Source of the DNA: Neorhizobium galegae
GTDB taxonomy: Bacteria > Pseudomonadota > Alphaproteobacteria > Rhizobiales > Rhizobiaceae
DNA: 64,000 nucleotides
Assembly (NCBI RefSeq): GCF_017877055.1
Contig: NZ_JAGIPG010000003.1
Span: 744,001 to 808,000, forward strand
Direction of reading: 5' to 3'
Position numbers and translations under genes: made by a program. Of the stretch, positions 1 through 64,000 are shown piece by piece. The first letter of the stretch is position 1; every line of letters begins with the position of its first letter. The notes beneath the pieces are model-generated. The model did not search any database. It had not been told where the DNA came from and saw only the letters and a list, made by a program, of their open reading frames with translations.

Positions 1-908
1 CGGCCCTGGAAATCCGACAGGAACGCCTCGATGCGCTCCGCCTGGTGTTTGACAGGCCGGCCGGTGAGCTTGGCGGCATAGGGCAGCAGGACGAATTCCG
101 GATAGGTGGCGTTGCGGGTGCCGAAATTGCCACCAACATCGCGGGGCGCGACAACGCGCACGAAGGCCATGTCGACGCCCAGGGATGCCGCAATCTGCTC
201 GCGCATCATCACCACGCCATGGCCGCCGGAGGCGTGGATGGTGAACTTGCCGGTCTCCGGATCGTATTCGGCGGAGGAGGAACGGGGTTCCATATGGACG
301 CCGGTGACGCGCTGAGCCCAGCTCGTGAATTCGAGAACATGCGCCGCCTTGGCGAAGGCCTCTGCGGTGCCGGCCTTGTCGCCGACTTCGCCGTCCATCG
401 CCTTGTTGCCCGGGACATGGTCCCAAAGCTGCGGCGCGCCCTCTTCCAGCGCGTCGACACCACGCACGACGGAGGGCAGTTCCTCCCAGTCTATCTCGAT
501 CGCTTCGGCGGCATCCTTGGCGAGATTGGTGCTTTCGGCGACGACCATGGCGACTGCCTCGCCGACAAAACGCGCCCGGTCGGTCGGCAGCGCCTGGTGA
601 TGGGTGCGGGCGCGCTCGGTGCCGTCATGGTTCTTGATGCGGATGTCCGAGCCGAATTGCGAACTGCCGATCGCATGCGGGATCGGCGCGATGCCGGCGG
701 CAACGATATCCTCGCCGGTCAGGACGGCGAGCACGCCCGGCATATCGCGGGCAGCTGACGTATCGATGCTGCGGATGATCGCATGGGCATGCGGCGAACG
801 GACGAAGGCGGCATAGGCCGTGTTCTCGAACTTGAGGTCGTCGGCATACTGGCCCTTGCCGGTGATCAACCGGTTGTCTTCCTTGCGCCTGACTTCTTCA
901 CCGATCAT
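1..908 (-). CDS. Molybdenum hydroxylase large subunit (xanthine dehydrogenase / CoxL family), C-terminus cut by window edge
   Basis: About 302 N-terminal residues of a molybdopterin-binding subunit are visible. The start at 908 follows a good GGAGGAAC ribosome site. The N-terminus has the family signature RRKEDNRLITGKGQYADD, followed by FVRSPHAHA, FVGEAVAMVVAES and, near the cut end, a VAPRDVGGNFGTRN segment that leads into the cofactor domain. The family hydroxylates heteroaromatic or aldehyde substrates with a Mo cofactor and partners with FAD and 2Fe-2S subunits, which are not visible here and may lie to the left. The gene is downstream of the hydrolase/LLM operon but separated from it by a terminator, so it probably has its own promoter. 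The substrate cannot be told. Confidence 0.9.
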   Translation of the reverse strand, partial: MIGEEVRRKEDNRLITGKGQYADDLKFENTAYAAFVRSPHAHAIIRSIDTSAARDMPGVLAVLTGEDIVAAGIAPIPHAIGSSQFGSDIRIKNHDGTERARTHHQALPTDRARFVGEAVAMVVAESTNLAKDAAEAIEIDWEELPSVVRGVDALEEGAPQLWDHVPGNKAMDGEVGDKAGTAEAFAKAAHVLEFTSWAQRVTGVHMEPRSSSAEYDPETGKFTIHASGGHGVVMMREQIAASLGVDMAFVRVVAPRDVGGNFGTRNATYPEFVLLPYAAKLTGRPVKHQAERIEAFLSDFQG

Positions 909-1126
909 GCCGTTCCTCCCATTCACATCGTCCCACATATCCCGGACGATGGCATTCCGCATGCGGCTCTTGGGCCGTCCTGAAGCGAAACGCAAATCAA
1001 TTCATAATAGACACATTATATCCGTCAATGTTGAAAAACCATATCCGCGGAAATTGGCTTCGAAAGCCTTTCCTTTTGAAAACAGTCGAGCCCCCGGGAA
1101 TGGGGGAAACCGAAGGGTCCTACAAG

Positions 1127-1153
1127 AAAAAAAGCCCAAACCGAGGTCTGGGC
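1127..1153 (-). terminator. Rho-independent terminator after the 1182-1961 hydrolase
   Basis: Arms GCCCAAACC (1134-1142) and GGTCTGGGC (1145-1153) pair with one mismatch. Read on the minus strand, the hairpin is followed by seven T residues. It ends the FMN reductase / LLM / hydrolase operon and separates it from the molybdenum hydroxylase. Confidence 0.75.
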
Positions 1154-1181
1154 CAAGCTTCCCTGGGAAGGGACTCACGTC

Positions 1182-1961
1182 TCAGGCGGCCTCAGGCCCC
1201 TGGTTGAGCACGTAGCCGGGGCCGCGCTTCAGGAAATCGGTCCAGAGCCGCAACGTACGTTCCGGCTGGTCGACCTCGATCGAATGGGCGGCATCGAAGA
1301 TGAAAGCGCGCTGCGATGTCGGGATATTGCGCTTCAGGTGCGCGCCTGCCTCCGCCGGCACGACCGTGTCCTCCGTACCGAGCAGGATCAGCGTGACCGC
1401 CTCGATCGAGGGCAGGCGCGCACTGAGTGCCTCGTCAACCTGAACATTATTGGCGAGACGCTCGTAGGTTTTACCGTTATTGGCCATGACTTCGGGCGAT
1501 TTCGGCGTGGACTTGATCTTCTGCGGATGGGCGTAGAGTGCCTTGAAACGCTCTTCCGGATCTGCGGGCAAACCGCCCTTGCCCCCGAAGCGGAAGCCGG
1601 CCGGCACTCCGAGGATCAGGTGATCGACCATTTTCGGATGTTCGGCGGCAAGCCACAAGGCGGTCCAGCTGCCGAAGGACGAGCCGATGACGTCGAAACG
1701 CGGCCCGACCAGCTTTTCGGCGAACTCGGCGACCATGGCCACCCAATCCTGCACCGTCTTCAGGTTTTCATTGCCCTCCGTGCCGTCGAAGCCGGGGCAG
1801 ATCGGCGCATAGACCGTGTGGCTCCCGGTCAGCGCCTTCAGTGGCTCGGTCAGCATCACGCCGCCGGCGGCATGCAGGTAGACGACCGGCGTGCCGGTGC
1901 CGCCGACATGATGGGAGAGCTTGCCGCGGGAAAGCTCGATCGTCTTCAATTCAAAGGTCAT
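1182..1961 (-). CDS. Alpha/beta-hydrolase fold protein (259 aa)
   Basis: The protein has the usual length of this fold. The nucleophile elbow is GSSFGSW, the probable catalytic Asp sits in LLGTEDTVVPAEAG, and the His is in DAAHSIEVDQPERT near the C-terminus. The N-terminal VVYLHAAGG is the oxyanion-hole loop. Such enzymes hydrolyse esters, lactones or C-C bonds. It lies 14 bp downstream of the LLM monooxygenase (1976-3100) in the same operon and ends at a terminator, so it may hydrolyse an ester or lactone made by that enzyme (inference). A second, unrelated-looking hydrolase is paired with the second LLM enzyme at 7355-8140. Confidence 0.88.
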   Translation of the reverse strand: MTFELKTIELSRGKLSHHVGGTGTPVVYLHAAGGVMLTEPLKALTGSHTVYAPICPGFDGTEGNENLKTVQDWVAMVAEFAEKLVGPRFDVIGSSFGSWTALWLAAEHPKMVDHLILGVPAGFRFGGKGGLPADPEERFKALYAHPQKIKSTPKSPEVMANNGKTYERLANNVQVDEALSARLPSIEAVTLILLGTEDTVVPAEAGAHLKRNIPTSQRAFIFDAAHSIEVDQPERTLRLWTDFLKRGPGYVLNQGPEAA

Positions 1962-1975
1962 GGATCAAACTCCTC

Positions 1976-3100
1976 TTACAGGCCAGCGACTTCGGGGGCG
2001 ATGCGGTCGCGGAACAGTTCCATGCCGCGGCGGACAACGCTGCCCGGCATGTTGCCGACCTTGATCGTCAGGTTCAGCAGGCCGCAATCGAGTTCCTGGC
2101 GCAGGCGCTTGATCTGCTTGATGACCGATTGAGGACTGCCGCAGATGATCGAACCGGCTTCAATCTGCTCTTCCACCGTGCGGCCGCGCAGCGTGGCGAG
2201 GCGCTTCTGGAAGTTCTCGCCGGCATCGGCCTCAGTGTAGTAGCGGCTCTGCCCCAGAACGAGCTGCTGGGCGGAGCGCTGCGGGCGCATCAGCGTCTGG
2301 TGGAAATAGGTCTGCGCGGAGGCCATGTGATGCCTGGCCTCCTCGTCCGTATCGGCGATGCAGATCTGCTGGCCGACCAGGATGTCGTCCGGCGTCGGCT
2401 CCCAGCCGTAGGACCGCGCGGTCTTCTTGAAATTCTCGACGGCAGCCTTGGCGATCGACAGGTCCTGGATCAGCGTGATGCCCATGATGGCGCGCATCTT
2501 GGCGACGAATTCGGCGGATTCCGCATTGCTGGCGGACATCAGAATGCGCGGATGCGGCTTCTGGATCGGCTTTGGCCAGATCGAGATGGCCGGGAACTGA
2601 TAGTGCTCGCCTTCCCAGCCGAAGGGCTCGTCTTCGGTCCAGCATTTGATGATCAGCTCGGTTGCTTCGCGCAGCCGGCTGCGGGATTCGCTCGGGGGGA
2701 TGTTGTAGGCGATGTATTCGTGCGGGATGCCGCGCAGGAAGCCGGCGACGAGGCGCCCGCCCGACATCACGTCGATCATCGCATATTCTTCGGCAACGCG
2801 GACTGGGTTCAGGAGCGGTAGCAGGTTGCCGACGATGGCGATATTCGCCTTGCTGGTCTGGCGGGCGAGTGCGCCGGCGATCAGGTTCGGGTTCGACATC
2901 AGGCCGTAGGGGCTGAAATGGTGCTCGTTGCAGCCCACCCAGTCGAAACCGTAGTTCTCCGCGTCGACCATCTCGTCGATATATTCGTTGTAGAGCGCCT
3001 GGATGCGGGTGCTGTCGATCCCGTGGGTGCTGACCGGCCATTCGTGCGGCAGCTTGTCGTAGTCGGGATAAGGCATCAGGTGGAAGAAATTGAACTTCAT
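1976..3100 (-). CDS. LLM-class (bacterial luciferase-like) flavin-dependent monooxygenase (374 aa)
   Basis: This is a TIM-barrel flavin monooxygenase that uses reduced FMN supplied by a separate reductase. The N-terminus MKFNFFHLMPYPDYDKLP is followed by FDWVGCNEHHFSPYGLM (the EHH motif of the family), the barrel strand NIAIVGNLLPLLN, the DVMSGGRLVAGFLRG loop and a C-terminal ICGSPQSVIKQIK. The start at 3100 is chosen because GGAGC lies just upstream and the protein then aligns at its N-terminus with the second LLM enzyme at 6198-7358; a longer reading frame reaches 3364 but is not needed. Together with the FMN reductase next door (67 bp upstream) it forms a two-component monooxygenase. The substrate is unknown. 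Confidence 0.92.
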   Translation of the reverse strand: MKFNFFHLMPYPDYDKLPHEWPVSTHGIDSTRIQALYNEYIDEMVDAENYGFDWVGCNEHHFSPYGLMSNPNLIAGALARQTSKANIAIVGNLLPLLNPVRVAEEYAMIDVMSGGRLVAGFLRGIPHEYIAYNIPPSESRSRLREATELIIKCWTEDEPFGWEGEHYQFPAISIWPKPIQKPHPRILMSASNAESAEFVAKMRAIMGITLIQDLSIAKAAVENFKKTARSYGWEPTPDDILVGQQICIADTDEEARHHMASAQTYFHQTLMRPQRSAQQLVLGQSRYYTEADAGENFQKRLATLRGRTVEEQIEAGSIICGSPQSVIKQIKRLRQELDCGLLNLTIKVGNMPGSVVRRGMELFRDRIAPEVAGL

Positions 3101-3167
3101 GGAAAGCTCCGCTGAGACCGCCGCCGGATGAGGGCAACGGATCCGACGATGGTGATTGAAAATTGGA

Positions 3168-3779
3168 TCAGTTGCTGGCAACCAGACGCGGCGCGACATC
3201 TTCGACGCGGCTTGCCATGGCCATTCCGGCGAAGCTGACGACCTGCGACGCGACGATTTCGAGCGGCTGAGCAACCTCGCGGCGAGCCGGTTTGCCATCG
3301 ACGAAAGGTTTCTCGTTGGACTTGATGGTCGCCGCATAAGGGGTAGGCCAGCCGCGCAGCGCATGCACGATCGAGCGCAACCCGATCAGCGTCGAGCCGA
3401 GCGCCTGATCGCCGGCTGCGCAGACGATGCAGCCTACGGCACGGCCGTCGAAATAGGAGCGGGCGTCGCCTCGCATGTCTTCCATATAGTCGATGGCGTT
3501 CTTGATCGTGCCGGACATGCCGCCGTGATAACTCGGCGTTGCTATGATGACGCCATCGGCGCGGCGAAGCGACTGGAGAAGACGAAGGGCGGCGGGAGGG
3601 CGGTGCGTCACGCCCGGATCGAACAGCGGCAGCTCAAGTTCTGCGCCGCAGATGAGGTCGATTTCCGCGCCGGCCTTTTCGGCAGCCGCGAGACAGTAGC
3701 GCAGGGCAAGCTCGGAGCTCGAGCCGGGGCGCTGCGTCCCGCCGATACCGACGATAAAGGGTTTGCGGGTCTGCGTCAT
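3168..3779 (-). CDS. NAD(P)H-dependent FMN reductase, flavodoxin-like (203 aa)
   Basis: The enzyme reduces FMN with NAD(P)H. It carries the GGTQRPGSSSE phosphate-binding loop near residue 13 and the TPSYHGGMSGTIKNAIDY flavin-binding segment typical of the SsuE/ArsH/YhdA group. The start is fixed by a strong AAGGAGGAG site. It is the first gene of the minus-strand operon with an LLM monooxygenase and a hydrolase, so its likely role is to supply reduced FMN to that oxygenase and perhaps to the one at 6198-7358. The promoter faces the GntR gene and overlaps two GTATAC-type operator candidates. Confidence 0.93.
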   Translation of the reverse strand: MTQTRKPFIVGIGGTQRPGSSSELALRYCLAAAEKAGAEIDLICGAELELPLFDPGVTHRPPAALRLLQSLRRADGVIIATPSYHGGMSGTIKNAIDYMEDMRGDARSYFDGRAVGCIVCAAGDQALGSTLIGLRSIVHALRGWPTPYAATIKSNEKPFVDGKPARREVAQPLEIVASQVVSFAGMAMASRVEDVAPRLVASN

Positions 3780-3836
3780 GGCGGTCTCCTCCTTCGGCCG
3801 CAGCCGATTGCCTTATCAGGCCTCCTGAGGAAATAT

Positions 3837-3846
3837 TTGTATACCT
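3837..3846. promoter_or_regulatory. Candidate GntR/FCD operator, site 1
   Basis: TTGTATACCT is an imperfect palindrome around GTATAC. It fits the known FadR/FCD-subfamily pattern TNGTNNNACNA. It lies between the FMN reductase (minus) and the divergent GntR-family gene. Binding is inferred only. Confidence 0.45.
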
Positions 3847-3898
3847 TTCTAGCGGAAGTCAAGGCGATATTGCCGTTCTAACGCTTATATTGTTTACC

Positions 3899-3908
3899 TG
3901 GTATACAC
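3899..3908. promoter_or_regulatory. Candidate GntR/FCD operator, site 2
   Basis: TGGTATACAC is the second GTATAC site in the divergent promoter region, 62 bp from site 1 and 76 bp ahead of the GntR start. The paired sites suggest autoregulation and control of the reductase/LLM operon. Confidence 0.45.
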
Positions 3909-3983
3909 TTATTGGCGATTGGCCTCATTGGATAGTTTATCGTAATCTCCCCACATCATCATGAAGAAGGAACAGGTGGCGGC

Positions 3984-4691
3984 TTGACGAACGAGACAAC
4001 CAGAGACGGAGTCAAGGACGGGGCGACGCAGAGCGCCGTCGAAACCGCCTATCATCGCATCCGGCACCTGATCCTCACCGGCGAGATGCGCTCCGGCGAC
4101 AAGCTGCTCGAAAACCAGCTCGCCGCCGCGATCGGTGTTTCCCGCACGCCGATCCGGGAGGCTTTGAACCGGCTGAACGCCGAAGGCCTCGTGGTGCTGG
4201 AACGCTATCGGCGGGGAATCGTCGCGGATTTCTCTCTCGACGACGCGATCGAGATCTTTCGCCTGCGCGCCATTCTCGAAGGCCATGCGACCAGCCGCGC
4301 CGCCAGCCGCATTTCGGAAGCCGACCTGCAGCGGCTTCAGGAGTTAGAACGGGTGATGGAGACCCAGTTCGAGGAGCTCGGCTGGAACGAACATCTCGAA
4401 GGGTTCGACAAGCTCAACGCCGAATTCCACGCGGTGATCGCTGCCGCCGCCGAAAGCCCGAGGCTCGAAAAAATCCTCGCCTCTTCGCTGGAATTGCCGG
4501 CTTCGATTTTCAACCGTTATTCAGAGCCGGTCGAGGTTCGTACACGCCGCACCCATGCCCAGCACCGGGAAATCCTCGCCGCGCTAAGAGCCCGCAATCC
4601 CGAATGGGCGCAGGCGGCGATGAACGCCCATCTCTTCTCGCTGTTGCCGACAGCTTCGGGCTCGCTGGAGCATGAAGACGGAGCGAAATGA
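3984..4691 (+). CDS. GntR-family transcriptional regulator, FadR/FCD subfamily (235 aa)
   Basis: A winged helix-turn-helix occupies residues 15-80 (AYHRIRHLILTGEMRSGDKLLE and LAAAIGVSRTPIREALNRL), followed by an all-helical FCD ligand-binding domain (IFRLRAILEGHATSRAA, then KLNAEFHAVIAAAAES with the metal/ligand His). The TTG start is the only one in frame and is preceded by AGGTGG; an ATG at 3961 runs into a stop after eight codons. It is divergent from the reductase/LLM operon. Regulators of this family usually respond to a small acid from the controlled pathway. Similar operator-like sequences occur at 8224-8317, so it may control the second operon pair as well. Confidence 0.92.
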   Translation: MTNETTRDGVKDGATQSAVETAYHRIRHLILTGEMRSGDKLLENQLAAAIGVSRTPIREALNRLNAEGLVVLERYRRGIVADFSLDDAIEIFRLRAILEGHATSRAASRISEADLQRLQELERVMETQFEELGWNEHLEGFDKLNAEFHAVIAAAAESPRLEKILASSLELPASIFNRYSEPVEVRTRRTHAQHREILAALRARNPEWAQAAMNAHLFSLLPTASGSLEHEDGAK

Positions 4692-4748
4692 GGTGATGCG
4701 ATAGCTCCGTTTTCGTTGGGCTCCCGCCGACCGGCCGTTGCCGAACTG

Positions 4749-5420
4749 CTACCGATTGGTGGCCATCCACAGGACGTGGCGCCCGCCGCGTTTGCCGTTG
4801 GCGCGCACATAAATCTCCTCGGCGATAAATCCCACGTCCCGCAGCCGCCGGGTGAAGGCGGCATCCGGCGCCGACGACCAGACGGCGAGGACGCCGTTGC
4901 CGCGCAGCGCAGCCTTGGCTGCGCGAAGACCGGCATGGTTATAAAGGCTGTCGTTGGAGGCCCGCGTCAGCCCATCGGGGCCGTTGTCGACATCGAGCAG
5001 GATGGCATCGTAAGCAGCGTTGCGCGACCGGATCAGCGCGCCGACATCGCCGACATGAATATCGACACGCGGATCGTCGAGCGTACCCTTGTGAAAATCA
5101 GCCATCGGCCCGCGCGCCCAGTCAACCACGGCCGGAACCAGTTCCGCGACGGTGACCCCGGTATCGCCCGGCAGGGCGCCGAGGGCTGCTCTGAGCGTAA
5201 ACCCCATGCCGAGACCGCCGATCAGCATATGGGCATTTTTCCGGCCAGCAATCCGCTCGCAGGAAAGCGTCGCCAGCGCCTCTTCCGAACCGCTCAGCCG
5301 GCTGTTCATCAGCTCCGTCGAGCCGAGCATGATCGAAAATTCGGCCCCGCGCTGCTTCAGGCGCAACTCGCCGCCCTCGCCGGGAATGGTTGCGCGGTCA
5401 AGCTGGATCCAGGGAAGCAT
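4749..5420 (-). CDS. Spermidine-synthase-like / SAM-fold protein (223 aa)
   Basis: A Rossmann methyltransferase-like core is visible: HMLIGGLGMGFTLRAAL (nucleotide loop), VTVAELVPAVVDWAR (acidic end of strand 2), DPRVDIHVGDV and YDAILLDVDNGPDGL. This order matches the spermine/spermidine synthase superfamily, though the protein is shorter than true SpeE (about 280 aa) and lacks an obvious N-terminal beta domain. It probably acts on SAM or decarboxylated SAM, or is a catalytically divergent relative. It is convergent with the GntR gene and not obviously linked to the catabolic operons. Confidence 0.75.
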   Translation of the reverse strand: MLPWIQLDRATIPGEGGELRLKQRGAEFSIMLGSTELMNSRLSGSEEALATLSCERIAGRKNAHMLIGGLGMGFTLRAALGALPGDTGVTVAELVPAVVDWARGPMADFHKGTLDDPRVDIHVGDVGALIRSRNAAYDAILLDVDNGPDGLTRASNDSLYNHAGLRAAKAALRGNGVLAVWSSAPDAAFTRRLRDVGFIAEEIYVRANGKRGGRHVLWMATNR

Positions 5421-5614
5421 TGGCCAATCTCATCGTCTTGTGTTGGACGCCTCCTAACACAGACATTGCGGGGAAAACACCGAACTATCGGCGGCCGGCG
5501 GAAGAATCTGGTCATCTAGACCATGCTGCCGATGGTGGATTCGAAATCGCCGGCCTGGAAGCAGCCGCCAGAGGCTGAGATGGAGGCATGGAGGGCGGGG
5601 AATTACCTCCCCCC

Positions 5615-5836
5615 TCATTCCTGTTGTGGGGCAAGCTCCGCAACGCCCGACCTGGTACAGGCCGACAGCGGCGGAATTGTCAGTGCCTCGATCAGCACAA
5701 AAGCGAACTCTTGGAGTTCGCCATCGGTAAGCTCTGAATAATCGTCTCCGTTCGGAAGATCATCCGAGCATCCATCGTTGTTTTTTGGAATCATGTCTCG
5801 CCCCAGCCCGCGGCGAACATGCATGAAATTTGGCAA
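5615..5836 (-). CDS. Hypothetical small acidic protein (73 aa)
   Basis: Not recognised. The TTG start at 5836 has a near-ideal AAGGTGAT site five bases upstream; an internal ATG (5791) would give a 58-aa form. The product is acidic in the middle (DDLPNGDDYSELTDGEL) with two Cys and no membrane segment or signal peptide. The ribosome site is inside a short hairpin (5839-5858), and the gene lies just downstream of a candidate small RNA with its own terminator, so it would need separate transcription. Coding status is uncertain. Confidence 0.45.
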   Translation of the reverse strand: MPNFMHVRRGLGRDMIPKNNDGCSDDLPNGDDYSELTDGELQEFAFVLIEALTIPPLSACTRSGVAELAPQQE

Positions 5837-5838
5837 AT

Positions 5839-5858
5839 AGCATCACCTTTTTGATGCT
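5839..5858 (-). promoter_or_regulatory. Hairpin covering the ribosome site of the 73-aa gene
   Basis: AGCATCA and TGATGCT form a perfect 7-bp stem with a 6-nt loop. Read on the minus strand, the AGGTGAT ribosome site spans the loop and 3' arm, three bases from the TTG start. It could limit translation; this is inferred from sequence only. Confidence 0.35.
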
Positions 5859-5865
5859 GTGCTGC

Positions 5866-5903
5866 AAAATAAAAGGCCCGCGCCTTTTCCCCCTGCGCGG
5901 GCC
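5866..5903 (-). terminator. Rho-independent terminator of the candidate small RNA
   Basis: A perfect 9-bp GC stem (GGCCCGCGC with GCGCGGGCC) is followed on the minus strand by TTTTATTTT. It could also stop read-through from the LLM operon that ends at 6198. Confidence 0.7.
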
Positions 5904-5942
5904 CCTCCTAAGACGTAACCTCTTCTACGCTCGACTTAGGAG
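5866..5942 (-). ncRNA. Candidate small RNA of about 75 nt
   Basis: On the minus strand a promoter-like TTGAGG (5971-5976), 16 bp, TACAAT (5949-5954) predicts a start near 5942. The transcript would begin with a perfect 8-bp stem CTCCTAAG/CTTAGGAG (5935-5942 with 5905-5912) and end in a 9-bp GC-rich hairpin (5895-5903 with 5875-5883) followed by TTTTATTTT. The 5' arm carries CTCCT, an anti-Shine-Dalgarno-like sequence, which is common in rhizobial regulatory RNAs. No reading frame of note is inside. The RNA family is not recognised. Confidence 0.5.
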
Positions 5943-5948
5943 AACGGT

Positions 5949-5976
5949 ATTGTACTCCGGACTGGGAAGTCCTCAA
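5949..5976 (-). promoter_or_regulatory. Promoter candidate of the small RNA
   Basis: TTGAGG and TACAAT are spaced by 16 bp on the minus strand and are placed so that transcription would start at the base of the first hairpin. Confidence 0.45.
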
Positions 5977-6019
5977 TTCGTCCAAAAGACCTAGCACAAG
6001 GGGTATAGCCCCCAGGGGA

Positions 6020-6046
6020 GCGGCCGGCTTTTGGGGCGCCGGCCGC
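6020..6046. other. GC-rich perfect hairpin
   Basis: GCGGCCGGC (6020-6028) pairs perfectly with GCCGGCCGC (6038-6046). Neither strand has a T-run after it, so it is not a classical terminator. It lies 150 bp beyond the stop of the 6198-7358 gene and may stabilise the 3' end of that mRNA. Confidence 0.4.
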
Positions 6047-6197
6047 TAAGACCGCAGCGACTGGGGGGTGACAATTGTGCGGTCCTGCGCCTCAAATGAC
6101 GACAATCGCGACCGCACATCAAGATGAACCTTGGGTGATATGACTACGCCCAAAGGCCTCATAGCCTTATCAAAATCATCAAATCGGCATCTCCTCC

Positions 6198-7358
6198 TCA
6201 AGCCACCCGCCTGGCGGTCACGTTGCGCAGATACGGCATAACCTCCTTGGAGTAGATCTCCATGTTTTTGCGGGTTAGCTCGGCGGGCAGCGTACCGAAC
6301 TGCAGAAGCGTGAGCAGATGGCCGAAGCCGATCTGGGCCTGGTATTCTTCCAGCTTCTCGCGCACCGTCGCCGGACTGCCGCAGATGAACTTGCCCTCTT
6401 CGATGACGCTGTCGATCGTCTGCTTCATCGAATGGCCGGCCTTGGCCGACATCGCTCCGACCATCGACTTCACCGAGGTGTAGCCGGGCGGCAGCAGCAT
6501 CTCCATCGGCATGCGCAGAAACTTCTGCAGGAAGGCCTCGATATGCTCCTTGGCTTCCCGGCGGGCGATCTCGTCGGTCTCGGCGACGTAGAGCGGCAGC
6601 GACCAGCCGAGCTGGTCCTCGGTCGCCTCGTAGCCGTAACCGGCGGCGACGTCCTTGTACATCTTCATGTAGCGGGCGACGGTCGCCACCGAGGCGAAGG
6701 TCTGGAGATAGGTATATTTGCGGTCCGGATGGGCGGCCCATTCGATCGTCTCGCTGGAACCCTGGCTCGGGATCCAGATCGGCGGATGCGGATTGTCCTG
6801 GTAGACCCGCGGCCAGACGTTCACGTATTCGAAATTGTAGTGCTTGCCCTCGAAGACGCTCGGGCCGGGCTTTGTCCAGGCCTGCAGGATCAGGTCATGG
6901 GCTTCCTGGAACCGCTCGTGCGAAAACGCCGGATTGACGCCCCAGGAATGGTATTCGGCGCCGATGCCGCGCACCATGCCGGCGATCAGGCGGCCGCCGG
7001 TGATGTTGTCGACCATCGCGAATTCTTCCGCGATGGTGAGCGGGTTGTTCAGGAGCGGCAGGGCGCGCCCGAGAATGGCGATCTTGACGTTCTTGGTGCG
7101 GCGGGCGAGCGCGCCGGCCATGACGCCGGGGATCGGCATCAGGCCGTAGGCGTTCGAATGGTGCTCGTTGACGCAGATGCCGTCGAAACCGAGCTGGTCG
7201 GCATATTCGAGCTCGTCCAGATAACGATTGTAGAGCTGGTGGCCCTTCTTCGGGTCGTAATAGGTATTCGGCAGGGTGACCCACGCCGAATTGTGCTTCT
7301 CGTCATAGGACAGATCGAGATCCGCATAGGGCATCAGGTGCATGAAGTAGAATTTCAT
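6198..7358 (-). CDS. LLM-class flavin-dependent monooxygenase, second copy (386 aa)
   Basis: This is a TIM-barrel FMN monooxygenase of the luciferase-like family. It shares the N-terminal MKFxFxHLMPYxD pattern, the EHHSNAYGLMPIPG motif, the VDNITGGRLIAGMVRGIG loop and the C-terminal FICGSPATVREKL segment with the enzyme at 1976-3100, so the two are divergent paralogues. The start has an excellent GGGGAGGTT site and overlaps the stop of the upstream hydrolase by ATGA. It needs reduced FMN, probably from the reductase at 3168-3779. Type II Baeyer-Villiger oxygenases belong to this superfamily, which would fit the hydrolase partner (inference). Confidence 0.92.
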   Translation of the reverse strand: MKFYFMHLMPYADLDLSYDEKHNSAWVTLPNTYYDPKKGHQLYNRYLDELEYADQLGFDGICVNEHHSNAYGLMPIPGVMAGALARRTKNVKIAILGRALPLLNNPLTIAEEFAMVDNITGGRLIAGMVRGIGAEYHSWGVNPAFSHERFQEAHDLILQAWTKPGPSVFEGKHYNFEYVNVWPRVYQDNPHPPIWIPSQGSSETIEWAAHPDRKYTYLQTFASVATVARYMKMYKDVAAGYGYEATEDQLGWSLPLYVAETDEIARREAKEHIEAFLQKFLRMPMEMLLPPGYTSVKSMVGAMSAKAGHSMKQTIDSVIEEGKFICGSPATVREKLEEYQAQIGFGHLLTLLQFGTLPAELTRKNMEIYSKEVMPYLRNVTARRVA

Positions 7359-8140
7359 CGCGTAACCTCCCCGATGAAGCCACTGACCAGTTCGACGAAA
7401 CGGTCGGCCTTTTCGATCTGCGGGACATGTCCGCAGTTCTCGATGATCTCAAGCCGCGAATTTGGAATGAGATCGCGCCAGGCCGGAGCGTAACCGACCG
7501 GCATCGCCTTGTCGTCGTCGCCCCAGACGATCAGCGTCGGCACAGAAATACGGTGCAGCCACTTGTGCAGGTCCGGATTGAGGAATCGCGGCTCCCAGGC
7601 GAGCTTGGCCGACGTGAGCTTGTTCCTGAGAAGGATTTCCATCTCTTCCTTCGACGGCGGCGGGGCCGCCAGCATCGCTTCTGCAAATGCCTGGTCGTGG
7701 AAGAGGTTGCGGGCCGTCTCCTCCGGGTTCCACATGAAGACGTCCCCCTTGCGCACGCCCTTCACCCGGATGCCGGCGGGCGCCACGACGGTCAGGGAAC
7801 TGAGCTTGGTCGCATTGCGGATGGCGATCTCGGCCGCCAGCCAGCCGCCGATCGACGTGCCGACAAGGTTGACCTTCTCAAGGTCGAGGTGATCGAAGAC
7901 ATCCAGATAAAAGAAGGCGAGGTCCGAAATGTTGTCGAGCCATTCGGGACTGTCGGAGGCGCCAAAACCCGGATGTTCCGGTACGATGACCTCATGGGTT
8001 TCGGAGAGCTTCTCCATGAAGGGCAGCCAGCGCGAGGCGCCGCTCGCGCCATGCAGGAACAGGAGTGGCGCACCAGTCCCTTTCCGCATGAACCGGACTT
8101 TGCAGCCGGTTATCGTCTCCGTACTTTCGGTAAAGCTCAT
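7355..8140 (-). CDS. Alpha/beta-hydrolase fold protein, second copy (261 aa)
   Basis: The fold is shown by LLFLHGASGASRWLPF (oxyanion loop), the VPEHPGFGASDSP segment, the nucleophile elbow GTSIGGW, the acid in IVWGDDDKAMP and the His in IENCGHVPQIEKADRF. The sequence resembles meta-cleavage-product or lactone hydrolases more than the 1182-1961 protein does. The start is set at 8140 because a GGGAGG site lies ahead of it; a TTG at 8158 would place that site inside the gene. It is translationally coupled (ATGA) to the LLM monooxygenase downstream. The promoter lies in the divergent region shared with the SDR at 8376. Confidence 0.9.
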   Translation of the reverse strand: MSFTESTETITGCKVRFMRKGTGAPLLFLHGASGASRWLPFMEKLSETHEVIVPEHPGFGASDSPEWLDNISDLAFFYLDVFDHLDLEKVNLVGTSIGGWLAAEIAIRNATKLSSLTVVAPAGIRVKGVRKGDVFMWNPEETARNLFHDQAFAEAMLAAPPPSKEEMEILLRNKLTSAKLAWEPRFLNPDLHKWLHRISVPTLIVWGDDDKAMPVGYAPAWRDLIPNSRLEIIENCGHVPQIEKADRFVELVSGFIGEVTR

Positions 8141-8223
8141 CGGTTTCCGCCCTCCCAAGTGCCGTTTACCGCAGGCGGGAAGCGCTCCTCTGCACCCGCC
8201 CGAAGGCCTCCCTTGGGGCCAAT

Positions 8224-8317
8224 CTGTATAACCTTGACAGATGGGTCAATATGATTCTGTCAAATTTTGATTGATAATAGCAAATTTCTAACTTGCATCT
8301 TCGGTAATTGCATACAA
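8224..8317. promoter_or_regulatory. Divergent control region with GntR-type sites and a TTGACAGA dyad
   Basis: The region holds CTGTATAACC (8224-8233) and TTGCATACAA (8308-8317), both like the GTATAC sites beside the GntR gene. It also has a perfect 8-bp inverted repeat TTGACAGA (8234-8241) / TCTGTCAA (8256-8263) separated by 14 bp. It lies between the minus hydrolase/LLM operon and the plus SDR-led operon, so it is the likely switch for both. Confidence 0.45.
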
Positions 8318-8375
8318 AGTAGGCGCCGCTCGGGTGGGGAGGGTCATGCTCGCCCGGTTCGGAGGGAGGATAGGA

Positions 8376-9167
8376 ATGCAGGCCGAAAAACTGTTTGATC
8401 TCCACGGTCAGGTAGCGATCGTGACGGGCGCTGCGAGCGGCCTGGGGCTTGCGATCACCAAGGCGCTGGCCGCCAATGGCGCGCATGTAGCGTTGCTCGA
8501 TCTCAACGCCGAGACCCTCGCCGCCGCCTATCAATGGCTGAACGGCCAGCGCTTTTCCGCCGAAACCCATAAGGTCGATGTTTCCGCCAGCGCGAGCCTG
8601 CGCGAGACGATCGACGGCATCGCCGAAAAGCACGGACACCTCGATATCCTCGTTGCCAATGCAGGCATCAGCGGCGGCCCCAATTCCCGCACCGAGGCCG
8701 GCGCGATCGAGAATGTCAGTGACGAGTTGTGGAACAAGGTGGTGGACGTGAACCTCACCGCCACCTTCGTCGCCATTCAATCGGCCGCCAAGCATATGAA
8801 GAAGCAGAAAAGCGGCCGCATCGTCGCAATCGCCTCGATTGCCGGCCTGCGCGGCGACCCCATGACCGGTTACGCCTATGCCTCCAGCAAGGGCGCCGTC
8901 GTCAACCTCGTCAAGCAGGCTTCCTGGGAACTGGCACCTTACAACGTGCTGGTCAACGGCATCGCGCCCGGCCCCTTCCGCACCAATATCGCCGGCGGGC
9001 GCATCCGCGAACCGGAAATCGAGAAGGCCTTCGCCGACACCGTACCGCTCGGCCGCATCGCCGAGACGGACGAGATCATGGGCCTCGCGCTACTTTTGGC
9101 ATCGAAGGCCTCGAGCTTCATGACCGGCGCGGTGATCCCGATCGACGGAGGCACGGTCGCCATCTAG
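8376..9167 (+). CDS. Short-chain dehydrogenase/reductase, classical SDR (263 aa)
   Basis: This is an NAD(P)-dependent alcohol/ketone oxidoreductase. It shows the cofactor loop VTGAASGLGLAI (residues about 16-27), DILVANAGISGG, the catalytic Ser in IASIAG, the active site YAYASSKGAVVNL and the C-terminal MTGAVIPIDGG. The start at 8376 follows a GGAGGGAGGAT site; the reading frame extends to 8334 but without need. It is the first gene of the plus-strand catabolic operon and could oxidise an alcohol to the ketone used by an LLM oxygenase, or act further down the pathway. Confidence 0.93.
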   Translation: MQAEKLFDLHGQVAIVTGAASGLGLAITKALAANGAHVALLDLNAETLAAAYQWLNGQRFSAETHKVDVSASASLRETIDGIAEKHGHLDILVANAGISGGPNSRTEAGAIENVSDELWNKVVDVNLTATFVAIQSAAKHMKKQKSGRIVAIASIAGLRGDPMTGYAYASSKGAVVNLVKQASWELAPYNVLVNGIAPGPFRTNIAGGRIREPEIEKAFADTVPLGRIAETDEIMGLALLLASKASSFMTGAVIPIDGGTVAI

Positions 9168-9307
9168 GCTGCGCGAAATGTCGTAATTGACAATATCAGG
9201 CTCCCTGCTTTATCTCCTTGGAGAGGGATGAGAGAGCGGGGCTCGAGAAAAGCCCGAAATTGACGAATGCCAAACGCACTCGTCTCATGACGCAGGAGGA
9301 AACCATC

Positions 9308-10771
9308 ATGAATATCGCGACCAATCCCGCCCCCTCTTCCGAGGCCTACCAGTCCGCACGGCTGCTGATCGACGGCGTCTGGCTGGAGAATGGCGACCGC
9401 AAGACGCAACCGCTCATCAATCCGGCGACCGAAAAGGCGATCGGCGTGGTGCCGCATGCAACGGTCGAGGATCTCGATCGGGCGCTCGAAGCCGCCAAGC
9501 GCGCCTTCCCGGCGTGGCGCGCCACCAGTCCACGCGAGCGTGGACGCATTCTGAAGCGCGCAGCACAGTTGATGCACGACCGGCAGGAAGAGATCGCTAC
9601 TCTTGCGACGCTCGAAATGGGCAAGCCGATCGCCGAGGCACGGCTGGAAACCCATTTCGCCACCGAAGAAATGGAGTGGTTCGCCGAGGAAGGCCGCCGC
9701 ACCTATGGCCGCGTCATTCCCGGACGGATCGGCGAAACCCGCTTCCAGGTCGTCAAGGAACCGGTCGGCCCGACTGCCGGCTTCTCCGCCTGGAACTTTC
9801 CCGTCGGCAATGCCGCCCGCAAGATGGGCTCGGCGCTCGCAGCCGGTTGCACGATGATCTACAAGCCCGGCGAAGAGGCCCCGGCTTCGGCCGCAGCAGT
9901 TGCCCAGTGCCTCATCGATGCAGGTGTGCCGGCCGGCGTCATCGCCGTCGTCTATGGCGTGCCGGACTTCATCTCCCGCCACCTGCTCGCCTCGCCGATC
10001 ATCCGCAAGATCTCGTTCACCGGCTCGGTCCCGGTCGGTCAGCACCTGATCCGGCTTGCTTCGGAAAGCTTGAAGCGCACCACGATGGAACTCGGCGGCC
10101 ATGCGCCGGTGCTTGTCTTCGACGATGCCGACCAGACGGCCGCGCTCGACATGTCGGTGCAGCGCAAATACCGCAACGGCGGCCAGGTCTGTGTTTCTCC
10201 GACCCGCTTCTACGTGCAGGAAAAGTCCTATGATGCCTTCTGCGCCGGTTTTGCCGAGCGTGCCGGCAAGATCAAGGTCGGCGACGGCCTCGATCCGGCA
10301 ACCGGCATGGGTCCGCTCGTCCACGGCCGCCGCCGCGACGCGATCGAGGCGCTGGTGCAGGACGCGACCTCCAAGGGCGCCAAGCTGCTCTCCGGCGGTC
10401 ATCGCGTCAATAACGAGGGTTTCTACTTTGCCCCAACCGTTCTCGCAGACGTGCCGAGCGACGCGCGGATCATGAGCGAGGAGCCGTTCGGCCCGGTTGC
10501 CGTGCTCAACCGCTTCTCGGATTTTGACGACGCGGTCACCAAGGCGAACGAACTGCCTTACGGCCTCGCCGCCTATGCCTTCTCCAATTCGCACAAGACC
10601 ATCGCAAAACTTTCCGATGCGCTGGAAGCGGGCATGGTCGGCATCAATTCCTTCAACATCTCCATGCCGGAAACCCCGTTCGGCGGGGTGAAGGCAAGCG
10701 GCCACGGTTCCGAAGTCGGGATCGAGGGCGTCGAGGCCTATATGGTCACCAAGACGGTCAGCATCACCTGA
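9308..10771 (+). CDS. NAD(P)-dependent aldehyde dehydrogenase (487 aa)
   Basis: Full-length ALDH. The catalytic Glu is in TMELGGHAPVLVFDDAD, the catalytic Cys in KYRNGGQVCVSPTRFY, and the cofactor region is GPTAGFSAWNFPVG ... YKPGEEAP. The sequence is nearest in style to succinate-semialdehyde and related dehydrogenases. The start follows a GCAGGAGGAAACC site. Inside the operon it probably oxidises the aldehyde released by one of the two thiamine-diphosphate decarboxylase-like enzymes to the acid, as MdlD does in mandelate catabolism (inference from order and families). Confidence 0.95.
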   Translation: MNIATNPAPSSEAYQSARLLIDGVWLENGDRKTQPLINPATEKAIGVVPHATVEDLDRALEAAKRAFPAWRATSPRERGRILKRAAQLMHDRQEEIATLATLEMGKPIAEARLETHFATEEMEWFAEEGRRTYGRVIPGRIGETRFQVVKEPVGPTAGFSAWNFPVGNAARKMGSALAAGCTMIYKPGEEAPASAAAVAQCLIDAGVPAGVIAVVYGVPDFISRHLLASPIIRKISFTGSVPVGQHLIRLASESLKRTTMELGGHAPVLVFDDADQTAALDMSVQRKYRNGGQVCVSPTRFYVQEKSYDAFCAGFAERAGKIKVGDGLDPATGMGPLVHGRRRDAIEALVQDATSKGAKLLSGGHRVNNEGFYFAPTVLADVPSDARIMSEEPFGPVAVLNRFSDFDDAVTKANELPYGLAAYAFSNSHKTIAKLSDALEAGMVGINSFNISMPETPFGGVKASGHGSEVGIEGVEAYMVTKTVSIT

Positions 10772-10811
10772 TCCGGTTCAGGTCCAAAAAAGCTCCAAGA
10801 GGACGAGAGTT

Positions 10812-12512
10812 ATGAAACACGAAAAACCGACCGGGACATTCGCCGCCGAGGCCGTGCTGACCCACATGAAGGCCGCCGGCATCGATGTCCTGTTCGCCAA
10901 TGGCGGCACCGACTTTCCGTCGATCATCGAGGCCTATGCGCGCCAGCCGGAAAGCGGCCTGAAGATGCCGGAAGCCCTGGTCATCCCGCATGAGGGTGTC
11001 GCGGTCGGCATGGCGCATGGCTATTACCTGATGACCAGCAAGCCTGCCGGCGTCATCGTCCACGTCAATGTCGGTCTTGCAAACTCGGTCATGGGCCTGA
11101 TCAACGCCCGCTCCGAAAACGTGCCTGTCATGATGTTCTCCGGTCGTACGCCGATCACCGAGGCGGGCCGCTTCGGCTCGCGTTCCTCGCCGATCCACTG
11201 GGGCCAGGAAATGTTCGACCAGGGCGGCATGGTCCGCGAAGTGGTCAAGTGGGATTACGAGCTGCGCTACCCGGAACAGGCGGGCATCGTCATCGACCGC
11301 GCCGTGAGCATCGCCATGAGCGAGCCGCGTGGCCCGGTTTATTTGAGCCTGCCGCGCGAGGCGCTGGCCGAAGGCGCCCAAATCGAGACCAATCAGCGCT
11401 CGACGGTCACTCCGACGACCTTCGGCCCGGCCGATCCGGCGCTGGTTGCTGAAGCTGCCGACCTGCTTTCCAAGGCGAAGAGCCCGCTGGTCATCACCCA
11501 GAGCCCGGAACTGGCACCGGATTTCGAACCGCTCGCCGGTTTCGTCGAGAAATTCGCGCTGCCGACCGTCGAAATGTGGGCGACCCGCCTGGCACTGCCG
11601 AGCGACCACCCGATGATGATCGGGCGGGACTCCACCCAAGTGCTGAAGGAAGCCGACGTCGTCGTCGTCATCAATGCCGCCGTGCCGTGGATATCCGATC
11701 ATACGGGCCTTGCGGAAGGCGCCAAGGTTATCGCCATCGGTCCGGACCCGCAGCATAGCCGCGTGCCGATCCGCAGCTTCGAGATCGACATCGCGCTTGC
11801 CGGCGGCACCAACAAGACGATCGCAGCCCTTGCCGCAGCCATGGCCGAACGTGTGTCGGCCAGCGAAACCTTCTCCGAACGTCGCGAGAAGTGGGCGAAG
11901 ATCAAGGCAGCCCAGGCCGAAGCCGCCGACAGGCGCGCCGCCATGGGCAATGGTTCGCCGATGACGCCGGCCTTCGTCAGCCGCTGCGTCTCCGATATCA
12001 TGGACGAGAAAACGACTATCGTAAACGAACTCGGCATCGATCCCTCGGTGATGAGCTTCAGATATCCGAAGTCCTACTTCTCGACCCCGCTTTCCGGCGG
12101 TCTCGGCTTCGGCCTCACCGCAGCACTCGGCGCCCAGCTCGGCGACCGTAGCCGCCAGGTGATCGCCACGATCGGCGACGGTTCCTACATGTTCGCCAAC
12201 CCTGTCGCCTGCCACCAGACGGCAACCGCGCTGAAGCTGCCGCTGCTGACGATCGTCTTCAACAACGGCATCTGGAACGCCGTGCGCCGCTCGACGCTTT
12301 ACATGTATCCGGACGGCAGCGCCGCGACCGCCAACACCATGCCGATCACCGCGCTCGACCCGGCCCCGGACTATGCGGCCATCGCTCGCGCCCACGGTGC
12401 CCATGCCGAACGCGTCGAGACGGGTGCCGACCTGCCGGCGGCGCTGCAGCGGGCGCTTACCGCGACCAAGAGCGGCCGGCAGGCCATGCTCGAAGTCATG
12501 GTCTCCTACTAA
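10812..12512 (+). CDS. Thiamine-diphosphate-dependent enzyme, acetolactate synthase / benzoylformate decarboxylase type (566 aa)
   Basis: Three-domain ThDP enzyme. The N-terminal Pyr domain carries the cofactor-activating Glu in IPHEGVAVGMAHGYY. The C-terminal PP domain has the ThDP motif GDGSYMFANP ... FNNGIWNAV. The length matches the family. It may decarboxylate or carboligate a 2-ketoacid. It precedes an FMN 2-hydroxyacid dehydrogenase by 11 bp, and a second, divergent ThDP enzyme follows at 13783. The two may act on different ketoacids or form a hetero-oligomer; the sequence does not decide. Confidence 0.92.
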   Translation: MKHEKPTGTFAAEAVLTHMKAAGIDVLFANGGTDFPSIIEAYARQPESGLKMPEALVIPHEGVAVGMAHGYYLMTSKPAGVIVHVNVGLANSVMGLINARSENVPVMMFSGRTPITEAGRFGSRSSPIHWGQEMFDQGGMVREVVKWDYELRYPEQAGIVIDRAVSIAMSEPRGPVYLSLPREALAEGAQIETNQRSTVTPTTFGPADPALVAEAADLLSKAKSPLVITQSPELAPDFEPLAGFVEKFALPTVEMWATRLALPSDHPMMIGRDSTQVLKEADVVVVINAAVPWISDHTGLAEGAKVIAIGPDPQHSRVPIRSFEIDIALAGGTNKTIAALAAAMAERVSASETFSERREKWAKIKAAQAEAADRRAAMGNGSPMTPAFVSRCVSDIMDEKTTIVNELGIDPSVMSFRYPKSYFSTPLSGGLGFGLTAALGAQLGDRSRQVIATIGDGSYMFANPVACHQTATALKLPLLTIVFNNGIWNAVRRSTLYMYPDGSAATANTMPITALDPAPDYAAIARAHGAHAERVETGADLPAALQRALTATKSGRQAMLEVMVSY

Positions 12513-12523
12513 GAGGCGTCGTC

Positions 12524-13753
12524 ATGGGGGGAGCCGGAGACGACGCAAGGACGATAGAGACGCTGGCCGAACTCCGCCGGCGTTATCCGATGGTCGGGGA
12601 TCTCGAGAAACGGGCGAAATGGCGGCTTCCGCGTTTCGCCTATGAATTTCTGCAGGGCGGCGCCGGGGATGAAACCGGCCTCAACCGAAACCGGACTGCG
12701 CTGCAAGCGGTGGAAATCGTTCCGCGCTACGGCATCGACGTATCCAAGGTCGATGCCTCGGTCGAGCTTTTCGGCCATCGTTACGCCGCCCCGATCGGCA
12801 TCTCGCCGATCGGCTTCGACGGCATGATGTGGCCGGGTGCGACCGAACGTTTCGCCAAGGCCGCGCAGGCCCACAATATCCCCTACATGGTCGGCACGCT
12901 TGCCTGCTCGACCATTGAGAAGGTGGTGGAATGGGCGTCTGACGTCACGTGGTTCCAGCTGTACCCGATGGCACCGAACAATCACCAGTACAGCCTGGAA
13001 ATGGCCGAGCGCGCCCGTGTCGCGGGCGCCAGGGTACTGGTCGCGACACTGGATGTGCCGGTGCGCGCAAAGCGGCCGCGGGATCTTCGCAACGGCCTCA
13101 CCATGCCTTTCAAGCTGACGCCGAAGACGATGTTGGCCGCGGCCGCGGCCCCCTTCTGGCTGGACGCGATCCGCCGCAAGGGCATGCCGACCTTCGCCAA
13201 CATGGCTGGTTTCGCCGGCGCGCCGGACCGGGTGACCACCTCCGCCTTCGTGCAGAAACATATCGGCGGCGGCTTTCCGTGGGAACAGATCGCCCGTCTG
13301 CGCGACACGTGGCCCGGGCCGATGATGGTCAAGGGCGTCATGCACCCGGCAGATGCCGAAAAGGCGCTGGAACTCGGCTTGAACGGTGTCGTCGTCTCCA
13401 ACCACGGCGGCCGCCAGTTCGATGCGGCACCGGCGACGATCGACGTACTGCCGGAGATTGCCCGCACCGTGGGCACGCGCGGCACCGTGCTGTTCGACAG
13501 CGGCGTCGTCTCCGGCGTCGACATGATGCGCGCGATTGCCTGCGGTGCCCATTCGTCCTTTGCCGGTCGTGCCTTCATGCTCGGCCTTGCCGCACTCGGA
13601 GACCATGGCGCCACCCATATGGCGCAGGCCTTCATTGAAGAATACCGCATCACGCTCGGCCAGAGCGGGCTGCTGAATACTGAAGAGGCCCGCCGAGCGC
13701 CCGTGCGCCATCCCGGTGCCTGGACGGCGGAAGATTTCCAACCTCACCTCTAA
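12524..13753 (+). CDS. FMN-dependent L-2-hydroxyacid dehydrogenase/oxidase (409 aa)
   Basis: A member of the lactate/glycolate/mandelate dehydrogenase family: an FMN beta/alpha barrel that oxidises L-2-hydroxyacids to 2-ketoacids. Visible motifs are FAYEFLQGGAGDETGL (N-terminal), APIGISPIGFDGMMWP, the WFQLYPM strand, the catalytic stretch VVVSNHGGRQFDAAPA with its base His, and the phosphate loop SGVVSGVDMMRAIACGA. The length is normal. It is flanked by the two ThDP enzymes and followed by an FAD-type hydroxyacid dehydrogenase, so the operon seems able to oxidise both enantiomers of a hydroxyacid. Confidence 0.94.
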   Translation: MGGAGDDARTIETLAELRRRYPMVGDLEKRAKWRLPRFAYEFLQGGAGDETGLNRNRTALQAVEIVPRYGIDVSKVDASVELFGHRYAAPIGISPIGFDGMMWPGATERFAKAAQAHNIPYMVGTLACSTIEKVVEWASDVTWFQLYPMAPNNHQYSLEMAERARVAGARVLVATLDVPVRAKRPRDLRNGLTMPFKLTPKTMLAAAAAPFWLDAIRRKGMPTFANMAGFAGAPDRVTTSAFVQKHIGGGFPWEQIARLRDTWPGPMMVKGVMHPADAEKALELGLNGVVVSNHGGRQFDAAPATIDVLPEIARTVGTRGTVLFDSGVVSGVDMMRAIACGAHSSFAGRAFMLGLAALGDHGATHMAQAFIEEYRITLGQSGLLNTEEARRAPVRHPGAWTAEDFQPHL

Positions 13754-13782
13754 TCGACCATGTCTCCGGGGAGGAGAAACCC

Positions 13783-15438
13783 ATGAAAGTTGCCGACGCC
13801 ATCGTGGAAATCCTGAAGCGCGAGGGGATCGAGGTCATCTGCGGTTACCCGGTGAACCATGTTCTGGAACACGCGGCCATGGCCGATGTCCGCCCGATCA
13901 TCGTGCGCCAGGAGCGTCATGGCCTGCATATGGCCGACGCCATGTCGCGGTTGAGCTCCGGCAAGACGATCGGCGTCTTCGCCATGCAGCTCGGACCAGG
14001 TACCGAAAACGCCTATGGCGGCATTGCCCAGGCCTATTCGGAATCGGTGCCGCTGCTGGTGCTGCCCATGGGTTACGAGCGCCGCGTCGCGCATATCGAC
14101 CCAAACTACAACGCGACCCGCTCGATGCGCGACATCACCAAGTCCGCCGAGCCGATCACCTCGGCTGCCGAAATCCCCAACATCTTCCGCCGCGCCTTCT
14201 CTAAACTGCGCAACGGCCGCGGCGGTCCGGTTCTGATCGAGATCCCGAACGACATGTGGCAGGACGAAGTGCCCGAACCTCTGAACTATCGGCCGGTTCT
14301 GTCCACCCGCTACGGGCCGGACCCGGCTGCCGTGCGCGACGCGGTCGATCTGCTGCTCGCTGCCAAGCGCCCGATCCTCTACGCCGGCCAGGGCATCCAT
14401 TATGCCGAAGCTTGGCCGCAGTTGAAACAGCTCGCTGAACTGCTGGCGATCCCCGTCTCGACCAGCCTTGAAGGCAAGAGCGCATTTCCGGAAACCCACC
14501 CGCTCTCCGTCGGCGCCGGTGGTGCGGCGATCTCCAAGACGCTTCGCCACTTCCTCGACACATCGGACCTGATCTTCGGCATCGGCTGCTCGTTCACCGA
14601 GACCGCCTTCGGCGTGCAGATGCCGCTCGACAAGACCGTCATCCACGCGACGCTCGATCCCGACCACGTCAACAAGGATATCGAAGCCAAGGTGGCGCTG
14701 GTCGGAGATGCGGCGCTGACGCTCGACGCGGTTCTCGCCGAGCTCGAAGCCCGCAAGGTCAAGGCGCGCGACCACACCGAAGTTGCCGCCGAGATCGCCA
14801 GGATCCAGGCCGAATGGCTGGCGGAATGGATGCCGAAGCTTACCGCGCCCGAAGCGCCGCTGTCGCCCTACCGCGTTCTCTGGGACCTGCAGCACACCGT
14901 CGATATCGAAAACACCATCATCACCCATGATGCCGGCAGCCCGCGCGACCAGCTTTCGCCGTTCTGGAAATCGGTCAAGCCGCTCACCTATATCGGCTGG
15001 GGCAAGACGACCCAGCTCGGTTATGGCCTCGGCCTTGCCATGGGCGCCAAGCTGATGCATCCGGACAAGCTCTGCATCAACGTCTGGGGCGATGCCGCGA
15101 TCGGCTTTACCGGCATGGATTTCGAAACCGCGGTGCGCGAACGCCTGCCAATCCTGTCAATCCTGCTCAACAATTTCTCAATGGCGATGGAACTGCCGAT
15201 CATGAAGGTGTCGACGGAAAAATACCGCTCCACCGACATTTCCGGCGATTATGCCGCCTTCGCCCGCGCGCTTGGTGGCTACGGCGAACGCGTCACCGAA
15301 CCGAGTGAGATCATCCCGGCGATCAAGCGCGGCATCGAGCAGACCAGACAAGGCGTGCCGGTTCTGCTGGAATTCATCACACGGCAGGAAATCGCCCGGT
15401 CACGCTACCACCGCATGCTGACGGGTGAGAAGAAATGA
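13783..15438 (+). CDS. Second thiamine-diphosphate-dependent enzyme (551 aa)
   Basis: The Pyr domain has the activating Glu in IVRQERHGLHMADAM; the PP domain has VWGDAAIGFTGMDFET ... ILLNNFSMAMELP, the GD-x(n)-NN ThDP motif. The middle domain is intact, so both ThDP enzymes look active. It has an excellent GGGGAGGAG site and overlaps the next gene by ATGA. The family includes acetolactate synthase, oxalyl-CoA and benzoylformate decarboxylases; which reaction it performs cannot be told from sequence. Confidence 0.92.
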   Translation: MKVADAIVEILKREGIEVICGYPVNHVLEHAAMADVRPIIVRQERHGLHMADAMSRLSSGKTIGVFAMQLGPGTENAYGGIAQAYSESVPLLVLPMGYERRVAHIDPNYNATRSMRDITKSAEPITSAAEIPNIFRRAFSKLRNGRGGPVLIEIPNDMWQDEVPEPLNYRPVLSTRYGPDPAAVRDAVDLLLAAKRPILYAGQGIHYAEAWPQLKQLAELLAIPVSTSLEGKSAFPETHPLSVGAGGAAISKTLRHFLDTSDLIFGIGCSFTETAFGVQMPLDKTVIHATLDPDHVNKDIEAKVALVGDAALTLDAVLAELEARKVKARDHTEVAAEIARIQAEWLAEWMPKLTAPEAPLSPYRVLWDLQHTVDIENTIITHDAGSPRDQLSPFWKSVKPLTYIGWGKTTQLGYGLGLAMGAKLMHPDKLCINVWGDAAIGFTGMDFETAVRERLPILSILLNNFSMAMELPIMKVSTEKYRSTDISGDYAAFARALGGYGERVTEPSEIIPAIKRGIEQTRQGVPVLLEFITRQEIARSRYHRMLTGEKK

Positions 15439-16817
15439 CCGAGCCCAGTCTGCAGTCCACCATCGACGCCCTGAGGCTCCACTTCGGCGACCGGCTCTCG
15501 ACCACGGAAGCGGTGCGCGAGCATCACGGCCACGACATGTCCCGCCAGCCGACGCGGCTGCCGGATGCGGTCGTCTATGCCGAAAGCGAGGACGAGGTGG
15601 CGCGCGTCGTCTCCGCCTGTTTCGAAGCGGGCATTCCCGTGACCCCGTTTGCGGCGGGCTCCTCGATGGAGGGGCATACGATCCCGCTGAAGGGCGGCAT
15701 CTCGTTGGATCTCACCCGCATGAACAGAATAGTCCAGGTCAACCACGAGGATTTCGACGCGCAGGTGCAGGCGGGCGTAACCCGCAAGCAGCTCAACGCC
15801 CATATCCGCGATACCGGCCTGTTCTTCCCCGTAGATCCCGGCGCCGACGCCTCGCTCGGCGGCATGGCCTCGACGCGGGCCTCCGGCACCACGGCCGTCC
15901 GCTATGGCACGATGCGCGAAAACGTGCTGGCGCTGCGCGTCGTCACGCCCCAGGGCAAGATCATCAGCACCGGCCGCCGGACGAAAAAGTCCTCGACGGG
16001 TTACGACCTGACCAAGCTGTTCGTCGGCGCCGAAGGCACGCTCGGCGTCATCACTGAAGTCACCGTCAGGCTGCACCCTATCCCGGAGACCATCGCCTCG
16101 GCGGTCTGCGCCTTCGAGACGATGCGCGGCGCGGTGGAAGCCGTCGTTGCGACCATCCAGAGCGGCATTCCTGTCGCCCGCATCGAATTCCTCGATGAGG
16201 TCGCCGTCGAGGCAGCAAACCGGCATGCCGGCCTCACCCTGAAACTCGCGCCGACCCTGTTTCTGGAATTCCACGGCAGTCCGCGCTGGGTGGAGGAACA
16301 GTCGAACACCGTGGCCGAAATCGCCGCCGATCTCGGCGGATCCGATTTCCAGTGGTCGACCCGCACCGAAGACCGCGAACGGCTGTGGAAGGCCCGCCAT
16401 GAGACGATCTATTCCAACCAGACGCTGCGCCCCGGCTGCAAGGCCTTCACGACAGATGTCTGCGTGCCGATCTCGCGGCTTGCCGAAGCGGTGCTCGCCG
16501 CCCGCGAGGACATCGACAACTCCTTCGTGATCGGTAAGATCATCGGCCATGTGGGTGACGGCAATTTCCATGTCGGCTACCTGATCAAGCCGGAAATCCC
16601 AGAGGAGCTTGCGGAAGCGGAACGCCTTGCCGAACGCCTCTACCAGCGCGCCATCGACATGGGTGGCACGTTCAGCGGCGAACACGGGATCGGCATTTCC
16701 AAGCTGAAATATCTCCGCCGCGAACATGGCGATGCCGTCGATATGATGAACGCCATCAAGGCAGCCCTCGACCCCAAGGGCATCATGAACCCCGGCAAGC
16801 TCGGCCAGGTGGAGTAA
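15435..16817 (+). CDS. FAD-binding D-2-hydroxyacid dehydrogenase, GlcD / D-lactate dehydrogenase type (460 aa)
   Basis: A PCMH-type FAD oxidoreductase. The FAD domain shows TPFAAGSSMEGHTIPLKGG and DPGADASLGGMASTRASGTTAVRYGTM; the C-terminal cap has the family motif GHVGDGNFHVGYLI and ends FSGEHGIGISKLKYL, as in GlcD and Dld. It oxidises D-2-hydroxyacids, passing electrons to quinone or cytochrome. It is the last gene of the operon, coupled to the ThDP enzyme, and complements the L-specific FMN enzyme at 12524. Confidence 0.94.
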   Translation: MTEPSLQSTIDALRLHFGDRLSTTEAVREHHGHDMSRQPTRLPDAVVYAESEDEVARVVSACFEAGIPVTPFAAGSSMEGHTIPLKGGISLDLTRMNRIVQVNHEDFDAQVQAGVTRKQLNAHIRDTGLFFPVDPGADASLGGMASTRASGTTAVRYGTMRENVLALRVVTPQGKIISTGRRTKKSSTGYDLTKLFVGAEGTLGVITEVTVRLHPIPETIASAVCAFETMRGAVEAVVATIQSGIPVARIEFLDEVAVEAANRHAGLTLKLAPTLFLEFHGSPRWVEEQSNTVAEIAADLGGSDFQWSTRTEDRERLWKARHETIYSNQTLRPGCKAFTTDVCVPISRLAEAVLAAREDIDNSFVIGKIIGHVGDGNFHVGYLIKPEIPEELAEAERLAERLYQRAIDMGGTFSGEHGIGISKLKYLRREHGDAVDMMNAIKAALDPKGIMNPGKLGQVE

Positions 16818-16841
16818 AGGCAGACGCTGGCGTGAGGTCGG

Positions 16842-17354
16842 TCAGCGGCTGAGATCGATACGGCTGGTGACCACCGATTTGCCGCTCGAAAGATCCTTGT
16901 CGATGGTCTGGAGCCTGAGGCGATCGTTGCCGACCCTCTCGATGCTCATGTTGGCCGTCCGATCACCATTGACTACCCTTGCCCAGCGAACGCCGAGATT
17001 GATCGCATTGCCTCGCCGGTTGCCGGAAAGGACCGAAGGCTGGCCCGATGGACCGACATAGGTGCCACGATAACCCCGATCCGAAGCCCGGAGGTCGGCT
17101 GATATGCTGCGCCGCACGACCAGCAGGCCGCGGCAGGTTCCCCGCATCGACAGGGTGGTCGCGCCGGCCGTCGAGGTGAAGCTGCAGGTGACATCGATGG
17201 GGCTGCCCCCGATGCGGGTCAGAACCGTGCCGTTGCCGTTCCAGTCGCCGGCAAGCGTTTTCAAGAAATCGCCTTCGGCCGCCAGAGCCAAGCCCGGCGA
17301 AAAGGCAAACGCGGTGAATGCGGCGGAGGCAAGAAAGGAGCGCATGGCGACCAT
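16842..17354 (-). CDS. Exported hypothetical protein (about 170 aa)
   Basis: The N-terminus has a hydrophobic stretch ending FSPGLALAAEGD, a standard signal peptide with likely cleavage after ALA. The mature part begins FLKTLAGDWNGNGTVL, a lipocalin-like or beta-barrel opening, and contains two Cys (TCSFTS and GTCRG) that could form a disulfide in the periplasm. No catalytic motif is evident. The start is uncertain: ATG 17354 is used, ATG 17345 would also give a clean signal peptide, and a TTG at 17375 is possible. It is convergent with the catabolic operon and probably unrelated. Confidence 0.75.
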   Translation of the reverse strand: MVAMRSFLASAAFTAFAFSPGLALAAEGDFLKTLAGDWNGNGTVLTRIGGSPIDVTCSFTSTAGATTLSMRGTCRGLLVVRRSISADLRASDRGYRGTYVGPSGQPSVLSGNRRGNAINLGVRWARVVNGDRTANMSIERVGNDRLRLQTIDKDLSSGKSVVTSRIDLSR

Positions 17355-17516
17355 CCATCTGAGTGCCCGCTTCAAACGCCGGTTGAGCCGTTCTGTTCCA
17401 TCCCGGCTCCCTCGTGGCCAGCGCCGTCGACCCGGCCCCGGAACCAGCCTGATCTCTTCCCTTCATCCTCCCCTGCCCTAACTGCGTTTCCGGGAGAGGA
17501 AGAAGGAGGAGCGAGC

Positions 17517-17891
17517 ATGATCATCCGGTCTGGAAGCTGCCTTTGCGGCAAGGTGCGGTATTCGGTGAAGGATGCGCCGCTCAGGATCGGGCTCTGCCAT
17601 TGCGCCGATTGCCGGAAGGAAAGCGGCTCGAGCTTCGTCACGTTCGGCATCTGGCCGCGGCATGGCTTTGAAAGCACAGGCGAGGTCAGGTATTTCCATG
17701 GACGCGGCTTCTGCCCCGAATGCGGCTCGCGCGTCTTCAACGAGAGCGACGGCGACGAGATCGAGATTCGTGTCGGATCGCTCGACATGGCGCCGACCGA
17801 TCTCGAACCGGTCTATGAGATATGGGTGAAGCGCCGGGAGAACTGGCTGAACCCGCTTCCCATCCAGCAGTTCGAAGAAGATCGCAATTGA
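17517..17891 (+). CDS. GFA/CENP-V-family zinc protein (124 aa)
   Basis: The small metal-binding fold of the glutathione-dependent formaldehyde-activating (GFA) family is shown by the Cys pairs CLCGKV, CHCADCRKESGS and FCPECGSRVF. These bind zinc. Only a few members act on S-hydroxymethylglutathione, so a specific reaction is not claimed. A GGAGGAGCG ribosome site supports the start. Confidence 0.9.
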   Translation: MIIRSGSCLCGKVRYSVKDAPLRIGLCHCADCRKESGSSFVTFGIWPRHGFESTGEVRYFHGRGFCPECGSRVFNESDGDEIEIRVGSLDMAPTDLEPVYEIWVKRRENWLNPLPIQQFEEDRN

Positions 17892-17947
17892 CGCAGTCGT
17901 CGCGCACCGCCCCTGGAGAGGCCGCCGAACTGAAGGGAAACAAACAA

Positions 17948-18382
17948 ATGTCCGAACAGATCGACAAGGCGATCGCCATCGCGACCCAGGCGCATGAAGG
18001 GCAGTCGTCGAAGACCGGCGGTCCATTCATCGACCATGTCAGACGAGTCGCTGAAAACGTGGCTGGCGAAAACGAAAAGCAGGTCGCCTGGCTGCATGAC
18101 GTGGTCGAGAAAGGTCCCGGCTGGACGTTCGAGCGGCTGCGCGAAGAGGGCTTTTCACAAGCGGTCGTCGATGCAGTCGATGCGATGAGCAAGCGCGACG
18201 GCGAGGAATATTTCGCCTTCGTCCGCCGCTCGATCGAGAACCCGCTCGCCCGGCCTGTGAAACGCGCCGACCTTACCGACAATCTTGCCCAGATGCGCCA
18301 GATGGGCGGCGATGGCTCGAAATTCGCCGAAGGCCTGCGCATTCTCAACGAACAATATCCGGCCCGACCCACGGAACCTTGA
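17948..18382 (+). CDS. HD-domain hydrolase, SpoT/RelA-hydrolase-like (144 aa)
   Basis: A single HD domain is seen: an N-terminal helix AIAIATQAHEGQ, the metal-binding His in GGPFIDHVRRVA, and the HD pair in VAWLHDVVEKGPGWTFERL, followed by VKRADLTDNLAQM with a further Asp. The order matches the hydrolase half of (p)ppGpp synthetase/hydrolases and small MESH1-like proteins, without a synthetase domain. The start at 17948 gives a complete domain. Possible substrate: (p)ppGpp or another nucleotide (inference). Confidence 0.85.
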   Translation: MSEQIDKAIAIATQAHEGQSSKTGGPFIDHVRRVAENVAGENEKQVAWLHDVVEKGPGWTFERLREEGFSQAVVDAVDAMSKRDGEEYFAFVRRSIENPLARPVKRADLTDNLAQMRQMGGDGSKFAEGLRILNEQYPARPTEP

Positions 18383-18443
18383 GCCCGTCCCTGCCGTTCG
18401 TCTGCGCGCGGCAGAAGCCGCTATCCGGCGACAGGATGGACTG

Positions 18444-19226
18444 ATGGAACTCAAATCTCAGGTGGCATTGGTAACGGGGGCAGGTTCAGGGATCGGCAAG
18501 GCGGCGGCCCTGAAGCTCGCGGGAGACGGCGCCAAGGTTGGCGTACTCGGGCACACGAAAAGAGAAATTGACGGCACGGCCCGGGAAATAGAAGAGGCGG
18601 GCGGCGAGGCGCTGGTGCTCGTGGCAGACGTTTCCGATGAGAACCAGATGCGCGAGGCGATCGACCGGCTTGCGGAAAAATTCGGGCGGCTCGACATCGT
18701 CGTCGCCAATGCGGGCATCAACGGCGTCTGGGCGCCGATCGACGACCTGAAACCGGAAGAATTCGACAGGACGATCGCCGTCAACCTGCGCGGCACCTAT
18801 CTGACGCTTCACCTCACCGTGCCGCATCTGAAGGCACAGGGCGCCGGCTCGATCATCGTCGTCTCCTCGATCAACGGCAACCGCACGTTCACGACACCCG
18901 GCGCCACCGCCTATACCGCGACCAAGGCCGCGCAGGTGGCGATAGTGCAGCAACTGGCGCTGGAGCTCGGCAAGCACCACATCCGCGTCAACGCCGTCTG
19001 CCCTGGCGAGATCGAGACCAATATCAGTGAAAACACCAATCTGCGCCACGAGGAGGAAACCGCAATTCCGGTGAAATGGCCGCAGGGCCAGGTTCCGATC
19101 AGCGACGGCAAGCCGGGAAAGAGCGAGGACGTCGCCGAAGTGATCGCCTTCCTCGCCTCCGACCGCTCCCGGCATGTAACCGGCACCCCGATCTACGTGG
19201 ACGGCGGCCAGGGACTGCTGAGGTAG
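18444..19226 (+). CDS. Short-chain dehydrogenase/reductase (260 aa)
   Basis: Classical SDR with the cofactor loop VTGAGSGIGKAAA, DIVVANAGING, the catalytic Ser in VVSSINGN, YTATKAAQV as the Tyr-x-x-x-Lys site, and HVTGTPIYVDGGQG at the C-terminus. The start is the ATG before ELKSQVALVTG with a weak AGGATGGA site. The substrate is unknown; it stands alone between an HD hydrolase and a small exported protein. Confidence 0.92.
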   Translation: MELKSQVALVTGAGSGIGKAAALKLAGDGAKVGVLGHTKREIDGTAREIEEAGGEALVLVADVSDENQMREAIDRLAEKFGRLDIVVANAGINGVWAPIDDLKPEEFDRTIAVNLRGTYLTLHLTVPHLKAQGAGSIIVVSSINGNRTFTTPGATAYTATKAAQVAIVQQLALELGKHHIRVNAVCPGEIETNISENTNLRHEEETAIPVKWPQGQVPISDGKPGKSEDVAEVIAFLASDRSRHVTGTPIYVDGGQGLLR

Positions 19227-19379
19227 GATTGTTTTCCGCCTTGACCGGTGCCGGCGAGTTTACGCTGTCGAATAGGCAAACGGTCATTTGAACAGCCGGG
19301 CATAGGACTTCAGTCCCGTCCGTGGAACCCCCTTCCTCAACCTGCGTTCATGTCGCGCAAAAGATTGAGGAAACACCCA

Positions 19380-19610
19380 ATGAAGAACCTACTTCTCGCA
19401 TCGGCTCTGGCCATTTCTTCCATTCTCTCGGTCGCCGGCCCATCCGACGCCGCAAGTGTTACCATCACCACCAATGAGCGGATCGCCCCGCGTCACACCG
19501 TCCGCGAAGTCTATCGTCCGCATCGTCCCCGCCACGACTGCATGGTCAAGAAGGTGAAGACCCGCTACCACGGCCGGGTCGTCGTCAAGACCACCCGCGT
19601 CTGCCGCTGA
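19380..19610 (+). CDS. Small secreted cationic protein (76 aa)
   Basis: A signal peptide (MKNLLLASALAISSILSVAG, cleavage near SDAA) precedes a short mature part rich in Arg, His and Lys with two Cys (HDCMVKK and TRVCR) that could form a disulfide. The start is supported by TTGAGGAAA upstream. Small periplasmic proteins of this kind are frequent in rhizobia and generally uncharacterised. No function is assigned. Confidence 0.8.
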   Translation: MKNLLLASALAISSILSVAGPSDAASVTITTNERIAPRHTVREVYRPHRPRHDCMVKKVKTRYHGRVVVKTTRVCR

Positions 19611-19835
19611 TCGCCAGATCGCAAACAAGAGAGGGCGGCGGGGATCGGGCCGGCGCCCCCTCCTTCGGGGAGGCCTATCGGGACGGGTACCGGAAGCTCC
19701 GGATCGCCTTTTTTCGGCTGTCAGGCTCCATCGACAGGTTTCAACATGCCTACGATCGATCCAGGGTAGCCGTAAAATTCCGTTGCAATGCCACAGGAAA
19801 TCGGCAATTTCCTGTCTGGTATGGAGGCTGATCCC

Positions 19836-20402
19836 ATGTCCAGCACATCAGCGAAAAAAGCGCCGGTCATCATCATCGACCTGCAGACCAACATGTTCGA
19901 CGGCCGTATCGAGCCGCCACTCCACGAGGCGGATCTCCTCACCGACCGCGCCCGCAAGGTGATCGACTGGGCGCGGCGCGACGGCCGGGCGATCGCCTTC
20001 GTACGTCACGATGGGCCTAAGGGCGATCCGCTGGCGCCGGGAGAGCCCGGCTGGCCCGTCTGGCCGGCACTCGGCCAACGGGATGACGAGCCGACATTCG
20101 CAAAGTCGGTGCGGGACGCCTTCAGCAACCCGGAACTCGGCAAATGGATCGAGAGCCAGGGCGCGCCGGAAGTGGTGATCCTCGGCGCCCAAACGGATTT
20201 CTGCATCGCTGGCACGGTGGAAGGCGCGATGGCCGCCGGGCTGAAGGTGACGGTGGTTTCCGATGCCCACAGCACGCTCGATCAGCCGCAAGAGAACGCC
20301 GCCGCCATCATTCGCCGCTACAATGCCCAGTTCGCCAGGGCCGGCGCCAATCTGGTGACGAGCGAGGCGCTTACGGGCTCGCTTTGGCCTCATCGAGTTT
20401 GA
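19836..20402 (+). CDS. Isochorismatase-family cysteine hydrolase (188 aa)
   Basis: The fold is shown by APVIIIDLQTNMFDG (catalytic Asp), the Lys in TFAKSVRDAF and the catalytic Cys in VILGAQTDFCIAGTVEGA. Members hydrolyse nicotinamide, ureidoacrylate or related amides. The start at 19836 follows GGAGG at a normal distance; the frame is open 48 bp further upstream. It lies just before the nucleotide-kinase gene but on the opposite strand, so a link to the biosynthetic region is uncertain. Confidence 0.9.
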   Translation: MSSTSAKKAPVIIIDLQTNMFDGRIEPPLHEADLLTDRARKVIDWARRDGRAIAFVRHDGPKGDPLAPGEPGWPVWPALGQRDDEPTFAKSVRDAFSNPELGKWIESQGAPEVVILGAQTDFCIAGTVEGAMAAGLKVTVVSDAHSTLDQPQENAAAIIRRYNAQFARAGANLVTSEALTGSLWPHRV

Positions 20403-20473
20403 CGGCTGTGACGAAGAACCCCTGCAGGAACGGCGCCTGCCATGATCATCCGGTGCCGGCGCTTCCCCTCACG

Positions 20474-21145
20474 TCACCCGGCGACAGCCAAGGGCTGGCT
20501 GCAGTGTGCATAGATTCTCTGGCTGATTTCGGCAGGCTGCCCTGTGCCGTCCATGAATGTGAGGAGCGGCTTCATCGCAGTCCATCGCGCCTTGATCGAG
20601 TCAATACGTTCAGATGACTTTTCTTCGTGCTTGAGACTGTCGCCGTCGCGCGCGCGCAGCCGCTGCAGAAGCGCCTCGGTAGGGACCTCGAGGTAGAACG
20701 CGAAGTCCGGACGTGTCACCCCACCATTGATCTCGATCAGAAAATCGGGGTCGACGCCTCGGTGCGTGAAGACGGCAAACGTCGCGAGAACATATCGGTC
20801 GGAGATCACGACTGCCCCGCGGTCCAGCGCCGGATCGATGACTTCCATGACATGCCGATGCCGGTCGGCGGCCGCAAACAGAGACAGAATGCGGGCTTTT
20901 TCAGCGCTGCCGCCGTGGTCGTGGAAATGCTCGACAATCGGCGCGTCGCGATACCAATCGGTTGGCTGCCGGGTCAAAACGACCTCTCGTCCAGCGTCCC
21001 TGAACCGTTGCGCCAGCCTCTCGATCTGGGTGGATTTGCCCGAACCATCGAAGCCGTCAATTGTGATGAACAGGCCACGATTCGCCCGTTTGGGGCGAAA
21101 CACCTTGCCAATGCGCGACGGGTCGAGACTGCTGACTGGAATCAT
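20474..21145 (-). CDS. Thymidylate-kinase-like P-loop nucleotide kinase (223 aa)
   Basis: The P-loop GFDGSGKSTQIERLAQRF near residue 27 is followed by VLTRQPTDWYRD (dTMP kinase uses TREPG at this position), the VISDRYVLATFAVF strand with the DRY motif, and a late LID-like region LRARDGDSLKHEE. The family phosphorylates dTMP or related nucleoside monophosphates. The altered TREPG motif (TRQPT) and location next to nucleotidyltransferase genes suggest a secondary, non-housekeeping enzyme. Start at 21145 chosen; the frame reaches 21190. Confidence 0.85.
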   Translation of the reverse strand: MIPVSSLDPSRIGKVFRPKRANRGLFITIDGFDGSGKSTQIERLAQRFRDAGREVVLTRQPTDWYRDAPIVEHFHDHGGSAEKARILSLFAAADRHRHVMEVIDPALDRGAVVISDRYVLATFAVFTHRGVDPDFLIEINGGVTRPDFAFYLEVPTEALLQRLRARDGDSLKHEEKSSERIDSIKARWTAMKPLLTFMDGTGQPAEISQRIYAHCSQPLAVAG

Positions 21146-21215
21146 CGGTTCTGTTCTCTCGAAAATTGTTCTTTGATCTGAAAGCGGCAACTGCTGGTCA
21201 ATTGGATTTGCGAAA

Positions 21216-21473
21216 CTACGCCCGTCTCGACAGCGCCGCTTCCGGGTTCCTTGATTTCACCAAGACCGGCGACATGTCCGGGGTCGTCATCTCCAAGCGC
21301 TGTGAAACCATTTGGGCTTGCTTCCGCACGTTCAGCCGGTTCGCGCCTGCTGGTCGCAGGATGACGATGTCGCCTTTTTGTGGGGCGCATCGCTGCATGA
21401 CTTCGTCGCGGGTGATGCGGAGCTGTCCGTTCAGAAACGAATAGGTATCCTGCGGGGATGAGGAAAGATCCAT
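21216..21473 (-). pseudogene. Truncated 5' copy of nucleotidyltransferase gene
   Basis: The first 41 codons (from MDLSSSPQDTYSF to GDIVIL) are the same as the start of the intact gene at 27991-29001. Downstream of 21357 the frame continues for about 45 codons of unrelated sequence before a stop, and the GTLVEG...SDLD catalytic motif is absent. It is therefore a broken duplicate. Confidence 0.8.
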
Positions 21474-21785
21474 GTCGCACCTCGAGTTTCGATAAATGAG
21501 ATCATTCTCAATATTTACACTTTGGCGCCGAAGTCAACATCCGGTCACCGTGAGACGCTTGCCATCCGTCGCCGGGGCCGAGCTGCGCTGACCGGGCGCA
21601 GCAGGGCCAGGTTCGCAATTGCGTATTGAAAACAAAGGCATCGATATCAATCGCGGCTTTTGTCCTGGTTTACTGCCGAAAGCGGTTGCGCGACAGGAAT
21701 GGGTGCTGTATCAGTTTTGCGACACGTCTAGAAAAAAGGATGGTCGTTTGCTGCTTGTCCTCTACTACGCTGCGGTAACCCTGGC
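21357..21785 (+). repeat. Inverted duplication, left arm (429 bp)
   Basis: This segment matches the reverse complement of 27679-28107. By eye, the two differ only at one position (T at 21560 against C in the other arm). Both arms hold the 5' ends of divergent nucleotidyltransferase and MFS genes and the promoter region between them. The arms are about 5.9 kb apart. Confidence 0.88.
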
Positions 21786-21957
21786 TCTGCGGTCTGGCGG
21801 TCCTCTGCGTGCTCGGACTGCCGGACGCCTATCCGCCATCGAGTGGGTGCCGGAGCTACATGGCCGCGAGACGCGTATTTCAAGCGAATACGTTCGGTTG
21901 CCTTTTCTAGACCCTTTTTCAGAACTCGCCCCGCGTTTGAGGGCCAATACGGGGTGA
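21619..21957 (+). pseudogene. Broken MFS transporter copy
   Basis: The 5' end is identical to the 26499-27761 MFS gene through AAVTLA, then jumps at 21785 to sequence that corresponds to the middle of the MFS gene (about codon 210 of the long frame) but in another reading frame. Several hundred bases are missing and no membrane segments remain after the junction. Confidence 0.75.
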
Positions 21958-21963
21958 CTTGCA

Positions 21964-22998
21964 ATGGATTTGACCGAAAACAGAATCCGTCTTCTGGGCG
22001 GTCGTGTCAGCGTTGATCAGGCGTTCATCGACAGCCAGATCTATTTGCGAGACGGGGACGTCGCGATCGCCGCCGGTACGCTTATCGAGGGGATAGGCAA
22101 CAAGTTTTCCGATCTCGACATGTACGTTTTCACGGAAGAGCGACGCGCCTGCGAAGAAGTCATCTACCGTCGGCATCACCGGGTGCTTAGCGTCGAGCGA
22201 GACATCCTGAACGAGACTTCGCGCGGCAAGCAGGTCTTCCTGGTCCACACTGTGGTGCCGAACTCGGGCGTCAAGGTCGATGTCGAGTTCGACACATTCG
22301 CCGAGGTCGAAGCGCTCTTTGATCAGGTCAAGACGATCTATGACTACGCCTGCAACAACCTTGTCCTGCTGACCAAGGTGCTCACCGTGCGGCAGCAGAA
22401 CCTAATTCACCGGCTGTTCAATTGCCTGGTCCTGCGCAACGAACCGCGGTTCCAACAGCTGATGGGAGGAATATCGCGCTGGCAATATTGCTATGTGGCA
22501 TACCGTTGGTTTGCGTCGGATTTCTCCGTCCTCCTTGACCTGATGGGCGCCTGGGACAAGCGCGAAATCGACCGCTCCGTCGATCTGGCTCGCGAAAATC
22601 TGATTCAGCAGATGTCAGCCTACCTCCACCTTGTTGGATCGACCAATGTCCGAAGAAAATGGCTGCTGACTTATCTGGATCAGTTGCTTGTTCCGGACGC
22701 AATTCGTGTTCGCTTCCTGGACCTTTTCTACATGACCGGCGTCTCGGACCACCGTTCGAAGGAGCAGTTTGTCTTCAACACATTGGATCTGGTTGATGAC
22801 ATCCAGGAGGCATCGAGGGAGAAGCTGCTTGCGAACCCTTATTTCCCGGCTGGGCGCGCGGCGCTCGATACGCTACATGCCAACTGTTTCGGTTCGGCTG
22901 CCACCTCTGACTATGCGGAGACGGAATACAGGTATCGCTCGCGTGTCTACGAGGAGGGCGTGAAGCCCACCCGACTGCTTCTGATCGATGGCATCTAG
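21964..22998 (+). CDS. Nucleotidyltransferase-fold protein, paralogue 1 (344 aa)
   Basis: The pol-beta-type catalytic motif is clear: AAGTLIEGIGNKFSDLDMYV (G-[ST]-x(9,13)-D-x-D) near residues 37-56, with a third acidic residue in VKVDVEFDTF. The remaining 220 residues are helical and resemble the paralogue at 27991-29001 (for example LHLVGSTNVRRKW against CHLAGSTNGKAKW), so both have the same two-domain plan. Known enzymes with this fold transfer AMP, UMP or similar onto antibiotics, RNA or proteins. Here it may modify a small product of the cluster or give self-resistance (inference). It overlaps the next gene by 11 bp. Confidence 0.8.
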   Translation: MDLTENRIRLLGGRVSVDQAFIDSQIYLRDGDVAIAAGTLIEGIGNKFSDLDMYVFTEERRACEEVIYRRHHRVLSVERDILNETSRGKQVFLVHTVVPNSGVKVDVEFDTFAEVEALFDQVKTIYDYACNNLVLLTKVLTVRQQNLIHRLFNCLVLRNEPRFQQLMGGISRWQYCYVAYRWFASDFSVLLDLMGAWDKREIDRSVDLARENLIQQMSAYLHLVGSTNVRRKWLLTYLDQLLVPDAIRVRFLDLFYMTGVSDHRSKEQFVFNTLDLVDDIQEASREKLLANPYFPAGRAALDTLHANCFGSAATSDYAETEYRYRSRVYEEGVKPTRLLLIDGI

Positions 22999-23851
22999 AA
23001 CGCGGACGGTTACGATGTCCTCGCTACGCAAGACAAGCAATGGCGTGCTTCCGCTGATCGGCCTGACGTGTTGCACCAAGCAAATCCTTGGATCGGATTT
23101 CCATGCGGTGCTTGATCGCTACGTTGCAGTCGTCGCCGGGTTTCTTGAGGCCGTCCCGATCCTTATTCCGGTTGACGCCAGCCGGCCCCAGCTCGAAAGC
23201 CTGCTCGCGCGCCTGGACGGCGTGTTGGTTACCGGTGCGCCAACCATGCTGGACCCCTCGCTTTACGGAGAGAGGCCCGATCCCGATTACAAATATGATC
23301 CGCAGCGGGACGTCACAACACAAGCGCTCATCCCGCTGGCGATTGCCATGGGCGTCCCGGTATTGGCAATCTGCCGCGGGATCCAGGATATGAACGTTGC
23401 TTTTGGCGGATCGCTCCATCAGGCAGTTCATCGTATGCCCGGCCGGCTGGATCACCGCGCGCCGTCGGACGTTTCAACCCGCGCTGAAAAGTTTGTTCCC
23501 TCGCATACCCTGCGCTGTGTCGAGAACACGCTTTTTGAGACGCTTGCCATTGAATGCGGACTCGATCCCCTGGCGGTACCGGTCAATTCTCTCCACGTGC
23601 AAGCCATCAAGGATCTGGGATCAGGGTTGACCGTGGAAGCGGTCGCCCCGGATGGCTCAATCGAAGCCGTGCGTGTGACGACGACGTCGATATTCGCCTT
23701 TGGTGTGCAATGGCACGTAGAGTGGGAACCTGATGAAACCAATTTCAACGGCGCTGTGCTTCGGACATTTCAGGGAGCCTGCCTGACGCGGACCAGTCGC
23801 CGGTCCGACGTGTTCGCCTGCGCCAATAGGGCCGTTCCAACCCTGCGCTGA
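22988..23851 (+). CDS. Gamma-glutamyl hydrolase-like class I glutamine amidotransferase (peptidase C26, PuuD-like; 287 aa)
   Basis: The Cys nucleophile is in LAICRGIQDMNVAFGGSLHQ and the catalytic His in FGVQWHVEWEP; NSLHVQAIKD is the conserved family segment. The family cleaves gamma-glutamyl amide bonds, for example gamma-glutamyl-GABA, so it may remove a gamma-glutamyl protecting group from an intermediate. It is translationally coupled to the nucleotidyltransferase. The start at 22988 is used; an ATG at 23015 is possible. Confidence 0.9.
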   Translation: MASRTRTVTMSSLRKTSNGVLPLIGLTCCTKQILGSDFHAVLDRYVAVVAGFLEAVPILIPVDASRPQLESLLARLDGVLVTGAPTMLDPSLYGERPDPDYKYDPQRDVTTQALIPLAIAMGVPVLAICRGIQDMNVAFGGSLHQAVHRMPGRLDHRAPSDVSTRAEKFVPSHTLRCVENTLFETLAIECGLDPLAVPVNSLHVQAIKDLGSGLTVEAVAPDGSIEAVRVTTTSIFAFGVQWHVEWEPDETNFNGAVLRTFQGACLTRTSRRSDVFACANRAVPTLR

Positions 23852-23907
23852 AGCATCGGTGTTTGAGATGTTCAGGGCGCGAATGATCACTGCTTGCACC
23901 CGGGCGC

Positions 23908-25188
23908 CTATGTCGATGCCTGCGCCATCGCGTCAGATTCTGCCGTTTCAGCAGCGATCAGCCGCGCCAATCGCAGCACGCCTTCTCTCGCAAGCTCGGG
24001 CGCGCAGGACGAGAAGCACAGGCGCAGCGTGTTGCCGCCGGAGCCATCGGCATGGAAGGGGCGACCGGGAACGAAGGCGACACGCTCGCCTGTGATGGCC
24101 TTGGCAAGCAGCGTCTTGGCGTCGATGCCTTCGGGCAATGTCAGCCAAACGAACATTCCACCCTCTGGTTTTCGCCAGGTCACGTTGCGCGGCATATAGT
24201 CTTCGAGCGCCCTGATCAGGTTGTCGCGCCTCTGCCGGTAGACCTCTCGCGAGGTGTTCACACTCGCGTCAAACATTTCGTCTGCAACACGGTGCATGAC
24301 CATCTGATTGATGGTCGAACTGTTCAGATCGCTGGACTGCTTCAGCAGCGTAAGCTTGTTGATCAGTTGGCTCGCTGCGCAAATCCAGCCGATGCGCATG
24401 CCCGGGGTCATCGTCTTCGAGAAACTGCCACAATAGACGACCAGCGACGTTTCGATAGAGCCAGAATCCGCGATGTCGAGCTGCATGATAGTCGGCTGTG
24501 GATCGCCTTCGTAGCGCAGTGAAGAATAGGCCCCGTCTTCTATCAGAGGCGCATCATTTGCGCGAGCAAGGGCAATGAGGCGTCGCCGTGCCGTCACATC
24601 CATCGTTTCGCCCGTTGGATTGGAGAAATCCGGATTGGCGTAGATAAGTTTCAAAGGCTGGGCTTTGCCGGCTCCTGGGCTTGCCATGCTCACGCCGTCG
24701 CCATCGAAGAAGCGGTAGTCGGGCTCATATGCGTCGAATATCTGTAGCGCGCCAAGGTAGCTTGGCTTTGAGACGGCGAGCGGATCACCCATCTCCAGAA
24801 ACAGGCGGGATAGAAATTCGATAGCCTGCTGTGCACCGGACGTGATCAGGATGTTGTCTGAGCTGCAAACGACGCCCTGCCGGCGCATAAAATCGGCAAT
24901 CCAGCGCCGCAACGGCAAATATCCTTCACTCGCACAATATTGAAGCGAAATCGCCGGGCTATCCTGGAGGGATTTTTGATAGCCATCGCGAAATTGCGGC
25001 AAGGCGAAAAGATTTGCGTCGGGGAACCCTCCCGCAAAGGAAATGATCTCCGAATTGTCGAGCAGGGCGAAGAGGTCGCGGATCTCCGACGCATTCATGT
25101 TCTTGGCCCGGTTTGCGAAACGATGCTCCCAGGTGTGTCTCTGCAAGTGTGTCAACGGTTGTTGCATCGGCATGGTTTCGATCCACAT
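23908..25188 (-). CDS. PLP-dependent aminotransferase, fold type I (426 aa)
   Basis: It belongs to the 2-aminoadipate / MocR-like aminotransferase group but has no DNA-binding domain. Visible are FAGGFPDANLFAL, ILITSGAQQAIEFLSR, YANPDFSNPTGETM (Asn that contacts PLP), APLIEDGAYSSLRYEG (Asp and Tyr to PLP), and the Schiff-base Lys in YCGSFSKTMTPGMRIGW. The ATG at 25188 overlaps the stop of the ATP-grasp gene as TGATG, which sets the start; the frame is open to 25353. It may supply an unusual amino acid for the ligase, as BacF does in bacilysin (inference). Confidence 0.93.
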   Translation of the reverse strand: MWIETMPMQQPLTHLQRHTWEHRFANRAKNMNASEIRDLFALLDNSEIISFAGGFPDANLFALPQFRDGYQKSLQDSPAISLQYCASEGYLPLRRWIADFMRRQGVVCSSDNILITSGAQQAIEFLSRLFLEMGDPLAVSKPSYLGALQIFDAYEPDYRFFDGDGVSMASPGAGKAQPLKLIYANPDFSNPTGETMDVTARRRLIALARANDAPLIEDGAYSSLRYEGDPQPTIMQLDIADSGSIETSLVVYCGSFSKTMTPGMRIGWICAASQLINKLTLLKQSSDLNSSTINQMVMHRVADEMFDASVNTSREVYRQRRDNLIRALEDYMPRNVTWRKPEGGMFVWLTLPEGIDAKTLLAKAITGERVAFVPGRPFHADGSGGNTLRLCFSSCAPELAREGVLRLARLIAAETAESDAMAQAST

Positions 25189-26360
25189 CAAGAGATGTTG
25201 GCCAGGGAGTTCGACTTCGTGGTCACGTAGCGAACAATTGAATCGATAGCGCCCTCGCAGGACTCGAAACCGCGGACGATCCCGCCGAACGGCGAGTGGA
25301 TTTCGCTGTAGGAAGGCACATCCGGCTTGGCCGGACGCGCATTGATGTGGCATTGGACAAGTTCACGGCGGAAAACCTGGCCTACGGAGCCGTAGTCGAT
25401 TTCTGCGCCATAGGGAAAGAGGAACCAGCCAAACATGTCGGCTCGGCCGCGGCCGTTGTCGACTTTGGCGACGTCGCCCAGTATGCAGTGCAGATCCCCA
25501 TGGTGGAGATTGACGCCCGTTTTCAGCTCGAACGCCTCGGCAATGTAAGCGCCGCCGATACGGCCCGCGAACTCCAGGAAAAACGGCTGTCCGTCCCGAT
25601 CGACGATCATCTCGAGATGGAAGCCTCCATCGCGATAGCCGAGCGCCCGGGCAATGTCCGTTACCGCCAGGCTCGCCCATTCCGGATTGTCGACCTGCGT
25701 CGAGCCGAGAGCTGAGCCCGATGCGAAGGAGAAGCAGGTGTTCACATATTTCGACGCCTGAAGCAGGGTCAGCTCGCCGCCGCTCAAAAGTCCGTCGAGG
25801 TGGAAGATGTCTCCCGGCACGAACTCCTCGACCAGCCAGTCGCGTTCGCCAAGGTTTTCGATGCGCGCGTCCAGGCCAGCGCGCGGCCCGATCCATATGC
25901 CGTTGCTGGCTGCGTCAAGACGTGGCTTGAGGACGAGTTTCTGATCAGGCGGCAGCGAGGCGCTGATGCGCTTGTACTTGGCAAGCGCCCAAAAGGCAGG
26001 CTGTTTCAGACTTGACTGATGCGCAGCCATCCGCATCGTCAGCTTGTCACGGATGGGAAGGACCCTTGCGACTGAATCGCCGGGAATGTTGAACCGTTCG
26101 CGGATCCGGGCGGCAAGGAGCAGATCGCGTTCGCCGCGGGCGACCAGATAGTCGCAATTCGCGCAAGCCTCTTCGATATGCGCCGGCAGAGCATCCGCAT
26201 CGAGATCCGCCAACCTCGCGGGGAAGGTCGTGGCGTTGGCCAGCGATTTCTGGTCGAGGAACTGACCGATATAGGTCACGTCGTGACGCTGGTGATCGAT
26301 GACCTGATCATACCGGATGCGTCTCGGATCCGCCCGATTTAGAATAACGATTCTGGTCAA
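25188..26360 (-). CDS. ATP-grasp ligase, L-amino-acid-ligase type (390 aa)
   Basis: An ATP-grasp domain is visible from about residue 105: LPIRDKLTMRMAA, LVLKPRLDAASNGIWIG (nucleotide-binding Lys), DWLVEEFVPGDIFHLDGL, and the metal-binding block FHLEMIVDRDGQPFFLEFAGRIGG. This order matches carboxylate-amine ligases such as BacD (dipeptide-forming) and carnosine synthase. The TTG start at 26360 has GGGAG six bases upstream. It sits between an MFS exporter and an aminotransferase on one strand, the same trio as bacilysin bacE-bacD-bacF. The substrates are unknown. Confidence 0.88.
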   Translation of the reverse strand: MTRIVILNRADPRRIRYDQVIDHQRHDVTYIGQFLDQKSLANATTFPARLADLDADALPAHIEEACANCDYLVARGERDLLLAARIRERFNIPGDSVARVLPIRDKLTMRMAAHQSSLKQPAFWALAKYKRISASLPPDQKLVLKPRLDAASNGIWIGPRAGLDARIENLGERDWLVEEFVPGDIFHLDGLLSGGELTLLQASKYVNTCFSFASGSALGSTQVDNPEWASLAVTDIARALGYRDGGFHLEMIVDRDGQPFFLEFAGRIGGAYIAEAFELKTGVNLHHGDLHCILGDVAKVDNGRGRADMFGWFLFPYGAEIDYGSVGQVFRRELVQCHINARPAKPDVPSYSEIHSPFGGIVRGFESCEGAIDSIVRYVTTKSNSLANIS

Positions 26361-26498
26361 GGCTTGCTCCCATTCTTCGACACCACGCTTGCACCACGTT
26401 CAGAAAGCCGCGTACCTGGTCGCTCGATCTTCGTCGCCCGGCCGCTTTGGGCTGAAAACGCCAAATCGTGAGCCAACATCGCAGCGCAGGGATGACGT

Positions 26499-27761
26499 TC
26501 ATTCATGCGTTTCATTTTCGCTGTTTGCCTGGCGAAGCGCCGCACGGTTTCCGCTGGCCTGCAGGTCCAGGAGATAGATCCCCGCCGCGATGGTGGCGAT
26601 GCCTGTGCCCCACAAGGCATACTGGAGGTTCACGTCTTCCAGGCCGGTGACTGCGGGCATCGAAAACACCAGTAGTCCGAAGGCGCTGGTGACCGCTTGT
26701 GTATGGGTGCGCACCCGGCCGATCGACTCCAGGTCGGCCAGCTCGATCATTCGCCCGTCACACAGGATCTTCGAGAACGAGAACGCAAAGCCCATCAGGA
26801 AATAGATGACCGCGACCGCCCCCGGATAGGCGGTGACCGAAATGCTGGCTGCAAGAAGCCCGAGCGCGACGATTGCCAGATACTCGAAGCCATCCAGATT
26901 GAACCGCTGCAGGATTCGCGCGGCGAAAACCGCGGCCGAGATCCCTCCCACGGACCACAGGGCGTCGATCAATCCATACAGCCCGCTGCCGCCGGCAAGC
27001 TCGCGCTGCACCAGCATCGGCAGCAGCACGTTCGACAGCTGCCCCACGGACGTGCTGAGCCCGATCAGCGCCGCGAGCCGACCCAGCTCCGGCTTCTGCA
27101 CGAAGAACCGGTAGCCTTCCGCCACCTGCGCCATGTAGCTCCGGCGCCCACCTGAGGGCGGGTAGGCGTCCGGCAGTCCGAGCACGCAGAGGACCGCCAG
27201 GCCGCAGAGGATCACGCCAAGCGCGAAGGCGGCATGGAGCGGCAACCACATCAGCGCAAGCCCGCCAAGGCCGGCACCGGCGATCATCGAGCCTTGCCGC
27301 AGTCCGTTGACGATCGCGTTGGTCCGCCTGATATCAGCCTGCTCGACGATAGACTTCTGGATCGCGTCGAGCGCGCCGCCCTGCAGAAGTCCTGCCGCCG
27401 CGATGCAGCACGCGACGAAAAGGATCATCGCGTAGCTGAGCTCGAAGCCGAGCAGCCAGGCCAGGCCGGGCAGCGCCATGGCGCCACCGAACAGCGCCTG
27501 GCCGATGATTGCCAGACGCTTGCGGCTGCGCCGGTCGATCAGCGCGCCAACGCCCGGGGCGAGCAGGACGTTGATGAGGTGACCGACGAGAAAGGCGATG
27601 CCGATCAGGGTGACCGACCCGCCGACGAGGGCCGATGACCAGCCGAGCGCGACGACCCAGAGACCGCGCGTCACACCGGCCAGGGTTACCGCAGCGTAGT
27701 AGAGGACAAGCAGCAAACGACCATCCTTTTTTCTAGACGTGTCGCAAAACTGATACAGCAC
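26499..27761 (-). CDS. MFS efflux transporter (about 420 aa)
   Basis: About twelve membrane segments can be traced, beginning LLLVLYYAAVTLAGVTRGLWVVALG and including the loop motif GALIDRRSRKRLAIIGQ between TM2 and TM3 (the G-x(3)-D-R-x-x-R-K motif of MFS). It resembles drug and siderophore exporters. It probably exports the product of the ligase cluster. The start is uncertain: a GTG at 27761 with AGGAATGG upstream is chosen, but the frame is open to a TTG at 27845. The 5' end and promoter lie in the right arm of the inverted duplication. Confidence 0.88.
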   Translation of the reverse strand: MLYQFCDTSRKKDGRLLLVLYYAAVTLAGVTRGLWVVALGWSSALVGGSVTLIGIAFLVGHLINVLLAPGVGALIDRRSRKRLAIIGQALFGGAMALPGLAWLLGFELSYAMILFVACCIAAAGLLQGGALDAIQKSIVEQADIRRTNAIVNGLRQGSMIAGAGLGGLALMWLPLHAAFALGVILCGLAVLCVLGLPDAYPPSGGRRSYMAQVAEGYRFFVQKPELGRLAALIGLSTSVGQLSNVLLPMLVQRELAGGSGLYGLIDALWSVGGISAAVFAARILQRFNLDGFEYLAIVALGLLAASISVTAYPGAVAVIYFLMGFAFSFSKILCDGRMIELADLESIGRVRTHTQAVTSAFGLLVFSMPAVTGLEDVNLQYALWGTGIATIAAGIYLLDLQASGNRAALRQANSENETHE

Positions 27762-28107
27762 CCATTCCTGTCGCGCAACCGCTTTCGGCAGTAAACCAGG
27801 ACAAAAGCCGCGATTGATATCGATGCCTTTGTTTTCAATACGCAATTGCGAACCTGGCCCTGCTGCGCCCGGTCAGCGCAGCTCGGCCCCGGCGACGGAT
27901 GGCGAGCGTCTCACGGTGACCGGATGTTGACTTCGGCGCCAAAGTGTAAATATTGAGAATGATCTCATTTATCGAAACTCGAGGTGCGACATGGATCTTT
28001 CCTCATCCCCGCAGGATACCTATTCGTTTCTGAACGGACAGCTCCGCATCACCCGCGACGAAGTCATGCAGCGATGCGCCCCACAAAAAGGCGACATCGT
28101 CATCCTG
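27679..28107 (-). repeat. Inverted duplication, right arm (429 bp)
   Basis: This is the inverted partner of 21357-21785, near-identical over 429 bp. This arm contains the intact 5' ends and the shared promoter region of the MFS (minus) and nucleotidyltransferase (plus) genes. A TGAGATCATTCTCA-type dyad (at 27954-27967 as its reverse complement) sits in the intergenic part. Confidence 0.88.
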
Positions 28108-29001
28108 TCAGGCACCCTCGTCGAGGGCATTGGCAGCAAGCATTCCGACCTCGACGCCTATATCATCTGCGACGAGCTTCCTCCGGTCCGGCACGTTGGC
28201 GATCACAGCTTCATCATCGAACAGAATGGCGGGCTGCGCACCTTCGTCGACTACATCCGCGATGATGGTTTCGCCATCGATGTGGAATATTACACACGCG
28301 CCGAAATCCAGGCGATGAAAGACGAGGTTCAAGGCCTCTATCGTCAGGCGCGAGAGCGCACCAAGACGCTGCGCAAGAAGATGCCGCACGCCTATGAAGA
28401 CGGCTTGCACAAGATGCAGGTCGGCATCGCCCTCACCGGCGGAGAGGAGTTTGCCAGTTTGTTCTCGGCAGACTTCTGGAAACAGATGTCGTTCGTCCAA
28501 TACCGCAACCGGACCGGCGGCTACCCCGAATTCAAGGATGTGATGGGCACCTGGGGCTCGGGCGACTTTGACACCAGTCTGCTGGTCTGCACCATGTTTC
28601 TCATGGATCAGGCGGCCGGGCTGTGCCATCTCGCCGGCAGCACCAATGGCAAGGCCAAGTGGGTGATGCAGAACCTGAAGCGCCTGCCCGAGCCGCTCCG
28701 CCCGCTTGGCCAGGACATTATCGATTGGTACGGGTCGGGTGGACGCTCCGCCGAGGACCGCAGGGCGGCAGTGCTTTCGGCTTGCGATCTCGTCACGCGA
28801 ATCTACGAGGCGGACACTGCCCTGCTCGACGCAGATACGCGGAACTTCTATTCGGCAGAGGAAGCGCTGCACCTGACACAACAGGAATTCCTGACAGAGC
28901 CGTTCCACGATCCGCAGACGGTCCTCGAATTCGAGTTCCGGCGGCTTCTGTTCAACTCCGGCACACGATCCGTGCGCGAGCTTCTGATCCAGAACGTGTG
29001 A
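27991..29001 (+). CDS. Nucleotidyltransferase-fold protein, paralogue 2 (336 aa)
   Basis: The catalytic motif LSGTLVEGIGSKHSDLDAYI and third acidic position FAIDVEYYT match the pol-beta nucleotidyltransferase superfamily. The C-terminal helical part shares LAGSTNGKAKWV and an acidic-aromatic end with paralogue 1 at 21964. GAGGTGCGAC precedes the start. It is divergent from the MFS gene. Two intact paralogues plus a broken third copy in 8 kb point to a functional need for two different nucleotidyl transfers, or to gene amplification. Confidence 0.8.
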   Translation: MDLSSSPQDTYSFLNGQLRITRDEVMQRCAPQKGDIVILSGTLVEGIGSKHSDLDAYIICDELPPVRHVGDHSFIIEQNGGLRTFVDYIRDDGFAIDVEYYTRAEIQAMKDEVQGLYRQARERTKTLRKKMPHAYEDGLHKMQVGIALTGGEEFASLFSADFWKQMSFVQYRNRTGGYPEFKDVMGTWGSGDFDTSLLVCTMFLMDQAAGLCHLAGSTNGKAKWVMQNLKRLPEPLRPLGQDIIDWYGSGGRSAEDRRAAVLSACDLVTRIYEADTALLDADTRNFYSAEEALHLTQQEFLTEPFHDPQTVLEFEFRRLLFNSGTRSVRELLIQNV

Positions 29002-29082
29002 CCGACGAAGCAGAACTGCGTCGACGCGATCGGCACCTCCGCCCCATCGGGTCGACGGCGTTATCATTGCGAGGTCAAAGAA

Positions 29083-30642
29083 ATGTCTTCTGAAAACGAC
29101 GCAAAGAGAGCCTACCGGAACGGCGACAGGCTGGTCATGGGAATGTCGATCGACGACCTGATGACACTTGATCCGGCAGAGGGCTATGAACGCACCGTCT
29201 CCGAGCTTCTTGGTAACGTGTATGAACGGCTGGTTCGGCTCGACCGGGACGATCTATCGAGGATCAAGCCGGAGGCGGCGGAAAGCTGGGCCATTTCACC
29301 CGACGGATTGCGATTTTCGTTTCGCCTGCGCCCGAATTTGAAGTTCTCGTCGGGCAACCCCGTCACGGCCGATGATGTCGCCTGGTCCTTCAAACGCGCG
29401 GTCACCTTCGCCAGAGGACCTGCCGAAATCCTGAACGAGCTCGGCTTGACGCCCGAAAACGTCAGCGAACGGGCCGTGGCGGAGGATGAGCAGACCTTCA
29501 GACTAACGCTGAATGCCGCCTTTGCGCCGAGTTTCGTTCTAAATTGCCTGACGTCCAACGCGGCGTCGATTGTCGACAGGAAGACGGTCGAGCAGGTTTG
29601 CGGCGCAGACGCCGATGCGCCGACCTTCGGCAACAACTGGCTGAAGAGAAACACTGCGGGGTCCGGGCCGTTCGCGGTTTCTGACTGGTGTCCGGGCCAG
29701 GCGGTCGCGCTGACAAGGAATGAGTTCTCCCGGCAAAGGACCTCCCTCGCCGTCGCCGAATATCGTCATATTCCAGACGGAGCGACCCAGCTCGGCCTTC
29801 TCCTTGAAGGCAAGATCGACGTTGCCCGCAGCCTTGATTTCCAGCAGTTGGAGATCGCGCGACAGAGTGGCGTTTGCCGCGTGTCAGCCGCACCTAAAGG
29901 GGCGATACTCTTTATCAGCCTCAATCAACGGCATCCCGTCCTTTCCAAACCGCAGGTCATTCGCGCCTTCAAGCATCTCGTGGACTATGAGACCATGCAG
30001 CAGCAATGGCTGGAAGGTTCGGGGCGTGTGCACCAGGGGTTCCTGCCGCTCGGCATGCTTGGCAGCGAGGACAAGACCCGCTTCGCCTATGATCCGCAAG
30101 AGGCTCGGCGCCTGCTGGTGGAGGCCGGCCTGGGAAGCGGCTTCCAGATTTCCATGGACGTACATCAGTTCCCGACGGTCATGGGCGTTGCTTCCATCTT
30201 CCAGAAATCGCTGGCGCTTGTGGGCGTGGAATTGACATTGCTGCCCGATACCGGCAAGTCGGTGCTCGGAAAGTTTCGCAGCCGCAAGCACGATCTTTAC
30301 TGCGGTCGCTGGGGTACGGATTATTGGGACCCCAATTCCAACGCCAAGGCCTTCCTCAAGAACGCGGACAATGGCTCGGAAAAGGAGGCGGGTATTCTCG
30401 CGTGGCGCAATGGCTGGTCCGCGCCGGAGCTAAGCCGGATAGCCGACGATGCGCTGACAATCTCGGATCCCGATCTGAGAGCGGAACGCTACCGCCTGCT
30501 GCAGGACGAGGTTGTTTCGACTGCCCCTTACATTTTCATTTACCAGCAGGTCGAATACGTCGCCACCCGCGACTGGTTCACGACCCTGTCAGTCGGCCCG
30601 ACCTTCGGCAGCAACTACCTCTTCGACACCGTCGATGCGTGA
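29083..30642 (+). CDS. Peptide-type ABC solute-binding protein (SBP family 5) without signal peptide (519 aa)
   Basis: The sequence is a full family-5 binding protein: MTLDPAEGYERTVSELLGNVYERLV, PEAAESWAISPDGLRFSFRLRPNLKFSSGNPVTADDVAWSF in overlapping blocks, and FAYDPQEARRLLVEAG near the C-terminal half. The N-terminus (MSSENDAKRAYRNGDRL) is polar and has no signal peptide, although the start has a good GAGGTC site and no better upstream start is seen. No ABC permease or ATPase lies next to it. It would therefore be cytoplasmic, perhaps a chaperone or carrier for a peptide intermediate (inference). Confidence 0.85.
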   Translation: MSSENDAKRAYRNGDRLVMGMSIDDLMTLDPAEGYERTVSELLGNVYERLVRLDRDDLSRIKPEAAESWAISPDGLRFSFRLRPNLKFSSGNPVTADDVAWSFKRAVTFARGPAEILNELGLTPENVSERAVAEDEQTFRLTLNAAFAPSFVLNCLTSNAASIVDRKTVEQVCGADADAPTFGNNWLKRNTAGSGPFAVSDWCPGQAVALTRNEFSRQRTSLAVAEYRHIPDGATQLGLLLEGKIDVARSLDFQQLEIARQSGVCRVSAAPKGAILFISLNQRHPVLSKPQVIRAFKHLVDYETMQQQWLEGSGRVHQGFLPLGMLGSEDKTRFAYDPQEARRLLVEAGLGSGFQISMDVHQFPTVMGVASIFQKSLALVGVELTLLPDTGKSVLGKFRSRKHDLYCGRWGTDYWDPNSNAKAFLKNADNGSEKEAGILAWRNGWSAPELSRIADDALTISDPDLRAERYRLLQDEVVSTAPYIFIYQQVEYVATRDWFTTLSVGPTFGSNYLFDTVDA

Positions 30643-30745
30643 ACATGCCCAGTCGATCAATCGCGAAACGGCCGGGATGCACCTGCCAGCTTGATTGGCT
30701 TATAGGTTGGATCCAGTCGGCATGTGGATGCTTGGGCGACTGGAG

Positions 30746-31732
30746 TCAGCCCCAAAGAGACCTGCTCGGCGGCTCCATCAGCGAGCCGTTGTATTGAACC
30801 GGTATCTCCCGGTCTTCCGCCAGCAGAAGTGGCGCGTCGAGATCGACGTACCGGGCGCCCTGCGCGACAAGAAAGGCCGGCGCCATGGCCAGCGAAGTGC
30901 CGAGCATGCAACCGACCATAACGTCGAACCCTGCCTCCAGAGCATCCCGCCTCAATTCCAGGGCCTCGGTCAGACCGCCAGTCTTGTCGAGCTTTATGTT
31001 GATGGCGTCATATTTTCCCGCGAGGAACTTGAGAGAATGCCGGTCATGGCAACTCTCGTCCGCACAGATCGGCAGGGGGCGACTGATTCCGCGCAATGCC
31101 TCGTCCGAATCGGCAGGCAGTGGCTGCTCCACCATGGCCACGCCCAGGCGGACCAGGTGTGGCGCAAGATCGAGATACTGCTCGATTGTCCAGCCCTCAT
31201 TGGCGTCGACAATCAATGTAGAGCGAGGAGCCCCGGAGCGCACGGCCTCGATACGCTCGACGTCGCGATCCGAACCCAGTTTGATCTTGAGGAGAGGACG
31301 ATGGGCGTTCCGCGCGGCCGCGTTCCGCATGGAATCGGGATCCCCCAGAGAGAGCGTGTAGGCGGTGCTGAGCTGCGCCGGTGCCGAAAGACCCGCCAAT
31401 TTCCAGGCCACCGTGCCGCTTCTCTTCGCCTCCAGATCCCAGAAGGCGCAATCGATGGCATTGCGCGCCGCGCCGGCGGGAAGGCGCGTCACCAGCCCAA
31501 TGCGGTCCAGTCCGTTGGAGAGATCTTGCTCAAGCGATTGGACCGTTTCGATTACGCCTTCGACGGTCTCGCCGTAGCGCTGATAGGGCACGCATTCGCC
31601 GCGCCCGCAAATAGTGCCATCGCGCAATTCGACGGTGACCACGCGGATTTCTGTGCGCGAACCGCGCGATATCGTGAAGGTTCCGTCAACCCGAAAACGC
31701 TCTTCGACAACACGAAGGGACAAGCGGGTCAT
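30746..31732 (-). CDS. Dipeptide epimerase, enolase superfamily (328 aa)
   Basis: It matches L-Ala-D/L-Glu epimerase-type enzymes: the KxK acid/base motif in PLLKIKLGSD, metal ligands in LIVDANEGW, VEQPLP and ICADESCHD, the second Lys in INIKLDKTGGL, and the C-terminal YVDLDAPLLLAEDRE. The enzyme inverts the alpha carbon of one residue in a dipeptide. It fits well beside the ATP-grasp ligase and peptide-binding protein. Start ATG 31732 is chosen; upstream ATGs to 31771 are possible. Confidence 0.9.
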   Translation of the reverse strand: MTRLSLRVVEERFRVDGTFTISRGSRTEIRVVTVELRDGTICGRGECVPYQRYGETVEGVIETVQSLEQDLSNGLDRIGLVTRLPAGAARNAIDCAFWDLEAKRSGTVAWKLAGLSAPAQLSTAYTLSLGDPDSMRNAAARNAHRPLLKIKLGSDRDVERIEAVRSGAPRSTLIVDANEGWTIEQYLDLAPHLVRLGVAMVEQPLPADSDEALRGISRPLPICADESCHDRHSLKFLAGKYDAINIKLDKTGGLTEALELRRDALEAGFDVMVGCMLGTSLAMAPAFLVAQGARYVDLDAPLLLAEDREIPVQYNGSLMEPPSRSLWG

Positions 31733-31884
31733 GGCAGCCCCGATGCAGCGATGTCTCGACATGCGAGACAACGGACTTCCAAACCTTCGGGCGTCATCTC
31801 AAAATTCCCTTCGGCTTCTTGGCGGGAAGCCCTGGCGTATATCGGTCCATTGGCGAGCACAGCATGCCCACTTCTTCCCATCCA

Positions 31885-32742
31885 TTACATCAGCGGTCCG
31901 GTGGGGCCACGACGGAACGTGACTGCCTGGTTGTTCCGCTCATGGATGACCGAACGCAGGATGTTGTTGCTGAACCCTTCTCTCACGATGCTGCGGGCCA
32001 TGATCGGGATAAGGTTGCGGCGAGCCTTGCTGAACGTCCTTCCGAGATCATCGAATGTGGCGCCCTGATGGCCAATGCCCGGGCAGAGGATCAGGTTCTG
32101 GCCCAAGGCGTCGATCAGGCCCTCAAGCTGTTGAAGCTCGCGGGTGGCGCCGAGCACCGCGCCGATCACTTTCTGTTGCCGGCGCTCATTGTAGGCGTTG
32201 ATCTCCTCCACCAGATAGGCCGCGACGCTCTGGTCCCGATCCTTCAGGATCGCTGTCTGGATCGGTTGTCCTTCGCTGTTTGACGACATGACAACGACGA
32301 AGACGCCTTTGCCATGTTCGGCCGCCCTATCGAAAATCGGATCGAGGGCGCCGAAGCCCAGATAGGCCGTGACCGTCAGTGCGTCAGCATTGTAGTAGCT
32401 GGACGGGCCGAGATAGGCTTCCGCATAACCCGCGGAGCTTGCGTCAATATCGCCGCGCTTGGCGTCGACAATGACCAGGTACCCGCGGTCATGCGCCATA
32501 TCGATGAGCCGCTTCAGTTCAACCAGACCGTCGGGACCGAAGCGCTCGAAATAACTGACCTGGGGCTTTACGACCGAGACCAGACCCTGGGTGGAGTCCA
32601 GCAGGCGTTCGTAAAAGATCCGGAGGCCCGCCTTGTCGTTCGGCAGCCCCGCCGCCGTCAGAAGGCCGGGTGCAGGATCGATGCCAAGACAGAACGGTGA
32701 TATGTCGTCGCCGATACGTTGAAATGCTGCTTCAAAGCTCAC
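31885..32742 (-). CDS. pyrF: Orotidine-5'-phosphate decarboxylase, type 2 (285 aa)
   Basis: The catalytic tetrad motif DAKRGDIDASSAGYAEAYLG is intact, as are ISPFCLGIDPAPGLL and ILCPGIGHQGATFDDL (phosphate loop region). The family decarboxylates OMP to UMP. The GTG start at 32742 follows AAGGGG; a longer frame to 32811 is not supported. It lies inside a specialised cluster rather than a pyrimidine operon, so it may act on an OMP-like analogue or raise UMP supply (inference). Its promoter carries AATTTGAGATT, shared with two other promoters in this window. Confidence 0.9.
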   Translation of the reverse strand: MSFEAAFQRIGDDISPFCLGIDPAPGLLTAAGLPNDKAGLRIFYERLLDSTQGLVSVVKPQVSYFERFGPDGLVELKRLIDMAHDRGYLVIVDAKRGDIDASSAGYAEAYLGPSSYYNADALTVTAYLGFGALDPIFDRAAEHGKGVFVVVMSSNSEGQPIQTAILKDRDQSVAAYLVEEINAYNERRQQKVIGAVLGATRELQQLEGLIDALGQNLILCPGIGHQGATFDDLGRTFSKARRNLIPIMARSIVREGFSNNILRSVIHERNNQAVTFRRGPTGPLM

Positions 32743-32803
32743 GCAAATACCCCTTGTGCTTGCTGTGACGCGTGTAGCGTCTGATGTATGCACCAAGGCA
32801 CAC

Positions 32804-32814
32804 AATCTCAAATT
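32804..32814 (-). promoter_or_regulatory. Shared AATTTGAGATT motif, site 1
   Basis: The 11-bp motif lies in the leader of the OMP decarboxylase gene, read on the minus strand. The same 11 bp occur at 33919-33929 and 53054-53064. Confidence 0.4.
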
Positions 32815-32838
32815 ATTATTATCATTTCAAAAAAGAGA

Positions 32839-32867
32839 TATAGCGTCAAATTATCAACTATTGTCAA
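32839..32867 (-). promoter_or_regulatory. Promoter candidate for the OMP decarboxylase gene
   Basis: On the minus strand TTGACA (32862-32867) and GCTATA (32839-32844) are 17 bp apart in an AT-rich stretch upstream of the gene. Confidence 0.5.
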
Positions 32868-32923
32868 GCCCATTCTGTTGAAGGCGAGGGGCTTCTGGGA
32901 ATACGGACCCGACGCCGCACCCC

Positions 32924-33850
32924 TCAATTGGCGGCTTCCCATCCGGAAAGCGGCTCGTGAGCTGCAGCCAAGACGTTGACCGAGCTGCCTTCCAGGCAGT
33001 TTATCGTGGCAACCAACTCACGGATTTGGGCCGCGACAATCCCAGCGTCGGGATGCGCTCCGGGCATCTGCCGAGCGACGTTTATCAGCGCGGACCGCTC
33101 TTCCAATCCTGCAAAAATGGCTTTGCGGGTTGCCGACAGGAAACGATCGACAAGCTCCGCCATGGCGCCAATCGTTGCGTCACTTGCGACCGCGCACATG
33201 CCGGGAAGATGCAGGCCGAAGGCCGCGACATCAAGTTCTGTCAATGGAAAGTTTGCCATGCTTTCAAGTACGTGAAGTTCGTTCGTGCGGTAAACGCTGA
33301 CAACATCCACGTCGCCCCTCAGAAAAGAGCCAATTTTGTCGACCGGACTCACGTCGACAAAGTTTATCCTGTCGTAATTTACCTGATTGTCCTCGCAAAA
33401 ACGGGCCAGAAACGCGGTCCCGGTCTCACCGCTCAGCTTCGCAACCCTCTTTCCCTCAAGTTGCTTCGGTAGCACGACAGGACACTGGCTGCGAGAAATC
33501 AGACAAACCGGGGCAGCGGCCTGGTAAAGCGAAACGATCTTGATCGGTGCGCCACCCTCTATGGCGGTCAGAGCAAAAGTACACGGCAGGATCAGGATAT
33601 CGAGTTCGCCCCGATGCAAGGCATCAAGGGCCGCGGGCGACCCTGTTCCTTCACAAAAGACGACTTCCAGCTTTTCGCCCGAGTAAAAACCCCTCGATTT
33701 GGCGAGATAGAAAAACGCATATTCCGCCTTTGCCTTCCAGCTGAAGCCGACACGCAACGTCTCGCCGGCAGGAATACGCCAAGGCCGCGGTTCTCCGGAC
33801 GCCATTGCCAGGATGTCGAAAAAACGCTCGACGTAAACCCTTTTTTGCAT
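32924..33850 (-). CDS. THI5/NMT1-like solute-binding-fold protein without signal peptide (308 aa)
   Basis: The NMT1/THI5-like domain starts at about residue 30: LRVGFSWKAKAEYAFFYLAKSRGFYSGEKL and GELDILILPCTFALTAIEGG match periplasmic binding proteins for pyrimidine-like ligands, and LPKQLEGKRVAKLSG is the usual hinge region. The N-terminus (MQKRVYVERFFDILAMASGE) is not a signal peptide, and GGAG eight bases before the ATG supports this start. Yeast THI5, the same fold, is a cytosolic enzyme that makes the thiamine pyrimidine; whether this protein binds a ligand or catalyses is open. Confidence 0.82.
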   Translation of the reverse strand: MQKRVYVERFFDILAMASGEPRPWRIPAGETLRVGFSWKAKAEYAFFYLAKSRGFYSGEKLEVVFCEGTGSPAALDALHRGELDILILPCTFALTAIEGGAPIKIVSLYQAAAPVCLISRSQCPVVLPKQLEGKRVAKLSGETGTAFLARFCEDNQVNYDRINFVDVSPVDKIGSFLRGDVDVVSVYRTNELHVLESMANFPLTELDVAAFGLHLPGMCAVASDATIGAMAELVDRFLSATRKAIFAGLEERSALINVARQMPGAHPDAGIVAAQIRELVATINCLEGSSVNVLAAAHEPLSGWEAAN

Positions 33851-34362
33851 TGCCTGAACTCCATCGACACTTCAACGAGCCTGACACTGTCCCCGCGCCG
33901 ATATTATCGGCGAGACATAATTTGAGATTGATATATATATTGATAATTAAATCTACTTAAGTGGACATCCGCAGGCTGTCAACAGATCATTTGGCAAACG
34001 ATCCCACCACGATGCGCTTCGAGACAGGGCGTGACGGCTTCTGGCTTCACCGTCTGTCGACGATGCGTGATAATCGGCCAAAGGGCGAAGACGCATCGTC
34101 TCGATGCCGGATAGCAGCGTCATCGCCCGTCGCCGCCACCGAAATCACCAGGGCTCAGCCAGCGCAATTATGTCCGTCGGGTAAAGAAAATGGGCATGAA
34201 TTCTGATCAGCAAGATGGCGCCTCGGCAGGGGTGCTGCATTTGCGATTGGGACAAAATATGGAATTATACTATTTGTGAGACATTACCTTTGCCTGTCGG
34301 TCGAGGATCGCTATAACGCAGCCACAGCGCCAGACTTCCAACTCACTACTGCACCATGGTCG
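33851..34362. other. Divergent control region between THI5-like and XRE genes
   Basis: No gene is supported. The AT-rich part (33905-33960) carries AATTTGAGATT (33919-33929). A perfect 9-bp inverted repeat GACGATGCG (34059-34067) / CGCATCGTC (34092-34100) lies in the middle. A 27-29-codon frame (about 34192-34280) with a weak ribosome site could be a leader peptide of the XRE gene but is not convincing. Confidence 0.5.
33919..33929 (+). promoter_or_regulatory. Shared AATTTGAGATT motif, site 2
   Basis: The motif lies upstream of the THI5-like gene, within the divergent region facing the XRE regulator gene, whose product could be the binding factor (inference). Confidence 0.4.
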
Positions 34363-35265
34363 ATGATGAAGAATTCGAACTTAAATGCTGAGACGATTCA
34401 GGTTCGCGACATAGGCGCCCGACTCCACGCCTATCGGGTGGGTCGCGGTCTGTCGCCCGAGGATCTCGCTGCCCAGCTGGGAATCTCCCGCGCGGCCCTC
34501 TATCGGGCGGAAAAGGGAGAAATCTTCAAGATCGATACGCTGACCAAGATCACCAGCGTCCTCGACGTATCTCTCCCGAGCTTGCTTGGCATTGGAATGG
34601 AATATGTCGACACCGCAGTCGCCTTTTTCGAACGGATGCGGCAACTCGAAGAAGAAAGCGAGCAGATCATCGGTTTCTTCGGCCCGATCTCCTATCTGCT
34701 GACGTCGCCCGCCTATGATGAAATGCTGAAGGAGGTCCTCCGCGATTCCGATGCCGACGACAAGGCGACGACGGACGCTGTCGAGAAATTGCTCGAGATC
34801 CTGAAGCAGCGCAAGGCGACCTATCAACAGCGACGTCCACTGCTGGTCAATCTGATCGCCTCGTCGGACCTTGAACGCTTTCTCCTGCACGGCCTGATCG
34901 GCCGCCACGACCTGCCGGACGAAATCCAGACAAGGCGCCGCGTCCTGGCAAAGCAGGAAACACTGCATATCCTCGAACTGCTGCGGGTGCAACCGATCGG
35001 GGTGCAGATATGCATCATCCCGCAGACCGTGCCCTCGACAACCTTCCAGATCTTCCGGCAGTCGACCCGATCGGTGCTGGCCATCAGTCCCTTTCGCTTG
35101 GGCGAACAACCCAATGTCCGTGTCGGCGTCGGCTTTATAACTTCTTCTGCCGAAGCGATCTCCCTGCACGAGAACATCGCCAAACGGCTGTGGGAACAAT
35201 CCTTGAAGGGCAACGATGCAGCCGATTATCTGATCAAGCTGATCGAAAAATACGGCGTGGAGTAA
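34363..35265 (+). CDS. XRE-family transcriptional regulator with long ligand-type C-terminal domain (300 aa)
   Basis: A helix-turn-helix covers about residues 15-70 (RLHAYRVGRGLSPEDLAAQLGISRAALYRAEKG, read in two blocks). The remaining 220 residues, including VDTAVAFFERMRQLEEESEQ and a C-terminal half with IQTRRRVLAKQETLHILELL, form a helical then mixed domain of the type found in XRE regulators of amino-acid or acetate metabolism. The ATG at 34363 is used; a GTG at 34276 is also open. Placed centrally, it is the best candidate for a cluster regulator. Confidence 0.87.
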   Translation: MMKNSNLNAETIQVRDIGARLHAYRVGRGLSPEDLAAQLGISRAALYRAEKGEIFKIDTLTKITSVLDVSLPSLLGIGMEYVDTAVAFFERMRQLEEESEQIIGFFGPISYLLTSPAYDEMLKEVLRDSDADDKATTDAVEKLLEILKQRKATYQQRRPLLVNLIASSDLERFLLHGLIGRHDLPDEIQTRRRVLAKQETLHILELLRVQPIGVQICIIPQTVPSTTFQIFRQSTRSVLAISPFRLGEQPNVRVGVGFITSSAEAISLHENIAKRLWEQSLKGNDAADYLIKLIEKYGVE

Positions 35266-35294
35266 ACCCCCAGGGGCATGCAGGCGGGCCTTCC

Positions 35295-35930
35295 TTACAA
35301 GGCGGGCATGACGGCCAGATGCAAACCCAATGCGATCAGCAAGCATCCAGCAAGGACACGCAGGAGACGCTGTCTTCCCGTGGAACGATGGAGACGTCGC
35401 CGTACGACTTCGGCCAGAAGAGCGCATAAGACGTCGGACGAGGAAAAGATCACATTGGCAATACAGCCCAGCACGAGAAGCTGAAGCCATAGCGTCTGTC
35501 CGTCTTCAATTCGGGTAAACTGGGGAAGAAAGGCAACATAGAACAACGCCGTTTTCGGATTGAGGATCTCCACCAACATACCCTCGAACAGCGCCTGAGC
35601 CTCGCTGGACGATCTGTCCGAAAGCGCGTTCGTCTTCATGTCCTCGACACGTCGAAACAAACCAAAGCCGAGCCAGATCAAGTAAGCCGACCCGGCCATC
35701 TTCATGCCGATATACACGCTCGGAAAGAAGTGCAGCAGCACGGTAATGCCGAATGCAGCGGCAAATACATGAAAATATGTGCCGAGATGGATGCCGAACG
35801 AGGTCATCAGGCCGTGCCGACGGCCCCGCGCCGCGGTTTGCGCCGCGACGAACAGCATCGCCGGCCCAGGCACATAGCCATATAACGTTGCCGTCACCAG
35901 GAAGGTCAGCAGAAGTTCGTTCGGTGGCAC
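35295..35930 (-). CDS. LysE/RhtB-family amino-acid exporter (211 aa)
   Basis: Six membrane segments are seen. The family motif PGPAMLFVAAQTAARGRRHGL lies at residues 20-41 (PGP is diagnostic), followed by MAGSAYLIWLGFGLFRR and ILNPKTALFYVAFLPQF. The family exports amino acids and small homoserine-like products. GTG start at 35930. It lies ahead of a methyltransferase and an amino-acid dioxygenase on the same strand and so may export a modified amino acid. Confidence 0.92.
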   Translation of the reverse strand: MPPNELLLTFLVTATLYGYVPGPAMLFVAAQTAARGRRHGLMTSFGIHLGTYFHVFAAAFGITVLLHFFPSVYIGMKMAGSAYLIWLGFGLFRRVEDMKTNALSDRSSSEAQALFEGMLVEILNPKTALFYVAFLPQFTRIEDGQTLWLQLLVLGCIANVIFSSSDVLCALLAEVVRRRLHRSTGRQRLLRVLAGCLLIALGLHLAVMPAL

Positions 35931-36039
35931 GGTGGCGCTCGCTCATTGTCGTGGCTTCGCGGTATCTCTCACCATAGACCCCCATCCGGCACACGAACGG
36001 AGCAGAGAACGCACGTATTGATGAAAAGCCTCAGCGCAA

Positions 36040-36798
36040 TTATGCCGCGTCAGGCTTCCTGAAGACAAACACATGGTTTCCGGAATCATCGGGAAGCGGC
36101 CCGTCCTCAGGCCACACCCTGGCATCGTACACCATCTCAAAACCTGCCTGTTGCAGTTGGGACAGGAAATGCTGGCGACATACCTTGAACTCCACTTCGC
36201 CGCGAACGGCGAGGGTTACGTTTTCCTCGATAAGACCAATGATGCGATCCGAAATATTCGGCCTGCGCCGCCTGGTGTCGTCGCGGGCGGCCGCGTAGAA
36301 CCGCACCACGGCTGCCTTGTACTGCTCTGTCAGCGGCGCATCGAAATACGGCACGATGTTTTCTGCGAATACCGCCTTACCCCCCGGCCTGAGGGCTCTG
36401 AACAACTGCTCCGCAAAAGCCGGCTGCATCGCATGCTCGATGTGATGATAGGCAGACGACAACAGCAGCAGGTCGTACTCCCTGTTCGCCTTCAGAAAAT
36501 CAATGACATCCGCAACGTGAAAGGTTGTATTGTCGAACAAGCCGAAACGTTGCCGGGCGAACGCTATGTTCCGCGCATCGATATCCACGCCCGTTACCGT
36601 TTTTATGTTCGGATGAGAGATCACCCCAAGGAGCGACATGCCTGTTCCACAGCACAGGTCAGCAATCGTGGCATCTTCCAATACATCCAACTCGGCCTGC
36701 ACACGCTCCCAGAATGCTCCAAAGAGCGCCATTTCATCCGGCCTCGACCACTCCTCCATTTCGTAGTTTCCAGGAGCGAGATACTGAAAGACATCCAT
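36040..36798 (-). CDS. SAM-dependent methyltransferase, class I (252 aa)
   Basis: The SAM-binding loop is ATIADLCCGTGMSLLGV (near residue 45), with VTGVDIDARNIAFARQRF (acidic end of strand 2) and FHVADVIDFL. The later LRPGGKAVFAENIVPYF is motif IV/post-IV of the class. The start at 36798 follows AGAGGAAATATT. It is on the same strand as the dioxygenase (36840-37664) with 41 bp between, suggesting that the two act on the same small molecule. Confidence 0.9.
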   Translation of the reverse strand: MDVFQYLAPGNYEMEEWSRPDEMALFGAFWERVQAELDVLEDATIADLCCGTGMSLLGVISHPNIKTVTGVDIDARNIAFARQRFGLFDNTTFHVADVIDFLKANREYDLLLLSSAYHHIEHAMQPAFAEQLFRALRPGGKAVFAENIVPYFDAPLTEQYKAAVVRFYAAARDDTRRRRPNISDRIIGLIEENVTLAVRGEVEFKVCRQHFLSQLQQAGFEMVYDARVWPEDGPLPDDSGNHVFVFRKPDAA

Positions 36799-36839
36799 AA
36801 TATTTCCTCTACTGCGGATTGGCACGACAACCGACGGCC

Positions 36840-37664
36840 TCAGCTTTGAAGCGGAATGAAATCCAGAAGTAAAATATCCCGGAAGGCGAATGTATTATTT
36901 TCCAAAATCTCTACGGGCGACAATTTATGATAGACGGATTCATCGTCTATAATGTAGTTCTCCCCCATTTCCCGCATCAGGAAACTATCTAGCTCGGATT
37001 TTTCATTGTCCGCGATGTGGACACGTCCGCCGTCAGCGCCGCAATACGTCAAGAGAACCACTGAAATGAAGCGCTCGCCGTCCTTGTGATAGCCGGGCGG
37101 GCTGGTCTCGCACCGTTGCCCGGGCAGGGCGCAGTAGCGCATGACGTGGAGATTGACCTGATAAGCCTGTCCGGCATTCGAGAGCGGCAACCTGGCCACC
37201 TGTTGCGATATCAGCTTGTAGATGCCGATATCGGTGGAAAGATCAGTTGCAAGCGGTGCATATCGGCGCTCAACACCGCCCAGTTCCGGATTGTGCGACA
37301 CATCCTGAAGATAGGGTCGAACTTCCCCAAGATGGCGGACCTCAACGCCCGCATCGGTCACGAGGGCGCTGTATTGGTCAAAACTGCGATAACGCTTGCC
37401 AGTCTTGTAATATTCATCTGCCGGCAGATCCCATGAGCCAGACGCCATGCGGCCGAGCATATATGCGAGATCCCGGTCCAGTTGCAGCGGCCTTTTCGTG
37501 TAACCGCGAGCTTCGATATCTGCGCGAGCATCAGCGTGATGCGAAAATTCAACGGGAATGTTTTTCACCGAATGGCCTCCACAATCTGTGGTGCTATCGC
37601 AAGGCGGTAACTGACCAGCGTCGATACCGCCGGCTTCGCGAAGCAGCATCTCAATAATTTTCAT
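36840..37664 (-). CDS. 2-oxoglutarate/Fe(II) dioxygenase, IDO/BsmA type (274 aa)
   Basis: The metal triad is visible: the H-x-D of GYHKDGERFISVVLLTY and the distal His in ESVYHKLSPVEI, followed by AFRDILLLDFIPL with the 2-oxoglutarate-binding Arg. This layout fits the 2OG-Fe dioxygenase family (PF10014) that hydroxylates free amino acids such as L-Ile, Met or Leu. The start ATG at 37664 is the first of the frame. With the LysE exporter and methyltransferase it could make and export a hydroxylated and methylated amino acid (inference). Confidence 0.85.
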   Translation of the reverse strand: MKIIEMLLREAGGIDAGQLPPCDSTTDCGGHSVKNIPVEFSHHADARADIEARGYTKRPLQLDRDLAYMLGRMASGSWDLPADEYYKTGKRYRSFDQYSALVTDAGVEVRHLGEVRPYLQDVSHNPELGGVERRYAPLATDLSTDIGIYKLISQQVARLPLSNAGQAYQVNLHVMRYCALPGQRCETSPPGYHKDGERFISVVLLTYCGADGGRVHIADNEKSELDSFLMREMGENYIIDDESVYHKLSPVEILENNTFAFRDILLLDFIPLQS

Positions 37665-38172
37665 TGTGTCTATTTCTGGAATTTTATCTAATTTTTGAAA
37701 CGTGTCAATCGCGATGTCAGATCTGGCGGATTTTTGGGTTATCGGAGAAGCGCAGCAAAGTCAGGACAAGCATCCGATCTTCGCATGGAAAGCTCCGCCG
37801 ACCCGCGACAGAGTAGGAGCATCAAACGATTTCAGTGAGCGTAGTTCCCACATGACGTACCTGCCCGGCATTCATGGAGAGAAGCAGCCGGGCTTCCGGA
37901 ATAGCCTGTGCCGATTGCCGAGCGGTTTCCGGCGCTGGTTGTGTCGCGAGGGGCATTGTCCGAGGTGTTCCGGCCGAGCGTGGTTGCGGGCTGCGGCCGC
38001 AACAGGACATGGGGGCTACTGGGCTACCAGCCTTGTGCTCCGGGACGAACAGGCAGACGTGCAGGCAAACTCGAACAACCCGCGTCCCGGTCAGTCGGAA
38101 AAGGTCGAGACATGGGTGGCATCATTTCCATCAGGCACCGCGCCACCCATTTCCATAATTTCGAACACTTCG
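37665..38172. other. Gene-poor stretch
   Basis: Open frames here (for example 37702-38397 plus) are Cys/Arg-rich with no family resemblance or ribosome site, and overlap the real gene at 38173-38490. The first 60 bp are AT-rich and probably carry the promoter of the dioxygenase. Nothing else is supported. Confidence 0.5.
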
Positions 38173-38490
38173 CTAACGGTTGCTGGCGATCTGCCGGGCG
38201 ACGTCCGAGACAGCCTTCAGCGTTTCGTTCACGTCGGCCGAAGCGTAAGCTTTGTCGAGGTTGTCGGCGAAGGTCAGGAGCCTTTTAAACTCCTTGTCGA
38301 CGTGGCTATCCAGCAGAATACACTCATAATATTGCTCGGCGAGTTTATCGGCCACGATAGCAAGCATCAGATAGGCAGCCGCGTGCTCCGGATCTGAGAC
38401 GGCCTTTTCATAAGCGTCCTTGGCGACGCAGCTAAAGGCTTTCACTGCTCTACCCTTGTCGTCAATGACCTTGATCATGCTGCTGAACAT
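38173..38490 (-). CDS. Hypothetical helical protein (105 aa)
   Basis: Not recognised. The start at 38490 follows a full AAGGAGGT site, strong evidence of translation. The product begins MFSSMIKVIDDKGRAVKAF and is mostly amphipathic helix (CVAKDAYEKAVSDPEHAAAYLML; TFADNLDKAYASADVNETL), with two Cys and no membrane segment or signal peptide. It is isolated by 0.5-1 kb of gene-poor DNA on both sides, opposite to the folE operon. It may be a small binding or regulatory protein. Confidence 0.75.
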   Translation of the reverse strand: MFSSMIKVIDDKGRAVKAFSCVAKDAYEKAVSDPEHAAAYLMLAIVADKLAEQYYECILLDSHVDKEFKRLLTFADNLDKAYASADVNETLKAVSDVARQIASNR

Positions 38491-38881
38491 GGAAACAACC
38501 TCCTTCGGAAAAACGTTCGAACGATTTCGGCCCCACTCATCAGGGCCCTGAGAAAAGAGGGGCAAGACACATGCTTAGCGATAAGTGCACTTGTTGTCTT
38601 GGCACGGGGCGCATGATGCAAGCCCTCGCCTTTTCCTACGCAGATCATGCAGACAATCGGAGCCTTCGCCCCGCGACCTCGACCAGACGCCGTCGTCTTC
38701 AGAGGGAGATCCATCTCACTCGCGGCTTTGCTCAAGGGCCGGCTCAGCTGTCGGCGAGTGGAGAAAAAGGGTGGCGACAATTCATCGTTGGTAGCAGCAG
38801 CCATAAACATCGGGTCTCGAAAAACAACTCAGGCCGGCGGCCGGCACCACCGACCACCTGTAAACGTCACAATGTCTGGGC

Positions 38882-38947
38882 TTAAAAGCGCGCAGCGACG
38901 ACGCCGATCGTCTTGAAGTTACGCGACCGACTCTCTGTCTGCACCAT
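38882..38947 (-). CDS. Possible 21-aa peptide
   Basis: ATG at 38947 is preceded by TAGGAG at seven bases. The peptide (MVQTESRSRNFKTIGVVAARF) is basic with a hydrophobic tail. Upstream on the same strand are TTGACA (39005-39010) and a dyad at 39016-39031, which make a transcript plausible. It could be a leader peptide or chance. Confidence 0.3.
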   Translation of the reverse strand: MVQTESRSRNFKTIGVVAARF

Positions 38948-39015
38948 AGGGCATCTCCTACTTAAGGATGCTAAAAACAGAGGCTAAAGCCGTAACGCGA
39001 GATGTGTCAAGGACA

Positions 39016-39031
39016 TTCTCAAAAATGAGAA
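39016..39031. promoter_or_regulatory. TTCTCA-N4-TGAGAA dyad
   Basis: A perfect 6-bp inverted repeat with a four-base spacer, close to a minus-strand TTGACA. A similar TGAGA-N4-TCTCA dyad is in the duplicated nucleotidyltransferase/MFS promoter, which may mean a shared regulator. Confidence 0.35.
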
Positions 39032-39493
39032 CTTTTTCATGCCGCGTCGGAGAGACCCAAATGCAGATCATGTTGGAGGCCTCGGGAAGACAACATCTTC
39101 CACAAAAACAACCGTTCCGCCGAACTATCCTCATTCACCTCGTCGACACGACCAAGCGCCCGAGATGACGGTCGTTATCGGCTTATCGGCCACCATCCTC
39201 CGAATTCAGATCCCGCCCCCCGTCCCGCCGACGTCAGTCCAGCGCTCGGGAGTGGTCGGAGTACCGAGTTTATAGGCAGCCTTACGGTGCAAAAGACCCC
39301 TCAAAAGTCATCAGCCGGGAAAGAAATCGCCGAGCACAATCGATGCGAACCACGTGCCCTGCGGCACCCCGTCACAAATCCTTCAAAAAAACTGCTTGAC
39401 GATCGCCGTCTATAGAAAGAGACTTGATTTTAATAAATGGACTAATTCGCAAAACATGACATTGGGCATTTGCCTGAGTTTAAGGAGAAAGCG

Positions 39494-40150
39494 GTGCTTC
39501 AGCTCAACAGACTTTCCCGTCTCGGAAACCAGACAATTGAAGGGGTCCTCGATGAAGAGGACAGGCAGGAGATGATCGAGTCAGCCTCCGCCAAGATCCG
39601 GGAGCTCTTCGACGTCCTGAAAATCGATCACGTCAACGATCACAATACACGGGACACACCCAAGCGCTTTGCCAAGATGCTCGTGTGCGAAACACTGGAC
39701 GGTCGCTATTCCCTTCCGCCAAAGATCACCGAGTTCGAAAATGTTGGCGCCTTCGACGGCCTTATCGTCACCGGTCCGATCGAACTTCGCTCCACATGCG
39801 CGCACCACCTCATGCCAATTCACGGCAGCGTCTATATCGGCGTACTGCCATCGACCAACGGCAAGATCATAGGCCTGTCCAAATACGACCGCATCGTCCA
39901 CTATTTCGCGTCCCGGCTACAAATCCAGGAGGAGCTGGTAAGGCAGATCGGCGACTTCGTTTACGAGAAAACACAGCCAGAGGGCGTTGCCGTCCGCATC
40001 AGTGCCGTTCACATGTGCAAAACGCACCGCGGCATCAGAGCATCGCAGGCCAGCCGTATGATAACGACCGCCTATTACGGGAAATTCGAGACGGACCAAG
40101 CGGCAAAGTCTGATTTCCTTCAGGAATGCAAAGCGCTGGAGAGGTTTTGA
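39494..40150 (+). CDS. folE: GTP cyclohydrolase I (218 aa)
   Basis: It opens the purine ring of GTP to give dihydroneopterin triphosphate. The tunnelling-fold motifs are present: STCAHHLMPIHGSVYIGVLPS with zinc Cys and His, IIGLSKYDRIVHYF, LQIQEELVRQIGDF with the GTP-binding Glu, and SAVHMCKTHRGIRAS with the second zinc Cys. The usual CEHH is CAHH here. The GTG start at 39494 is set by TAAGGAG six bases upstream; the frame is open 24 bp further. It is the first gene of a long plus-strand cluster and precedes a PTPS gene by 6 bp. Confidence 0.93.
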   Translation: MLQLNRLSRLGNQTIEGVLDEEDRQEMIESASAKIRELFDVLKIDHVNDHNTRDTPKRFAKMLVCETLDGRYSLPPKITEFENVGAFDGLIVTGPIELRSTCAHHLMPIHGSVYIGVLPSTNGKIIGLSKYDRIVHYFASRLQIQEELVRQIGDFVYEKTQPEGVAVRISAVHMCKTHRGIRASQASRMITTAYYGKFETDQAAKSDFLQECKALERF

Positions 40151-40156
40151 TCAACG

Positions 40157-40690
40157 ATGGACACATTCGCCGATCCCACTCTCCGTCCTGCCCGAGCCGG
40201 CGCCAGGCCGATGGAAATCTACAGATCGACCAAGAGCTACGATCACAATGAAGGGTTGTCGTGCTGTTTCCGTCAATGGCGCGCAGACTCGCATTGCAGG
40301 CTTGTCCACGGCTATGCCCTGGCAGTGAAGCTGGTATTTGCGACCCCGCATCTCGATCACCGCAATTGGTGCCTCGACTTCGGTTCTCTGAAGCCCGTGA
40401 AAGCGTGGCTGCATGACCTTCTCGACCACACGATGATCGCTGCCGCCGACGACCCCGAACTGCCCCGACTTCAAGATCTTGCGGCCGCCGGACTGGTGGA
40501 CCTCCGCATTCTGCCGGCAGTGGGTTGCGAGGCGCTGGCCAAGCACGTGCACGATCATGTGTCGCAGGTTACCGCTGAGATGACCAAGGGGCGCGTATCG
40601 CTCGAGTCCGTGGAAATCCGGGAGCACGCGGGAAATTCTGCGATCTACGAAGTGCGCACGAATTGGAATTCTACGGCGGCGTTGCCGTGA
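40157..40690 (+). CDS. 6-pyruvoyl-tetrahydropterin synthase / 6-carboxy-tetrahydropterin synthase family (177 aa)
   Basis: The T-fold protein has CCFRQWRADSHCRLVHGYAL with candidate zinc His residues and the catalytic Cys, then NWCLDFGSLKPVKAWLHDLLDHTMI and VSLESVEIREHAGNSAIYEV (substrate-binding Glu). The usual HGH is HGY, as I recall for the alphaproteobacterial subgroup. It would convert dihydroneopterin triphosphate to a 6-substituted tetrahydropterin. QueE/QueC partners are absent from the window, so a queuosine role is not supported here. Confidence 0.88.
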   Translation: MDTFADPTLRPARAGARPMEIYRSTKSYDHNEGLSCCFRQWRADSHCRLVHGYALAVKLVFATPHLDHRNWCLDFGSLKPVKAWLHDLLDHTMIAAADDPELPRLQDLAAAGLVDLRILPAVGCEALAKHVHDHVSQVTAEMTKGRVSLESVEIREHAGNSAIYEVRTNWNSTAALP

Positions 40691-40870
40691 TGGCAGCGCA
40701 CCTTGACAACCGACGGACCGAGCGCCGCTTTCGGGAAGCGCCCCCCGAACTGGACGCCAGTCGACGACGCAGCCGCGCTCTCAACACCTCGCAAGCCCGC
40801 CTCTTCATTGAGAAGGCTCCTATTTGCCGACCCCCGCTCGCTCGCAACACGCAGAACTCTCGGTGGCACA

Positions 40871-41740
40871 ATGTATCCCGCATCGTTCCGGTATCACAGA
40901 CCGTCCGGACTTCATCATGCCCTGGAGCTTCTCTCTCGGCATAAGGCGGATGCAGCAATCCTCGCCGGCGGGCAGAGTCTGGTCCCGCGCATGAACCTGC
41001 GTCAGGCAACTCCTGAAAATATCGTCGATCTCAACAGGATTGCCGACCTGTCGAAGCTCGCCGTCGTGAATGACGTTCTGGAAATCGGAGCGATGGTCCG
41101 CCATCAGAGCTTCTGTTGTGAAGCTGCGATCGGCTTTCTTTCACTGCCGTCCGGCTTTGCGGAACTTCTTGGTCGAATGGCAGACACAATCGGAAACCTG
41201 CCGATCAGGCTGAGAGGAACCATCGGCGGCAGCCTCGCCAATGCCAGTCCGAAAGCGCAGTGGGCCTTGCTGTCGTTTCTGCTGGATGCCGACATCGTCA
41301 TCGAGAATGCCGGAGGCACGCGCTGCGAGCGCTATACACAGTTCGTAAAAGGGGACGGCAGAACGACGCTGAAACCGGACGATCTTATTACCAATGTCAG
41401 GATCAAGGTTCCCCCGGCAGAATGGCGGTATGGGTTTGCCCAACTCGCCCCGCAGCCAAACCGGCCCGCTTCCGCATTCGCCCTGGTCGCCATCACCTTG
41501 GAAGATGCTCGCGTACGCGATTGCCGTATTGCCATTGGCGCCTGCACGCCCGTTCCTTGCCGTCTGCACGCGCTGGAAGATTGGCTGTCCGGTCGCCGGG
41601 CCTCCGTCAGCGGCAGTGATGATCTTGTCGAAATCGCAGCAGCAGCAGTTCGACAACAGGGCGGCGAAAGCCAGCCCTATATCGAACACCTCGCTGTCGT
41701 GGCGACGACGCGTGCAATCGCGCAGGCAGTGGAGTGCTGA
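40871..41740 (+). CDS. Molybdenum hydroxylase FAD subunit, CoxM/XdhB type (289 aa)
   Basis: The FAD-binding PCMH fold is shown by FRYHRPSGLHHALELLSRH, AAILAGGQSLVPRMNLRQA (flavin pyrophosphate loop), NIVDLNRIADL, IRLRGTIGGSLANASPKAQWAL (second FAD loop) and the C-terminal CO-dehydrogenase flavoprotein domain. The frame extends upstream to 40703, but the ATG at 40871 gives the normal length. It partners the next two genes as a heterotrimer in the cytoplasm. Confidence 0.93.
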   Translation: MYPASFRYHRPSGLHHALELLSRHKADAAILAGGQSLVPRMNLRQATPENIVDLNRIADLSKLAVVNDVLEIGAMVRHQSFCCEAAIGFLSLPSGFAELLGRMADTIGNLPIRLRGTIGGSLANASPKAQWALLSFLLDADIVIENAGGTRCERYTQFVKGDGRTTLKPDDLITNVRIKVPPAEWRYGFAQLAPQPNRPASAFALVAITLEDARVRDCRIAIGACTPVPCRLHALEDWLSGRRASVSGSDDLVEIAAAAVRQQGGESQPYIEHLAVVATTRAIAQAVEC

Positions 41741-42231
41741 TGGAGGACACCGAGCTTCACACCATCTCCTTCACGTTGAACGGCGTCACCCAGCGTCTGC
41801 GAGTGGCGGCCCGGCGATCGTTGACCGATGTTCTCGGTCAAGAATGCGGCATGAAAAGTGCTCATATGGGCTGCGGCCAGGGCGATTGCGGGTCCTGCAC
41901 GGTCAGCGTCGACGGCGTACCGATCAGAGGATGCCTACTTTTCGCCGTTCAGGCCGACGGCGCCGATATTCGAACGGCAGAGGCCCTGGCCAACCCCGAT
42001 TCGCTCGCTGCAATCCGAAACGCCTTCAAAAAACATCGGGCGATACAATGCGGCTATTGCACGCCGGGCTTCATGGTCCTGGCCGATTACATACTGCGGA
42101 ACGAATTGTCGCTCGATCAGGCCATTCAGACGCTGTCCGCCAACCTGTGCCGGTGCACCGGATATAGTCCCATCGTGTCGGCGGTCGCCGATCTTCTGGC
42201 AGCGCGCGCCGAACGTGGATCGGGACCATGA
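41740..42231 (+). CDS. Molybdenum hydroxylase 2Fe-2S subunit (163 aa)
   Basis: Both iron-sulfur clusters can be placed: the plant-ferredoxin type CGMKSAHMGCGQGDCGSCTV and, after about 38 residues, the helical-domain cluster CGYCTPG ... LCRCTGY. It passes electrons from the Mo centre to FAD. The TGATG overlap with the preceding gene sets the start and implies coupling. Confidence 0.96.
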   Translation: MEDTELHTISFTLNGVTQRLRVAARRSLTDVLGQECGMKSAHMGCGQGDCGSCTVSVDGVPIRGCLLFAVQADGADIRTAEALANPDSLAAIRNAFKKHRAIQCGYCTPGFMVLADYILRNELSLDQAIQTLSANLCRCTGYSPIVSAVADLLAARAERGSGP

Positions 42232-44534
42232 ACATGATAGGCCAGTCCATCGACAGGGTGGAAGACGACGACCTGCTGCAAGCCAGCACTCGGTTTGTCG
42301 GCTCGCTGGCGTTTGAAAACATGCTGCATATGCATGTCGTCCGATCCCCCTATGCCCATGCTCGCTTGAAGAACGTGACTGTCGGCAAAGCCGCCAGTGC
42401 CCCGGGTGTGGTCGCGGTGTGGACCGGAAACGACATACGCGAACTTCCCCCCATCGGGTTCCGCCGTATACCCGACCGCGACCTGCTGCAGCATCGGCAG
42501 CCAGTTATGGCATTGGACGAATTGCGCTACGTCGGCGAACCCGCCGCGATTGTGTTGGCCACCGATCCCTGCCTTGCCGAAGATGCAGGCCGGCTGATCG
42601 CGATCAATGCCGAAATACGGCCGCCCGTTCTCGACTGCGGAACTGAAACGGACGCCCGGACCGAGGCCCGCATGCGCGGCAGCAATGAAGTCGCGCGGAT
42701 TGAAAAAGGCTACGGCGACGTCGAGGCGGCGTTCGCGGCGGCCGAACATAAAATCTCCATTTCATGCCGACTTGCGCGGCAAACGGCCGTGCCGATGGAG
42801 ACGCGGGGCGCAATCGCGGTGCCGCATCCGGCTGCAGCCGGCTTCGACCTTTATGGCGCGGCAAAGGTTCCGCACGCCAATCGCCAGGAACTCGCCCGGA
42901 TATTGTCTCTGGATATCGGCGGCGTCGTCTTGCGGGAGGGGCATGCCGGTGGGGGATTTGGCGTCAGGGGCGAACTGTACCCGGAGGATGTTCTGGTGGC
43001 CTTTGCCGCGCTGCGGCTGGGCCGCCCCGTTAAATGGATCGAAGACCGGTCAGAGCACTTCCTCGCCATCAACCACTCCCGCGATCAGACTATCCACCTC
43101 AATGCGGCCGTCAGCAAGACAGGCATCATTGCGGCTTTGCGCGCCAGAATTACGACGGACCAAGGCGCCTATCTTCGAACCCACGAGATCAAGGTTTCCG
43201 ACCTGTCTTGTGCCTTTCTGCCCGGACCGTACCGCATTCCGGCCTATCAGGCGACAGCGACGGTGCACCTGACCAACAAGACCCCTTGCGGAACATATCG
43301 CGCACCAGGCCGATTCGAGGCAACCTTTGCCATGGAGCGGATGATTGATGCGATTGCCAGGACCCTCGAGCTGGACCCCGTGGAAGTTCGCCGCAGGAAC
43401 CTCATCAGCGCCGCGGACATGCCGTTCGACCGGCAAATCGAAGCCACCGGGAAAAGGGTCGTGTATGACTCGGGAGATTATCTCCAGACGCTGGATACGG
43501 CGATACGGGCCTTCGACCTTCCGGAACTGAGACGCTCCGCCGAAGAGCGCAGGCAGCGAGGCGAGTGCATCGGTATCGGCCTGGCCATGTTCGTGGAGAA
43601 GACCGATACCGCGCTCCACGAAACAGCCCGTCTCGAACTGGCGGCCGACGGCAAGATAGAGATCGTCACCGGCACCTCTTCGCTCGGGCAGGGCATGGAG
43701 ACGGCCTTGGCACAGATCGCGGCGGATGGGCTTGGTTTCCCGATTGACGTCTTCCGTATCGTGCGTGGGCAAACGGATCGCATCTCCCAAAGTGGCGGGA
43801 CATTCGCCTCTCGCACCACCGTCATGGCTGGCTCGGCCATCCACGAGGCCAGTCGTATTTTCCGCCGGAAACTGATCGAAACATCCGCCGCGCTCCTCGG
43901 CGCAACCACAGAGGTGATCACCCTTCGCCGCGACGGCTGCTGCATCAACGGCCGGAATGTGGCTCTTTCCGAACTGCGCGCCATGATCGACGCGTCCGCT
44001 CACTCCACGCAGCTCATTGCCGAAGCCGATTTCAGCTCCGGAGCCATGGCCTGCCCCTACGGCGTGCACATAGCCCAGGTGAAGGTCGATCCGGACGACC
44101 TGAGTGTCACGGTGGAGAAGTACCATATTGCCTACGAGATCGGCCGGGCTGTCAATCCGGATCTCGTCAAGGCTCAATTGCTGGGCGGCGCGATGCAAGG
44201 CATCGGCGGCGCCCTGATGGAAGAAATATCATTCTCCAGCGACGGCCAGCCCCTGACGACCTCGTTTGCCGACTACGTGACGCCGAGGATCGTCGATGTG
44301 CCGGCGTTCGAAATTCTGTTGCTCGAGGATTGGCCGAGCCCCACGAACCCGCTCGGACTGAAGGGCGCGGGCGAGGGAGGCATCAATGCTGCCGGTGCCG
44401 CAGTCGCGGCGGCTGTGGAAGATGCGTTCGCCGCGAAAATAGCGCCGCGGCGGCTGCCGATAACGCCGAAAGCCCTGTTCGACCTCCTGTCCAAAACAGA
44501 CGACGGGCTCATCTCCCCGCTCCGGCGGCGGTAA
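42228..44534 (+). CDS. Molybdenum hydroxylase large (Mo-pterin) subunit (768 aa)
   Basis: Full-length xanthine-dehydrogenase/CoxL-family catalytic subunit, coupled by ATGA. Visible are the N-terminal RVEDDDLLQASTRFVG, LRYVGEPAAIVLA, the GHAGGGFGVRGELYPEDV cofactor loop, CGTYRAPGRFEATFAMERMID, GTSSLGQGMETALAQIAAD, and the active-site Glu in LKGAGEGGINAAGAA. Such enzymes hydroxylate purines, pterins, pyridines and aldehydes. Next to pterin-forming genes, a pterin or pyrimidine substrate is plausible (inference). Confidence 0.95.
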   Translation: MNMIGQSIDRVEDDDLLQASTRFVGSLAFENMLHMHVVRSPYAHARLKNVTVGKAASAPGVVAVWTGNDIRELPPIGFRRIPDRDLLQHRQPVMALDELRYVGEPAAIVLATDPCLAEDAGRLIAINAEIRPPVLDCGTETDARTEARMRGSNEVARIEKGYGDVEAAFAAAEHKISISCRLARQTAVPMETRGAIAVPHPAAAGFDLYGAAKVPHANRQELARILSLDIGGVVLREGHAGGGFGVRGELYPEDVLVAFAALRLGRPVKWIEDRSEHFLAINHSRDQTIHLNAAVSKTGIIAALRARITTDQGAYLRTHEIKVSDLSCAFLPGPYRIPAYQATATVHLTNKTPCGTYRAPGRFEATFAMERMIDAIARTLELDPVEVRRRNLISAADMPFDRQIEATGKRVVYDSGDYLQTLDTAIRAFDLPELRRSAEERRQRGECIGIGLAMFVEKTDTALHETARLELAADGKIEIVTGTSSLGQGMETALAQIAADGLGFPIDVFRIVRGQTDRISQSGGTFASRTTVMAGSAIHEASRIFRRKLIETSAALLGATTEVITLRRDGCCINGRNVALSELRAMIDASAHSTQLIAEADFSSGAMACPYGVHIAQVKVDPDDLSVTVEKYHIAYEIGRAVNPDLVKAQLLGGAMQGIGGALMEEISFSSDGQPLTTSFADYVTPRIVDVPAFEILLLEDWPSPTNPLGLKGAGEGGINAAGAAVAAAVEDAFAAKIAPRRLPITPKALFDLLSKTDDGLISPLRRR

Positions 44535-44560
44535 CGACTTGTTCATGAAAGGCAAAAGAC

Positions 44561-45592
44561 ATGGCCATTGATACGCATGCCCACTACGTTCCCAAAGAGG
44601 TGCTGGATGTCCTGGACGAGCGGGCTCAGGATTTCGGTATCACCATGCACCGTGATACGCCCGGGGCGATACCCGCACTGCACTTTGACTATGGTCTCAA
44701 AGTACGTCCCTTCTTTCCGCAACTGGTGGAGACGGTCGAGCAAAGATTGCAGGGCATGGCCGAGATGGGCGTTTCCCATCAGGTGCTCAGTCAATGGACC
44801 GATATCTTCGCCTATTCGCTGCCGAAGGAAAAGGCGACGGCGTGGCACAGGCTCATGAACAGCGCCTATCGGCATCTTTGCGCCCAATATCCCGACAGGT
44901 TCTCGTTCATCGCATCCATTCCGCTGAATGAACCCGAGCTTGCAGCGTCCGAAGTCGAACATGCGGTGCTTTCGATGGGAGCTGTCGGCATATGTCTTGC
45001 TGCCAATGTGGAGGACGTCAACCTGGGCGATATCGACCTGGATCCATTGTGGTCGAAACTCCAGCAAATGGACGTGCCGGTCATGATCCACCCCGTCCAG
45101 GCCGTGCCGGGAGCGCGGATCAAGAAATATGCGCTCACGCAGGTCGTCCAATATCCATACGATACGACTTTGGCGATTGGATCGCTGGTGGGCTCGGGCG
45201 TGCTCGATCGATTTCCGGGATTGCGGATCCTGATTTCGCACGGGGGCGGTCTGCTGCCATTCCTCATGGGGCGTTTTGATCGGCTCTATGTGCGGATGAA
45301 CAAGGCACAGCAGCAATATGTCGCGGAGCGAGAAACGTCTCATTATGTGAAGAATTTCTTCTTCGACACGGTTGTCCATAGCCCGAAAATCCTCCGCTTC
45401 CTGGCTGAAAGCGTATCCCCGGATAGAATCGTCCTGGGAACCGACTACTCCTTTCCTCCCGCCGACATGACCCCGCTGCGAACGATCGAGGCGAGCGGTC
45501 TCTCGGCAGAAGACTGCCTGAAGATCTCGGTCGAGAACGCCTACGCGCTTTTTCCAAGGCTACGGCGACAGCAGCAGCTGCGCGCCGGCTAG
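44561..45592 (+). CDS. Amidohydrolase 2 family, ACMSD-like decarboxylase/hydrolase (343 aa)
   Basis: A metal-dependent TIM barrel: the first two ligands are in DTHAHYVP, the third His in VPVMIHPVQA, the fourth in RILISHGGGLLPF and the catalytic Asp in VLGTDYSFPP. This order matches the ACMSD/gamma-resorcylate decarboxylase/isoorotate decarboxylase group. It might decarboxylate a heteroaromatic acid made by the molybdenum hydroxylase. No kynurenine-pathway genes are nearby, so a tryptophan role is not supported. Confidence 0.9.
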   Translation: MAIDTHAHYVPKEVLDVLDERAQDFGITMHRDTPGAIPALHFDYGLKVRPFFPQLVETVEQRLQGMAEMGVSHQVLSQWTDIFAYSLPKEKATAWHRLMNSAYRHLCAQYPDRFSFIASIPLNEPELAASEVEHAVLSMGAVGICLAANVEDVNLGDIDLDPLWSKLQQMDVPVMIHPVQAVPGARIKKYALTQVVQYPYDTTLAIGSLVGSGVLDRFPGLRILISHGGGLLPFLMGRFDRLYVRMNKAQQQYVAERETSHYVKNFFFDTVVHSPKILRFLAESVSPDRIVLGTDYSFPPADMTPLRTIEASGLSAEDCLKISVENAYALFPRLRRQQQLRAG

Positions 45593-45748
45593 ACCTCTGG
45601 CGACAGCACAACTGCCGGCATCGTCCGCTCCTTGGCTTCATGCGATTTCGGACGGAAATCGGCTACGCACAGATCTCGGAATTGCTGTGAACACCCTTGG
45701 TTTTCTGTTTCTGCCGTGAAGGCAGTACACAACGACACGGACAGAAAA

Positions 45749-46330
45749 ATGCGAACCCTTCTCCTGTATTCTCATCCCGTTGAATCAAGCTACGGCGCCT
45801 CCCTTTTCGAGCAAACGAGACTTGGCCTGGAGCAGGCCGGACATCAGGTGGACTGCTGCGATCTTTATGCAGAGGGGTTTACACCGGTTCTGACCCGCCA
45901 TGAGCGATTGATATACCACGACGTTCCCATCAATCGCCAAAACGTGGAATCCTATGTGCAACGCCTCAAGAATGCCGAGGCGCTGGTACTGGTCACTCCG
46001 ATCTGGCACTTCGGCTTTCCCGCCATGCTCAAAGGGTTCTTTGACCGGGTCTTTCTGCCTGGCGTATCCTTTGAACTGCACGATGAGCGCATGCGTTACG
46101 TTCTCCAGCACATCAGAAAGCTGGCCGCCGTGACGACGTATGGAGCGGATCGCTCGAAAGCATTTCTTGTCGGGGATCCACCACGCAAGGTGGTTACGCG
46201 CGTCATCCGAGCCCAGATCCACCCGATGGCCAAGACCGTCTACCTTGCGCACTACGGCATGAACCGTTCAACGGACGCGACACGCCGGAAATTTCTCTCC
46301 AAGGTGCGCAGCCAGATGGAAAAGTTCTGA
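45749..46330 (+). CDS. NAD(P)H-dependent quinone reductase-like flavoprotein, NQO1/KefF family (193 aa)
   Basis: The flavodoxin-like fold is shown by LLLYSHPVESSYGASLFEQT, the VTPIWHFGFPAMLKGFFDRVFLPG FMN/FAD segment (read in two blocks) and KLAAVTTYGADRS. It is a soluble FAD or FMN oxidoreductase. It could reduce flavin for the RutA-like monooxygenase at 49110 or reduce a quinonoid pterin (both inference). The ribosome site is weak; the start is set by alignment of the fold. Confidence 0.88.
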   Translation: MRTLLLYSHPVESSYGASLFEQTRLGLEQAGHQVDCCDLYAEGFTPVLTRHERLIYHDVPINRQNVESYVQRLKNAEALVLVTPIWHFGFPAMLKGFFDRVFLPGVSFELHDERMRYVLQHIRKLAAVTTYGADRSKAFLVGDPPRKVVTRVIRAQIHPMAKTVYLAHYGMNRSTDATRRKFLSKVRSQMEKF

Positions 46331-46431
46331 GCGCCGCTCCCTCCGGTTTCGGCGAAGTCGCGTGGTCGCGGGCGCGACAGGACATTACATTGGCCACGGC
46401 CTCAAAACCACGCGCCGAGCCGACAGACCAT

Positions 46432-46456
46432 TATATAAATAAAATCTATTTATATA
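46432..46456. promoter_or_regulatory. Perfect 10-bp palindrome upstream of the beta-RFAP-like gene
   Basis: TATATAAATA and TATTTATATA flank AAATC. It lies in a 245-bp AT-rich gap 120 bp before the gene, within an otherwise tight gene row, so it is a good candidate for an operator or a transcript boundary. Confidence 0.45.
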
Positions 46457-46575
46457 GACACAATTTCATTTTATTAATATGGTTTCCAGGCCAACAAATC
46501 GGCAGCGACATGCCGCACCGCTCAATCAAGGGTCGCGGACAGCAACAAGCCGACAGCAAGAGGGAATTTTCCATT

Positions 46576-47616
46576 ATGTTGTATCATCGTGTAAGCGTTA
46601 GTGCGCCAAGCCGCTTCCATCTGACGTTGGCAGATTTGAATGGCTCTTTTTCCGATCGTGTGGACGGGGGAGTGGGCTTCGCGCTTTCGAGTCCAAGATT
46701 TGAGATCACGGCGACGCAAGCGACGGGTCGCAACGCCATCACATGCGATATCGATGACCCCGAAGACCGCGTCGAGGCCGAAAACGCCATTGAGGCCGCA
46801 CTCGGGGCGTTGCACCAGAAGCTGCGCCTGCCCGAAGTCGACATTTTCGTGAAGTCGCCCGTATCGTCACACGCCGGGCTCGGCTCGAAGACGGCTCTGC
46901 TGCTTGGAATCGCGAAAGCCTATACGACGCTTTACGGTTATGAGTTTCCCGGTCGCGAACTCGCCCGCTTTGTCGGACGCGGCGGAACGTCGGGCATTGG
47001 CTCCAACTGCTTCGACCAGGGAGGCTTTGTCGTCGACTGCGGCCATCGGGCGGAAGTCAAGGCGGGTGCGTTCATGACGTCCGGCTGGGCCACGGACATC
47101 CCGCCCGGCCCCCTGCTCGCGCGTTATGACATGCCCGATTGGCCGATGCTGCTTGTCACCCCCATCGCCCGCAAGATCCATGGCGCGCTGGAGCAGCAGC
47201 TCTTCGCCCAGGTCTGCCCCATCCCGATGGAAGACGTCCGGGCGGTGAGCCACATCACAATGATGATGCTTATTCCCGCCGTGATCGAGGACGATCCGAA
47301 AATCTTCGCCCGCGGCATCAACGAGCTACAGAAATGCCGATGGAAATCTCACCAGATCGAGTGCCAGGCGGAAGTGGTGCCCGTCGTCATGGAAAAGCTA
47401 CGTGAAATGGGCGTCAGCGGCGTTGCCATGAGCAGTTGGGGCTCTTCCATCCTCGCAATGGGTCCGGAAATGGATGATCCGGCTTTCCGGACCGGGATTG
47501 TCGCCGCCATCCAGCAGGTCATGAATGACTACGACGGCGGGACCGTGTCGGAGATACGGTGCGACAATGTGGGACACAAACTCAGGACCTTCCGGGTTCC
47601 TGCGCTTCAGGCCTGA
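46576..47616 (+). CDS. Beta-ribofuranosylaminobenzene 5'-phosphate synthase-like enzyme (ForT/PyfQ-type; 346 aa)
   Basis: A GHMP-kinase-fold enzyme of the beta-RFAP synthase family: VSAPSRFHLTLADLNGSFSDRVDGGVGFAL at the N-terminus, VKSPVSSHAGLGSKTALLLGIAKA (the glycine-rich loop), RGGTSGIGSNCFDQGGFVVDCGH, and a C-terminal GVSGVAMSSWGSSILAM. The family joins PRPP to an aromatic acid with loss of CO2, giving a C-riboside: pABA in methanopterin biosynthesis, a pyrazole acid in formycin (ForT) and pyrazofurin (PyfQ). No methanopterin genes are visible here. The start at 46576 gives the usual length. The acceptor in this cluster is unknown. Confidence 0.87.
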   Translation: MLYHRVSVSAPSRFHLTLADLNGSFSDRVDGGVGFALSSPRFEITATQATGRNAITCDIDDPEDRVEAENAIEAALGALHQKLRLPEVDIFVKSPVSSHAGLGSKTALLLGIAKAYTTLYGYEFPGRELARFVGRGGTSGIGSNCFDQGGFVVDCGHRAEVKAGAFMTSGWATDIPPGPLLARYDMPDWPMLLVTPIARKIHGALEQQLFAQVCPIPMEDVRAVSHITMMMLIPAVIEDDPKIFARGINELQKCRWKSHQIECQAEVVPVVMEKLREMGVSGVAMSSWGSSILAMGPEMDDPAFRTGIVAAIQQVMNDYDGGTVSEIRCDNVGHKLRTFRVPALQA

Positions 47617-47624
47617 GATCTGTC

Positions 47625-49070
47625 ATGCGGACATTGATCGAAAACCTCGACGCGTTGTTTCTGGTCGATAATGACGACACCATCCTTCGCAATGCCAGCG
47701 TCGTGCTCGAAGGCAAGCGTATCGCCGATGTCGGGCCGGCCGCCGAGGTGGCAGGCCGCCACGATCGAGCGTCCTTCGATACGATCATGGATGGACGGCA
47801 ACGGGCGCTTTGCCCAGGCTTCATCGATACGCATGTGCACCTGTCGGAGACGCTTTCGCGGGGGGTATTCCCGGACAACCTGAACACTCGGGCCTGGGTC
47901 TTCAATTGGGCAAAGCCCTTCTATGCGCATATCGATCGCGAGGATGAATATTGGGGTGCTTTGCTTGGCATCTGCGAGATGTTGCGCAGCGGGACGACAT
48001 GCTTCCTCGATATGGGTTCGCAATTCGATCCGGCCCACGTGGTGGACGCGATCGAGCAGTCCGGAATCCGCGGCATCACCGGACGGCACGCCGCCGACAA
48101 CCGCCCCAGGGACATTCCGCCCGGCTGGTCGGAAGAAATGATGCGGCATCATTTCTTCGACGATGCCGAAACGGCCCTGGCTGCGCTTGAAGATTGCGTC
48201 CACCGCTTCAATGGCGGGGCCGACGGGCGCATCCGTTGCTGGGTCAACATCGAAGGAAAGGAGCCCTGTTCGCTGGAGCTGCATGTCGGTGCAAGGGCGC
48301 TGGCGGAGCGCCTGGGGGTCGGCACGACCTATCATCTGGCGACCTCTATCGAGGAGGCCCGCATATGCGAGAAAAACCACGGCGCCTGGCCGGTATCGAG
48401 AATTCAGGCGGCGGGGGGATTGGGAAGCAACCTGGTGATCGCTCATTGCGTCGCCGTCAACGACGAAGACCTGGACGCTCTCTCCGCCGGAGACGTCAAG
48501 GTCGCCTTCTGCCCCTGCTCTTCCCTCAAGTTGGGAAAGGGTGCCAGCGCCATAGGCCGCTACAAAGAAATGCTGGACAGGGGCATAACGGTCAGCCTTG
48601 GAACAGATGGCGTTTCTGCTGCGGGCAACCTGAATCTGATGCGCCAGATGCATATCGTTTCCGGCCTCTTCAAGGATGCCCATATTGATCCGGACGCGGT
48701 CGGCGCGCGCAAGGCCCTGAGAATGGCGACCATCGAGGCGGCCTGCGCCCTGCTCTGGGACGATGAGATCGGCTCCATCGAGGTCGGCAAGCAGGCCGAC
48801 TTCATTCTGTTCGATACCGATCACATCGAGTGGACGCCTTATCACGATCCGCTTCAGACCCTCGTCTATTCCGCGTCCGTCAACTCCATCGTCGAGACCT
48901 GGGTCGCCGGACGCGCTCTCTATAGGGGCGGCAGGATCAACTCGCTGGACGAAGCCGACATAAAGCGAAAGGCAAGAGAACGCGCAGCAGCAGCAGTGAG
49001 GAGGGCGGGTCTCGCCGATGTCCAGACGGCGGCGGCTGCGGTGACCCAGCTTTATGATGAAGGCAATTGA
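47625..49070 (+). CDS. ATZ/TRZ-type amidohydrolase (aminohydrolase/deaminase, 481 aa)
   Basis: Cyclic-amidohydrolase superfamily: the metal His pair in CPGFIDTHVHLSETL, a His in VIAHCVAVNDEDLDAL, and the Asp in TVSLGTDGVSAAGN, which matches SAH/guanine/8-oxoguanine deaminases and triazine hydrolases. The N- and C-terminal beta-sandwich is complete (ALFLVDNDDTILRNASVV; IGSIEVGKQADFILFDTDHI). It probably deaminates a purine, pterin or pyrimidine. It follows the beta-RFAP-like gene by eight bases. Confidence 0.92.
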   Translation: MRTLIENLDALFLVDNDDTILRNASVVLEGKRIADVGPAAEVAGRHDRASFDTIMDGRQRALCPGFIDTHVHLSETLSRGVFPDNLNTRAWVFNWAKPFYAHIDREDEYWGALLGICEMLRSGTTCFLDMGSQFDPAHVVDAIEQSGIRGITGRHAADNRPRDIPPGWSEEMMRHHFFDDAETALAALEDCVHRFNGGADGRIRCWVNIEGKEPCSLELHVGARALAERLGVGTTYHLATSIEEARICEKNHGAWPVSRIQAAGGLGSNLVIAHCVAVNDEDLDALSAGDVKVAFCPCSSLKLGKGASAIGRYKEMLDRGITVSLGTDGVSAAGNLNLMRQMHIVSGLFKDAHIDPDAVGARKALRMATIEAACALLWDDEIGSIEVGKQADFILFDTDHIEWTPYHDPLQTLVYSASVNSIVETWVAGRALYRGGRINSLDEADIKRKARERAAAAVRRAGLADVQTAAAAVTQLYDEGN

Positions 49071-49109
49071 TACCTCCTCAACCCTCTCTCACCTGTTGAA
49101 AGGAATCCC

Positions 49110-50222
49110 ATGCGCACCCTGGAACTTGGCGTTTTCATGCCGGTCGGCACGAATGGCTTTCTGATGTCCACAACGGCACCAAGATATCAGCCGACCTTCG
49201 CGCTTGAGAGGAGCATCGCGGCGCTTGCGGAAGAGGCCGGCTTCGACTTCCTCTTTTCAATGGGAAAATGGATGGGGTTCGGCGGCAGGAGCGGCTTTTG
49301 GGAACAGACGATCGAGCCGGTCGTCATGAGCGCAGCGCTGGCCGGCGTGACGAACAGGATCAAGCTGTTCGCAACCATCAACCCGCTGCTCTTTCACCCC
49401 GTCGTCGCGGCGAAAATGATTGCCACGATCGACGAAATCAGCGGCGGCCGCTTCGGCGTCAACATCGTCACCGGAAACACGCTTGAAGAACTCGAGCAGA
49501 TGGGAGTCGTGCCCGAAGGATATGAGAGCTTCCGCTATGAATATGCCGACGAATGGCTGACTGTTGTCAAGCAATTGTGGACGCAACAGCGCCTCACCCA
49601 CGACGGTCGCTTCTTTCAACTGACCAACTGCGTCTGCGATCCGAAGCCGATCCAAAAGCCCTATCCGCCGATCATCTCAGCCGGACTGTCCGATGAAGGC
49701 CTCCGTTTCGGAGCCAAGCATTCGAACTATCAATTTGTCGGCGCCCGTCCAGAAAAAGTGGACCATGTAAAAGCCTTCGCTGCCGAAGAGGGGCGCGACT
49801 TGAAGGTTTCAGCCAACATGCTGATCGTGGCCGGCAGCTCCGATCAGGCCGCTCACGATCGTTTCGAGCGCTTGCTCGACGGCCGGGACAACGAGGCTTT
49901 CGACAACCTCATCGCCTCGTTCGAGAGGGACAATCGGGACTCTTCCGAAGGCCGGACGTCCTTTCTGCGCAATCCGCGCATGATCGGCTTCGGCACCGGA
50001 GCACCGATCATCGGATCCTACGACACGATTGCCGAGCAACTCGCTCAGGTCGCGACAGACGCGAAATTCGATGCCATTCAACTCACCTTTATCGACTTCA
50101 TCGACGACCTGAAGGATTTCGGCAGGCAAATTTATCCGGGATTGAAGGCACGTCTGGCACGGCACGACATTCGGCTCGGCCAGGACGTTGCCGCTTCCGC
50201 AAGGGCCGCCGAGCATGCGTGA
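49110..50222 (+). CDS. RutA-like flavin-dependent pyrimidine/amide monooxygenase (370 aa)
   Basis: The N-terminal half closely follows E. coli RutA as I know it: LGVFMPVGTNGFLMSTTAPRYQPTF, FDFLFSMGKWMGFGGRSGFW, IATIDEISGGRFGVNIVTGN and, later, GSYDTIAEQLAQVATDAKFD. RutA opens the uracil ring with reduced FMN and oxygen; wider family members are amide-cleaving monooxygenases. It is far from the two LLM enzymes of region 1 in sequence. No rutB-rutG genes are adjacent, so a uracil Rut pathway is not implied. Confidence 0.9.
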   Translation: MRTLELGVFMPVGTNGFLMSTTAPRYQPTFALERSIAALAEEAGFDFLFSMGKWMGFGGRSGFWEQTIEPVVMSAALAGVTNRIKLFATINPLLFHPVVAAKMIATIDEISGGRFGVNIVTGNTLEELEQMGVVPEGYESFRYEYADEWLTVVKQLWTQQRLTHDGRFFQLTNCVCDPKPIQKPYPPIISAGLSDEGLRFGAKHSNYQFVGARPEKVDHVKAFAAEEGRDLKVSANMLIVAGSSDQAAHDRFERLLDGRDNEAFDNLIASFERDNRDSSEGRTSFLRNPRMIGFGTGAPIIGSYDTIAEQLAQVATDAKFDAIQLTFIDFIDDLKDFGRQIYPGLKARLARHDIRLGQDVAASARAAEHA

Positions 50223-51927
50223 CGCCCGGCATGGCACCAATAAGGCCCGCATAGCCCATCTGGCGGGGCCGAACGCGACAATCCACAATACTCCGCCACT
50301 GGTGACATCCAACAAGGCTCGAGCCATTCACGCTCTCCCCTTGCTAACCGATGTCGATGGAAACCCATCGCGTTACGACAGCTTGCGCCCGCAGAGACTG
50401 GCTGTACCCGTCCACGTTTACATCGAGCAGTTCTCCGCGCATCCGCTCGAGGCCGACGCTGCTCATCTCTACGCGCCGCCGGACGGCTACGTCGATAGCC
50501 AGGGCAATTTCAGTACAACGGAGACTGCCACGGCCAATCGGCCTGTCTTTCGTGTGGAGCTGAGGCCGGAGGACGGTTACTATCCCCTGCCCTATATGGC
50601 CCGACAGCGGGACGGAAGCGCCTGGGAAACGGATGGCGTGTCATCCTTTGCCGCGCGGGAAATGAGCCGCCAACCTTTCATGCCGGACGGCAGCCGCACC
50701 TTCGAGGAAGTGGACAGGCTGGGTGTGGACCCGAAAGGACGCGGCAGCGCAATCCACGACATTGCGGATGTGGAGTTTTACCGCGTCGCCCCATCCGGTG
50801 GCTACATGAACGGCGTTCCGAGCGGCGAAAGCAGCGGTCACGCCGATGGCACCGGTGCGATCGAGGTTTCAGGGAGGGACTTCTTTCCCTACAGACCCCC
50901 GCATTTGAGCAGATCGCCCCCGCGAACGACGCTGGCCCGAATAGCCAACGCCACCCAAAAAATCCTGCGTGACGGTCATTATGACGGAGCGATCTGGACA
51001 CAGGGCAGTCCTCGCATCGAGGAAACGATTTACTGGTTAAACCTCGTTCTCGACGTGACGGTACCCGTTTGCGGAAATGCATCGCAGCGCTATCACGGCG
51101 AAACGAGCAATGACGGTCCGCGCAACCTCATCGATTCCGTGCACTACATCTCTTCCGGTTGCTGGGCCGATGCGGAAGGACACAACCGGGCGGGAGCCGT
51201 TCTGGTACAGGACCAACGTGTGTTCGCCGCAAGGGAGGTTGTGAAAGTCGACGCGCGACCCGGCGGCTTCGCCGCCAGCGGCGGACATGGCGGCATTATC
51301 GGCGCGGCATCTGAAGGCCGCTCTCGGCTTTGCTTTACCCCCAACGCCAAACACACCTACCAGTCCGAGTTGAATATCAGCCGGCTGCCTGCATCCGTCT
51401 GCGGGATTACGCAACGCGATGGCACGATAGGACGCATCGAAATTCCGATCAAAACCCCTTCCGGCGACCTGCGCGACGACGCCATTCCCTATGTGTCCAT
51501 CGTCAAGGACTACAGCTACTCCGAGGACGACTTCGGCATTCATCCGGAAAACGAGGTGGATATCGTCGCAATTCTGCGGAAATGCCTGACGTCTCATCCG
51601 CTTGCCGGCTTCGTTCTCGAAGGGCTCTCGCCCTACGGCAAGCCTGCATCCGCCTCGAAACTGGCGGCACTCGAACGCGCGGTCTATTGCGGTCTCCCGA
51701 TAGTATGCGTCGGTCGCGGCAATACGGAAGGTTTTGCCCGTCACAGCCGCAGTTTTATCGGCGGGTCGAACCTGACCGCAACGAAGGCCCGAATGCTGCT
51801 GATGCTCTGCATCATGAAGTTCGGGATGCTGCCGCCCGCCACGGATGCGGAACACCCGTCTGAAGCAGAGAGAAACGCGACAGAGCAACATCTCGACCGT
51901 TATCGGAAGATCTTTGACACCCATTGA
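50215..51927 (+). CDS. Asparaginase/glutaminase-superfamily protein with altered active site (570 aa)
   Basis: The C-terminal 330 residues follow the L-asparaginase fold: DGAIWTQGSPRIEETIYWLNL lines up with the HGTDTxEETAYFL motif, ETSNDGPRNLIDSV with SADGPLNL, and GFVLEGLSPYG with the C-terminal domain. The N-terminal segment ARIAHLAGPNATIHNT aligns with ATGGTIAST. The catalytic Thr-Asp pair of HGTDT is replaced (QGSPR), and about 200 residues are inserted between the first and second motifs. It overlaps the RutA-like gene by 8 bp. It probably acts on an amide or ring-opened product, but the chemistry is unclear. Confidence 0.75.
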   Translation: MRDARHGTNKARIAHLAGPNATIHNTPPLVTSNKARAIHALPLLTDVDGNPSRYDSLRPQRLAVPVHVYIEQFSAHPLEADAAHLYAPPDGYVDSQGNFSTTETATANRPVFRVELRPEDGYYPLPYMARQRDGSAWETDGVSSFAAREMSRQPFMPDGSRTFEEVDRLGVDPKGRGSAIHDIADVEFYRVAPSGGYMNGVPSGESSGHADGTGAIEVSGRDFFPYRPPHLSRSPPRTTLARIANATQKILRDGHYDGAIWTQGSPRIEETIYWLNLVLDVTVPVCGNASQRYHGETSNDGPRNLIDSVHYISSGCWADAEGHNRAGAVLVQDQRVFAAREVVKVDARPGGFAASGGHGGIIGAASEGRSRLCFTPNAKHTYQSELNISRLPASVCGITQRDGTIGRIEIPIKTPSGDLRDDAIPYVSIVKDYSYSEDDFGIHPENEVDIVAILRKCLTSHPLAGFVLEGLSPYGKPASASKLAALERAVYCGLPIVCVGRGNTEGFARHSRSFIGGSNLTATKARMLLMLCIMKFGMLPPATDAEHPSEAERNATEQHLDRYRKIFDTH

Positions 51928-52040
51928 GCCCTATTTCGCCGCATATATAGCACCAAGCCGGCAGCGCCCCCTTCATTCGTTCGAAGAGAATCCGGGACAT
52001 ACCCGCGACGGCGGAATCGAAGCTCCGGAGGAACGACACG

Positions 52041-53006
52041 ATGTGGGTCACCTTTGCCACGCTCGCGGGCGTAACACTTGGCTGCGGCGACTTGGCTCTA
52101 AAGATGGCACTGCCCAATCTTCAGCCGCGCATTGCCTGTTTCACGCTGTATTTCCTGGGTCTAATTCTATGGATCCCGATATTTCTCATGCTCGGTCTCG
52201 CGCCAGCCGCCCTTGAGGCGGTGCACCTGTCACCAGCGGCGCATGGAATGGTGATCGGCCGATCCCTGTTACAATTCGGCGCCTATGCGCCGATATTCAT
52301 CGTTCTGCGCAATCTGCCCTTGGGAACCTATGCGGCCCTGCGTGCACTGTCGCCGGCACTTTCGGTCGTTGCAGGCACAATCTTCTACGGTGATCGCCCG
52401 AACGCCCCGGAATATCTGGGGATCGGGGCCATTTTGAGTGGTGTCGTGCTGGTGGCCTGGGAGCGCAAGACTGCAGCCCACTCCAGCATCGTGGCACCGG
52501 CATCCGACCACCTCTGGTTGGCAAATATGGTGCTTACGATCATAGCCGCGACTTGTTCTGGTTTGATGTCGATCTATGACAAACACCTGTTATCGACAGT
52601 CCCGGCCAATCTGTTCGTTCTGCAGGCGCTGTCCGATGCCTACCGCATGGGCCTTCTCACTCTTCTTCTGGCATTTTCCACGCGACCGGCCCTCGCCCGC
52701 CCGCTAAAATGGAATTGGCGAAGGCGTGACGGTGGGCATCTGCCGCTTCTCTATCTGGGCCTTGCATCCCTACTGATAGCCTTTGGGGAGATTTTCTCGT
52801 TTTACGCCGTTTCCTTTCCGGACAGCATGCCGTCCATCGTCGCAATATTGAGGCGTTCAAGCCTTCCGGTTTCGGTAATTCTCGCCAATCTCTTTTTCAG
52901 AGAGCGCCTGACGGAGAAGAAAATGCTCGGCATGGCGTCCATCATGGCGGGCGTCGCCCTTATCAATGCCGGCTGGACCTCCGATCTTGCTCCGACGCCG
53001 ACATGA
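52041..53006 (+). CDS. DMT-superfamily (EamA-type) transporter (321 aa)
   Basis: About ten membrane helices in two EamA repeats: VTFATLAGVTLGCGDLALKM ... FYGDRPNAPEYLGIGAILSGVVLVAWE for repeat one, and SIVAILRRSSLPVSVILANLFFRERLTEKKMLGMASIMAGVALIN for repeat two (both read in blocks). Exporters of metabolites and nucleosides are known in this family. GGAGGAACG supports the start. It is the third exporter gene in the region after the MFS and LysE types. Confidence 0.9.
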   Translation: MWVTFATLAGVTLGCGDLALKMALPNLQPRIACFTLYFLGLILWIPIFLMLGLAPAALEAVHLSPAAHGMVIGRSLLQFGAYAPIFIVLRNLPLGTYAALRALSPALSVVAGTIFYGDRPNAPEYLGIGAILSGVVLVAWERKTAAHSSIVAPASDHLWLANMVLTIIAATCSGLMSIYDKHLLSTVPANLFVLQALSDAYRMGLLTLLLAFSTRPALARPLKWNWRRRDGGHLPLLYLGLASLLIAFGEIFSFYAVSFPDSMPSIVAILRRSSLPVSVILANLFFRERLTEKKMLGMASIMAGVALINAGWTSDLAPTPT

Positions 53007-53053
53007 CAGTTGGTCCGAGCCGATCATGAAAAGCGTATATCAGGGCCGTCGCA

Positions 53054-53064
53054 AATTTGAGATT
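53054..53064 (+). promoter_or_regulatory. Shared AATTTGAGATT motif, site 3
   Basis: Same 11 bp as at 32804 and 33919, here 167 bp upstream of the PyrK-like gene in a 224-bp gap. It suggests co-regulation of the pyrimidine-type genes. Confidence 0.4.
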
Positions 53065-53230
53065 TTGTCTTGTAAATGAGAAGTCGATATGCAATGCTGC
53101 CTTTTATCTGTTTATGGAGCGTCCCAGGAGAAGGAGATATCGATGCTGATTCCTGGATGGTCATTGCCTCTGCGGGCACTTTCGTCAGACAGCGGCCTGT
53201 TGACGTCGCGGGGCGTCCGAATGGTTCCCC

Positions 53231-54118
53231 ATGACGGTTGAACCATTGCAGTTGAGCGATTTTTCCCGCGATGACCACGGTTCGATTGGCCTGGTCCGCG
53301 AAAGCGTTCCGCGTCCGTTCAAGCCCACGGTGGTGGCGGAAATGTCCCGTGTCGTTTCCAATGACGCGGTCAATGCGGAATATTATCATCTGGTCGTCGA
53401 GTGCGGCCCCGTGGCCGCGGCTGCCGAACCTGGGCAGTTTTTTAGCCTGCTTTGCCCAAAATTGCCGGGCGAAGAGCCGTTTCTACGACGCCCGATGAGC
53501 CTTTACGGCACGAACCCGCACCAGGGACGGATCGAGTTTCTCTACAAGGTCGTCGGCTCGGGAACGCGTGGCCTTGCGACCCTGAAGCGCGGCGACCTGC
53601 TTGACATAATGGGGCCCCTCGGACGCGGTTTCGCACTCGATCCAGGCTTGACGGATATTGTCGCAGTCGGACGCGGCGCGGGGCTCGCCACGCTTGCACC
53701 GCTGGCGAAGGCCGCAAGGCGTAACGGCACCCGCGTCACGGCCGTCTTCAGCGCTCGCAGACCTGACCTCATGGTCTCTGTCGGGCTTTTCGAGGAGCAA
53801 GGGGCGACCGTCATACAGGTGACGGATCAGGAGGCGACGAGCGGCCCGGCCAATGTGGAGCGTATTCTGCGCGAATTGATCACGGACGGTCGCTGCCAGG
53901 CCTTTTTCACCTGTGGGTCCAGCCGGCTGATGAGGGTCCAGCAGCGCCTCGCGGAGGAGTTTTCGCTGCCGGGCCAGGTGGCGATCGAACAACAAATGGC
54001 CTGCGGTATCGGGCTTTGTTTTTGCTGCGTCAGGGACTTCAATGTCGGTGGCACTATCGTCAATCGCCGGGTCTGCTGGGACGGTCCGGTGTTCGATCTT
54101 TTAGAGACTCTGCCATGA
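53231..54118 (+). CDS. pyrK: Dihydroorotate dehydrogenase electron-transfer subunit-like protein (295 aa)
   Basis: The FAD domain has FLRRPMSLYGTNPHQGRIEFLYKVVGSGTRGL and GDLLDIMGPLGRGF; the NAD domain follows (DIVAVGRGAGLATLAPLAK). The C-terminus carries the 2Fe-2S Cys set CGIGLCFCCVRDF ... RRVCWDGPVF of PyrK. It couples NADH to the class 1B dihydroorotate dehydrogenase next door (ATGA overlap). It is about 35 residues longer at the N-terminus than B. subtilis PyrK; an ATG at 53342 would give a shorter form. Confidence 0.92.
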   Translation: MTVEPLQLSDFSRDDHGSIGLVRESVPRPFKPTVVAEMSRVVSNDAVNAEYYHLVVECGPVAAAAEPGQFFSLLCPKLPGEEPFLRRPMSLYGTNPHQGRIEFLYKVVGSGTRGLATLKRGDLLDIMGPLGRGFALDPGLTDIVAVGRGAGLATLAPLAKAARRNGTRVTAVFSARRPDLMVSVGLFEEQGATVIQVTDQEATSGPANVERILRELITDGRCQAFFTCGSSRLMRVQQRLAEEFSLPGQVAIEQQMACGIGLCFCCVRDFNVGGTIVNRRVCWDGPVFDLLETLP

Positions 54119-55074
54119 AGCTTGAGACCGATATCGACATGTCGGTGAAGATCGGCGAACTGACGCTGAAGAATCCCATCATGCCCGCGTCGGGAACCTT
54201 CGCTGAAGGCCTGTCGCAGGTGATGGATTTCGACCGCCTGGGCGCGATCGTCACCAAGACTGTCACCAGAGAAGTCCGGGCCGGCAACCCGACCCCCCGC
54301 GTCGTCGAGCGCCCAAACAGCATGATCAATGCGATCGGCATCCCATCCAAAGGCGTTGCGCATTTCGTCGAGAAGATTATCCCGCTTTATGCCCATTTAT
54401 CCACGCCGCTCGTCGTCAGCATCTCGGCGCCTACTGCAGACGGTTTTGCCTGCCTGGCCCGCGATCTTTCGCTCCCCGGCGTAGCCGCCATCGAAGCGAA
54501 CATTTCCTGCCCGAACATCGAGGAGGACGGCAAGGCGTTTGCCATGAACGCGGACTCGACCGCCACGGTGACGCGCGCGTTGCGCGCCGCCACCGATCTT
54601 CCGCTGTGGATCAAGCTTACCCCGAATACCGGAGACATGCCGGCAGTTGCGCGTGCCGGGGAAGCCGAGGGAGCGGATGCGCTGGTTGTCGCCAACACGA
54701 TTCTGTCGATGGCAATCGATCTCAAGACGTTCAAACCGAGTCTCGGCAATGTCATGGGGGGGCTGTCCGGCCCGGCGGTCAAGCCGATCGTTCTGCGCCA
54801 GGTTTTCCAGTGTGCGAACGCGGTCGACATTCCGATCATCGGCTGCGGTGGCATCTCATCCGCCGAGGACGTAATCGAATATATGCTGGCCGGCGCACGC
54901 GCGGTGCAAGTGGGAACGGCCACCTTTCTTCAACCCAACATCATGCCCCGGATCATAGAGGACCTGCAGGCGTTTTGTTATCACCGACAGATCAACCGGG
55001 CTTCGGCCCTGACCGGAGCACTGTTGATCGAGGAAGCCGACGAGAGTGACCTCTCCTGGCTGGATCCGCAGTAA
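54115..55074 (+). CDS. pyrD: Dihydroorotate dehydrogenase-like flavoprotein, class 1B (319 aa)
   Basis: FMN barrel with LKNPIMPASGTFAEGLSQVMD, VERPNSMINAIGIPSKGV, EANISCPNIEEDG (the Cys base of class 1 enzymes), LWIKLTPNTGD, and IIGCGGISSAEDVIEYMLAGARAVQVGTA. It oxidises dihydroorotate or, run in reverse, reduces a pyrimidine. In a cluster with an N-carbamoyl hydrolase and RutA-like enzyme, a role in pyrimidine reduction/breakdown or on an analogue is possible. The start overlaps pyrK by ATGA, and the stop overlaps the next start by TAATG. Confidence 0.93.
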   Translation: MKLETDIDMSVKIGELTLKNPIMPASGTFAEGLSQVMDFDRLGAIVTKTVTREVRAGNPTPRVVERPNSMINAIGIPSKGVAHFVEKIIPLYAHLSTPLVVSISAPTADGFACLARDLSLPGVAAIEANISCPNIEEDGKAFAMNADSTATVTRALRAATDLPLWIKLTPNTGDMPAVARAGEAEGADALVVANTILSMAIDLKTFKPSLGNVMGGLSGPAVKPIVLRQVFQCANAVDIPIIGCGGISSAEDVIEYMLAGARAVQVGTATFLQPNIMPRIIEDLQAFCYHRQINRASALTGALLIEEADESDLSWLDPQ

Positions 55075-56363
55075 TGACCGTATTCAATGCGCATATGGCT
55101 TCAGCAGACAGCTTTGACGAGCTCCGAGTTGGCCAGCAGCTCTTCGAGCGGCTTGCAGAACTGACGGGAGACGGCGTCGGGATCACGAGGGCAAGTTACG
55201 GAAGCGGCGAGAGCCTCGCGCTTGACGCAGTCGAGACGGTCGCCAGGGAACTGGGCCTCGCCACGCATCGCGATCACGGCGCCAACCTTGTCGTCACACT
55301 CGCCGGGAGCGAACCGGAGCTTCCCTATATCGCTTGCGGATCGCATCTGGATTCGGTGCCTCAAGGCGGAAATTTCGACGGCGCCGCTGGCGTCGTCGCG
55401 GGATTGTTGGTCCTCGGTCGGCTGAAGGCGGAGGGATTTATACCGCGGCGCTCGATCAAGCTGTTCGGTCTGCGCGGAGAGGAAAGCGCCCGTTTCGGCA
55501 AGGCTTACATCGGCTCCAGAGCGCTTTTCGGAGAACTCACAGAGGTCGATCTTTCCGCCAAGTCGAGCGATACGCAACGGAGCCTTGGCGACTGCATGCG
55601 CGATGTCGGTGCCGATGTCGAACGCATAAAGCGCGGAGAACGCCTGCTCGACGCCAGCAGGATTCTGGTCTGGCTGGAACTGCACATCGAACAGGGACCG
55701 GTCTTGATCGCCCGCGGGCAGTCGATCGGTATCGTCACGGGCATTCGCGGCAATATAAGGCACCGCGCAATCGAATGCGTCGGCGAGGCCGGTCATTCAG
55801 GTGCGATACCACGCTGGTTGCGGCATGATGCGGTCTTCGCCACTGCCGAGTTGATGACGCGCATCGACCACCATTGGCGCACATTGCTGGAATGCGGCAG
55901 AGATCTTGTTGTGACATCTGGCCTGTTCGGCACCGTGCCCGAGGAGCATGCAATTGCCCGCATTCCAGGCCACGTGCGTTTCAGTTTCGAGGCCCGCAGC
56001 CAAAGCCACGACACCCTGGAGGAGTTTTACAACCTCTTTCTTTCCGAGTGCGCGTCGATCTGCGAGGAGCGCGGTGTTGCCTTCAATTTCGATCGCCGGG
56101 TCGATTCCGGTTCGGCCATCATGGATAGAGAATGGATCGAACGCTTGGGAAACGCTACGAAGTCATTGGGCATCCCCGCCGAGGAAATGCCAAGCGGTGC
56201 GGGGCACGATGCAGCCGTCTTTGCCACTGCCGGGGTACCGAGCGCCATGATTTTCGTGCGCAACCGCAACGGCTCCCACAACCCGGAAGAAGACATGGAC
56301 CTTGCCGACTTTCTAGAGGGCGTTGCCGTGCTGCGCGAAGCGATCATGGAGTCCGCTCAATAG
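55074..56363 (+). CDS. M20-family N-carbamoyl-L-amino-acid hydrolase / allantoate amidohydrolase type (429 aa)
   Basis: Zinc-binding motifs are IACGSHLDSVPQGGNFDGAAGV (His, Asp), LRGEESARF (Glu), LELHIEQGPVLIARGQSIG (His) and MPSGAGHDAAVFA (His); the dimerisation domain covers about residues 220-330. The family cleaves N-carbamoyl amino acids, beta-ureidopropionate or allantoate. Coupled to pyrKD, it could open or finish degradation of a carbamoyl product of a dihydropyrimidine. No dihydropyrimidinase gene is in the window. Confidence 0.92.
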   Translation: MTVFNAHMASADSFDELRVGQQLFERLAELTGDGVGITRASYGSGESLALDAVETVARELGLATHRDHGANLVVTLAGSEPELPYIACGSHLDSVPQGGNFDGAAGVVAGLLVLGRLKAEGFIPRRSIKLFGLRGEESARFGKAYIGSRALFGELTEVDLSAKSSDTQRSLGDCMRDVGADVERIKRGERLLDASRILVWLELHIEQGPVLIARGQSIGIVTGIRGNIRHRAIECVGEAGHSGAIPRWLRHDAVFATAELMTRIDHHWRTLLECGRDLVVTSGLFGTVPEEHAIARIPGHVRFSFEARSQSHDTLEEFYNLFLSECASICEERGVAFNFDRRVDSGSAIMDREWIERLGNATKSLGIPAEEMPSGAGHDAAVFATAGVPSAMIFVRNRNGSHNPEEDMDLADFLEGVAVLREAIMESAQ

Positions 56364-56803
56364 GACCTGTTACAAGCGTCAGATTTTGCATGTGACGGAG
56401 GCGGGGCGCTTGAGGGCGCTTATATGTCGGGCCTCGGGAAGCTCGCTTTTGCGCGGGACGTACGGCGCGTTGATCCGCTGTTCATCACGATTCCCGAGCC
56501 TTGCCATCCAGCATGAAGCATAGGGTGTGCGGCAGCCGCGGTAACGACCGACGCTCCTCCGCAACCGGTTCCAATGTAACTCCAGACCAAGCTTCACGCT
56601 TCTGCCGGTTGCTCAAACCGCGCCATTTGGCGTATCCAAACAACCGAGACTTAAATCGCCGCCGGGATAGCCACGACACCTCCGTCTTCGCCGTAAATGC
56701 AATTCTGCTTCTTTTCATTTTACGAGAATTCGGAAAATTTTCTAGACGACGTCTAATTTATGCGATACAAACTTCGTCTTCACCATAAAATTGAGGGAAC
56801 ATA
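56364..56803. other. Gene-poor stretch before the ABC operon
   Basis: No gene is supported; short frames on both strands have no family resemblance. The last 100 bp are AT-rich and carry the TAGACG dyad (56743-56755). Confidence 0.5.
56743..56755. promoter_or_regulatory. TAGACG-N-CGTCTA dyad
   Basis: Six-base arms around one central base, 49 bp upstream of the ABC solute-binding protein gene. A candidate operator for that operon. Confidence 0.4.
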
Positions 56804-57829
56804 ATGAAAAGAGCAGTTTTAGCGCTGTCGGTTGCCGCTTCAATCTTGATCGGCTCCGCAATCTCAGCCGCCGCACAGACCCTGACGCCCGTCAAATTTT
56901 CACTGGATTGGACGCTGCAAGGCAACCACGCCATCTGGGGCCTTGCGCTCAAGGAAAAGAGCTTTGAGGCCAACGGCCTTAAGGTCACGATGGACCGCGG
57001 CTACGGCTCGGGCGACACCATCGTCAAGGTTGCGTCAGGCGCCTACGACATCGGCTTCACCGACATCAATTCGCTGATCAAGTTCAATGCCGAGAACCCG
57101 GAGCGTGCCCTGATCGCCTTCTACCAGGTGTTCGACAAAACCCCGAACTCGATCATTGCGCTGGCGAAATCCGGCATCAAGACACCGGCGGATCTTGCCG
57201 GCAAGAAGCTTGGCGCGCCGGAAGCCGATTCCAGCCGCTTGATGTTCGGCGCCTTCGCCGGGGCCAACAAGATCGACCCGGCCTCGATCAACTGGGTTAC
57301 CATGGCACCGAACCTGCGCGAAACCATGCTGGTTCAGGGCCAGGTCGATGCGATCTCCGGCTTTTCCTCGACATCCGTGTTCAACTTGATATCCGCCGGC
57401 GTGCCTGAAAAGGATATCACCGTGCTCGGTTATGCCGATAACGGTCTCGACCTCTATGGCAGCGCACTGGTCGCCACGCCCGCCTACATCGCCAAGAACC
57501 CCGAGATCATCAAGGGCTTCGTCAAAGCATCGATAGCCGGCACAATCTCGCTTTTGAAGAACCCGCAAGCGGGCATGCAGGCGATGAAGGAAATAGAGCC
57601 GCTCTACGACATCAAGCTGGAAACGGCGCGCCTGCAGTTCCTGATCGACAGGGGCGTTCTGAAATCGCCCCTGTTCGAAAAGAACGGCCTCGGTTTCGTC
57701 GATCCTGCCCGTATGGCCCTGACCATCAAGACCAATGCCGATGCCTACAAGATTGCAGCGCCGGCTCCGGAAAAGATCTACACGACGGCATTCCTGCCGC
57801 CGGCCGCCGAGCGGATTCCGCCGAAGTAA
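56804..57829 (+). CDS. NMT1/THI5-type ABC solute-binding protein (341 aa)
   Basis: A signal peptide (ALSVAASILIGSAISAAAQ) precedes the fold: FSLDWTLQGNHAIWGLALKEKSF, GAYDIGFTDINSLIKF, LAGKKLGAPEADSSRLMF and QVDAISGFSSTSVFNL. It is periplasmic and probably binds a pyrimidine-like or aromatic solute. It is followed by its ATPase and permease. The ribosome site is GAGGG. Confidence 0.92.
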   Translation: MKRAVLALSVAASILIGSAISAAAQTLTPVKFSLDWTLQGNHAIWGLALKEKSFEANGLKVTMDRGYGSGDTIVKVASGAYDIGFTDINSLIKFNAENPERALIAFYQVFDKTPNSIIALAKSGIKTPADLAGKKLGAPEADSSRLMFGAFAGANKIDPASINWVTMAPNLRETMLVQGQVDAISGFSSTSVFNLISAGVPEKDITVLGYADNGLDLYGSALVATPAYIAKNPEIIKGFVKASIAGTISLLKNPQAGMQAMKEIEPLYDIKLETARLQFLIDRGVLKSPLFEKNGLGFVDPARMALTIKTNADAYKIAAPAPEKIYTTAFLPPAAERIPPK

Positions 57830-57871
57830 ATCTCTCGTAATCTTAGCAAAACCACAGTTCTGGCGGCCTGG

Positions 57872-58702
57872 ATGAAAAATCTCGTCGAGTTGATCGACGT
57901 CAGCCTTTCCTATGGAAAGACGCTGGCGGTATCGAACCTGAATATGAAAGTACCGGAGGGCTCCTTCGCCGCGGTGGTTGGCCCATCCGGCTGCGGAAAA
58001 TCCTCGTTGATGAAACTGGTGACGGGCTTGATGCCCGCCACCACCGGAGCTGTCGTGGTCGATGGCCATGAAATCTCCGGCCCGGTCAGCATCGTCGGCA
58101 TGGCGTTCCAGAACCCGAACCTCCTGCCCTGGCGTACGACGCTGGAAAACGTGATGCTGCCGCTGGAGGTGGTCCGTCCCGAACGCCACCAGCTGCGGGC
58201 GAAAAAAAAGGAATTCACCGAGCGGGCAATGGACCTTCTGCGGATCGTCGGTCTTGAGAGTTTCGCCAATCATTATCCCTGGCAGCTTTCCGGCGGCATG
58301 CAGCAGCGCGCCTCGCTGTGCCGGTCGCTGATCCATCAGCCGCGCCTTCTGATGCTCGACGAGCCATTCGGCGCGCTCGACGCGTTTACCCGTGAGGAGC
58401 TATGGGATGTCCTGCAGACGATTTGGCTGGAACGGCGCTTCACCGCGATCCTGGTCACTCACGATTTGCGCGAGGCACTTTATCTCGCCGATGACGTGCA
58501 TGTGATGTCCAATCGGCCGGGCTGCGTCGCTCGCACGGTCAATACAGGCGCCTTCAGCCGCCCGCGGGGTGAGCAGACCTTCATCGATCCCGCGTTCAAC
58601 GAAAACGTAATGGAGCTGCGCGCCGACATCCGTGCCCAGAGAATGCCGATCGAAATGGCGGCAACCGGTGCGCCCACTACACCTGCGAGGGCAGCGCGAT
58701 GA
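57872..58702 (+). CDS. ABC transporter ATPase, nitrate/taurine/pyrimidine type (276 aa)
   Basis: Walker A VGPSGCGKSSLMKL, Q-loop MAFQNPNLLPWRTTLENV, signature LSGGMQQRASLCRS, Walker B LLMLDEPFGALDAFTREELW and switch His LVTHDLREALYLADDV are all intact. It powers the importer with the genes on either side. The ATG is 42 bp after the previous stop and has a modest ribosome site. Confidence 0.96.
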   Translation: MKNLVELIDVSLSYGKTLAVSNLNMKVPEGSFAAVVGPSGCGKSSLMKLVTGLMPATTGAVVVDGHEISGPVSIVGMAFQNPNLLPWRTTLENVMLPLEVVRPERHQLRAKKKEFTERAMDLLRIVGLESFANHYPWQLSGGMQQRASLCRSLIHQPRLLMLDEPFGALDAFTREELWDVLQTIWLERRFTAILVTHDLREALYLADDVHVMSNRPGCVARTVNTGAFSRPRGEQTFIDPAFNENVMELRADIRAQRMPIEMAATGAPTTPARAAR

Positions 58703-59469
58703 ACATGATGGAACGCGCCGGTCCGATTGTCCTGCCTTTGGCGTTGCTCATCTTCTGGGAACTGGCCTGCGAGACTTTCGACATCCCGCCCTTCGTGCTG
58801 CCGTCGCCGTCGATGGTCGCGGTGGCGCTTTACAACAACGCCTTTGTCATCTGGTTTCATTCCAGCCAGACGCTCTACACCACGGTGGTCGGCTTTGCCG
58901 TCGCCGTCGCATTCGGCACCTTCCTCGGTATCCTGGTCGGCTCCTCACGACTTGCCTATACCAGTCTTTATCCGATGCTGGTGGGCTTCAACTCGGTTCC
59001 AAAGGTCGCGATCGTGCCGATTCTCGTCGTCTGGTTCGGCATCGGGACCGTGCCGGCAATCGTCACCGCATTCATGCTCAGCTTCTTTCCGATTGCCGTC
59101 AACGTGGCGACCGGACTTGCCACGATCGAGCCGGACCTGCGCGACGTGTTGCGGTCGCTGGGTGCCAGCCAATTGGACATCGTCCGCAAGATCGGCATTC
59201 CGCGCTCGATGCCTTATCTGTTTGCGTCGCTCAAAATATCGATCACCTTGGCATTCGTTGGCTCGGTCATCTCGGAGACGCTTGCCTCCAACCGCGGCAT
59301 CGGCACGCTGATGACCCAGGCATCCGCCAACTTCAATATACCACTGGTGTTTGCCGGCCTTGTGGTGATCGCGCTAATGGGCATCATCATGTACATGATG
59401 TTTGCCTTCGTCGAAAAGCGCATGACGGGCTGGGCGACGCGCGGTGCGACCTTCGGTATCGGCGGCTGA
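58699..59469 (+). CDS. ABC transporter permease, SsuC/TauC type (256 aa)
   Basis: Six membrane helices and the EAA loop ... LRSLGASQLDIVRKIGIPRSMPYLFASLKI typical of the family. It overlaps the ATPase by ATGA. It ends 12 bp before the convergent deoB gene. Confidence 0.94.
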   Translation: MNMMERAGPIVLPLALLIFWELACETFDIPPFVLPSPSMVAVALYNNAFVIWFHSSQTLYTTVVGFAVAVAFGTFLGILVGSSRLAYTSLYPMLVGFNSVPKVAIVPILVVWFGIGTVPAIVTAFMLSFFPIAVNVATGLATIEPDLRDVLRSLGASQLDIVRKIGIPRSMPYLFASLKISITLAFVGSVISETLASNRGIGTLMTQASANFNIPLVFAGLVVIALMGIIMYMMFAFVEKRMTGWATRGATFGIGG

Positions 59470-59481
59470 ACTGCCCTTTGT

Positions 59482-60669
59482 TCAGACGAGCGCCAAATGT
59501 GACGCCACCATTGCTGCAACGTCGGTAAAGGCGCAGATGCCGAGCTCGGCGGGGGCGATCCCCCGCCCCGTTGCAAGGACCGGCACCCGTTCGCGGGTGT
59601 GGTCTGTTCCGGTCCGGGTCGGATCATTGCCATGGTCCGCCGTGATGATCAGCAGATCGCCCTCGCGAAGCCGCGCGGTCAGTTCGGGCAGGCGCGCATC
59701 GAACGTTTCGAGCGCCCGCGCGTAGCCGGCGACATTGCGCCGGTGGCCCCAGAGACTGTCGAATTCGATGAAATTGGTGAACACCAGATCGCCTTGTGCC
59801 GCGCGATCGCACCAACCGAGAACGTGGTCGAACAGCGCCATGTCGTCAATACCCTTCGAGACGTCGGTAATGCCTTTGTAAGCGAATATATCGCCGATCT
59901 TGCCGACCGCATGCACCGCGCCGCCCGCCGAGACCACCCTGTCGCAGATCGTCGCGGCCGGTGGGGCGATGGCAAAATCCTTGCGGTTGGCAGTGCGGAC
60001 GAAACTGCCCGGCATCTCGCCAAGGAAGGGACGGGCGATAATGCGACCGACATTGAGCGGATGAAAGATATCCGCTGCAATCCGGCACAGATCGAGCAGT
60101 CTCTCCAGGCCGAAATGCGTTTCATGCGCGGCGATCTGCACGACGCTATCGGCGGACGTATAGACGATCGGCTTTCCTGTCGCGATATGCTCCAGACCAA
60201 GCTGGTCCAGTACCTCGGTGCCGGAGGCGTGGCAATTGGCGAGCGTCCCGGGAATGCCGGAACGGGTGATTAGGTCACCGATAAGGTCAGCCGGAAAGGC
60301 GGGAACCGTGCGAGGAAAATAATGCCAGTCGCGGGTCACCGGAACGCCGGCGAGCTCCCAGTGGCCGGATTGGGTATCTTTGCCGGCGGAACTTTCCTGC
60401 GCCGCGCCCCAACGGACATCGGGGGCACTTGCCGCGGCCGCCAGTCCTGGCGCCTGCTGGCCGCAGGAAAGCAGGATAGCAGCGCCCAATCCGAGAGCAT
60501 CGAGGTTAGGCAGCGTCAGCGGTCCACTCCTGCCCTCCTCGGCCCGCCCTTCGGCACAGGCTTTTGCGATATTCAGGAGAGTATTGGATCCTTCATCGCC
60601 ATAACGGCCAGCGTCCGGCGCACCGCCGCAGCCGACGGAATCAAGGACGCAGAGGAAAACACGGGCCAT
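59482..60669 (-). CDS. deoB: Phosphopentomutase (395 aa)
   Basis: It interconverts ribose-1-phosphate (or deoxyribose-1-phosphate) and the 5-phosphate. Metal ligands are seen in FLCVLDSVGCGGAPDAGRYGD, TADHGNDPTRTGTDHTRE; the phosphorylated Thr region is SSAGKDTQSGHWELAG. Length normal. As the last gene of the minus operon with a nucleoside phosphorylase, it feeds the sugar from imported nucleosides into pentose metabolism or supplies PRPP precursors. Confidence 0.95.
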   Translation of the reverse strand: MARVFLCVLDSVGCGGAPDAGRYGDEGSNTLLNIAKACAEGRAEEGRSGPLTLPNLDALGLGAAILLSCGQQAPGLAAAASAPDVRWGAAQESSAGKDTQSGHWELAGVPVTRDWHYFPRTVPAFPADLIGDLITRSGIPGTLANCHASGTEVLDQLGLEHIATGKPIVYTSADSVVQIAAHETHFGLERLLDLCRIAADIFHPLNVGRIIARPFLGEMPGSFVRTANRKDFAIAPPAATICDRVVSAGGAVHAVGKIGDIFAYKGITDVSKGIDDMALFDHVLGWCDRAAQGDLVFTNFIEFDSLWGHRRNVAGYARALETFDARLPELTARLREGDLLIITADHGNDPTRTGTDHTRERVPVLATGRGIAPAELGICAFTDVAAMVASHLALV

Positions 60670-60679
60670 GGCAATCGTT

Positions 60680-61423
60680 TCAGTTGAGCTCGAAACGGCT
60701 GATTGAACGGCGACGGATGAGTTCTACCACCTCGTAAAAGGCCCACCCGATCAGGGACAGCAACACAACCATGCCAATGACCACGGCGGTATCGCTGTTT
60801 TCCTGGCCCGATGACAGGAGATAACCGAGCCCCTCATTGGCCCCCATCAGCTCTCCTATGACGGCAGCCGTCATGGCAAGCGTGGTCGCAACCGCCATGC
60901 CAGCCAGAACCGCCGGGAGCGCGGATGGCAATTCGATATGCCAGAAACTCTGCCATGCGCTGAGCTTCAGCACCTTTGCGAGATCGCGAAAGCTACCCTC
61001 TCCATATCGCAGCCCCGTGACCATGCCCTGCATGACAGGGAAGAAGGTAACGATCGCGATCAGCACGATCTTCGGCGTCGGACCAATGCCGAGCCAGAGA
61101 AGCAGCAGAGGCGCGATCGCGATTTTCGGCGCGGTCTGGAGAAGCAGGATCAGCGGCGTGGCAAAACGTTCGATGCGTGGAAGACGCGCGAAAACGACGC
61201 CGGAGAGGATTCCGACGATCGTTCCGAGCGCGAATCCCGCAACGATTTCCCAAAGCGTGACGCCGATATGCCGAAGCAGCTTGGCGTTCTCGTACAGGAA
61301 AGCGATACGCGAGAGGACTTCAACTGGCCCCGGAAGAAGATACGCGGGAACATTGAAGAGATGGACGACCGCCGTCCAAAGGACGAGGGTCGCGATCAGG
61401 CCCGCTATGCCACGCAGGATCAT
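60680..61423 (-). CDS. ABC transporter permease, SsuC type (247 aa)
   Basis: The helices and EAA loop (RDLAKVLKLSAWQSFWHIELPSALPAVLAG) are complete. Its partners are the binding protein immediately upstream (61426-62430) and the permease at 63217. No ATPase gene of this operon is inside the window. Confidence 0.93.
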   Translation of the reverse strand: MILRGIAGLIATLVLWTAVVHLFNVPAYLLPGPVEVLSRIAFLYENAKLLRHIGVTLWEIVAGFALGTIVGILSGVVFARLPRIERFATPLILLLQTAPKIAIAPLLLLWLGIGPTPKIVLIAIVTFFPVMQGMVTGLRYGEGSFRDLAKVLKLSAWQSFWHIELPSALPAVLAGMAVATTLAMTAAVIGELMGANEGLGYLLSSGQENSDTAVVIGMVVLLSLIGWAFYEVVELIRRRSISRFELN

Positions 61424-61425
61424 GC

Positions 61426-62430
61426 TTACTTACCGATCGTGGACGGATCGACAACAAAATCAGCAGCCTTGGGGGCCGCGTCGATCACCTTGTATTCCGC
61501 CAGAATATCGGCGTTTTTCTGCCAGCCCGCAAGATCAGCGGCGCCAAGGCCCTTGTTCTTGGTGAGCGGGCTCTGCCAGACGGATGGCACGAACGTCTTT
61601 TCGAAGGCCGTCGTCAGGATCGCCTTCTGCTCCTTCGGCCAGGTGGGCGTGTATTTGTTCAGCGAGATATCAATCGCATCGCCGACATGGCCGTCGATGA
61701 CCCATTCGTAGGACTGGGTCACAGCGGTGGTGAAACGTTTGACCAGATCTGCCCTCTGCGAAACGCTCTTGGCGCTCGTGACGACGACGTTGCCGAAAGA
61801 CGGCAGGAAGTCGTTCGATAGGATCATCGTAACCTTCGTACCGTCGGCTTCCAGGTTGTACTTACGCAGTTCGGAGAAGATGATCGCATCGACCTGGCCG
61901 GACTGCAGCGACTGCATGATCGCGCCCGTAGCGACCACCTCGACCGTAACATCGCCGAGCGACAGACCTGCCTGTTTCAGGCCCACCTGCAGCTGCAGGT
62001 AGTTAGGGCTGGCCAGGCTCGTAACTGCGATCTTTTTTCCCTTCAGGTCCTTGTAGGTCTTGATACCGCTCGCTTCCTTGGCGAGCAGCGCACCGATGCC
62101 GCGCTGGTAGGTCGTGTGTACGACCTTGACCGGCAAGCCGTTGGCAGCGGCGGCCACGACTGCGTCACCGTTGGGGAAGCCGAAATCGACATTCCCTGCA
62201 GCGATATTGGTCAGGATGTCCGCAGCGCCGGCATAGATGAACTCGACCTCGATGCCGTTCTTTTCAAAAATGCCCTTCTCAACCCCGGCATAAAGCGGAG
62301 CATAGAACGGAACGGCGGCGCCGTCGATCTGCATTACGACCTTGTCGGCGGCCAGAGCCGCGGAGTCGAACAGCGGTGAAGTGAGCAGGGCCATAAGGCT
62401 TGCTGCAGTCATGACGCGAAACTGTATCAT
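61426..62430 (-). CDS. NMT1/THI5-type ABC solute-binding protein (334 aa)
   Basis: A signal peptide (MTAASLMALLTSPLFDSAALAAD) precedes VVMQIDGAAVPFYAPLYAGVEKGIFEKNGIEVEF and GNVDFGFPNGDAVVAAAANGLPVKV (both read in blocks). The start at 62430 follows AGGAGCC and overlaps the phosphorylase stop by ATGA. It probably binds a nucleoside or base because its operon has a nucleoside phosphorylase and deoB. Confidence 0.92.
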   Translation of the reverse strand: MIQFRVMTAASLMALLTSPLFDSAALAADKVVMQIDGAAVPFYAPLYAGVEKGIFEKNGIEVEFIYAGAADILTNIAAGNVDFGFPNGDAVVAAAANGLPVKVVHTTYQRGIGALLAKEASGIKTYKDLKGKKIAVTSLASPNYLQLQVGLKQAGLSLGDVTVEVVATGAIMQSLQSGQVDAIIFSELRKYNLEADGTKVTMILSNDFLPSFGNVVVTSAKSVSQRADLVKRFTTAVTQSYEWVIDGHVGDAIDISLNKYTPTWPKEQKAILTTAFEKTFVPSVWQSPLTKNKGLGAADLAGWQKNADILAEYKVIDAAPKAADFVVDPSTIGK

Positions 62431-63224
62431 GGTTGGCTCCTGAGTTCCCATTCATTGGAGGAAAATGCCCTTCCGGCTATCCGCAGAAGGTTTCGTTGGG
62501 TTGCCTCATAGTCGTCGAGCCAGTCGTCTGTGACGCGATTTCCATGGACACCAAGTAGGCAGCTGGTTTCGAGGCCGACGGCGCTTCCAACCGTTAGAAT
62601 GATCTCGCTTTCCATTTCGACGCCGATGGCGCCCTTGGCCTGGAAAGCATCAATGAAATTGCCGTGACCATGATCCGCGCCCTCCAGCGGGCGATAACGG
62701 CGGTCCTGACCGAAATAATAGCTGTCGGTCGATGCGACCATGCCGGGGCGGCAGACGAGATCGAGGCTGGCCGCCGCATCCACGAGGCCTTGCGTGATGC
62801 GAGCAGATGCCTGAGCCTTACCACCGGCAGCACGATAGGTGAGCGCAGTACCCGTGTCGCCGATCGCCCGGTCGACGGCGACGAAACTGCCGACATTATA
62901 CTCTGCCGCCAGCGCCGACATGCCTCCGATGCGCACGACGCGCCGAGCGCCGAGCATGGCGAGTTCGACCAGGGCTATTTCCGTCGAGGGGCCGCCGATG
63001 CCGGTCGAGCAGATCGTCAGGCGCTTGCCTTCATAGGTGCCGGTAATGACGGCAAATTCGCGCTTGCGGCCGAAATCCGTGACGTCTTCCAGCATGCCGG
63101 CCAGCAGGCGGACGCGGTCCGGATCGCCGGGTGTCAGCACATTTTCGGCAATGTCGCCGGGCCCGCAGGGCAAATGCGGGGGACGGCCATTTTTCCAGGG
63201 GAAGGCAGCGCTGGTCTTAGCCAT
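62427..63224 (-). CDS. Nucleoside phosphorylase, PNP/uridine phosphorylase (PNP-UDP-1) family (265 aa)
   Basis: The phosphate site is TPGDPDRVRLLAGML, followed by TICSTGIGGPSTEIALVEL, RIGGMSALAAEYNVGSFVAVDRAIGDTGT and the ribose-binding GAIGVEMESEIILTVGSAVGL (Met-Glu-Ser). It cleaves a nucleoside with phosphate into base and ribose-1-phosphate. The start at 63224 overlaps the upstream permease by 8 bp; GGAAAGG precedes it. Purine or pyrimidine specificity is not decided here. Confidence 0.92.
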   Translation of the reverse strand: MAKTSAAFPWKNGRPPHLPCGPGDIAENVLTPGDPDRVRLLAGMLEDVTDFGRKREFAVITGTYEGKRLTICSTGIGGPSTEIALVELAMLGARRVVRIGGMSALAAEYNVGSFVAVDRAIGDTGTALTYRAAGGKAQASARITQGLVDAAASLDLVCRPGMVASTDSYYFGQDRRYRPLEGADHGHGNFIDAFQAKGAIGVEMESEIILTVGSAVGLETSCLLGVHGNRVTDDWLDDYEATQRNLLRIAGRAFSSNEWELRSQP

Positions 63225-63984
63225 TCGCCACGCCTTTCCACGACAGCAGCCGGCGTTCAAGGATCGTCAGCGCCACATGCAGAAGCAGCCCGAGGGCCAC
63301 GGTCGTCAGCACGGCCGCGAACAGAAGCGGTGTCTTGTACGTCGCGGATGCAAAGGTCATCAGGTAACCGAGCCCGACCTTGCCCGCCATCCATTCCGCC
63401 AATACGGCGCCGACAAGTGCCTGTACCGCGCCGATCTTCAGCCCGACGAAGACCTCCGGCATGGCCGCCGGCAATTCGATCTGGCGAAAACGCTGCAGTC
63501 CGCTCAGCCCGAGCAGCTTCGAAAGATCCTTCATCTTCGGGTCGAGCGTCCGGAAACCGGCGACAGCGCCGATGAAGACAGGGAAGAACACCAGCGAAAA
63601 GACCAGAACGATTTTCGCCATGATGCCGAAGCCGAACCAGACCACGAAAAGCGGCGCGAGCGCGATCTTCGGTGCCGTCTGGAGAATGACCAGCGGGCCA
63701 TCGAGCCAAGTAGCAAGCTTCGGGAAGCGCGTCATGACGTAGGCGATCGCGATGCCCGCGATACAGCCGAGGATGAGGCCGGCGATGATGTTCTGCAATG
63801 TGAAGCCGAGATGCATCCACAATTCGCCGGTCATCGCGATGCCGGCAAGCGCGTTCCAGGTCCGAAGCGGCGAGGGCAGCAAATAGGTCGGCATGGCCAT
63901 CGGGCCGGTTGCGTACCACCAGGCGGCCAGAAGCACGAGCAGCGCCAGAGCGTAATCGACCGCCGCGGAAAGGCGCCGTTTCAT
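63217..63984 (-). CDS. ABC transporter permease, SsuC type (255 aa)
   Basis: Six membrane helices with the EAA loop (KDLSKLLGLSGLQRFRQIELPAAMPEVFVG). It closely resembles the permease at 60680-61423, so the two may form a heterodimer or serve the same importer. GGAGG seven bases before the ATG supports the start. The operon probably continues to the right of the window, where an ATPase is expected. Confidence 0.92.
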   Translation of the reverse strand: MKRRLSAAVDYALALLVLLAAWWYATGPMAMPTYLLPSPLRTWNALAGIAMTGELWMHLGFTLQNIIAGLILGCIAGIAIAYVMTRFPKLATWLDGPLVILQTAPKIALAPLFVVWFGFGIMAKIVLVFSLVFFPVFIGAVAGFRTLDPKMKDLSKLLGLSGLQRFRQIELPAAMPEVFVGLKIGAVQALVGAVLAEWMAGKVGLGYLMTFASATYKTPLLFAAVLTTVALGLLLHVALTILERRLLSWKGVANG

Positions 63985-64000
63985 CAATGCGCCTCCCCGG

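Follow-up and report, generated by a model that had tools for sequence, protein, structure and literature searches.

A predicted C-ribosyl synthase of the beta-RFAP synthase/ForT family in a conserved rhizobial gene cluster without methanopterin markers

Gene content of the locus

The window is a 64,000-nt stretch of the Neorhizobium galegae genome (NZ_JAGIPG010000003.1:744,001-808,000; genome G000, 99.97% complete). The host is a soil bacterium and a relative of root-nodule bacteria. Within a long row of enzyme and transporter genes (Table 1) lies a gene for a predicted C-ribosyl synthase of the beta-RFAP-synthase/ForT family, hereafter RFAPS. Its reading frame is uninterrupted from the ATG at 46576 to the stop at 47616; a longer frame with a TTG start at 46390 is also listed.

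Table 1. Genes of the RFAPS locus; positions are those of the window.
Product	Position	Strand	Evidence
dTMP-kinase-like protein	20474..21190	-	TIGR00041 111.6 bits, cut-off 83.25
Second nucleotidyltransferase-like protein	21964..22998	+	26% identical to the 27991-29001 product
Nucleotidyltransferase-like protein, no Pfam family	27991..29001	+	GTLVEGIGxxxSDLD stretch
Orotidine-5'-phosphate decarboxylase PyrF type 2, second of the genome	31885..32811	-	TIGR02127 233.8 bits
GTP cyclohydrolase I (FolE), second and divergent copy	39470..40150	+	PF01227 149.5 bits
PTPS/QueD-type 6-carboxytetrahydropterin synthase-like	40157..40690	+	PF01242
Mo-hydroxylase FAD subunit	40865..41740	+	FAD_binding_5 (in longer ORF, TTG start 40703)
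Mo-hydroxylase 2Fe-2S subunit	41734..42231	+	Fer2_2
Mo-hydroxylase molybdopterin subunit	42228..44534	+	MoCoBD_1/2
ACMSD/uracil-5-carboxylate-decarboxylase-like metal enzyme	44561..45592	+	Amidohydro_2
Flavodoxin-fold NAD(P)H/FMN reductase	45749..46330	+	Flavodoxin_2, FMN_red (longer ORF 45632-46330)
C-ribosyl synthase, beta-RFAP-synthase/ForT family (RFAPS), 346 aa	46576..47616	+	TIGR00144, ForT match, residues, dN/dS
ATZ/TRZ-type amidohydrolase (putative deaminase), directly 3' of RFAPS	47625..49070	+	Amidohydro_1
RutA-like flavin monooxygenase (LLM)	49110..50222	+	RutA structure E 2.9e-70
Asparaginase-like amidohydrolase	50188..51927	+	PF00710
EamA-type transporter	52041..53006	+	PF00892
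PyrK-like electron-transfer subunit	53231..54118	+	DHODB_Fe-S_bind
Class 1B dihydroorotate dehydrogenase (PyrD)	54112..55074	+	NF005574 340.3 bits, cut-off 269
M20 carbamoyl-amino-acid hydrolase	55074..56363	+	TIGR01879 282.9 bits, cut-off 204
NMT1/THI5-type ABC transporter (binding protein, ATPase, permease)	56804..59469	+	PF09084, PF00005, PF00528
Metalloenzyme-superfamily gene	59482-60669		
Nucleoside phosphorylase-like gene	62427-63260		82% identical to one so annotated

Family scans recovered all the neighbours named in the initial annotation, namely FolE, PTPS, the Mo-hydroxylase, the deaminase, the RutA-like enzyme and PyrKD, while its "nucleoside import and phosphorolysis" corresponds to the NMT1-type ABC transporters and the last two genes of Table 1. 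The genes on the left, at 20.5-38 kb (PyrF, the tmk-like gene, two nucleotidyltransferase-like genes, an ATP-grasp gene and an aminotransferase gene), were absent from that annotation; they recur in related loci.

Several products can be characterized further. The metal enzyme upstream of the flavodoxin-fold reductase resembles both ACMSD (2wm1, E 5.9e-43) and uracil-5-carboxylate decarboxylase (4hk5, E 3.8e-22). The RutA-like LLM scores 277.5 bits with TIGR03612, below the cut-off of 498.3. In A. vitis a relative of the asparaginase-like protein has a RutA-like LLM nearby, and in R. tumorigenes one adjoins genes for formamidase and urease. The 27991-29001 product has weak matches to nucleotidyltransferase folds, obtained from a low-confidence AlphaFold model (pLDDT 58). 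The window PTPS is likely of the QueD type, because in Aminobacter SR38 the queE and queC genes flank a 46% identical relative; both proteins contain SHCRxxHGYAL. Another relative (65%) adjoins FolE in a PKS/NRPS-like row. G000 also encodes a further PyrF and a further PyrD elsewhere.

Family assignment and acceptor-site residues

RFAPS belongs to family TIGR00144 (229.5 bits, cut-off 113.5), and its top PDB match is ForT (6yqq; phmmer, E 6.9e-37), so that the family proposed for it at the outset stands. With the equivalog model for beta-RFAP synthase, NF040726, it scores 265.3, below the cut-off of 328, which none of the nine relatives scored reaches. Two proteins of the window's clade score 263 and 289, and seven others 151-206; five of these seven are MptG-side proteins, which at 151-186 are all lower than the window protein. 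The gene is under purifying selection, with a dN/dS of 0.054 relative to the 93% identical copy in Rhizobiales bacterium AFS068226 (G1236). The AlphaFold model of RFAPS is poor (pLDDT 43) and was left out of use.

Residues with roles assigned in ForT (PMC8183095; PMC9832568) are largely retained: the window protein matches ForT at R19, H99, T106, R135, T138, S139, E211, K263 and Q266, and S142 is replaced by Gly. Among these, R19, T106 and R135 are required for PRPP binding (PMC8183095), and E211A is the sole ForT variant confidently measured as inactive (PMC9832568).

Three acceptor-site residues, T138, S174 and K263 (ForT numbering), are common to window RFAPS and ForT, whereas the MptG-side rows of our tree have Arg138 in 29 of 29 cases and Ser174 or Lys263 in none of the 29. 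ForT Ser21, which binds the second carboxylate of the ForT acceptor, corresponds to His15 in the window protein, and His is likewise present in all 29 MptG-side rows; thus, a ForT-like acceptor with two carboxylates is not required. Single-letter variants of the window protein were rescored on NF040726 (wild type, 265.3), which from its name and scores we take to be a model of the group 1 archaeal enzymes. Lower scores were obtained for H15S (260.1), T138R (261.4), K257A (262.3), H226R (262.7), L18F (262.9) and S169A (263.1), and higher ones for R255H (265.6), W256F (268.5) and K105G (269.9). The model favours T at the T138R site, K at K257A, S at S169A and His at H15S; at position 105, where window RFAPS has Lys, it favours Gly. 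Since the letters at T138, S174 and K263 are also those that NF040726 favours, these residues set the window protein apart only from the 29 MptG-side rows, and we dropped them as general marks of ForT against MptG.

For the same reason, pABA or 4-hydroxybenzoate is a possible acceptor. RFAPS differs from bacterial MptG, and its known acceptor contacts may be compatible with pABA. Arg28 of the window protein is aligned with ForT R33, which corresponds to R26 of the methanogen enzyme (PMC8183095); in the enzyme of M. thermautotrophicus, D19 and R26 influence pABA binding (PMC6787355). Window Asp20 is estimated to lie at about the D19 position.

Methanopterin markers, distribution and phylogeny

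Two markers of the tetrahydromethanopterin (H4MPT) pathway, mch and fae (PF02289 and PF08714), were searched by family in 30 genomes, 28 of which carry RFAPS. Each family is present in 25 of the 30 genomes; in 14 named control genomes, the mch search was positive in three and the fae search in two. Both markers occur together in 25 of the 28 RFAPS carriers, and neither is found in G000, G055 and G478. Two genomes of the same genus that lack RFAPS likewise have no mch and no fae. The search extended over the MptG-side tree rows other than seven rows from the order sample, L082 and plasmid rows; four of these plasmid rows have annotated H4MPT neighbours, and L063 has matches to mch and fae. In four annotated H4MPT rows, RFAPS is located beside methylene-H4MPT dehydrogenase, mch and fae, a setting that differs from the window. 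A full H4MPT pathway in the genome, together with firm grouping among methylotroph beta-RFAP synthases, had been named as the result that would reduce the protein to MptG, and for the pathway, on the evidence of mch and fae, both absent by family search from the 99.97% complete genome, this came out negative. As far as these two markers tell, RFAPS is not a working part of the tetrahydromethanopterin pathway.

Proteins of the window kind are rare. In the family sample, RFAPS matches (E <= 1e-10) occur in 26 of 151 genomes, but by identity only G000 and G055 (57%) are of the window kind, none of the other 24 exceeding 38% identity. In the order sample, 78 of 397 genomes match at E <= 1e-10, and among the matches listed only that of G000 exceeds 37% identity. 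At E <= 1e-30, two of 385 genomes sampled from the class have a match, namely G000 and G717, as does one of 398 from the phylum, G000. A scan of genome contigs with two peptide patterns yielded two loci. The named close relatives are from Neorhizobium sp. EC2-8 (95%) and AFS068226 (93%); no relatives were found in viral contigs or phages. In the open-licence literature, surveyed by title and the start of the abstract, we found nothing on this cluster and no paper on a ribosylpterin or pteridine C-nucleoside.

The RFAPS matches comprise 66 loci including duplicates. The tree has 38 rows, namely 32 of these loci, five further loci (L112-L116) and ForT, the last represented by residues 12-306; methanogen MptG sequences are absent from it, and EC2-8 was excluded, since in that record the gene is broken over different reading frames. 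The window, AFS068226 and G055 form one clade (support 99/98). Nine rows, these three together with ForT, Mesorhizobium L-2-11, G478, two Rhizobium and Cupriavidus, are split from the 29 MptG-side rows with support 100/100. The two Rhizobium rows adjoin a DNA methylase gene. In AU tests, neither attachment of the window clade to the MptG side, against the other six rows (p 0.205), nor a clade of the window with the ForT group (p 0.273) was rejected, and the branches are long. The deep placement of the window clade is therefore not firm: the best tree puts RFAPS with ForT and not with the MptG-side rows, while a deep attachment on the MptG side is also compatible with the data.

Conservation of the cluster

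Two types of locus contain an RFAPS of this clade. In AFS068226 the gene order is identical to that of the window, with FolE (91%), PTPS (86%), Mo-hydroxylase subunits (79-85%), the ACMSD-like enzyme (94%), the flavodoxin-fold protein (95%), RFAPS (93%), the deaminase (91%), the LLM (93%) and the asparaginase-like protein (86%); further left are PyrF (94%), the nucleotidyltransferase-like gene (93%) and the genes between. The second type is provided by G055, in which RFAPS is 57% and the adjoining deaminase 75% identical over 446 aa. Here the Mo-hydroxylase subunits are more diverged (FAD 37%, 2Fe-2S 50%, molybdopterin 47%), the nucleotidyltransferase-like protein is 43.5% and FolE 35% identical, and PyrF (53%) lies between the FolE and Mo-hydroxylase genes. 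Thus, the association of FolE and Mo-hydroxylase with RFAPS, first noticed in the window, is repeated in a second, diverged locus. RFAPS and the deaminase gene are adjacent in the window, AFS068226, EC2-8 and G055. The shared core of the two locus types is RFAPS, the deaminase, FolE, Mo-hydroxylase and PyrF. In the G055 stretches compared, we found no match to PTPS or to the ACMSD-like, flavodoxin-like and asparaginase-like proteins, and the RutA-like LLM has a weak match only (E 3.6e-10). Relatives of the deaminase at 68-69% identity also occur in loci without RFAPS.

The FolE copy number follows the same pattern: all three genomes searched that have a window-type RFAPS (G000, G1236 and G055) contain two copies, and both same-genus genomes searched that lack it (G047 and G140) contain one. 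With no more than 35% identity between the cluster FolE proteins of G055 and the window, two separate recruitments of GTP cyclohydrolase I are possible. For PyrF, we dropped the idea that it is an extra copy in both loci, since a second full copy was found only in G000; in G055 (90% complete genome), no full-length PyrF was found apart from that of the cluster, the other match being a 43-residue fragment.

PyrK-PyrD-M20 is also present in AFS068226, G055 and A. tumefaciens cl001. In AFS068226, it is found elsewhere on the same contig, beside a nucleoside phosphorylase block; in G055, it is on a different contig, with an XRE regulator and, on our reading, a transporter, PyrC and PyrE as its other neighbours, a setting that resembles orotate use. 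The PyrKD block thus seems to be a separable pyrimidine module. A link to agrocin was considered and dropped, the record being pC6.5b.

Proposed reaction, acceptor and alternatives

There is good support for an RFAPS-family enzyme within a conserved, specialised cluster that lacks the methanopterin markers. We tentatively propose, with confidence a little short of even, that RFAPS uses PRPP to C-ribosylate its acceptor with decarboxylation, as the dedicated synthase of a specialised cluster of nucleoside type outside methanopterin metabolism, and that a GTP-derived heteroaromatic acid is the probable acceptor. Derivation of this acceptor from a carboxylated pterin is our best inference, and a probable one. 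FolE forms dihydroneopterin triphosphate, and QueD-type PTPS forms 6-carboxytetrahydropterin. In the cluster, these two enzymes would supply 6-carboxytetrahydropterin as the acceptor precursor; the Mo-hydroxylase would oxidise the pterin and the amidohydrolase would strip its 2-amino group, yielding an aromatic 6-carboxylate. In the window type of locus, opening of the pyrimidine ring by the RutA-like LLM, its flavin reductase and the asparaginase-like hydrolase may yield an aminopyrazine acid. RFAPS would then convert PRPP and the aromatic acid into a C-ribonucleotide, CO2 and pyrophosphate. Enzymes of this family work by loss of pyrophosphate from PRPP, attack on C1' by the carboxylate-bearing ring carbon of the acceptor and release of CO2 (PMC8183095). 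By our own chemical reasoning, pterin C6 should suit such ipso ribosylation, being para to C8a, a carbon with a ring nitrogen attached, much as the carboxyl of pABA is para to the amino group.

Pyrazofurin, a C-nucleoside made via an RFAPS relative, acts on OMP decarboxylase (PMC8724604; PMC11474200), and the cluster PyrF could accordingly protect the producer as a spare target. This idea is weakened by PyrF being shown as a second copy only in G000 and as the sole full-length copy in G055; PyrF may alternatively be a pathway step or serve orotate use. The full proposal, namely a C-nucleoside antimetabolite whose base is GTP-derived via a pterin, either as a ribosyl-lumazine or, if the ring is opened, as a ribosyl-aminopyrazine, with the OMP decarboxylase of the cluster for self-protection, is therefore offered as a speculative and rather doubtful possibility. 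Such a pterin-derived class of base for C-nucleosides was not met in the literature examined.

Some observations speak against this proposal. NF040726 favours the T138, S174 and K263 of the window, and the acceptor may be pABA-like; the G055 stretches compared have no PTPS match and no close LLM; the deaminase has its 68-69% relatives outside RFAPS loci; ForT Ser21 is replaced by His15; the AU test leaves p 0.205; and PyrKD-M20 is placed elsewhere in AFS068226 and G055. Alternatively, the enzyme could be an archaeal-type RFAP synthase acting on pABA or 4-hydroxybenzoate, its aryl ribotide perhaps being coupled with a pterin from the FolE route to form a methanopterin-like conjugate, without the one-carbon enzymes. 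The acceptor-site letters and the score of 265 suit this reading, as do Arg28, the estimated position of Asp20 and the presence of FolE in both locus types; yet mch and fae are absent from G000, the cluster genes scanned include no pterin-coupling or pABA-making family, and the Mo-hydroxylase, amidohydrolase and RutA-like genes are left unexplained, so that we consider it possible but doubtful. An acceptor such as orotate, isoorotate or a similar pyrimidine acid, leading to a pyrimidine C-nucleotide, with PyrKD, PyrF and the uracil-5-carboxylate-decarboxylase-like enzyme working on the same ring, would account for the PyrF, PyrKD, ACMSD-like and RutA-like genes of the row and for PyrF within the FolE/Mo-hydroxylase row of G055. 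It leaves FolE unexplained, and the PyrKD-M20 module is separable, has an orotate-use-like setting in G055 and accompanies no RFAPS in A. tumefaciens cl001; we regard this acceptor as unlikely.

The remaining readings are far less probable than a pterin-type acceptor. The GHMP fold is common to homoserine and mevalonate kinases, and RFAPS might thus have another chemistry, such as that of a small-molecule kinase; identity of the ForT PRPP-binding residues and of the essential glutamate, S142 excepted, makes this very unlikely. A formycin- or pyrazofurin-type cluster producing a pyrazole C-nucleoside would have the identical enzyme family, and formycin-like RFAPS loci exist in related bacteria. 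This reading was set aside as highly improbable because purC and purH of the Mesorhizobium locus have no match among 40 window proteins; moreover, the general scan of ORFs recognised no pyrazole-forming (ForJ/ForK-like) gene, and the formycin-like enzymes form a separate clade in the tree. Finally, a plain MptG of the tetrahydromethanopterin pathway agrees with the family name and with the deep MptG-side attachment left by the AU test, but it was set aside, as exceedingly improbable, on the absence of mch and fae from the 99.97% complete genome, unless both have been replaced by unrelated genes; the neighbours, too, are unlike those of the four annotated H4MPT rows.

If the pterin-type proposal is true, the locus would represent a third kind of RFAPS-type cluster, rhizobial and with GTP cyclohydrolase I. 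It would widen the acceptor range of enzymatic C-C ribosylation, which is relevant to the making of C-nucleoside drugs, and would point to an undescribed metabolite in soil and plant-associated bacteria, for which the cluster PyrF suggests a target that can be tested directly.

Comparison with known systems

Formycin and pyrazofurin clusters with an RFAPS-type enzyme are both actinobacterial and both build a pyrazole (PMC8724604). ForT, the formycin C-glycoside synthase of Streptomyces kaniharaensis, is like the window protein by family (35.5% identity over the aligned part), by its PRPP-binding and catalytic residues and by an acceptor loop with Ser174 and Lys263. It differs in Ser21, for the second carboxylate, where the window has His, and its gene has pyrazole and purine-type neighbours instead of FolE, Mo-hydroxylase and deaminase genes. 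Bacterial MptG from the H4MPT clusters of Rhizobiaceae and others belongs to the same family and agrees with the window at the Glu211, Gln266 and His21 positions; it is only 25-31% identical and, over the 29 rows, has Arg138 and neither Ser174 nor Lys263. All 25 such genomes tested in the family set have mch and fae, in contrast to G000. The archaeal group 1 RFAP synthase, compared through NF040726 alone as a stand-in, fits the window at T138, S174, K263 and His21, whereas the window score below the cut-off of 328, Lys105 and the lack of mch and fae set the two apart.

Formycin-like loci are present in Mesorhizobium L-2-11, Aminobacter SS-2016 and G478, where, as in the window, an RFAPS of Hyphomicrobiales is found apart from H4MPT genes. 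They differ in having purC (and, in the two plasmids, purH) and an RFAPS that is 29-31% identical to that of the window; of the 40 window proteins, only RFAPS and a Mo-hydroxylase subunit match the Mesorhizobium locus. Plasmid pAt1 of A. tumefaciens cl001 resembles the window mainly in its pyrimidine genes. It shares with the window PyrF, tmk (50% for the dTMP-kinase-like protein), the nucleotidyltransferase-like gene (76.5%), ATP-grasp, aminotransferase, MFS, ABC and nucleoside phosphorylase genes, PyrKD and M20, but has no match to RFAPS, FolE, the Mo-hydroxylase or the deaminase in the 41 kb compared.

Gene rows related to parts of the RFAPS locus

The left part of the window holds several ORFs that, named by reading their translations, resemble LLM monooxygenases, alpha/beta-hydrolases, SDR proteins, and thiamine-diphosphate enzymes; it is apparently an unrelated catabolic region. 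Scans of the two nucleotidyltransferase-like proteins of the window against Pfam, NCBIfam, and PADLOC gave no matches, and relatives of the second were found in only two plasmid records. A small protein with a weak, below-cut-off match to the 5'-deoxynucleotidase YfbR is possibly a nucleotidase. Its 33-37% relatives are situated at the end of the M20 gene in A. tumefaciens cl001 and adjoin M20 in Rhizobiales bacterium AFS068226.

A gene row on pAt1 of A. tumefaciens cl001 lacks the C-ribosyl synthase gene (RFAPS) and combines two pyrF genes with NUDIX, ATP-grasp, aminotransferase, tmk, nucleotidyltransferase-like, nucleoside phosphorylase, PyrKD, and M20 genes. It perhaps represents a related nucleoside cluster. 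In Neorhizobium sp. EC2-8, whose record is unannotated and has many genes broken across frames, a partial nucleotidyltransferase-like match seems to lie close to tmk, and MFS genes apparently occur in two copies of opposite orientation.

Rhizobium rhizogenes pC6.5b encodes FolE and a 65% relative of the window PTPS within a PKS/NRPS-like row that also includes a sedoheptulose 7-phosphate cyclase. The presence of both genes in this row is a further sign that FolE-PTPS is employed in natural-product-like clusters.

Other contexts of RFAPS relatives

On plasmids of Rhizobium leguminosarum, R. bangladeshense, and Cupriavidus campinensis, an RFAPS relative belongs to a recurrent row of four genes, encoding a DNA adenine methylase, a small hypothetical protein, the RFAPS relative, and a Ham1/AAA protein. 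The latter has matches in five plasmid records, four of which also contain an RFAPS match. When five proteins of the R. leguminosarum row were scanned with PADLOC, the methylase was the sole match. This row is a further, putative use of an RFAPS-type enzyme.

Formycin-like RFAPS clusters are present in Mesorhizobium L-2-11, Aminobacter SS-2016, and G478, an RFAPS-carrying genome without mch and fae. Here, RFAPS is accompanied by purC, Rieske, and amidohydrolase genes, and in the plasmid-borne clusters additionally by purH.

Coordinates of the features in the window and in comparison loci (L-numbers)
Feature	Locus	Position	Strand
Catabolic region (apparent)	window	1182-19226	
Nucleotidyltransferase-like protein, first	window	21964-22998	
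Nucleotidyltransferase-like protein, second	window	27991-29001	
Small protein, weak YfbR-like match	window	38173-38565	-
cl001 pAt1 row	L083	7883-29411	
EC2-8 MFS genes and partial nucleotidyltransferase-like match (apparent)	L087	about 11188-20000	
pC6.5b FolE and PTPS relative	L096	15950-19780	
Methylase/RFAPS/Ham1 row	L061	10167-14579	
Methylase/RFAPS/Ham1 row	L116	6186-10583	
Methylase/RFAPS/Ham1 row	L064	about 8227-12539	
Formycin-like cluster	L060	3764-24690	
Formycin-like cluster	L086		
Formycin-like cluster	L117
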